Shown: positions 1-28,939 of the stretch, piece by piece
Layout of the letters: each line of letters starts with the position of its first letter
Numbering within the stretch: the first letter of the stretch is position 1
Source: a virus
Strand: one strand, 5' to 3'
Virus record (IMG/VR): IMGVR_UViG_3300045135_003099
Coordinates: 1-28,939 of that record
Length of the DNA: 28,939 bases
Notes under the pieces: generated by a model
The model's input: the letters and a program-made list of their open reading frames with translations, nothing else
Database searches by the model: none
Told to the model about the DNA's origin: nothing
Program-made: the position numbers and the translations under genes

Positions 1-30
1 AAAGTAGACGAAAGTATTGATGACCTATAA
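1..30 (+). CDS. Possible 3' end of an upstream gene (partial)
   Basis: Frame 1 reads KVDESIDDL followed by a TAA stop at 28-30, and the other two forward frames close within the first 20 bases. A short acidic C-terminus just ahead of a strong promoter would fit the end of a + strand gene that starts outside the window. Nine residues are too few to identify anything, and the stretch could equally be non-coding leader. Confidence 0.35.
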   Translation, partial: KVDESIDDL

Positions 31-42
31 TAAAAATAGTTC

Positions 43-71
43 TTGACACTCTCATCATTTTTCGGTATAAT
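43..71 (+). promoter_or_regulatory. Consensus sigma-70 promoter (P1)
   Basis: A perfect -35 box TTGACA (43-48) is separated by exactly 17 bases from a perfect -10 box TATAAT (66-71). It lies about 30 bp upstream of the first complete gene. Bases around the boxes (TTC before the -35, CGG before the -10, ATATG after it) recur almost unchanged at 6177-6212, so this looks like a phage promoter class read by the host housekeeping RNA polymerase. Transcription should start near 78-79. Confidence 0.85.
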
Positions 72-103
72 ATATGTTCTGAAAGTGATGGGAGTGTTTT
101 TTT

Positions 104-394
104 ATGGGAATGTTTTACGGAAGTCTTAATCATACTACATCTGGTCGCAAGAAAAAGCAGCAGCGGGGTCGTAAAAATGTTTACAAACCAGTGTTTCGCC
201 CGCTTCAAGCCACAGATACTTATCGCAGAGAAACTCCAGAGTATAAATCTGCAGAAGTTACTCGCGCAATAACACACAAAATAGACGAAGATTTCCGTAA
301 GAATATTTCTTCAAAATATACAATTGCCCCTGCCTACAACAAAGGAGCATACCAAGTAATTAGCCGAGACAATGTAAAGGACATAGGAAAATGA
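104..394 (+). CDS. Small basic protein of unknown function
   Basis: This 96-residue protein is not recognised. Its first third is strongly basic, with a GRKKKQQRGRKN stretch around residues 14-25, which would suit nucleic-acid contact, but no fold or catalytic motif is evident. The remainder is mixed polar (TDTYRRETPEYKSAEVTRA). The ATG at 104 has a GGGAG Shine-Dalgarno sequence at 90-94, nine bases upstream; a second in-frame ATG at 110 is less well placed. It is the first gene after promoter P1 and overlaps the next start by 4 bp (ATGA). Its place at the head of the replication operon suggests an early-expressed accessory protein; this is inference from position only. Confidence 0.75.
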   Translation: MGMFYGSLNHTTSGRKKKQQRGRKNVYKPVFRPLQATDTYRRETPEYKSAEVTRAITHKIDEDFRKNISSKYTIAPAYNKGAYQVISRDNVKDIGK

Positions 395-642
395 GAGACG
401 AGATTAATGTAAAAGTTCAAGGTTACTTCGATCAGCTCGAAAAAGCCCTCGAAGTTGAAGATCTTGAAAAAGCAGAGATCTTTATCGGAAAACTATCAAA
501 ATATTTTCACTTATTCGATGATGAGCTTACTGACTACTATCAGTATGCTCAAGACGTAATCGACTCTTCATATTATGCAGAAGATTACTATATTGAACCA
601 AGTGAGCTCGATGAATGGCTTGACTTTGACCCGGACTGTTAA
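391..642 (+). CDS. Small acidic protein of unknown function
   Basis: This 83-residue, very acidic protein is rich in Asp, Glu and Tyr (for example YYAEDYYIEPSELDEWLDFD near the C-terminus). The N-terminal half (residues 8-45) has heptad-like spacing of Leu, Ile and Phe and may be a helical hairpin. No family is recognised. The ATG overlaps the previous stop (ATGA), and its own TAA shares one base with the primase ATG (TAATG), so it is probably translationally coupled to both. Charge and position would allow it to mimic DNA or bind a replication protein, but nothing in the sequence proves that. Confidence 0.72.
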   Translation: MRDEINVKVQGYFDQLEKALEVEDLEKAEIFIGKLSKYFHLFDDELTDYYQYAQDVIDSSYYAEDYYIEPSELDEWLDFDPDC

Positions 643-1475
643 TGAACGTAGAAGAACTACTAAACTCAAAAAGTATTCCTTATATTCCAAAAGGTGGCGA
701 CTTCGTAGTTAGCTGTCTCAATCCTGAGCATCCAGATCGAAATCCTAGTATGAGAATAGATCAGATCACAGGTATCTTTAATTGTTTTTCTTGCCAGTAT
801 AAAGGCAATCTGTTTACGCACTTCGGGGAACGCCCAAATCAGATGGAACTACGCCGTCAAATGATTAAGAAGAAAATTAATGAGAAACGGGCGGAAAGTG
901 TTGGTCTGATGTTCCCCGAGGGCGCACTTCCATATGTAGGAAACTGGAGAGATATTCGACCAGAGACCTATAAGAATTTTGAAGCGTTTATTCACAGCGG
1001 AAAAGAATTTATAAATCGTATTGTATTTCCTGTTCGTGATCGTACTGGAAATATCCGTGCGTTTGTAGGCAGACATACAGCAATGGGAACTCCAAAGTAC
1101 TTAAATAGTCCTCCTGGAGCTAAAATGCCTTTGTTTCCTACAGTTCGTCCTATAAATTCGTCTGTTCTTCTTGTAGAAGGCATATTTGATATGCTCAATC
1201 TTCACGATAAAGGATTGACAAACGCTATCTGCTGTTTTGGCGTGAAAAATGTGGATGAAGACAAGTTATCTATACTTGCTATGCAGGGAGTTGATAACAT
1301 AGATATATTTTTAGATAATGATGATGCAGGACAAGGTGCTGCAGAAAGAATTAAAGGGATGTGTGAGAAAGTTGGTCTCACCAGTCGAAATATTGCGTTT
1401 GGCGACAAACATCAAGATGCAGGCTCCCTTACCTCTCAACAAGTAAATAAATTAAAGAGTAAATTATATGCCTAA
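642..1475 (+). CDS. DNA primase, DnaG-type (zinc finger + Toprim)
   Basis: This primase should make the RNA primers for lagging-strand synthesis. An N-terminal zinc-binding motif is formed by C25, H30, C48 and C51 (C-x4-H...C-x2-C, followed by a YKGN turn), a variant of the CHC2 finger of DnaG-like primases. The Toprim catalytic fold follows: VEGIFD near residues 178-183 supplies the metal-binding Glu, and the acidic LDNDDAG motif lies near residues 224-230. At 277 residues it is shorter than DnaG (about 580), lacks the C-terminal helicase-binding domain, and is not fused to a helicase as in T7 gp4. Its helicase partner would therefore have to be a separate protein, perhaps a host one; the SF2 enzyme encoded downstream is not a replicative type. 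It overlaps the polymerase start by 8 bp. The family assignment is firm; the partner is inferred. Confidence 0.92.
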   Translation: MNVEELLNSKSIPYIPKGGDFVVSCLNPEHPDRNPSMRIDQITGIFNCFSCQYKGNLFTHFGERPNQMELRRQMIKKKINEKRAESVGLMFPEGALPYVGNWRDIRPETYKNFEAFIHSGKEFINRIVFPVRDRTGNIRAFVGRHTAMGTPKYLNSPPGAKMPLFPTVRPINSSVLLVEGIFDMLNLHDKGLTNAICCFGVKNVDEDKLSILAMQGVDNIDIFLDNDDAGQGAAERIKGMCEKVGLTSRNIAFGDKHQDAGSLTSQQVNKLKSKLYA

Positions 1476-3741
1476 AGTTGCATTAGTAGAAACTAAACCC
1501 TCCAGAACAGATTTTATTTCAGAGTTTGAAGGCGCATTTGAGTTTGATCGTTTTGCGTTGTGCTCTGATCCGAACATTAAAAAAGTATTAAAACGAGATT
1601 GTGATATTAACATGGATCCTAGTCTTTATGACTGGATTGTCCTAGTAGGATCTGACGCACTTAAATACTTTACTAAAATTAATTCAGTAACCGAGTACTC
1701 AGGTAAAAAAGTCGAGGAAAAGTTTCTTCCGATTATTAATCCTGCAATGCTTGCGTTTAAACCAGAGATTCGTAAGACCTGGGAGTCTTCGAAAGAGAGT
1801 GTAATTAAATACATTCGTGGTGAAATAGAGGATGTAGTAATTGATGAAACCGTGGCTTTTGGAATACAAAATACTGAACAAGCAAATCAATTTATACGAG
1901 ATGCCATTGCCGCTCCTAAACCTTATGTTGCACTGGACTCCGAGACTACAGGACTATATCCTCGCGATGGGTATATGCTTGGCATCTCTCTAAGCTATGA
2001 TGACCAGAAAGGAGCGTACATTGACACGGACTGCTTTAATGAAGAAACCGAAGAACTGCTACAAGAACTCTTTAACAAGAAAGCAGTCATCTTTCATAAT
2101 GCCAAGTTTGACCTTGCTTTTTTTGAATACCATTTTGGCTTTAAATTTCCAGTTTTTGAAGATACTATGCTGCTCCATTATCTCATAGACGAGAACCCTG
2201 GAACCCATGGCTTGAAGCAACTAGCTATTAAATATACAAAGTACGGTGACTATGAAAAACCAATGTATGAATGGATTGACCGTTACCGAAAAGAACATGG
2301 TCTATTAAAAGAGCAGTTTAGCTGGGACATGATTCCATTTGACATTATGAAAGTTTACGCAGGAATGGACTCTTTGTGTACCTTTCTTCTATATGAGAAA
2401 TTTGTAAAAATTAAGCAAAATAAAAAACTTTGCTGGGTATATGATAATATTCTTATTCCAGGCACTCGTTTTTTAATTAACGTGCAGGATAATGGAGTAC
2501 CTTTTGACCGTACTCGATTACTCTATGCTCAAGAAATTATGCAAAATGATATTGATGAAGCAATTAAAGAGTTATATAAAAATCCTGCTATTAATAAGTT
2601 TGAAGAAATAAATGGAAAGTCTTTTAATCCTAACAGTACTATTCAGCTGCGTCAGCTTATGTTTGATTTTTTGGGGCTTAAGCCAACTGGAAAAAAGACA
2701 GGAACAGGTGCAGACTCTACAGATGCGGAAGTTCTCAAGGAGCTTGCAGAGCAATCAGAAGTTCCAGGACTTATCCTCAATATTCGCCAAAAATCAAAAA
2801 TTAAAAATACTTATTTGGACAAAATCATACCACAGTTGGACAGAGATTCTCGGCTACGTACTGGTTTTAACTTGCATGGCACTACTAGCGGCCGTTTGTC
2901 TTCTAGTGGTAAACTTAATATGCAACAGTTGCCTCGTGATAATCCTGCAGTAAAAGGTTGTATTAAAGCAGCTCCTGGACATAAAATTGTTGCAATGGAC
3001 TTAACAACCGCAGAGGTATATGTAGCGGCAGTTTTAGCAAAAGATACAGCATTAATGGATGTATTCCGTAGCGGAGGAAACTTCCACTCTACTATTGCAC
3101 ACAAAGTATTTAAGCTACCCTGCGAAGTAGAACAAGTAGCAGAACTTTACTCAACACAAAGACAGGCTGCAAAAGCAGTAACCTTTGGTATTATGTATGG
3201 AGCAGGTGCTGCGAAAATTAGTGAGCAAGTAACTAAAGACAGTGGAAAGTTCTTTTCCAAGCATGAAGCTCAGCAAGTTATTGATGAATACTTTAAAGAG
3301 TTTCACAAATTAAAAAAGTGGATTGATGAAAATCAAAAATTTATTGCGCAAAATGGGTTTATTTATTCATTCTTCGGACGAAAAAGACGGCTTGCTAACG
3401 TATCTTCTACGGATGCGGCTATACGAAGCCATAGCATTAGGTCTGGTCTTAATTTTTTGGTCCAGTCTACTGCTTCTGATATTAACTTACTAGGAGCAAT
3501 TGATGCAGAAGCGTATATTCGAGCACATAAAATGAAAGCTCGAATATTTGCACTAGTACACGACTCAATTCTTGCAGAAGTGCCAGAAGAAGAAATACCT
3601 GAATATTGTGAAATATTACAAACCTATGTTCAAATGGACAGAGGAGTAAGTATACCAGGAGCTCCAGTAGGTTGTGACTTTGAAATAGGAGAAGATTACT
3701 CTATGGATAAGTTTGAAAAGATATATGGTAATAACGTATAA
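1468..3741 (+). CDS. polA: DNA polymerase I family (PolA), 3'-5' exonuclease + polymerase, UDG-like N-terminus
   Basis: This is the replicative phage DNA polymerase. The 3'-5' proofreading domain shows D157/E159 (ALDSETTG), D215 (HNAKFDLAFF) and Y297-x3-D301 (YAGMDS). In the polymerase domain, GRLSSSGKLNMQQLP begins near 475; motif A has D511 and the steric-gate Glu E516; motif B has R565, K569, F573 and Y577 (KAVTFGIMYG); motif C has H699-D700-S. Motif A reads DLTTAEVY instead of the usual DYSQIELR. F573 corresponds to E. coli position 762, where Phe or Tyr is linked in the literature to virulent phages. There is no 5' nuclease domain; a separate FEN gene lies downstream. Residues 55-115 (VLVGSDALKYF, then INPAML and KPEIRKTWE) resemble the end of family 4 uracil-DNA glycosylases, with the catalytic His of the HPS motif replaced by Asn. 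Confidence 0.95.
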   Translation: MPKVALVETKPSRTDFISEFEGAFEFDRFALCSDPNIKKVLKRDCDINMDPSLYDWIVLVGSDALKYFTKINSVTEYSGKKVEEKFLPIINPAMLAFKPEIRKTWESSKESVIKYIRGEIEDVVIDETVAFGIQNTEQANQFIRDAIAAPKPYVALDSETTGLYPRDGYMLGISLSYDDQKGAYIDTDCFNEETEELLQELFNKKAVIFHNAKFDLAFFEYHFGFKFPVFEDTMLLHYLIDENPGTHGLKQLAIKYTKYGDYEKPMYEWIDRYRKEHGLLKEQFSWDMIPFDIMKVYAGMDSLCTFLLYEKFVKIKQNKKLCWVYDNILIPGTRFLINVQDNGVPFDRTRLLYAQEIMQNDIDEAIKELYKNPAINKFEEINGKSFNPNSTIQLRQLMFDFLGLKPTGKKTGTGADSTDAEVLKELAEQSEVPGLILNIRQKSKIKNTYLDKIIPQLDRDSRLRTGFNLHGTTSGRLSSSGKLNMQQLPRDNPAVKGCIKAAPGHKIVAMDLTTAEVYVAAVLAKDTALMDVFRSGGNFHSTIAHKVFKLPCEVEQVAELYSTQRQAAKAVTFGIMYGAGAAKISEQVTKDSGKFFSKHEAQQVIDEYFKEFHKLKKWIDENQKFIAQNGFIYSFFGRKRRLANVSSTDAAIRSHSIRSGLNFLVQSTASDINLLGAIDAEAYIRAHKMKARIFALVHDSILAEVPEEEIPEYCEILQTYVQMDRGVSIPGAPVGCDFEIGEDYSMDKFEKIYGNNV

Positions 3742-4219
3742 AAGCTTAAATAAAATTCTATTTCCAGTCTACTGTTTGCCATCTAGTAACTGGGAAAAAG
3801 TAGATGGATTACTTTTTGTAGATAATGAAATAGTAGATGATAAAAATATGCCAGGAGATACGCTAGGGGTGAGAAGAATACAAAGCCCTCATAAAAATAT
3901 GCTCCCGCTAAAAAAGCAGCTTATAAATCATCAAGGAATTTTAAAGCAGTCGACAAGATACTTTATTGATAGTAACGGAGTTCCTTTTATTTATGAAAAA
4001 ACTCTTATGTGCAAGCTCTCTTACTATAAAATAAAAAAGATACAGAAAAAAGAAGTCGCATCAGTTTTATGGTTAAAAGGTATTAATTCACCTTTTACTA
4101 TCCCACGCCCTCCAGAGGATGGTATGCTTTGGGCGGGTGTATTACATTACCACGGGCTTCCGTGGTTTTTATATGAGTATTCTGAAACTAAAAAGCCAGA
4201 TACTCGAAGAAAAGTATAA
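3725..4219 (+). CDS. Conserved-looking phage protein of unknown function
   Basis: This protein has about 164 residues from the ATG at 3725; an in-frame TTG at 3713 would add four. I prefer the ATG because neither start has a strong Shine-Dalgarno sequence. It overlaps the polymerase 3' end by 17 bp. The protein is basic (many Lys) and rich in aromatics, with a C-terminal block, residues about 130-155, carrying PRPPEDGMLWAGVLHYHG and then LPWFLYEY. Its compact hydrophobic-aromatic ending suggests a folded domain. No catalytic motif or known family is recognised. Sitting between the polymerase and PhoH genes, it probably takes part in replication, but that rests on position alone. Confidence 0.7.
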   Translation: MVITYKSLNKILFPVYCLPSSNWEKVDGLLFVDNEIVDDKNMPGDTLGVRRIQSPHKNMLPLKKQLINHQGILKQSTRYFIDSNGVPFIYEKTLMCKLSYYKIKKIQKKEVASVLWLKGINSPFTIPRPPEDGMLWAGVLHYHGLPWFLYEYSETKKPDTRRKV

Positions 4220-4227
4220 GAGAGACT

Positions 4228-4887
4228 ATGGGCAAGCGATCTAAAACCCTAGCAGGGGCAAATCTTGATTTACAGCAAATAGAGCCTTTAACTCAGAATC
4301 AGTTAAAAGCATTTGAGAGCGAAAAAAACTTAGTTCTCCACGGGGTCGCAGGAACTGGTAAAACATACATTTCTTGTTATCTTGCTTTTGATGACATGAT
4401 TAAAGGGTATTTTGATAAACTTGTAATAATTCGAAGTGCAGTATCTACACGAGATATTGGGTTTCTTCCAGGAAACGAATCCGAAAAGGCTTCTGTTTAC
4501 GAAGAACCATATAAAGATATTTGCATAGAATTATTTCAAAGAGGAGATGCTTACAGCATTCTCAAGTCAAAAAATTTAGTTCATTTTATGACTACCTCTT
4601 TTATTCGTGGAGTTACGTTAAGAAATGCTACAATTATTGTGGATGAATGCCAGAATATGTCATTTCATGAGCTTGATTCAATCATTACACGAATAGGTGA
4701 AGGATGTAGAGTAATTTTTTGTGGAGACTTCCGACAGGCAGATCTTGCAAAGAACGGACTCAAAGATTTTATTCGAGTATTAAAAGCAATGAACTCTTTT
4801 GATCTTATTGACTTTGAGATAAAAGACATTGTTCGAAGTGAGTTTGTAAAAGAATACATTATAGCAAAAACGGATCTAGGATTTTGA
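4228..4887 (+). CDS. phoH: PhoH-like P-loop ATPase
   Basis: This is a PhoH-family protein, a RecA/SF1-like NTPase fold common in phages. Walker A is GVAGTGKT (residues 39-46). The family-specific block IIRSAVSTRDIGFLPG, residues 67-82, corresponds to the RPAVEAGEKLGFLPG type. Walker B is IIVDECQN with D139-E140, and a sensor-like CGDFRQAD follows. Its 219 residues match the single-domain phage form. The biochemical role is unsettled: the E. coli namesake is phosphate-induced, and related proteins have been described as RNA or DNA helicases/ATPases. In phages the gene is used as a marine diversity marker. The ATG has AGAGAG six bases upstream, and its stop overlaps the next start by 4 bp (TTGA). 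Placement between polymerase and helicase is consistent with a role in nucleic-acid metabolism. Confidence 0.9.
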   Translation: MGKRSKTLAGANLDLQQIEPLTQNQLKAFESEKNLVLHGVAGTGKTYISCYLAFDDMIKGYFDKLVIIRSAVSTRDIGFLPGNESEKASVYEEPYKDICIELFQRGDAYSILKSKNLVHFMTTSFIRGVTLRNATIIVDECQNMSFHELDSIITRIGEGCRVIFCGDFRQADLAKNGLKDFIRVLKAMNSFDLIDFEIKDIVRSEFVKEYIIAKTDLGF

Positions 4888-6167
4888 AAGCAGTTATAAG
4901 TAATAGAATATACTTAGAATGCACGAAAGAGTATAGAGAAGTTTTATCTAATGAACTCACATATAAAATACCAGGGCGGGGTCCAGAAGACCCGCCGCAG
5001 GTTATAAAAAATATGCAGAGAGTACGAGAGAATCTTGTTACTATTCCTGTTGGAAGAACTGATTTAATTCCTGATGATTATGAAATAGTTGATAAACGTA
5101 TAACTGTTCCTATTCAGTTTCCAAAGTTTAGATTCGACCTACGAGATAGCCAGAAAGCAGTATATGACGAGCTTGATGATAATGCTATTATCAACGCTTG
5201 GGTCAGCTGGGGCAAAACTTTTACAGGTTTAGCAATTGCTGGAAAGCTGGGACAGAAAACTCTTGTCGTAACCCATACTGTTCCTTTACGAAACCAATGG
5301 GCACAAGAAGTAGAGAAAGTCTACGGATTTAAGCCTGGAATTATAGGAAGCGGGCAGTTTAACCTTGATTCTCCAATTGTAATTGGAAACACACAAACTT
5401 TATACAGAAATATTGATAAAATTCGAAAAGAGTTTGGAACTATTATACTCGATGAGATGCATCACGTATCTAGTCCAACCTTTTCCAAGATTTTAGATAC
5501 AAATTACTGTAGATATAAGATTGGTCTATCTGGTACAATTGAAAGAAAGGACGGCAAACATGTAGTATTTCGTGATTACTTTGGTAGTAAGATATTTAAG
5601 CCACCAAAAGAAAACGCAATGACTCCTACAATCGAAATTCTTCGATCAGAAATTCGATTTATGGACGGAGCAAATATACCCTGGGCAAAGCGCATTAATG
5701 CACTTGCAAATAATGACGAATATCGACACACAGTAGCTATGCTTGCAGCAGCTTATGCAGCAAAAGGCCATAAGGTACTTGTGGTGTCCGATCGAGTCCA
5801 CTTTTTGAAAAGCTGCGCCGAACTGACAGGTGAAAAAGCCGTATGTGTTACAGGCGAGGTCGCACACGAGGATAGACAAAAGTATATTGACGAAATTCTT
5901 TACGGAGATAAGAATGTACTTTACGGAACTCAAGCAATTTTTAGTGAAGGTATTAGTGTAAACAGTCTTAGCTGTCTTATACTAGGCACTCCTATTAATA
6001 ACGAGCCCTTGCTTACTCAGCTTATTGGTCGTGTAATACGTAAGCAAGAAGGTAAACGAGACCCAGTAGTTATAGATATTCACTTAAAAGGTAAAACTGC
6101 ACAGAGACAAGCCTCTAGCAGAATGGGATACTATATGAAACAAGGTTATCAAATCAGACAGCTTTGA
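4884..6167 (+). CDS. SF2 DNA/RNA helicase, UvsW/RecG-like DExH type
   Basis: This superfamily 2 ATPase probably remodels branched DNA and helps recombination-dependent replication, like T4 UvsW. Motif I is AWVSWGKT (A105-T112), which fits the A-x4-GKT P-loop but with Trp next to the GKT. Motif Ia is VVTHTVPLRNQW (about 128-139). Motif II is ILDEMHH (D190, E191, H193), motif III is GLSGTIER (214-221), and the C-terminal helicase lobe ends with the motif VI sequence QLIGRVIRKQEG. Length (427) fits a minimal two-lobe helicase with a short N-terminal domain. The start is a TTG that overlaps the phoH stop; the next ATG would be residue 44, which would remove about half of the region before the RecA core, so TTG is favoured. 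Substrate specificity is inferred. Confidence 0.88.
   Translation: MKAVISNRIYLECTKEYREVLSNELTYKIPGRGPEDPPQVIKNMQRVRENLVTIPVGRTDLIPDDYEIVDKRITVPIQFPKFRFDLRDSQKAVYDELDDNAIINAWVSWGKTFTGLAIAGKLGQKTLVVTHTVPLRNQWAQEVEKVYGFKPGIIGSGQFNLDSPIVIGNTQTLYRNIDKIRKEFGTIILDEMHHVSSPTFSKILDTNYCRYKIGLSGTIERKDGKHVVFRDYFGSKIFKPPKENAMTPTIEILRSEIRFMDGANIPWAKRINALANNDEYRHTVAMLAAAYAAKGHKVLVVSDRVHFLKSCAELTGEKAVCVTGEVAHEDRQKYIDEILYGDKNVLYGTQAIFSEGISVNSLSCLILGTPINNEPLLTQLIGRVIRKQEGKRDPVVIDIHLKGKTAQRQASSRMGYYMKQGYQIRQL
4975..4996 (+). other. GC-rich hairpin inside the helicase gene
   Basis: The arms GGCGGG (4975-4980) and CCCGCC (4991-4996) can pair, with two further base pairs (TC/GA) across a one-base bulge and a five-base loop. 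It stands out in an A+T-rich coding sequence. No U-run follows, so it is not a terminator. It includes one copy of the CGGGGTC heptamer (4977-4983). Function is unknown. Confidence 0.4.
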
Positions 6168-6178
6168 AAAAATATTTC

Positions 6179-6207
6179 TTGACATTAATTGGATTTTTTG
6201 GTATAAT
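6179..6207 (+). promoter_or_regulatory. Consensus sigma-70 promoter (P2), sister of P1
   Basis: Perfect TTGACA (6179-6184) and TATAAT (6202-6207) boxes are separated by 17 bases, in the only sizeable intergenic gap of the left operon (6168-6209). The match to P1 extends outside the boxes: TTCTTGACA at the left, TTGG before and ATATG plus TCT after the -10. It should re-boost transcription of the SSB, SbcCD, exonuclease and RNR genes. Its predicted start point (about 6214-6215) lies just past the ATG at 6210. Confidence 0.87.
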
Positions 6208-6209
6208 AT

Positions 6210-6608
6210 ATGCTCTTGTATGACTGGGGAAAGATATTTAAATCTGCGAAAGGAAATCCTTCTGAGTGCATTTTGATTTTTAAAATGCTAACGGAAGGTC
6301 TTATTCCTAAAAACAAAAAAGACCCTTTGTATAAATACTATACAAAAGATTTTGTAGGCAGCTCTTATATAGCTCACCCAGAAGTACTTCTCTATAATAG
6401 GTATAAACATACAAATACTGAAATAGGGCAGTACTTAGCAATAGCTTCTATACGTAGTTTGGCAGAGTATTATGCTTCTGGAAAAACTTGGATAGATTTA
6501 TTACAAGTAGATGTAAACCCTAAACTATTTGAAAACAACAGTCTACTTTATGTAGAGAATGACGAGCTTCATTTTCTATATGAAGAAGTCCCTACGGAGA
6601 AACACTAA
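6210..6608 (+). CDS. Protein of unknown function, start overlapping promoter P2
   Basis: This 132-residue protein has no recognised family. It begins LLYDWGKIFKSAKGNPSE and ends with acidic ENDELHFLYEEVP; the middle has helical stretches (IGQYLAIASIRSLAEYY). The ATG at 6210 lies only two bases after the -10 box, so a transcript from P2 would start after it. That leaves three options: the ATG is used only on read-through mRNA from P1, a leaderless start occurs at the TTG (6216), or translation begins at the internal ATG (6285, residue 26). The YDWGKIF block looks like conserved protein, which argues against the last. No Shine-Dalgarno sequence precedes 6210. The stop shares a base with the next start (TAATG). 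Confidence 0.72.
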   Translation: MLLYDWGKIFKSAKGNPSECILIFKMLTEGLIPKNKKDPLYKYYTKDFVGSSYIAHPEVLLYNRYKHTNTEIGQYLAIASIRSLAEYYASGKTWIDLLQVDVNPKLFENNSLLYVENDELHFLYEEVPTEKH

Positions 6609-7237
6609 TGGCATTATCATTTAACAAATCAAAAGGCGCAGCACAAAAATCATCAATCACTACTTTTTCATATCGAGATGGCGATAACTCTGTACGTTTA
6701 GTCGGAGATATTCTAGCTCGCTATGTCTACTGGATTGAAGGTAAAAACGGCAAAAATATTCCTTTCGAATGTTTGTCTTTTGACCGAAACGAAGAACGTT
6801 TCAATAACAAAGAAAAAGACTGGGTTCGTGAGTACTACCCCGATCTAAAATGTGGCTGGAGCTATGCAATGCAGTGCATTGACAATGGTGAAGTTAAAGT
6901 AATTAACTTAAAGAAAAAGCTTTTTGAGCAGATTCTTACAGCAGCAGAAGATTTAGGCGATCCTACTGACCCAGAAACTGGTTGGGACGTTAAGTTTAAG
7001 CGTGTAAAAACTGGACCTTTGGCATACAACGTAGAGTATCAGTTGCAAGTATTAAAGTGTAAGCCTCGTCCTCTAACAGAAGAAGAGCAAGAACTTGTAG
7101 CTGGCTTAAAGTCTATGGATGATGTGATGCCTCGTCCTACACCAGACGCACAGAAAACACTCCTGGATGAGATTCGTGAAGAATCTGCAGGAGATATTGA
7201 TGAAGAAGCACTTGAAGAAGAGTTTAACATCGGATGA
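6608..7237 (+). CDS. Probable single-stranded DNA-binding protein
   Basis: This 209-residue protein has the layout of phage SSBs. A short basic N-terminus (MALSFNKSKGAAQKS) is followed by a beta-rich core carrying DGDNSVRLVGDILARYVYWIEG and aromatic residues spread through 40-110 (YW, FECLSF, WVREYYP, GWSY), as expected for an OB fold. The tail is long and very acidic (last 30 residues mostly Asp and Glu, ending EEALEEEFNIG). Such tails recruit replication partners and modulate binding in T4 gp32, T7 gp2.5 and bacterial SSB. The zinc site of gp32 is not evident. It would protect ssDNA during copying and recombination. The start is coupled to the upstream gene (TAATG) and the stop to sbcD (ATGA). 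The assignment rests on architecture and context, since no diagnostic motif exists. Confidence 0.65.
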   Translation: MALSFNKSKGAAQKSSITTFSYRDGDNSVRLVGDILARYVYWIEGKNGKNIPFECLSFDRNEERFNNKEKDWVREYYPDLKCGWSYAMQCIDNGEVKVINLKKKLFEQILTAAEDLGDPTDPETGWDVKFKRVKTGPLAYNVEYQLQVLKCKPRPLTEEEQELVAGLKSMDDVMPRPTPDAQKTLLDEIREESAGDIDEEALEEEFNIG

Positions 7238-8193
7238 TATTATTCACTGCAGACTGGCACATAAAACTGGGACAGAAAAATGTTCCAGTTTCTTGGGCTT
7301 TAAACAGATACAATATGTTTTTTGAGCAAGTACATGAGCTAGAAAAGCAGTGCAATATGCATATAATTGGGGGCGATCTTTTTGATCGTCTTCCAAATAT
7401 GGAAGAACTAGAGTTGTATTTTTCTTTTATTCGAAAAGTACGTATCCCTACCATTATTTTTGATGGAAATCATGAAGCTACTAAAAAGAACAGAACCTTC
7501 TTTACACAATTAAAGCAGGTAAGTAGAGATATTAATCCTCTAGTACAAGTAGTAGATATATCTTTTATTGACGAAGATATGGGTTTTGGAATACTTCCAT
7601 ATGCAGACTTGCATAAACCTAATAGCATTGAGCATTTTGATGTTACTAAACCGTTATTTACTCACGTACGTGGTGAAATTCCTCCGCACGTCAAGCCAGA
7701 GGTGGACTTAGACAGATTTGAGGATTTTCCTGTAGTTTTTGCAGGTGACCTTCACGCACACAGTAATACACAGCGTAACATTGTATATCCAGGTAGCCCT
7801 ATGACAACTTCATTTCATAGAACTGAAGTATCTACTGGATATTTGCTCATTAATCCAAATGATTGGAGCTGGAGATGGGATCCCTTTCAGCTTCCTCAAC
7901 TAATTCGTAAAACAGTACAAAGTACTAAAGATATGATTCCTACGGATTATCATCATACAATTTACGAGATTGAGGGAGATATACAACAACTAGCAGAAGT
8001 TAAAAACAGCGATTTACTAGATAAGAAAGTAGTAAAACGTAGCTCAGAAGCGACTCTAGTAATTGAAAAGGACATGACTATTCAAGAAGAATTAGCAGAA
8101 TATCTAGCTTATATACTTGAAATAGACGAAACTCGAATTCCTGAAATTATAGGACTATTTAATGATTACGCTTCAAAAGTTGAAATGGAGTAA
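7234..8193 (+). CDS. sbcD: SbcD/Mre11-like nuclease subunit (T4 gp47-like)
   Basis: This metallophosphoesterase nuclease pairs with the SbcC-like ATPase encoded next to it to open hairpins, resect double-strand ends and remove protein blocks. All phosphoesterase motifs are present: D7-x-H9 (TADWH), D48 (IIGGDLFD), GNHE (78-81), H144 (LFTHVRG), and the GDLHAH block with H174 and H176. At 319 residues it is close to T4 gp47 (339) and carries a C-terminal capping/partner region from about residue 215 with acidic helices. The start overlaps the SSB stop (ATGA), and the 3' end overlaps sbcC by 32 bp. In phages this pair supports recombination-dependent replication and host DNA degradation; which applies here is inferred. 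Confidence 0.93.
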   Translation: MILFTADWHIKLGQKNVPVSWALNRYNMFFEQVHELEKQCNMHIIGGDLFDRLPNMEELELYFSFIRKVRIPTIIFDGNHEATKKNRTFFTQLKQVSRDINPLVQVVDISFIDEDMGFGILPYADLHKPNSIEHFDVTKPLFTHVRGEIPPHVKPEVDLDRFEDFPVVFAGDLHAHSNTQRNIVYPGSPMTTSFHRTEVSTGYLLINPNDWSWRWDPFQLPQLIRKTVQSTKDMIPTDYHHTIYEIEGDIQQLAEVKNSDLLDKKVVKRSSEATLVIEKDMTIQEELAEYLAYILEIDETRIPEIIGLFNDYASKVEME

Positions 8194-9961
8194 TTGTTTT
8201 AGTTACGGTGCAGACAATGAGTTAGACCTTACAGAAAGTACTTTAACTCAGATTATTGGAACTAACGGTATGGGTAAATCATCTATACCGTTAATTATTG
8301 AAGAAGCACTGTATAACAAAAACTCGAAAGGAATCAAAAAAGCAGACATACCAAACCGTTATGTGAATAATGGTTATAGTATTTATTTGTCTTTTATTAA
8401 GGACGATAGTAAGTACGAAGTAAAAATTGATCGTAAAAGTAGTATAAAGCTTACACTCTTAAAAGACGGAGAAGATATAAGTAGTCACACGGCTACGAAT
8501 ACCTATAAAACTATCCAAGAGATTATTGGTATTGATTTTAAAACATTTACACAGCTAGTATACCAGAACACTAATACTAGCTTACAGTTTTTAACAGCAA
8601 CAGATACAAATAGAAAAAAGTTTCTTATTGATCTACTGCACTTAGAAAACTATGTTAATTTATTCGAACTTTTTAAAGAAGAAAGTAAGCGTAGTAATGC
8701 TAATTTAACTTCTATATCTTCGAAAATTGCAACGATTGAAAAGTGGTTATCAGATAATAAATTGAGTGATACTACCATACTTCCTCCCGTAGAATTTACA
8801 ATAAATACGGAAAATGAGGAGAAAGAGTTACGTTCTCTTATGATAGAAATTCAAAATATTTCTGAAAAAAATAAAAAAATATCTAACAATAATCACTATA
8901 AAGATATGTTGAATAAGATTGACTTAAGTGAGATACAAGAGTTGACTTCTTACGAGAAAAAATCTTACGATTCTTTACAGTCAGAGCTAGGAAGTTTAGA
9001 ACAAGCAGCAGCGGGGTCTCAACGACTCCTCACAAAGCTACGCAAATTAGGAGATCATTGTCCTACTTGTGAGCAATCTGTGGATGCTTCTTTTAAACAG
9101 AGCTTGATTGATACAGAACAGGAGAAACTAAAGGAGGCAGAAGAACGAAATGCTGCTATTCGAGAAGAAATTGAACGAATTAAAGAACAAAATAGAAAGC
9201 ACGAACGCGGCGCAAAACTTCAAGGAGAATGGGAAAATCTTTACCGAAGCATTGACTCAAGCCTTCCCTCAAGTATCTTGGATAAAGACGAGCTTGAGGA
9301 ACGCGCAGGAAGAGTTCGAGATGACTTGGAACGAGCAAAAAGAGAGCTGGAAAAGATCACAGCAGAGAATGAAAAAAGAGCGCGGAGAAACACCAGAATC
9401 GAAGTAATTCTTGAGCAGACCGAAGAGTTTCAAAAAGGTTTAGAGGAAAGTACGAAGCTGCTTCAGGCAGAGCAAGAAGTTGCATCAAACCTTGAAGTGT
9501 TAAAGAAAGCCTTTAGCACAAATGGACTGATTGCATATAAGATAGAGAATTTGGTAGGAGAGCTGGAAGAGCTTACAAACACCTATCTTGCAGAGCTATC
9601 AGATGGGCGTTTTACACTTGAGTTTGTAGTATCAAATGATAAATTAAATGTTCAAGTAACTGATAATGGAAATATAGTTGATATTCTTGCGCTTTCTTCA
9701 GGAGAGTTAGCAAGAGTAAATACTGCTACATTAATTGCGATTCGTAAACTAATGAGTAGTATATCAAAATCAAGAATTAATATACTCTTTCTAGATGAGG
9801 TAATTAATGTTCTTGATGAAGGCGGGCGTGAAAAATTAGTAGAGGTTCTACTTGAAGAAGAAGAGTTAAATACCTATATTGTTTCTCACGGTTGGACACA
9901 CCCTTTGCTCAACAAAGTAGAGGTAGTAAAAAACGAAAATTTAAGCAGACTGGAGCATTGA
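8162..9961 (+). CDS. sbcC: SbcC/Rad50-like ATPase subunit (T4 gp46-like)
   Basis: This SMC-like ATPase partners SbcD. Walker A is GTNGMGKSS (33-41). A long coiled coil (about 170-450, rich in Glu, Lys and Leu) is interrupted by a zinc hook, C300-P-T-C303, that would dimerise two molecules. The ABC signature LSSGELA (511-517) is followed by Walker B ILFLDE (D545, E546), the D-loop INVLDEGG, and H576 as the switch His. At 599 residues it is nearer T4 gp46 (560) than E. coli SbcC (1048), meaning a short coiled coil. The ATG at 8162 lies inside the sbcD end with AGGA about eight bases upstream. Its TGA shares one base with the next ATG. Confidence 0.94.
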   Translation: MITLQKLKWSNCFSYGADNELDLTESTLTQIIGTNGMGKSSIPLIIEEALYNKNSKGIKKADIPNRYVNNGYSIYLSFIKDDSKYEVKIDRKSSIKLTLLKDGEDISSHTATNTYKTIQEIIGIDFKTFTQLVYQNTNTSLQFLTATDTNRKKFLIDLLHLENYVNLFELFKEESKRSNANLTSISSKIATIEKWLSDNKLSDTTILPPVEFTINTENEEKELRSLMIEIQNISEKNKKISNNNHYKDMLNKIDLSEIQELTSYEKKSYDSLQSELGSLEQAAAGSQRLLTKLRKLGDHCPTCEQSVDASFKQSLIDTEQEKLKEAEERNAAIREEIERIKEQNRKHERGAKLQGEWENLYRSIDSSLPSSILDKDELEERAGRVRDDLERAKRELEKITAENEKRARRNTRIEVILEQTEEFQKGLEESTKLLQAEQEVASNLEVLKKAFSTNGLIAYKIENLVGELEELTNTYLAELSDGRFTLEFVVSNDKLNVQVTDNGNIVDILALSSGELARVNTATLIAIRKLMSSISKSRINILFLDEVINVLDEGGREKLVEVLLEEEELNTYIVSHGWTHPLLNKVEVVKNENLSRLEH

Positions 9962-10131
9962 TGAAAGCAACAACTCGATTATCCGCACAGCGTAGAATAT
10001 TTGAAATGTCCAAAGCATTAGACGAAGAACTAAAAGAAGAACTAGAAAATCGGCAAGTAGCCAAGCATCAGAGTAACAAATCTGAGACTGTAAAAGAGAT
10101 ATATGGTAGACAGCAGAGCCAAAGGAGCTAG
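9961..10131 (+). CDS. Small charged protein of unknown function
   Basis: This 56-residue protein runs from the ATG at 9961, which overlaps the sbcC stop (TGATG), the junction style used throughout this operon. An upstream in-frame ATG (9892) would bury 69 bases in sbcC and is less likely. The protein is mostly helical and charged (KALDEELKEELENRQ in the middle), ending in QQSQRS. No family is recognised. It overlaps the endonuclease gene by 29 bp. It may be a small binding partner of a neighbour, but nothing in the sequence shows which. Confidence 0.6.
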   Translation: MKATTRLSAQRRIFEMSKALDEELKEELENRQVAKHQSNKSETVKEIYGRQQSQRS

Positions 10132-10549
10132 GGGCGAATATCTTGTAAGGGATATGCTTCGAGCATATACAAAGCTTCAATTTGAGCGTGTTCCAAATTC
10201 AGGCGCGCTTGAGTATCTCAAAGGAGATTTATATGTACCAAATGAAAGAAATAGATTTTGTATTGAAGTAAAAAACTATGCAGAGTCTCCACTTACGGAT
10301 AAGATATTTACAGCTCCTAGAACAAATAATCTTATTCGTTGGTGGAAAAAAGTAGTACAGCAAGCAGAAGGCGGCAACCAGGAGCCTTTATTGTTTTTCA
10401 AATATAATCGGTCTGCTGTATTTGTAGTTACTAATATTATGCCAGAAACTTCGTTAGAGTATATGTACATAAGTTTTTTAGATTGTTATATATGTTTAGC
10501 AGAACCCTGGCTTGAAAATGAAAAGGTGGAGTTTTTAAATGGCGTTTAA
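10103..10549 (+). CDS. PD-(D/E)XK endonuclease, Holliday-junction-resolvase-like
   Basis: This 148-residue protein has the nuclease core order of archaeal Hjc and related phage enzymes. E12 lies in a GARGEYLVRDML helix near a basic SRAKGARGE start. D42 follows in YLKGDLYVP, and then E55-V-K57 in RFCIEVKNY, giving E...GD...ExK. The following IRWWKKVVQQAEGG and LLFFKYNRSAVFVV segments fit the last helix-strand of the fold. It would cut branched DNA arising in replication and recombination before packaging, and it sits between the SbcCD pair and the 5' exonuclease. The fold class is fairly secure; junction specificity is inferred, and a general restriction-like nuclease is possible. The ATG at 10103 is inside the previous gene, and the 3' end overlaps the FEN gene by 11 bp. 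Confidence 0.78.
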   Translation: MVDSRAKGARGEYLVRDMLRAYTKLQFERVPNSGALEYLKGDLYVPNERNRFCIEVKNYAESPLTDKIFTAPRTNNLIRWWKKVVQQAEGGNQEPLLFFKYNRSAVFVVTNIMPETSLEYMYISFLDCYICLAEPWLENEKVEFLNGV

Positions 10550-11375
10550 TTTTACTGATAAAATAGTAAATGATACCAACGCTACATTAATTGTCGATGC
10601 TTTAAACCTAGCGTTTCGCTGGAAGCATCAGGGTCGTACAGACTTTCGCTATGACTTTCAGCGCACTGTTGAGAGTTTAGCAAAGTCTTATGATTGTAAA
10701 CGGCTGATTATTGCAGCAGATTGGGGAAGTTCTTCTTACCGAAAGGAAATATGTCCTGACTATAAGCAAAACAGAAAAGATAAGTTTGCAGAGCAGACTG
10801 AAGAAGAAAAAATTGCTTTTGAAGAGTTTTTTGAAGAGTTTGAAGCCTCTCTCGAAGTACTCGCAGAAGATTATTTAGTTCTTCGCTACAAAGGTGTAGA
10901 AGCCGATGATATTGCAGCTCACCTTGTAAAAGAAAAAGAGAAGTATGGGTTAGAGTATATTTGGCTAATCTCAAGCGACCGAGACTGGGATTTGCTAATT
11001 CAGGAGAACGTAGGAAGATTTTCTTATGTTACTCGAAAAGAAGTAAGACTTGATAACTGGAGTGAGCATTATAGTGTAAGTCCAGAAGAGTATATCTCTC
11101 TCAAATGTCTTACAGGCGATAAAGGCGATAATGTTCCTGGCATTCCAGGAATTGGCCCTAAGAGAGCAGAGCAGTTGATTAAAGAATATGGTAGCGCAAT
11201 GGATATTTATGATGCACTACCAATTAATAGTAAATATAAGTATGTACAAGAGTTGAATGCAAACGCAGAGCAGCTTCTTTTAAACTACGAACTTATGGAT
11301 TTAATAGCATATTGCGATGAAGCAATCGGAGCCGAAAACCTGGCTGATATTGAAAGGAAAATGAATGGAAGTTAA
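10539..11375 (+). CDS. 5'-3' exonuclease / flap endonuclease (FEN family)
   Basis: This FEN-type nuclease removes RNA primers and 5' flaps, the function missing from the phage PolA. Metal-binding acids are in the family order: D20 (LIVDALN), D61 (IAADWG), E121-A-D123-D124, D147 and D149 (SSDRDWD), and D194 and D197 (GDKGDN). The helix-3-turn-helix DNA-binding motif GDKGDNVPGIPGIGPKRA spans 193-210. A basic YRKEICPDYKQNR segment at about 67-79 matches the flap-arch region. Its 278 residues match stand-alone phage FENs such as T5 D15 (291) and T4 RNase H (305). The gene overlaps both neighbours by 11 bp. Confidence 0.93.
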   Translation: MAFNFTDKIVNDTNATLIVDALNLAFRWKHQGRTDFRYDFQRTVESLAKSYDCKRLIIAADWGSSSYRKEICPDYKQNRKDKFAEQTEEEKIAFEEFFEEFEASLEVLAEDYLVLRYKGVEADDIAAHLVKEKEKYGLEYIWLISSDRDWDLLIQENVGRFSYVTRKEVRLDNWSEHYSVSPEEYISLKCLTGDKGDNVPGIPGIGPKRAEQLIKEYGSAMDIYDALPINSKYKYVQELNANAEQLLLNYELMDLIAYCDEAIGAENLADIERKMNGS

Positions 11376-13140
11376 TATTGATTTACGGCGAGATAGGTAT
11401 TTATCAGAGTTTAGTATTAAAACTCTAAGGGATCGTTACATGATTGAAGGGGAGTCTTCTCCTCAACAGGCATTTGCACGAGCTGCAAAAGCCTTCGCAG
11501 ATGACGAAGCACACGCACAGAGGCTATACGACTATGCTAGTAAACTATGGTTTATGTTCTCCACTCCAATTCTCTCTAATGGTGGTACAAGCAGAGGCCT
11601 TCCTATTAGCTGTTTTCTTAATTATGTGGATGATTCAAGAAAAGGGCTCACCGACCACTACACTGAAAATGCTTTTCTTAGCAGTGTCGGGGGTGGTATT
11701 GGCGGCTCTTGGAATGATGTGCGATCAGTAGGAAGTAAAACCTCAGCGGGGTCGGAGAGTACTGGAGTAATTCCTTTTCTGAAAGTAGTTGATGCAGAGA
11801 TGTTAGCATTCTCGCAAGGCGTTACACGGAGAGGCAGTTATGCAGCATATTTGGACATATCTCATCCAGAAGTGGAAGAGTTTTTGGATATACGTAAGCC
11901 TACGGGCGGTGATATTAACCGTAAGTCTACTAACCTACACCACGGCGTCGTTCTTTCTGACGAGTTTATGGAGTTGATTGAACGCTGTACTCTGGAACAA
12001 AATGTAGACGATTCGTGGCCTTTAGTTGATCCACACAGTAAAAAAGTAACAAAAACAGTTTCTGCAAAAGCATTATGGGTAAAGCTAATTCAAAATCGTG
12101 TTGAAACTGGTGAACCTTATATTATGTTTGGTGATACTGTACAAGAAGGCTTGCCACAGTGTCAGAAAGATTTAGGTTTGGTTGCACGACAGTCAAATCT
12201 TTGTAGTGAGATTACACTACCAACAAACGAAGAGCGTACAGCAGTGTGCTGTTTATCAAGCGTAAATCTAGAAGAATACGATGAGTGGAGTAATAATCCA
12301 AAATTTATTCCTGATCTAGTGAGAATGCTTGATAATGTACTTACTCACTTTATACGAAATGCTCCGTCACAGCTTGAAAAAGCAAGATTTAGTGCGGAGA
12401 GAGAACGAAGTATCGGATTGGGGGCCATGGGATTTCATGCTTACTTACAGAGACACCTTATTCCTTTTGAGAGTGCGATTGCAAAAAGTCGTAATATGGC
12501 TATGTTCAAGCATATTAAATCTAGCGCAGTTAAAGCCTCACGACAGCTCGCCAATGAACGGGGTGAAGCACCTGATGCAGTCGGTACTGGAATGCGTAAT
12601 TGCCATCTTTTGGCTATTGCTCCTAATGCTAGTAGCAGTATTATCTGTGGCAATACTTCCCCTAGTATTGAGCCATATCGAGCTAATGCGTATGCACAAA
12701 AAACTAAAAGCGGTACTAGCCTCCAGAAAAACGAGTACTTAGAAGCAATTCTTCAAGACTTGGAAATGGATACTGATGAAGTTTGGAGAAGTATTGTAAC
12801 AAACGGCGGAAGTGTACAACATCTTGATTTCTTAGACGAGTACACAAAAGATGTATTTAAAACCGCAGTTGAAATTGACCAGCGTTGGGTAATTGATCTA
12901 GCAGCAGATCGACAGAAAGAAATTTGTCAGAGTCAGTCACTCAATGTGTTTTTTCCTGCAAACGTATCAAAGCAGGAGCTACATGCAGTACATATGATGG
13001 CGTGGAAAAAGAAAGTAAAAACTCTGTATTATTTACGTAGTGAAGCCTACAAAAGAGCTGAAAATGTATCTGATGCAGTATTAAGACAGATGGTCGTTGA
13101 GAGTACAGACGAAGGCGCGTGTTTAGCGTGTGAGGGCTAA
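11365..13140 (+). CDS. nrdA: Ribonucleotide reductase, class I alpha (large) subunit
   Basis: This subunit reduces ribonucleotides to deoxyribonucleotides for phage DNA synthesis. The catalytic triad is intact: N278, C280 and E282 (RQSNLCSEI). The redox pair is C83 (ISCFLN) and C295 (AVCCLSSVNL). Y555-Y556 (VKTLYYLRS) complete the radical-transfer route, and a C-terminal C586-x2-C589 (GACLACEG) can be re-reduced by thioredoxin or glutaredoxin. At 591 residues it is much shorter than E. coli NrdA (761); the N-terminal ATP-cone is absent, so allosteric on/off control by dATP at that site should be lost. No intein or intron is visible. The start at 11365 follows AAAGGAAAATGA and overlaps the exonuclease end. 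Its partner NrdB is encoded immediately downstream. Confidence 0.96.
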   Translation: MEVNIDLRRDRYLSEFSIKTLRDRYMIEGESSPQQAFARAAKAFADDEAHAQRLYDYASKLWFMFSTPILSNGGTSRGLPISCFLNYVDDSRKGLTDHYTENAFLSSVGGGIGGSWNDVRSVGSKTSAGSESTGVIPFLKVVDAEMLAFSQGVTRRGSYAAYLDISHPEVEEFLDIRKPTGGDINRKSTNLHHGVVLSDEFMELIERCTLEQNVDDSWPLVDPHSKKVTKTVSAKALWVKLIQNRVETGEPYIMFGDTVQEGLPQCQKDLGLVARQSNLCSEITLPTNEERTAVCCLSSVNLEEYDEWSNNPKFIPDLVRMLDNVLTHFIRNAPSQLEKARFSAERERSIGLGAMGFHAYLQRHLIPFESAIAKSRNMAMFKHIKSSAVKASRQLANERGEAPDAVGTGMRNCHLLAIAPNASSSIICGNTSPSIEPYRANAYAQKTKSGTSLQKNEYLEAILQDLEMDTDEVWRSIVTNGGSVQHLDFLDEYTKDVFKTAVEIDQRWVIDLAADRQKEICQSQSLNVFFPANVSKQELHAVHMMAWKKKVKTLYYLRSEAYKRAENVSDAVLRQMVVESTDEGACLACEG

Positions 13141-13141
13141 A

Positions 13142-14104
13142 ATGAGCAATTTATTAACAGAAAGAGAATACTACAAACCTTTTAACTACCCCTGGGCTTT
13201 TGAGCACTACAAGACTCAGCAGCACATGCATTGGCTTCCTGATGAAGTCAATCTTGCTGACGATTTACGAGATTATCGTGAAAAATTAAGTCCTGCAAAC
13301 AAAAAGTTAATTAACTCTTTGTTTACATTTTTTACCCAAGCAGACGTTGATGTCTGCTGTGGGTATGCGAAGCACTATCTACCAACATTTAAGCAACCAG
13401 AAGTGCGTATGATGCTTTCTGCGTTTGCTGCAATGGAGGCAGTGCATCAAGAAGCTTATTCATTACTTCTTGAAACTTTAGGCTTCGGTGACGATGTTTA
13501 CACAAAGTTTATGGAACATAAAGCAATGATGGATAAGCATGAGTATCTTTCTAATTTTGGAATGGATACTCCAATGAACATAGCAAAAACTATGGCAATT
13601 TACTCTGGCTTTACTGAAGGAGTACAACTATTTAGTTCTTTTGCTATTTTGTTAAACTTTCCAAGACATAATCTAATGAAAGGAATGGGGCAGATTGTTA
13701 CTTGGAGTATTCGTGACGAAACCCTTCATGTCGAAGGAATGTCGCAGCTCTTTCGTACTTTTGTTCAAGAAAATCCAGAACTCTGGACAGACGAATTAAA
13801 GTATGAGATCTACTGTGCTGCAGAGCGTACAGTTGAGCTTGAAGATGCCTTTATTGATTTATGTTTTGAAGGTGCTGAAATTCCAGATCTCAAGCCAGAA
13901 GAAGTAAAGGAATATATTCGTTATATTGCTGATCGTCGACTACTTGGTCTTGGAATGAAGAAAATCTTTAAATCTACCGAGAATCCACTGCCTTGGCTAG
14001 ATTATATGTTAAATGCAGTGGAACACACTAACTTTTTTGAGAACAGAGCCACTGAGTATGCACGCGCGAGCACCACTGGCAACTGGCAAGATATATTTAA
14101 ATAA
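13142..14104 (+). CDS. nrdB: Ribonucleotide reductase, class I beta (small) subunit
   Basis: This subunit forms the di-metal/tyrosyl radical that starts catalysis in NrdA. In numbering from the ATG at 13142, E99-x2-H102-x3-Y106 (MEAVHQEAY) gives two ligands and the radical Tyr in the exact E. coli E115/H118/Y122 spacing. A ligand Asp lies in FFTQADVDV, and a second E-x2-H pair in RDETLHVEG. The radical Tyr is therefore kept, unlike Tyr-less class Ic/Ie enzymes. Length is 320 residues. A GTG at 13130 would add four residues, but GAGGG at 13132-13136 is a well-placed ribosome site for the ATG. The C-terminus (ARASTTGNWQDIF) is the usual NrdA-docking tail. Confidence 0.95.
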   Translation: MSNLLTEREYYKPFNYPWAFEHYKTQQHMHWLPDEVNLADDLRDYREKLSPANKKLINSLFTFFTQADVDVCCGYAKHYLPTFKQPEVRMMLSAFAAMEAVHQEAYSLLLETLGFGDDVYTKFMEHKAMMDKHEYLSNFGMDTPMNIAKTMAIYSGFTEGVQLFSSFAILLNFPRHNLMKGMGQIVTWSIRDETLHVEGMSQLFRTFVQENPELWTDELKYEIYCAAERTVELEDAFIDLCFEGAEIPDLKPEEVKEYIRYIADRRLLGLGMKKIFKSTENPLPWLDYMLNAVEHTNFFENRATEYARASTTGNWQDIFK

Positions 14105-14115
14105 GGAACCTTATA

Positions 14116-14337
14116 ATGACAGAAGTAGCACCCGAACAACAAAGTATTTCTTTAGACGGAGAAACATACATTATTGATGATTTATCCGAAAAATCTAAGT
14201 ATTTTGTATCCCAGCTTCAGGATATTAATCAACAGATTCACAAGACTAAATTTGATTTAAATAGGCTTGAAGTTGCGAATAATGGTTTTATGACTCTTCT
14301 TCGTGAAGAGATTGCAAAGGAAGAAGGGGCTGAATAG
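14116..14337 (+). CDS. Small DUF6447-like phage protein
   Basis: This 73-residue acidic protein starts after a good TAAGGA ribosome site at 14103-14108. The pattern ISLDGETYIIDDLSEKSKYF, then LQDINQQIHKTKFDLNRLEVA, then a short C-terminal helix, resembles the DUF6447-type proteins found near replication genes of many phages. These have a short beta hairpin followed by a helical coiled coil. Their function is not established. It is the last gene of the + strand operon, and its TAG stop lies in the loop/right arm of the terminator hairpin. Confidence 0.72.
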   Translation: MTEVAPEQQSISLDGETYIIDDLSEKSKYFVSQLQDINQQIHKTKFDLNRLEVANNGFMTLLREEIAKEEGAE

Positions 14338-14347
14338 CCCCTTTTTT
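14326..14347 (+). terminator. Intrinsic terminator at the convergent junction
   Basis: GGGGCT (14326-14331) pairs with AGCCCC (14336-14341) across a GAAT loop, followed by six T (14342-14347) on the + strand. The stop codon of the last + gene (14335-14337) lies within it. The - strand tail operon also ends here (its stop codon is 14346-14348). Read in that direction the hairpin lacks a clean U-run (TTCTTCC), so termination of the tail transcript should be weaker. Confidence 0.9.
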
Positions 14348-15629
14348 ATTGAGAAGTACTTGCAGTACCTTGATAATACCCAGTAGCTAGTATATTACTA
14401 CCATCAGATTGATCTGAAATCTCTACTTTTATACTCCCTGTTGTTGTCTGTCCTGGTCCAACAGCCTCCCAATACCAAGCAGCAAGACTAGTTAAAGAAA
14501 TCCACGTATCAGTTGGAGAAGAGCTAGGAGTGCTAACTAGACCACTAGTAACAGTTGCGCGTATCCAATAAGATCCTGCGGGAGGAATATTACTGCTCCA
14601 GTTTTCAAAGAAAACTTGTTGATTTGCAGAAAGAGGAGTTTTATATACAGTACCATCAGGTCTAAACTCCCATATAACAGTTGCAGAAATACCTTCCTGA
14701 TCTATTGTTGAAGATAGATTAGGAGAGCCTGGAGTACCTGAAAGAGTAATTGTATCTAAAGAAACTGTACCATATTCTCCATTTCTAAACTCTCCTACAC
14801 TAATTTGAGAATTAGAAGTAGTATTAATTTTTTCAACTAAATCTCCTCCGTAGAAAAAAGAGATAGGTTTAAATAATGCGTTTGCTTGAGAACTACATCC
14901 AAACCCTATTTGCTGAGGGCCTCTGAACTTTTCCAATAGAGGAACAGTAGAGAGATCGACAGTCAACTGTCCTTTTAATATCGTAGAGCCCGGATCTGTA
15001 GAATAAGCTCTTACTATATCTCCTTCTCTTTCTATTCTTATTGTTGTTCCTTCTGGATAGGTATTCCAGTTGTTAACTCCAACGTAAGGTATTAAAGAGC
15101 TACCATCTAAAATTTTTGTCTGGCTGGCCTGAGCAAAGTTATACCACAGAGACCACGAAGTAATAGTGGTATTTCCATCCTGGTTACGAACAGCAGATAA
15201 AGTATGCTGAACTCCGTTTTCTTCGGTGTAAGCTATTATTACTGCAAGTCTATCGTTATCTGCATTAGTGCTAGTAATTTTTGCCTCCAGCACATAATCA
15301 TCATATTTTTGTGTAGTAGAGCTTATAAACCCTATAAATGTAACGGAATTTATTGTAGACTCTATTCCTCCATCATTATCGTAAATCCAGCTAGTTATTT
15401 CGGAAGAGTTAGCTGGATATACTCCAGTAGTATCATGAGAAATTCTTACCCATGAATTAAATATGGTATCTCCTGCTCTCTGATCTACAACACCTCCGGA
15501 ATAAAAAATATCGGGGTTTAAAAAAGCCCTAACATCTGCATCGTTTAAAGACACAGTAGTTTGGGCACTACCTCCCACTGCTTGATGAATATCATTCAAA
15601 GAAATATTTTGAATAGGTAAAAAAGGCAT
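14346..15629 (-). CDS. Probable tail fiber / receptor-contact protein with lectin-like domain
   Basis: This 427-residue protein is encoded last in the tail operon, right after the gpJ-like gene. Residues 1-40 (NISLNDIHQAVGG, then VSLNDADVRAFLN) match a short helical module repeated at the start of many phage structural proteins (typically SLSDI..EFGG...ISLSEYY). Residues about 50-270 look like a beta-sandwich of the concanavalin/LamG kind, with features such as TFIGFISSTTQKYDDYVLEA, GNTTITSWSLWYN and RIEREGDIVRAY. The C-terminal third resembles Ig-like domains (TPGSPNLSSTIDQEGISATV, VIWEFRPDG). There is no signal peptide or membrane segment. It probably decorates the tail tip and contacts a surface glycan; this is inference from fold-like pattern and position. 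The ATG shares one base with the gpJ stop. Confidence 0.68.
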   Translation of the reverse strand: MPFLPIQNISLNDIHQAVGGSAQTTVSLNDADVRAFLNPDIFYSGGVVDQRAGDTIFNSWVRISHDTTGVYPANSSEITSWIYDNDGGIESTINSVTFIGFISSTTQKYDDYVLEAKITSTNADNDRLAVIIAYTEENGVQHTLSAVRNQDGNTTITSWSLWYNFAQASQTKILDGSSLIPYVGVNNWNTYPEGTTIRIEREGDIVRAYSTDPGSTILKGQLTVDLSTVPLLEKFRGPQQIGFGCSSQANALFKPISFFYGGDLVEKINTTSNSQISVGEFRNGEYGTVSLDTITLSGTPGSPNLSSTIDQEGISATVIWEFRPDGTVYKTPLSANQQVFFENWSSNIPPAGSYWIRATVTSGLVSTPSSSPTDTWISLTSLAAWYWEAVGPGQTTTGSIKVEISDQSDGSNILATGYYQGTASTSQ

Positions 15630-18600
15630 TATTTATTCTCTAATTCTTTAACCCTAGCTGAAAGTTCTTTTATACTTTCTATCAGTAATGGTATTAAGCT
15701 TTCATATCTTACGGCTAGAGTTCCATCCTGTCTTTCTGCTACTGCTTCAGGTAAAATTTCCTGAACCTGTTGAGCAATAACACCAACGTCATCTTTCCGA
15801 ACAAAATAATCGTCTTCTCCTCCTCTCTCCTCGATAACACTATCTTTCCACTCAAAAGTAACTCCGTCTAGGGTTTCTAGTTTTTGTAGGGCATTTGGAA
15901 TATTTATTATATTTTCTTTTAAGTTAATATCAGAAGTATAATATGCAGTGATATTTCCTATTGCTCTAACATCACCGCTCTCTTGTATACTAAATATGCA
16001 ATTAGCTAAGCTAATATCTGTTGCAGTACTTGATTTGTTTGTACTAATACCAAAATATGAAGTAGTGCCAGAATTATCTGAATCTAACAAAAACTGAAAA
16101 CCTCTTACCGAAGACGCTAATACGTCAGAAGCACTATCAGAAGCCCCAGAAAACGCTAGATTTAAAAAGTTCCCTGTAGTAGAAGAGTTTAGGTTATAAG
16201 TAGTAATATCTACGTCAGCGTCTTTAGTATGAAAATTACTTAAGTCAGGTGGAGTATAAGTAAATACACCTGTAGTATCATTATATGCAATAGCCCCGCT
16301 ACCACTAGCTGTATTAGGAGCTCCAACAGATAGATCAGTTAATGCAATACCTCCTCCTAGACCGCTTAAGTCAGGTGGGGTATAAGTAAATACACCTGTA
16401 GTATCATTATATGCAATAGCTCCACTACCACTAGCTGTATTAGGATCTCCAACAGATAGATCAGTTAATGCAATACCTCCGGCCTGAGCTTCGTTAACCC
16501 AGGTGCCGTCTCTGTAAACAATAACTTGACCATTGCTTAAACTATTAGTAGTAACATTATCCAGGTCTCCAAGATTTAAGCTAGGGTATGTTATAGCTTC
16601 GTTAACCCAAGTACCGTCTCTGTAAACAATAACTTGTCCATTGTTTAAAGCATTAGTAGTAACATTACCCAGGTCTCCTAGATTAGTTGGAATAGTAGGT
16701 TTATCTGTTAAATCAGTGTATGAACCTGAAAATAATGTAGGTTTATCTGTTAAATCATTATACGAACCTGAAAAACCTCCTGACTGAGCTTCATTAACCC
16801 AGGTCCCATCTCTATAAACAATAACTTGACCATTGCTTAAACTATTAGTAGTAACATTATCCAGGTCTCCTAGATTTAAGCTAGGGTATGTTATTGATTC
16901 ATTAACCCAGGTACCATTTTGGTATACCAGAACTTGTCCATTATTTAAACTATTAGTAGAAACATTATTTAAATCCCCAATATTATATGGAATAACTACA
17001 GTAGCATTCTCCCATTTATTAAGTGTAGCATTATATGAGAATAATTGGTTATTTTGTGGGTTACTAATAGTAACATCACTAAGGTCTGTTAATTTTTCAG
17101 CAATTGTAGGTTTATTTGTTAGATCTGTATAAGAACCTGAAAACAGCGTAGGTAGGTTACTCAAATCATTATAGTTACCAGAAAAAGGAGTATATGGAGA
17201 CCATAGTTTAGTAGTGTCATCATATGAGATACTTTGTCCAGTTGTAGGTGCTACAGTAGCTAAGTCTACGTCCGATAACTCTCCGAGTTTAAAATCTTGA
17301 ATCAGTTTTTTAATGGTGAATAACTTAGTTATAGTTTCTCCCTCGTAAGATGCTACTATTGAAAATGCTTCTTCGTTTGTTATCCAATCATCTTGCTGAG
17401 CTTCTGATACCGAAATTTCACCAAAACTATCTATTGTAAGAGTTAAGCCGTTTTTAGTTTGTGTATTCGTGCCTGTATCTCCTACGGTAAACGTAACAAC
17501 TCCGAGAGAGCTTAAGTAGCCTACACCCTGGTAAACATTAAATACACTAGAAACTATGCTTAAATCATAATCAGAGCCATCAAAAGCTGCGTTTACAAAC
17601 TGAGTTTCATTTGTAAGACTTCCTGTCAAACTTGGAGTTCCATCTCTTACCTTTTCAATAGATAAGGAGGCTACTTTAGTTTTTGTAGCATTATTAGGAT
17701 CAAGCTGCTCTCTAATTTCTACCTGAAAAACTAAAGGCTCAGCAGAGTATACATCAGAGGTTAAATTTAAAGATTTCTCATACTCTCCAGCACCTGTGAA
17801 TACAAACACACTATCTTCGGCTTCATCTACTTGAGTAAAACCTGCTCCTGTTATCTTAAATTCTGGAGAAGAAAAACCTGTAGCAATTGCTTTTATAGAA
17901 AACGCTGCACTACTTGTAAGTTCATTATATCCATTATATTTAATTTGTGGAGTCGCACTTATCAGACTCGCACTACGAATATTATCAAGCAGAGAAGGAT
18001 CGACTGTTAAATAAGAAACAAGAGTGGTCGGTAGACCTGGTTTTTTTGTAATTTTAGCTACTATAGTATCTTCTTCAAATTCAAATCTAAGTGTATTTAA
18101 ATAAAGGTTCTGACTATCAATAGGCTGGTTAAAGCTTCTATCAATTACTGCTATTGTATCTGATATAATTGAAAGAATAGTACATACATAATAGTATCCA
18201 TAACCAGAATCAATTTTTATCTTATCTCGAATACGCAAGTCATTCAAGAAAGAAGTACCAGTTCCTCTTAAAAAAGTACTATTTGAATATAAAGTTACTG
18301 TCCCTGCTACCTGAGTAAAAGCATTTTGTGGATCATTACCACTAGAAATAACATCGTACCAGTAATTCCTATGAGTATTTTGGACCGCTTCAAAGTATTT
18401 TATTGCTCTAAACTGCTGTAAGTCAACATCAAATAAAATGTAGTAACTAACATTATCTAAAAGAAAAGGACTAGAAAGATCCAAAGATTCGCTAGTTAAA
18501 TCTATAGTAAAAGCAGGATCAGCCGCGGGGCTTAGTGTAGTTTCAGGTTTTTCAAACCTTAAAACATTTTCATCAGTAATCATTAATGAGGAACTGGAAA

Positions 18601-21600
18601 CGCCTCCGAGTCCAATACCCTCTGACTCTCTTGGAATATCTAAAGAAAACGGATCATCGACTTCTATATTTAAATAAGTAAAAATAGACTTCTTCTTAGT
18701 GCTATTTATAGTTCTAACACCTACCCTGTAGACATCTTCTGGTACTTTAACAAAGGTATATGTAGTAACATCAGGGCCTACAAAAATTGGAGACGGATAT
18801 CCTGGAATATCGTGAGATATTTCATAACCACTTACATATTCATATTCTGTATTATTAGCATTTCTAGGCTTAAGCCATCCTATTTGTATTTCTTCCCCTA
18901 TTGTTTTATAGTCAGAGATACTAATTGGAAAAACACTTTTAGGGTTTGGAACATCATTTAATGAAGTAATTGCAGGAAATACAGTATCAGGAACATAAAG
19001 AGAAAATTCCTCATCAATTGCCGCAAACTTTTCATTATAATGTTCTACTGCACTAATTGAGTATACTTCTTTAGATTCTTCTTTAATACTAAGTATTTTA
19101 TAATCTTTTGCTGATTCATCAAGCAGTCCAGCAGTAGAATATTTTTTAATAGTCCATACACTAGAAGGCGGTGGGGATAAGCTCAAGGCTAAAGATAACG
19201 ATACTTGGGTAACTGTCTCTGTAGTTGTAACATCTATTTGCCTAGTTTCTACCCGAGTGTAAGGTGCCCAATAGATAGATACAGGATTACCAAAATCATC
19301 TTCTATAGATGAAGCCTCTTCCTCAGATGTGAATAAAGTAGAAGGTAATGGCTCAGCAGAAGTATATGTAACTCCTCCTATAACAGCTTGTTTCTGAGAT
19401 AAAAAAGCCGTGTTTTCTGGTATTAATACACTCAGTTCATAAGTATATTGAGGATCTAAATTAATAGGACGATCTAATACTAACTGATCTACAGTTGCGT
19501 TTATAAGTCTACCACTAAGCTCAATCTTATATTTTGCAGCATCTTGTACTCTAATAATATCTCCAGGATTTAAAAACGCAGCATTTAATGATGTACTAAA
19601 ATTAATTATATTTGTTTGATTAATAGCTGTCCATAACTTCCATCGACCATATCGAGTTGCTTGTCCTTCAGAAGTAGCTCCAAAAGCAACAACATTTTGC
19701 TGTATAATTTTTCCAGTTTCTACTATACTTTCTCTGTCCTCTACAATTAAGGGCTCTAAAGCATAGTTTGCATCTGGATTATTCCAGCTTACTATTACCT
19801 GATTTACTCTGGTTTTTTCTCCAGTACTTTCATAGACAAATTCGCCGTCAATAACATTACTGCGCGAAAAAGTATATACCGGATCTTTAGGACGATCCAT
19901 AGAAGGATAAATCTTTCCCTCACTCCAGTATAGTATAGTTACAAAAGCACTAGCAATATCTTTCAATACCTTATAGACATCTGTTGCTTTAGTTAAATAA
20001 ACATTAAGAGTAAATCTAGGCTCTACGCCTCCTTTGCCGTCAGGCACTAATTCATCGCAGTATCTTGCTATTCTATATAAAGCGTATTTATCTATATCGT
20101 CTTCAGACACCCAAGATCCTATTCCGTACCTATTATTAGTTACTATATCATAAAAAATCCAAGCAGGATTATTTGTATATACTAATTCAGTTCTAAAACT
20201 ACCGTCCCAAAACCCATCATAAATAGGAGTGTCTGAACCTGCTTCTTCGCGGGTTGTATAGTTAGAAGGAACTTTTACTTTTATTCCTCTACAGTGGTAA
20301 GTACGCGTAGGAGGGGCAGAAAAATCTTTTGAAGAAAAAGAGATAGAAGCATATGCACTATGAGGGTAAGATAAAGGCTCTTTTATAACAGAGGAAATCG
20401 AACTTAACGTGCTAGCTGCCTGTATAGTATATTTACTTTTAGTATTCCGTAGATTTCTTTGAACCCCACGCCCAGAATCTCGGGTTAGTCGAGTTATAAT
20501 TACCTCAAAGTCTGTAAAGGGCTTAAAAGGCTCTAAGTTAATTACTTCTTCTATAATTATAGCGCCTTCTGTTCTGTACGAGTGTTTAACTGCTGGATTA
20601 AGAGTAACCAAAGACTCAACAGCTCCTCTAAATAGTTTTAATTCTATTTTATACCCTGCTGTACCGTTTCCATGCCTTCCTGTTTTGTTATTTGGACAAA
20701 TCAAAGAAGAGTATGTAAAAGTTAGTCTTATTTCATCTATTTGTGGTACTTGAGCGGCAGTTAAACCAAAACCATTACCAGAAGTCGCAGATAGATAAAC
20801 AGGATACTCACCAAGCAGTGCGTTTGCCCCTGTAGGGTCCTCTTCTACAATATCAAGATATTGCTGACTTTTAGTGTCAATAAATTTTAACTGCTGAGCC
20901 GAAAAACCGGAGCCAGCAGAAATAGAAGTAGCACTAGTCCCTTCGTAATTTGTTATTGGAGGCTGTTTTTCTGTACCTACACGAAATTCTGTATATACAC
21001 TTTCATACTTAGACTGCTGTACAGTGTCTGATACGGATGTGTCTGTATAAAAACTACCTCCAGAGAGAGTATTATAAGTACCTGTAGGACCTACATAGGG
21101 TCTTGTTAAGGTAATATTTGTTGTCCCCCACCCTGCAGATACTTCAAGAAAAGTATCTACATGAAATTCACAACTGTTACCAGCATCTTTTATAAAGCTT
21201 CTATAAATAGCATCTGACCCAGAAGCGATTATAAATTGACAAGTATCTCCACTTACTGAGTATAATTCCCCAGTAAGAGTTTCTTTAGTAAAACTATTAA
21301 CTAGTCTTATAGAGATAGAATCATCCGTCATGTAAGAAGCAAGAAAGCCAGCCGGTGCAGATACTTCTATACATGGATAGGCGGGAGATCTAGGGCCTGT
21401 TGAAAGGGAGCCAATCGCTACAGTAACATTAGTAGTTACAAGGTCTAAGATAGTAATTATTTGCCTTGCCGAATTTATGTACTCAGAGTTTGTAACATAT
21501 ACGCTAGATTCCGGCAGAGGTGAGCTTGTAGTAGCACTTGAAGAGTTATTCGATATAGTTATAGATAAATTAGAAAGGGTTTTAGTAGTACTATCAGATA

Positions 21601-21787
21601 CAGCGGCTATTCTGTCGTCATTTAAGTATATTGACGCAATACCGTCTACTAAGCCTTCTATCGGGCCTTCCGATATTAAGTCTACTATATTTATAGTCTG
21701 CTGGGTTTGAAAATCCATTATCTTAAGTATAGTAGAATTCTGTGTTGAAGCTATCTGCTGATCTCTTACTGTATTTGATTTAGCCAT
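15629..21787 (-). CDS. Central tail tip / host-specificity protein, lambda gpJ-like, with S74 chaperone domain
   Basis: This 2052-residue protein forms the end of the tail and probably binds the receptor. The N-terminus has the gpJ hallmark INIVDLISEGPIEGLVDGIA (33-52). A conserved tail-tip core follows at about 610-800 (DVYKVLKDIASAFVTILYWSEGK and nearby). Fibronectin/Ig-like regions come after (about 1010-1110 and 1300-1560). Residues about 1545-1850 are repetitive: four LGDLxNVxTNxLxNGQVxVYxxGTWVNE units, four GSYxDLxxKPT units and two ALTDLSVGxPNTASG units. The C-terminal 102 residues are a Peptidase_S74 intramolecular chaperone: S1952 and K1957 (TSDINLKENI) form the self-cleavage dyad, followed by GVIAQQVQEILPEAV and a terminal coiled coil. 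Cleavage would leave about 1951 residues. Lambda gpJ is 1132 residues. Confidence 0.93.
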   Translation of the reverse strand: MAKSNTVRDQQIASTQNSTILKIMDFQTQQTINIVDLISEGPIEGLVDGIASIYLNDDRIAAVSDSTTKTLSNLSITISNNSSSATTSSPLPESSVYVTNSEYINSARQIITILDLVTTNVTVAIGSLSTGPRSPAYPCIEVSAPAGFLASYMTDDSISIRLVNSFTKETLTGELYSVSGDTCQFIIASGSDAIYRSFIKDAGNSCEFHVDTFLEVSAGWGTTNITLTRPYVGPTGTYNTLSGGSFYTDTSVSDTVQQSKYESVYTEFRVGTEKQPPITNYEGTSATSISAGSGFSAQQLKFIDTKSQQYLDIVEEDPTGANALLGEYPVYLSATSGNGFGLTAAQVPQIDEIRLTFTYSSLICPNNKTGRHGNGTAGYKIELKLFRGAVESLVTLNPAVKHSYRTEGAIIIEEVINLEPFKPFTDFEVIITRLTRDSGRGVQRNLRNTKSKYTIQAASTLSSISSVIKEPLSYPHSAYASISFSSKDFSAPPTRTYHCRGIKVKVPSNYTTREEAGSDTPIYDGFWDGSFRTELVYTNNPAWIFYDIVTNNRYGIGSWVSEDDIDKYALYRIARYCDELVPDGKGGVEPRFTLNVYLTKATDVYKVLKDIASAFVTILYWSEGKIYPSMDRPKDPVYTFSRSNVIDGEFVYESTGEKTRVNQVIVSWNNPDANYALEPLIVEDRESIVETGKIIQQNVVAFGATSEGQATRYGRWKLWTAINQTNIINFSTSLNAAFLNPGDIIRVQDAAKYKIELSGRLINATVDQLVLDRPINLDPQYTYELSVLIPENTAFLSQKQAVIGGVTYTSAEPLPSTLFTSEEEASSIEDDFGNPVSIYWAPYTRVETRQIDVTTTETVTQVSLSLALSLSPPPSSVWTIKKYSTAGLLDESAKDYKILSIKEESKEVYSISAVEHYNEKFAAIDEEFSLYVPDTVFPAITSLNDVPNPKSVFPISISDYKTIGEEIQIGWLKPRNANNTEYEYVSGYEISHDIPGYPSPIFVGPDVTTYTFVKVPEDVYRVGVRTINSTKKKSIFTYLNIEVDDPFSLDIPRESEGIGLGGVSSSSLMITDENVLRFEKPETTLSPAADPAFTIDLTSESLDLSSPFLLDNVSYYILFDVDLQQFRAIKYFEAVQNTHRNYWYDVISSGNDPQNAFTQVAGTVTLYSNSTFLRGTGTSFLNDLRIRDKIKIDSGYGYYYVCTILSIISDTIAVIDRSFNQPIDSQNLYLNTLRFEFEEDTIVAKITKKPGLPTTLVSYLTVDPSLLDNIRSASLISATPQIKYNGYNELTSSAAFSIKAIATGFSSPEFKITGAGFTQVDEAEDSVFVFTGAGEYEKSLNLTSDVYSAEPLVFQVEIREQLDPNNATKTKVASLSIEKVRDGTPSLTGSLTNETQFVNAAFDGSDYDLSIVSSVFNVYQGVGYLSSLGVVTFTVGDTGTNTQTKNGLTLTIDSFGEISVSEAQQDDWITNEEAFSIVASYEGETITKLFTIKKLIQDFKLGELSDVDLATVAPTTGQSISYDDTTKLWSPYTPFSGNYNDLSNLPTLFSGSYTDLTNKPTIAEKLTDLSDVTISNPQNNQLFSYNATLNKWENATVVIPYNIGDLNNVSTNSLNNGQVLVYQNGTWVNESITYPSLNLGDLDNVTTNSLSNGQVIVYRDGTWVNEAQSGGFSGSYNDLTDKPTLFSGSYTDLTDKPTIPTNLGDLGNVTTNALNNGQVIVYRDGTWVNEAITYPSLNLGDLDNVTTNSLSNGQVIVYRDGTWVNEAQAGGIALTDLSVGDPNTASGSGAIAYNDTTGVFTYTPPDLSGLGGGIALTDLSVGAPNTASGSGAIAYNDTTGVFTYTPPDLSNFHTKDADVDITTYNLNSSTTGNFLNLAFSGASDSASDVLASSVRGFQFLLDSDNSGTTSYFGISTNKSSTATDISLANCIFSIQESGDVRAIGNITAYYTSDINLKENIINIPNALQKLETLDGVTFEWKDSVIEERGGEDDYFVRKDDVGVIAQQVQEILPEAVAERQDGTLAVRYESLIPLLIESIKELSARVKELENK
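16239..16480 (-). repeat. Tandem 116-bp direct repeat inside gpJ
   Basis: Two copies, 16239-16354 and 16365-16480, are offset by 126 bp and differ at only four positions that I could count. Each encodes the ALTDLSVG..NTASGSGAIAYNDTTGVFTYTPPDL unit. The near-identity at DNA level points to a recent duplication or ongoing recombination in this receptor-proximal part of the tail-tip protein. Confidence 0.85.
16486..16985 (-). repeat. Four GTWVNE-unit repeats inside gpJ
   Basis: Units lie at about 16486-16594, 16595-16685, 16786-16894 and 16895-16985. The first and third are spaced exactly 300 bp apart and match at about 104 of 109 bases, so a larger block containing two units each appears duplicated. 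Between the blocks sit two GSYxDLTDKPT units (about 16690-16780). Each unit encodes LGDLxNVxTNxLxNGQVxVY then GTWVNE. Confidence 0.82.
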
Positions 21788-21801
21788 GTTAAACTCTTGT
21801 A

Positions 21802-22443
21802 TTACTGCTGATTAGCTGGTGGTCTTTTATTGTAGATATTTCCGTCTCTATCTACAACTACATTGTTTTGATTTTGAATTCCCGTACTTGCTGCGGAACC
21901 AGAAATAACAGATAAACTTATAGGTCTTCCAGGAACTCTTAACTCTCCATATAATACTGGAACAGGGTCTCCTTCTATAATATTTTGTTCTGACCCATTA
22001 AATAAATACGACTGAGGCGAATTTACATCTTGTACAGGGTCGGGAGCTAATAGATCTTGCATTCCTGTGCTCATTAAATTAATACCAATACTAGTCAAAA
22101 ACTGAAGCCCTGGAACTGTAGCTCCCAAGAAGAATAAAATAGCTCCGGCCCCTAGCTTTAAAAGTGCTTTACCCTTACCAGCAGCTCCAGATACGCTGTG
22201 TCCAAAATAAATATCTCCTTTCTTTAATGGAGCTGCTAAATCTTTTTCAGTTTTTAGCTCAGTATTCTCTGCAAAAAATTCGAAAGATATATTATTTTCA
22301 TGGCAGAAAAGTATATATTCTTTAAAATCAGGAAAATTAGCCTCTAAAAGCTTAAAAACATCTTGCGATCTTGATACGTTTATAGTAAGAACCTCTCCGT
22401 ATCTTTTTGCAAGTTCTCCTGTAAGATAAAGCTTACGCTTCAT
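21802..22443 (-). CDS. Tail assembly protein, lambda gpI-like
   Basis: This 213-residue protein matches the gpI family in layout. The N-terminal domain (1-83) resembles a ubiquitin-like beta-grasp (RKLYLTGELAKRYG, then KKGDIYFGHSV). A glycine-rich hydrophobic segment follows at about 85-128 (GAGAILFFLGATVPGLQFLT, then GINLMSTGMQDLLAPDP). Next comes the conserved NIIEGDPVPVLYGELRVPGRPISLSV block (154-179), and a short disordered tail ends in KRPPANQQ. In lambda gpI works with gpJ, gpK and gpL to build the tail tip and is needed at an early assembly step. The gene sits exactly where lambda has I, between K and J, and its start overlaps the gpK-like gene by 11 bp. The hydrophobic segment could be membrane-active, but that is inference. 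Confidence 0.88.
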   Translation of the reverse strand: MKRKLYLTGELAKRYGEVLTINVSRSQDVFKLLEANFPDFKEYILFCHENNISFEFFAENTELKTEKDLAAPLKKGDIYFGHSVSGAAGKGKALLKLGAGAILFFLGATVPGLQFLTSIGINLMSTGMQDLLAPDPVQDVNSPQSYLFNGSEQNIIEGDPVPVLYGELRVPGRPISLSVISGSAASTGIQNQNNVVVDRDGNIYNKRPPANQQ

Positions 22444-23164
22444 ATCTATATACTCCTGTTAAGTACTTATGCCAGAAAGGATAAATACTTTCTGAGCATG
22501 ATAATCTATTAATAGCATGATGAAATATAGTATCCTCCCCTATATAGACAGCACAGTGGTTAGGTACATTGCTTTCTACTGAAAATATTAAAACATCGTT
22601 TATTTCTGGCATATTATTTTCTACTTTTTTATGGTTCCATTTTTTAATATTATCTTCTGAAAAATAATTTAATCCTTTTGATTCCCAATCTTCCATGAAA
22701 TTATCTCTCGGAGGTATTAATATATCTTTTGTATTTAAATAATCTTTTGTGGCTTCAAAACAATCTTGTATTCCAAATATGTATTCTCTTCCATACAAGT
22801 AAGGTACTTGACTTTCTGGAGCCAAAAAATACATAGACATATCTGGAAAGCTAAAAATATAAAATGGTATTTTTAAATTGTAACAACTTTCTATATCTAC
22901 TAAAGAAGGCTTACAACTTTCATTTATATGGCTATGTACTATTCCTACTATATTGCCTAGTTTTTTAGTTTGTATTAGTTCTGAAGGTTCTATTTCAAAT
23001 TGAGTATGTGGAGACTTCGATATATTTCTGCAGGCTTTCCAATACAATTTTCCTTTTATTGTATATAATAAACCACATCCTTCATTAGGAAATTCGAGTT
23101 TAAAATGCTCAAAAATATCAGGTATTACTTTACTTAAATTTAACACTTCCGGGAAACGCTCCAA
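22433..23164 (-). CDS. Tail tip assembly protein, lambda gpK-like (JAMM + NlpC/P60)
   Basis: This 243-residue two-domain protein matches lambda gpK. The N-terminal JAMM/MPN metalloprotease-like domain has E28 and the full H77-x-H79-x7-S87-x2-D90 motif. The C-terminal NlpC/P60 cysteine peptidase domain has C135 (GIQDCFEATKDY), H203 (PNHCAVYIG) and a third polar residue at H215/H216. The NlpC part would cut peptidoglycan peptide links during DNA entry or tail maturation; the JAMM role in tails is unproven. The start at 23164 is a TTG and overlaps the gpL-like gene by 35 bp; a GTG at codon 7 is the alternative, with GGAG 12 bases upstream. No ATG lies near the N-terminus. Confidence 0.92.
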   Translation of the reverse strand: MERFPEVLNLSKVIPDIFEHFKLEFPNEGCGLLYTIKGKLYWKACRNISKSPHTQFEIEPSELIQTKKLGNIVGIVHSHINESCKPSLVDIESCYNLKIPFYIFSFPDMSMYFLAPESQVPYLYGREYIFGIQDCFEATKDYLNTKDILIPPRDNFMEDWESKGLNYFSEDNIKKWNHKKVENNMPEINDVLIFSVESNVPNHCAVYIGEDTIFHHAINRLSCSESIYPFWHKYLTGVYRYEA

Positions 23165-24491
23165 ATGGTAGTTGTATAGCAGTATTTTTAGAGCTGGAAG
23201 GCAGCCCGTTGCTAATTGTAGCTTGAAATCTAGATTTGCACGACTTTAAAGTTTTTCCGCAGTAGTCTACTCTTTTCCAGTATATTGAATTTTTTCCAGG
23301 AGTCTTACTAGTATCAAAGGTATGTGATATAAGTACCCGCCAAATTTTATTCTCATGCCTAACATAGCTAGATCTATTTGGATCTTGGGAATTGACACTA
23401 AAACTAGCACTATCGGAAGAAGACGCGAAAGAAAGAGTAGTGCCTATAGAAAGTACAGGTACTTCAACTCCTCCGCTTACAATAATTGTATTACTATCGA
23501 CTACATCAACTATAGTTCCAGAAACCTTGCTGGTAGTTAAAACAGTCATTCCTACAGATAGGTTTGTAGTATTTGTTAAATTTATGGTAGTATCTCCTAG
23601 CGTGCTCACTAGGCTAACAGTTTTTTCAACTGTCTGTTGGTCTGTTCTAAGCCAATCTTCCCACACTCGTACTTCTTGCCATAATAGACTACTAGTAGGA
23701 ATATTTCCTAAATTGGTTCCACCTTCAGATCTAAAGTACCTGCCATTATAAACTACATAGGCATCTTCTGGGTAACTTTTAGTCGAGCTATATGTAGATG
23801 CTAGTCCGTCAAAAACTTTTTTATTTACTAAAGGTTCATCATTAAGATTGAAATATATTTGATATTCCCCCTGACCATATTTTATAGTATTATCAGTACT
23901 CCAAGGACAGCCAGATATGTTTTTTTCTTCTTTTCCTTGGTAAATCCAAGAGCAAAATTTTCCTATTATTATTCTTGAAGGTACCTGTATATTTGATAGA
24001 TCAAACACAGCAGCTAATTCAAAAGCAACCTGAGAACTTGTTTCTACTGATACTCTATCAATAATATACTTTTTAACCGGAAACTCGATTTTATTTGGAT
24101 CAGACCCTCCAATTAAATACTTTTCTAAGGTTTGTCGAACTATTACTGTAGTACCTATTAAATCTTCAAATTCAAAATATGTACCTGTAGTTTGTGACAA
24201 GGTGTATTGAAATATAGGCTCGACATTTCCTACAGTGAGGGTTGGCCTGCCTATGGGGCCATCTGAAGATTGATCGACACCTTTTAAAATTATTGGTAGC
24301 GCATAGTATGTATTAATTTTTGAGTTATCCTGATATGAATAAAATTTTATCTCATTATAGTTATTGTCTAACCCAGGATGAAAACATATAGGATCTTGCC
24401 CTTCTTCTAAGTATAGTTCATATAGCTCTACTAGGCCTGACCCTACTTCGGTAGACTGTAAATCAGTTGCTATTATGTTATTTGTAGTCAT
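23130..24491 (-). CDS. Minor tail protein, lambda gpL-like, with large insertion
   Basis: This tail-tip protein links the tube to gpJ and the assembly factors. Residues 1-180 show the gpL pattern: VELYELYLE, FHPG, GRPTLTVGNV (residues 81-90) and FPVKKYIIDRVS. Lambda gpL binds a [4Fe-4S] cluster through four cysteines, and here candidates are C180 (KFCSWIY), C195 (SGCPWS), C411 (DYCGKTL) and C418 (KSCKSRF). The last pair has the same 7-residue spacing as in lambda. Between C195 and C411 lies an insertion of about 200 residues absent from lambda (23-residue gap there). It includes YPEDAYVVYNGRYFRSEGG followed by TNLGNIPTSSLLWQEV, resembling CBM5/12-type carbohydrate-binding modules, and a second weaker copy before C411. 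At 453 residues it is twice lambda gpL (232). Confidence 0.87.
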   Translation of the reverse strand: MTTNNIIATDLQSTEVGSGLVELYELYLEEGQDPICFHPGLDNNYNEIKFYSYQDNSKINTYYALPIILKGVDQSSDGPIGRPTLTVGNVEPIFQYTLSQTTGTYFEFEDLIGTTVIVRQTLEKYLIGGSDPNKIEFPVKKYIIDRVSVETSSQVAFELAAVFDLSNIQVPSRIIIGKFCSWIYQGKEEKNISGCPWSTDNTIKYGQGEYQIYFNLNDEPLVNKKVFDGLASTYSSTKSYPEDAYVVYNGRYFRSEGGTNLGNIPTSSLLWQEVRVWEDWLRTDQQTVEKTVSLVSTLGDTTINLTNTTNLSVGMTVLTTSKVSGTIVDVVDSNTIIVSGGVEVPVLSIGTTLSFASSSDSASFSVNSQDPNRSSYVRHENKIWRVLISHTFDTSKTPGKNSIYWKRVDYCGKTLKSCKSRFQATISNGLPSSSKNTAIQLPFGAFPGSVKFK

Positions 24492-24498
24492 TTAATTC

Positions 24499-26061
24499 TC
24501 ACTTTGCTTTTGTATCTACTAAAGGGTCGTCAATCGGCGGAGGTGTAGAAGGGTCATTTGCTGGCGCTGTTGTAGTAGACTCTTCTCCCTCTATAATATT
24601 AAATGTACCAGTAGCAACTTGACTGCCCGAAGGATTAAATACATCTATTCGTATGCTTTCTCCTGGATCTTCTCCGTCATTTCCTACTACAAAAAAGGAA
24701 AAATACCCTATAAAAGTTCCAGGATTGTCTGTGTCTTCTAGTACATAAAAATTATTGTATATAGATAAAATATCGTCACTAGTTGCACCTCCTAAGTATG
24801 CAAACTGAAAACTATATAAACCGATTGGCACATTACTTCCAGTACTTTCTAGTTTAAATGCTACGGCCTGTCCTTCTTTTACCTCTGGTGTATCATGTAA
24901 GCTTAGAGTATATGTGGGCGCTACATAAGCAGGCTCCCCTAAAAAAGCTATACTATTCGTTGAAGAAGCGCTATTAGACGTATTTTGTTTTTGTCTAATA
25001 GTTGTAGTAAAACCTGCATTAAAAGGGCCTTCTCCTTGGCTTAAAGAAGCATTTAAAGATACCTCAACTCCACCCACTGGAAAATCCTTATAGTCAGGAG
25101 TTGTATAGGCAGGGCTTACAGTAAAACTAATTCTAGAGTCTATTATACCTTCCTCTACTAATATTTCAAAATCAGAAAAGTTGAAATCTGATGTATCACT
25201 TATCCAATATCCTATAATTTGACCAGTGGCAGAGCTAAATAAATTTGCTGAACTTGAGGCAAATATAGACCCATCTGCTCTGTAAATATACTTAATATAC
25301 TCTGCCGATGCCGTATCATTTTGTACGGTAAAACTAGTATTATCAAGTAGAGGGGCTACTTCCTTAAGTATAAAAGAAATGTCTGCTTTTCCGTTGTCAA
25401 GAGAAACAAACAAGGTTTCTTGAGGCTCAATGGTATTATCTTGTAAAATAGAAAAAGTTAAATATGCTCTACTATTAGTAACGGTAAATAAGCCTTGAAG
25501 CGGCGTATCTATATCTTCAGGCTGAACTCCTGATATTGTATACGGTATTTCAGTGTCGTTTTGAACACCTGTAGTTCTCAGCTCTATAGTAATAGAGTCT
25601 CCCTCTGAAGGAGAAGTAGCGCTAGAGTATAAAGAATATGTAGGAGCCGGAACAATAGGTACCCCAGCAAATTCTAAGGTACTTGATATAACTTTCTTAA
25701 AAGTACCTTCTATAGTTACAGTTTCTTTATTTACATAGGTTAGGTTATAGCTGTCGCATACTACTGATAGAGTTCTTTCTTTAGATACTTCATTAGTATC
25801 TCGTACAGTAAAGCTAAAAGACTCTACACCATTTTTTGAGTCAAGAAAAGCAGAAATAGCTAAAGCTTCTTCTATGTCTCTATTTTCAAATACAACCTGG
25901 TACTCTTCTTCTATACTATTTATACCATCTTCATATCTTTGTTCCCAGATAGTACCTAAGTCGTCTTTTTTGACCCTATGAACTATAGTACCTTTTAGGC
26001 TCTTATCTGGAAGAATATATCGAGGGTCAAGGTCAGTCTGAATATTAAAACCTAAAGCCAT
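24499..26061 (-). CDS. gpM-like minor tail protein with Calx-beta/Ig-like extensions
   Basis: The first 130 residues are a gpM-type domain, paralogous to the two genes upstream: MALGFNIQTDLDPRYILPDK start, EDGINSIEEEYQV, and a C-terminal VVCDSYNLTY strand. Lambda gpM is about 109 residues; this protein continues to 520. Residues 139-232 (PTYSLYSSATSPSEGDSITI through LDNGKADISF) and about 380-495 (PTYTLSLHDTPEVKEGQAVA onward) look like two Calx-beta or Ig-like repeats. A beta-rich linker region lies between, and a Thr/Pro/Asp-rich tail (STTTAPANDPSTPPPIDD) ends it. The additions probably project from the tail tip and may bind host surfaces; this is inference. It starts one base into the stop of the preceding paralog (TAATG). 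Confidence 0.82.
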   Translation of the reverse strand: MALGFNIQTDLDPRYILPDKSLKGTIVHRVKKDDLGTIWEQRYEDGINSIEEEYQVVFENRDIEEALAISAFLDSKNGVESFSFTVRDTNEVSKERTLSVVCDSYNLTYVNKETVTIEGTFKKVISSTLEFAGVPIVPAPTYSLYSSATSPSEGDSITIELRTTGVQNDTEIPYTISGVQPEDIDTPLQGLFTVTNSRAYLTFSILQDNTIEPQETLFVSLDNGKADISFILKEVAPLLDNTSFTVQNDTASAEYIKYIYRADGSIFASSSANLFSSATGQIIGYWISDTSDFNFSDFEILVEEGIIDSRISFTVSPAYTTPDYKDFPVGGVEVSLNASLSQGEGPFNAGFTTTIRQKQNTSNSASSTNSIAFLGEPAYVAPTYTLSLHDTPEVKEGQAVAFKLESTGSNVPIGLYSFQFAYLGGATSDDILSIYNNFYVLEDTDNPGTFIGYFSFFVVGNDGEDPGESIRIDVFNPSGSQVATGTFNIIEGEESTTTAPANDPSTPPPIDDPLVDTKAK

Positions 26062-26504
26062 TAACCTACTCCTATATATCCTTGTAAAACATAAGTATCT
26101 GGTGCAACATACAACAGTATCTCTTCTACTGGTTCTGGGTTATCATAAATTCTTTTAAAAACTGCTCTACATGTAAATAAATTATGTCTCTCTTGTATAA
26201 TATCATATGTATCGCATACAACAGTAATAGGATCGGAACCCTCTACTGGGAAAAACTCAAACTTATCTAAGCCTTTTCTTAGCTCAAAAAATCTTTTAAT
26301 CGCGTGAATTTCTTCATAACTTCTATTTAGAAAACTTAAAGAATAAACTTCGTCTATACTATTTATTCCATCTTTTACTTTTAGTCTATACCCGTCTCCA
26401 AACTTAGAGTCATACAAATTTGAAGTTACAGTTTTAGATAATTTTCTATCTGGACAAATATATCTAGGATCTGCAAAAGTTCTAATATTAAATCCTAGAG
26501 GCAT
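26061..26504 (-). CDS. gpM-like minor tail protein (second paralog)
   Basis: This 147-residue protein is the middle of three gpM-like genes. It shares MPLGFNIRT, ADPRYICPDRKL, FGDGYRLKVKDGINSIDE, YEEIHAIKRFFE and VVCDTYDI with its neighbours, and adds a short C-terminal tail (EPVEEILLYVAPDTYVLQGY). Phage_min_tail (gpM) proteins in lambda act with gpL at the tail-tip end of the tape measure. Three copies probably occupy different positions in the tip. The stop overlaps the next ATG by one base. Confidence 0.85.
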   Translation of the reverse strand: MPLGFNIRTFADPRYICPDRKLSKTVTSNLYDSKFGDGYRLKVKDGINSIDEVYSLSFLNRSYEEIHAIKRFFELRKGLDKFEFFPVEGSDPITVVCDTYDIIQERHNLFTCRAVFKRIYDNPEPVEEILLYVAPDTYVLQGYIGVG

Positions 26505-26505
26505 A

Positions 26506-26874
26506 CTAGTTTCTCACCTGTCTAAAAGAGGCTATGCAGCCGGAAGCTATTCTATTGGTGTAAATAACGTTATATTCTTCACAAATTACTGAAACTACCT
26601 CTAAAGGATCATCTCTTAAAGTATATTCAAAAGAGTACACCCCTTTGTTAGTTTCAAAAAAGCTTATCACTCTGTCTATCTCTTCTGCAGTTCTATTTAC
26701 AAGAGTTATTTCATAAGTTTCTTTTCTCGAGTAAACTCCGTCTTTTATTGTTTGTCCATAGCCATCTCCAAAGTTTACAGATAAAACTCTTGGCTGGCTA
26801 ACTATTTTTAAGTTTTTATCTGGACATATAACCTCTGGAGCTTCTTCGGTGCCTATATTAAATCCTAAAGCCAT
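26506..26874 (-). CDS. gpM-like minor tail protein (first paralog)
   Basis: At 122 residues this is the most lambda-gpM-like in size and the closest to the tape measure, where lambda M lies. Shared blocks with the two following genes are MALGFNIGT, PEVICPDKNLK, NFGDGYGQTIKDGVYSRKE, TAEEIDRVISFFE and VICEEYNVIY. It is probably the true gpM equivalent. The gaps to both neighbours are one or two bases. Confidence 0.87.
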   Translation of the reverse strand: MALGFNIGTEEAPEVICPDKNLKIVSQPRVLSVNFGDGYGQTIKDGVYSRKETYEITLVNRTAEEIDRVISFFETNKGVYSFEYTLRDDPLEVVSVICEEYNVIYTNRIASGCIASFRQVRN

Positions 26875-26876
26875 AA

Positions 26877-28939
26877 CTAACTAGCTCCATAAGGACTTAA
26901 AGTACCACCAGCTCTTCTCTGATTTTGGATTTCTTTTCTAACAGCAATGCTTATAGCTCTTCCGAACTCATTTGCATCGCCTTCTGAACTTGAGCTCTCT
27001 ACCCCTCGATTGTCAATACTTACATTAACTACGACATTATTATTTTCACCAGTACTACCTCTTAACTCTACAGGTATTTTTCCATTTCCGGGTAATGGTA
27101 CTACAGCTTCTTTTCCATGCATCATTACAGGGTAACCAGCATCTGGTCCTTTAAGGACCCCGCCTACTGCCATCTGGGGCATAATACCGCCATATCTAGC
27201 ACTTCCACCACTACCACCAAAGAGTGAAAATACCCATTCAGCCGCTTCAAGAAGTTTAGACATTCCCTCACTTCCTCCTGCAGAATCCCCGTTGATGCCT
27301 CCACCTGCAGTTAATATTTTAAATATGCTACTAAAATCAAATCCGCCATCTTCGCCAGCCATGCCCATTAAAGTTTGAATCATGCCCATAATACCATTTT
27401 GGCCGCCTCCTTCTCCGAGACTTTCTATAGCTTTTACTATTTTTTTCGTAGAGTCTTCACTAGTTTTTGCGACTGTTTTTGCTATTTTTATAGAAGAGTC
27501 TTCTACTGTTCTATCGGATTTTACTGAAGTGTCATATACAGCACTTCCGGTTTTTTTAGTAGCCTCTAAGATTTCTGTCCTTCTTGTATTTGCTATTATT
27601 TCATCTCGTCTGTCTAGTTCTTCGTCTTTATTAACAACTGCAGGAGCTGATGTAATAGTAATACCGCTGTCAGTAATTCCTTTATCAGAACAAGAGCAAG
27701 AAGCACATGCTTCTTCAATAGCTTTTTTCAATCTATCAGCGCCTCTATCAAAAGCAGCATCTAAATGTGCTGAAAAAACTATTGCATTTACTTTATTTGA
27801 AGTCTGAGACTGTGTAGCAGCAGTAGTATTTGCTGTAGTTATAGCAGTACTTACCGTAGCTGCTCCTACTTGGTGTGCAGCTTGTATCTGTTGAGGCATA
27901 TTTTTAGGAGCAAATTTTCCTAGGCCTGGAATCTTAGATAAAGCTGTCATAATACTATCGGTCATGTCTTTCGCAATGACGTCAGCAATTGAATCTACTA
28001 CGCCTTCAAAAATATTTCTAAAGGCGTCCTTAAAGCTTGTTTGCTTACCAGTAATTAAGTCCTTAATGTTAGACTGAAGTCCAGATTCTAGTGAATTTTT
28101 TAGTGCTTGCTGCAAAAGGTAAGCCTGGCTTGTTTGTGCAACTAAAACTTCCTTTTGTGCTTCCAATTCTTGAGTTTTTAGCTGTTGTAAAGAAAGATCT
28201 TCTTGAAGTTCAGTTTTTAAGTCTCCAGAAGAGTTTGCTATTTTTTCTCGTAGTTCTTGCTCTTTTCGTAGAGATTCAGAAATATCTCTGTCTGCTCCTG
28301 CTATTTTAAAACGAAGCTCAAGTTTTTCTTTTTGATTATTGGTTAAGCCGATTGAAGCTCTTGTTAGTTTTATACTATCAAGCAATTCTTGCTTTTGCAG
28401 ACCACGAAGAACTTTTTTGGTTCTTAAATTTGAAGCCTCAAATACTTCTTGCTGTTCAGCTAATTTTAATTCTGCTTGCGAAAGATTCAACTCTGCTCTT
28501 GCTAGCTCTACTGCTTGTTGTTTATCTTCGTTATTTTTATTAATAGCAAGATTTGCATCCGCTAAAGTCTCATTATATAATTGAGTTTGCTCTGTTATTT
28601 TTCTTTGTAAATCTTCTTTCTTCTGAGTAGCATCAAAAAGACTTCTTTCTAAAGGAGCACTTGTTAAAAGAGCCTGTTTTTCAGACACAGTAGCTTGAAG
28701 ACTATCAATCTTTGCTTTGTTTTTAATTTTATTTAGCGCGGCCTGAAATTCTAGCTCTTTTGTTTGAGCCTCTAAAATTTTTAACTCTGCTTCTGCAATT
28801 TTCTTGTTATCTTCATTTATAATTCTTTGTTGTTCTATCTGCTCCGTAACGACCCCGTTATTTTTAGCTATTTTTTCTTTAATGACGTTTTCATCATCAA
28901 CTATTTTTTGTATTTCTGCTTGTTTTTTTGCAATTGCTG
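26877..28939 (-). CDS. Tail tape-measure protein (partial, N-terminus beyond window)
   Basis: This protein sets tail length and probably helps DNA pass the cell envelope, like lambda gpH. The frame stays open from 28939 to the stop at 26877 (687 complete codons including the stop), so the N-terminal part lies outside the window. The visible N-terminal half is a long Lys/Glu/Gln/Ala coiled coil (for example AELNLSQAELKLAEQQE). A middle region rich in Ser/Thr/Ala follows with an ACASCSC cysteine cluster. The C-terminal Gly-rich part has the tape-measure hallmark GGVLKGPDAGYPVMMHGKEA followed by VVPLPGNGKIPV. An internal GTG at 28688 is not a credible start because the coiled coil continues upstream of it. 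Its place immediately before the gpM paralogs fits lambda order H-M. Confidence 0.88.
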   Translation of the reverse strand, partial: AIAKKQAEIQKIVDDENVIKEKIAKNNGVVTEQIEQQRIINEDNKKIAEAELKILEAQTKELEFQAALNKIKNKAKIDSLQATVSEKQALLTSAPLERSLFDATQKKEDLQRKITEQTQLYNETLADANLAINKNNEDKQQAVELARAELNLSQAELKLAEQQEVFEASNLRTKKVLRGLQKQELLDSIKLTRASIGLTNNQKEKLELRFKIAGADRDISESLRKEQELREKIANSSGDLKTELQEDLSLQQLKTQELEAQKEVLVAQTSQAYLLQQALKNSLESGLQSNIKDLITGKQTSFKDAFRNIFEGVVDSIADVIAKDMTDSIMTALSKIPGLGKFAPKNMPQQIQAAHQVGAATVSTAITTANTTAATQSQTSNKVNAIVFSAHLDAAFDRGADRLKKAIEEACASCSCSDKGITDSGITITSAPAVVNKDEELDRRDEIIANTRRTEILEATKKTGSAVYDTSVKSDRTVEDSSIKIAKTVAKTSEDSTKKIVKAIESLGEGGGQNGIMGMIQTLMGMAGEDGGFDFSSIFKILTAGGGINGDSAGGSEGMSKLLEAAEWVFSLFGGSGGSARYGGIMPQMAVGGVLKGPDAGYPVMMHGKEAVVPLPGNGKIPVELRGSTGENNNVVVNVSIDNRGVESSSSEGDANEFGRAISIAVRKEIQNQRRAGGTLSPYGAS

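Follow-up and report, generated by a model that had tools for sequence, protein, structure and literature searches.

CBM5/12-like modules between the cysteine pairs of a gpL-like tail-tip hub protein

The IMG/VR record IMGVR_UViG_3300045135_003099, whose entire 28,939 bases form the stretch analysed here (the window), probably belongs to a phage of bacteria and encodes a gpL-like protein whose two cysteine pairs lie far apart. This raises the question of what fills the space between the pairs and whether all four cysteines can still hold one Fe-S cluster. Judged by sequence, the protein is a homologue of lambda gpL and a predicted lambda-like tail-tip hub protein: it scored 79.4 bits on Pfam Phage_tail_L (PF05100), where the cut-off is 25, and hit the 'minor tail protein' family phrog_18 with an E-value of 4.4e-35. 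In the structure model, the HDI beta-sandwich superposed on lambda gpL 8iyk_L (Z 14.1, 151 residues, rmsd 3.5), and VIA-align placed model residues 1-169 on residues 1-162 of 8iyk_L, the lambda gpL alignment covering these residues only. Moreover, Pfam and PHROGs analyses recovered the lambda-like tail-tip order gpM-gpL-gpK-gpI-gpJ on the minus strand (Table 1).

Several other features of the record were observed. The three gpM-like ORFs in a row (122, 147 and 520 aa, the third with a long C-terminal extension) occur in the window alone, the other sources having one each (240 sources with a match, window included; many loci are short). The long ORF at 26877-28937 on the minus strand is open at the record end; a PHROGs search with a 603-aa part of it gave no match, and by position it is perhaps the tape measure gene. 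Adjoining genes for the large and small subunits of ribonucleotide reductase lie on the plus strand at 11365-14104, after primase, polymerase, helicase and SbcC-like genes.

The translation of the gpL gene contains cysteines at residues 36, 180, 195, 411 and 418. The two pairs line up with the Cys columns of short-loop gpL proteins, in an alignment whose rows, like those of the 41-member family alignment, were chosen via the Cys motif, so that invariance is partly by construction; all 41 family members matched Phage_tail_L at E <=0.01. The spacing is x14 (C180-C195), x215 (C195-C411) and x6 (C411-C418), compared with x8, x22 and x6 in lambda gpL (C173/C182/C205/C212, translated from NC_001416, with an extra Cys208 within the last gap). 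A preliminary description of this DNA had proposed that an insertion of about 200 residues separates the Fe-S cysteine pairs, and this is confirmed. Its figures of 216 against 23 in lambda were differences between positions, the residues between the pairs numbering 215 and 22, but the contrast itself stands; its interval, 23258-23952, leaves C418 just outside.

Table 1. Features of the gpL-like gene and of the neighbouring tail genes in the window.
Feature	Coordinates	Strand	Basis
gpL-like tail-tip hub gene, 453 aa	23130..24491	-	Pfam, PHROGs, fold match
HDI ring domain, N-terminal, about residues 1-165	23997..24491	-	VIA-align to 8iyk_L
Cys180, putative first cluster ligand	23952..23954	-	translation; invariant column, Cys-motif-chosen rows
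Cys195, putative second cluster ligand	23907..23909	-	translation; alignment column
Inserted stretch, about residues 223-408 (186 aa), 'FNLNDEPLV' strand to 'DYCGKTLKSC' helix	23268..23825	-	hhalign; repeats absent in short-loop gpL
CBM5/12-like repeat 1, residues 234-274	23670..23792	-	repeat HMM 32.7 bits; pLDDT 95-97
Orphan module, about residues 290-366 (~77), nested in N-terminal part of repeat 2	23394..23624	-	low pLDDT; no relative among 9,689 ORFs
CBM5/12-like repeat 2, residues 374-408, HMM positions 10-41	23268..23372	-	repeat HMM 44.0 bits
Cys411, putative third cluster ligand	23259..23261	-	translation; alignment column
Cys418, putative fourth cluster ligand	23238..23240	-	translation; alignment column
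C-terminal 'LPFGAFPGS' motif, residues 441-449	23145..23171	-	conserved within family
gpK-like gene (JAB + NlpC/P60), overlaps gpL end	22433..23164	-	Pfam, PHROGs
gpI-like tail assembly gene	21802..22443	-	phrog_32 E 2.7e-24
gpJ-like central fibre gene, 2052 aa, C-terminal S74 chaperone	15629..21787	-	phrog_31 E 2.1e-141; Peptidase_S74
gpM-like genes, three in a row: 26506-26874, 26061-26504, 24499-26061	24499..26874	-	Phage_min_tail, each above cut-off

To draw the limits of the insert, the window family was compared by hhalign with a set of six gpL proteins from named phages, of which five have the short loop. The alignment ran through Cys2 and the 'YFDxNDxPV' strand and stopped at residue 222, and homology returned at the Cys3-Cys4 helix, as weak second domains and with the short-loop forms. 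The insert thus replaces the end of a near-constant 22-residue loop. Within it, the repeat HMM, a profile of 41 positions grown from long-loop relatives, and the alignments gave separate modules, which rules out a single inserted domain. The CBM5/12-like motif and second copy named in the preliminary description are both real, but the second, taken there to be the weaker, is the higher-scoring one. Repeat 2 starts at HMM position 10, the orphan module separating it from the expected site of its first nine positions, and on this sequence evidence the orphan module has entered the second repeat. In searches for relatives of the orphan module, a pattern search for related loci gave 98 pattern matches with none confirmed, PHROGs gave a best E of 0.13, and phmmer over 9,689 ORFs of the fetched loci and the window returned only the module itself; Pfam YajC (E 0.0033) was rejected at 17.7 bits against a cut-off of 28.2. 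The orphan module and the tether at residues 164-179 were poorly predicted, with low pLDDT. A structure model built from 92 sequences was better than one built from 41, in which the Fe-S region was poor.

Both window copies are CBM5/12-like in sequence. Of the two, Pfam CBM_5_12 (PF02839) touched only copy 2 and stayed below its cut-off (18.1 bits for the whole protein and 20.8 for the segment, against 26.2; E 0.00039 for the repeat 2 segment), but the cut-off was exceeded in the relative L031 (30.5 bits) and 26 of the 41 family-alignment members matched at E <=0.01. Among 177,635 PDB sequences, the top match of the repeat profile was the chitin-binding domain of ChiA1 (1ed7, E 5.6e-6), which relates the repeats to CBM5/12 at the sequence level. 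The family profile also matched chitin deacetylases of Vibrio (3wx7, 4ny2) in their tandem CBMs, with E-values of about 8e-7, and model residues 231-408 aligned to 3wx7 over both copies (89 residues across two domains, with Z 7.2 and an rmsd of 10.3). Foldseek aligned 43-47 columns to chitinase CBMs with an rmsd of about 1-2 and E-values above 0.01, and gpL-like and ChiA1_BD-named proteins were among the matches of a viral predicted-structure search. The phage repeats differ from the ChiA1 domain at W687, two residues before the conserved Pro, which we take to be essential for chitin binding: none of 199 repeats has Trp at the equivalent position, where Tyr or His occurs in 6 and the commonest residues are N (76), Q (28) and K (25). 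Aromatic residues are retained at repeat positions 1 (W/Y), 20 (W/Y/F) and 38 (W), although these may be core residues.

To place the window protein, gpL ORFs were gathered from IMG/VR, from named phages and from genome_contigs, which comprises bacterial and archaeal genomes and MAGs. Of 307 loci, 306 yielded a gpL ORF; both Cys pairs were parsed in 290 of these, and 16 stayed unparsed. The shares given here describe sets found by search and sampled unevenly rather than population frequencies, and in these sets the loop is exactly 22 residues in 94 of the 101 short-loop proteins. Among 42 distinct genome_contigs proteins, 33 have a loop of 22, the others having 21 (1), 23 (4), 97 (1), 99 (2) and 146 (1). 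Relatives of cyanophage KBS-S-2A likewise have 22 in 57 of 59 distinct proteins; one exception (L289, 257) is a parsing error and actually has 22. In the window's virus group, by contrast with these short loops, 125 distinct proteins have loops of 71-193 residues; the window loop of 215 is the longest repeat-bearing one in the set, and L134, its nearest kin on the HDI tree, has just 131.

The repeats go with long loops more often than chance would give. At a domain E <0.05, the repeat HMM found a copy in 0 of 101 short-loop proteins and at least one in-loop copy in 129 of 131 long-loop proteins, the sole copy being weak in six (E 0.0026 to 0.028). Counted over 232 proteins, 103 contain no in-loop copy (the 101 short-loop proteins, with loops of 21-31, and the long-loop S-CBS4 and L198), 41 contain one (loops 71-169), 82 two (123-215) and six three (183-193). 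One of those counted with three, L050, on inspection of its sequence has a repeat split by a nested insert. Because some loops of 145-169 residues show one detectable copy, a diverged first module is likely in them. The idea of an insert peculiar to the window was rejected, as relatives carry the same kind of insert. Since related viruses have one, two or three modules at the same spot, the loop between the Cys pairs looks like a natural site for displaying sticky modules on the virus tip. The repeats were found in 154 of the 9,689 ORFs, and apart from the listed gpL proteins these were only the gpL of the window and an L155 fragment; no other tail gene carried them, in loci whose flanks are often 2-6 kb and whose fibre genes are often cut.

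Two gpL proteins with unusual layouts were noted in the same set. L122 has a CBM-like repeat after Cys4 (ORF residues 316-354), outside the loop, in addition to the in-loop one. L210:4845-6917, from a MAG labelled Flavobacteriaceae, is a 691-residue gpL ORF whose Cys pairs enclose a CBM-like repeat and in which 336 residues separate the Cys4 motif from PFGGF.

Cultured phages were searched by tblastn, a method that is weak for repeats so short. Four records, with the annotations hypothetical or tail fibre, matched the window insert (E 0.03 to 10), and the tandem-repeat-plus-Cys segment of L026 matched none at E 0.01. L003 and L096 matched 1103 and 1268 records, respectively, none of them over 80% of the query. 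L198 matched 1287 records, three of which, all Rhizobium phages, covered over 80% of the query; as about 700 bases are matched for about 305 residues, the alignment to these phages probably spans the loop with a gap. A literature search, mostly short of full texts, found no description of CBM5/12 repeats in gpL.

Modules also differ between close relatives. The gpL genes of L009:5998-7434 and L015:4119-5228 are 96-98% identical in aligned DNA, but L009 has a ~50-residue module in the HDI domain and another in the repeat 1 hairpin, both in-frame, and L015 has neither; in the latter case the module replaces the hairpin tip relative to L015. This module type accounts for 38 stretches in 19 gpL ORFs and occurs in no other ORF of the set. 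In six KBS-S-2A relatives (L232, L233, L295, L298, L302 and L304), a ~65-residue insert was seen between the Cys4 helix and the PFGGF motif, the best segment being 88-92% identical to KBS-S-2A gpL. On an HDI-only tree of 120 rows, the presence of the CBM insert requires 3 state changes. In a test with 62 of the 120 rows, however, placing the CBM bearers in one clade was not rejected (p-AU 0.615), and we therefore do not claim separate origins.

The cysteine pairs are kept whatever the loop contains, over loops from 22 to more than 200 residues. In a check made without a Cys filter on 240 distinct gpL ORFs, although the scan patterns behind it partly included the Cys1 context, the C-terminal end motif was present in 227, of which 224 fitted a loose pattern covering the two pairs. 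The three failures were L213 and L227, short ORFs with the cysteines visible in the sequence, and L155, whose frame ends at Cys1; as a second short ORF there carries the CBM-like repeat, the L155 gpL looks frameshifted or misassembled. Of the 13 ORFs without the end motif, seven end in a PFGAY variant with the second pair, five are cut short and one (L208) is out of frame. Solved structures provide a precedent for a cluster that spans such an insert. In cryo-EM structures of the RcGTA hub (PMC7296036) and the R4C hub (PMC10276861), the cited sections describe a cluster domain whose two segments flank an oligosaccharide-binding domain, to which the authors' limits give 82 residues, with four cysteines holding the cluster; in the R4C hub these are Cys 147/157/244/251 (x9-x86-x6). 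R4C is a distant relative, since the window family profile aligned to its hub over just 18 columns around Cys3-Cys4 with 6% probability, but the HDI fold of the model matched R4C 8gtc_P (Z 10.4, 129 residues). Model residues 6-450 also aligned to the T1 hub 9l9p_J, with an rmsd of 10.0.

As RcGTA and R4C show the same layout with a different domain and a cluster bound by four cysteines, the reading that the insert is looped out of the Fe-S fold is well supported by analogy. This part of the preliminary description holds, but the insertion is three modules rather than one domain. The architecture itself, a gpL hub with a modular insert between kept Cys pairs, is highly probable as read from the alignments, and by comparison with the solved hubs the four cysteines very likely bind one shared [4Fe-4S] cluster. 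By sequence, two CBM5/12-like modules have taken the place of the short loop between the pairs, and the orphan module has entered the second. We propose that both Cys pairs close on one [4Fe-4S] cluster, which would staple the ends of the loop, as the solved relatives suggest, so that modules could come and go or be swapped while the hub stays intact. With its three hub copies, the tip would expose six CBM-like modules on its outer face. At the weakest step of the proposal, these modules may act as weak multivalent adhesins for a surface polysaccharide, and adhesion might then ease the particle's passage through capsule or O-antigen until the gpJ fibre meets its receptor. Glycan adhesion by the insert is plausible and slightly favoured, though putative, and the explanation as a whole, namely a gpL hub with a CBM-like array looped out on a stapled cluster and serving as glycan adhesins, has in our estimate a probability of roughly 0.6.

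A broader and distinctly tentative idea is that in siphophage tail tips the Fe-S cluster serves as a structural staple, holding both ends of a surface display loop in which adhesin modules are inserted, repeated and exchanged. The paper on the lambda tail tip states that the functions of the gpL cluster are still to be characterised (PMC10721106, cited in part). Under the staple idea, the clearest example would come from the window's virus group, in which a single site holds nested modules and one to three CBM-like repeats, while RcGTA, R4C and S-CBS4 would be parallels that use other domains. Cys pairs that are kept around loops of 22 to over 200 residues make the staple role of the cluster directly testable, and if the inserts bind glycans, they would constitute a modular host-range element in uncultivated viruses.

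Three other readings were weighed against this explanation. The main rival keeps the intact Fe-S domain with its looped-out insert as described, but takes the insert to be a non-binding decoration or spacer that serves stability or tip shape. The absence of the chitin-binding Trp of ChiA1 from all 199 repeats, which mostly have N, Q or K there, speaks for it, as do the orphan module within repeat 2 and the L009 module in the repeat 1 hairpin, since modules tolerated at these places suggest that a strict binding geometry is not needed. Variable copy number and module turnover, however, are what is expected of host-facing parts, conserved aromatic residues remain, even if perhaps as core residues, and the cognate domains of RcGTA and R4C are named oligosaccharide-binding by the authors in the sections cited (PMC7296036, PMC10276861); on balance we regard a mere decoration as unlikely. 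The polar residues that mostly stand in place of the sugar-binding Trp would also suit an insert that binds protein, for instance a receptor in the outer membrane, a pilus or one of the phage's own side-fibres. In lambda this location is exposed, the cluster domain of gpL being placed at the outer surface in the cited part of the tail-tip paper (PMC10721106). The repeat sequence matches mainly chitin-binding modules, however, to which model residues 231-408 also align, and protein binding appears improbable.

The remaining alternative concerns the cluster, in that each Cys pair might form a separate disulfide or metal site. The first pair is indeed spaced x14 in the window against x8 in lambda, but this spacing also varies from x8 to x18 among the short-loop gpL proteins listed, the second pair being x6 or x7, and R4C and RcGTA are described as keeping one cluster across their 82-residue inserted domains (PMC10276861, PMC7296036). 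Separate sites are therefore very improbable.

Lambda gpL (PF05100; PDB 8iyk_L) has the HDI domain, the four cysteines in two pairs and the M-L-K-I-J gene order of the window, but its 22-residue loop contains no CBM-like repeat, whereas the window loop of 215 residues does. Siphophages, best known in this respect from Gram-positive hosts, also have CBMs within ring or hub proteins of the tail tip, namely in evolved Dit and Tal, and some of these CBMs were shown to bind host cells; Dit and Tal are proteins other than gpL, and the cited sections mention no Fe-S site for them (PMC7291167). The upper baseplate protein gp50 of JBD30 resembles the window protein in having four putative metal-binding cysteines (Cys147/156/238/245) with a long gap between the pairs, of 81 residues against 215 in the window, according to the part of the report cited (PMC11445458).

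Synechococcus phage S-CBS4 gp036 is a gpL with a large insert at the same site (x8-x260-x6). This insert is unrelated to that of the window: the HMM found no CBM repeat in it, and its flanks, read from the sequence, are helical and coiled-coil-like. Proteins of the S-CBS4 type with an insert of ~260 residues were seen in L168:2375-3772 and in L308-L328, L332 and L333, and 23 of 27 loci, S-CBS4's own record included, match over the whole protein. A likeness in layout is offered by the RcGTA hub g13 and the R4C hub, in which the Fe-S domain is split by an inserted domain as in the window, although they have one such domain and the window has a tandem CBM5/12-like array. Pfam places the R4C hub in different families, PF09931 and PF09356, neither of which the window gpL matches at E up to 1. 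With a domain between the Cys pairs in both, the window gpL works like an R4C-type hub without being a member of its families. The insert architecture therefore has a structural precedent, and it is the stepwise repeat number and the nested modules that make the window's virus group interesting.
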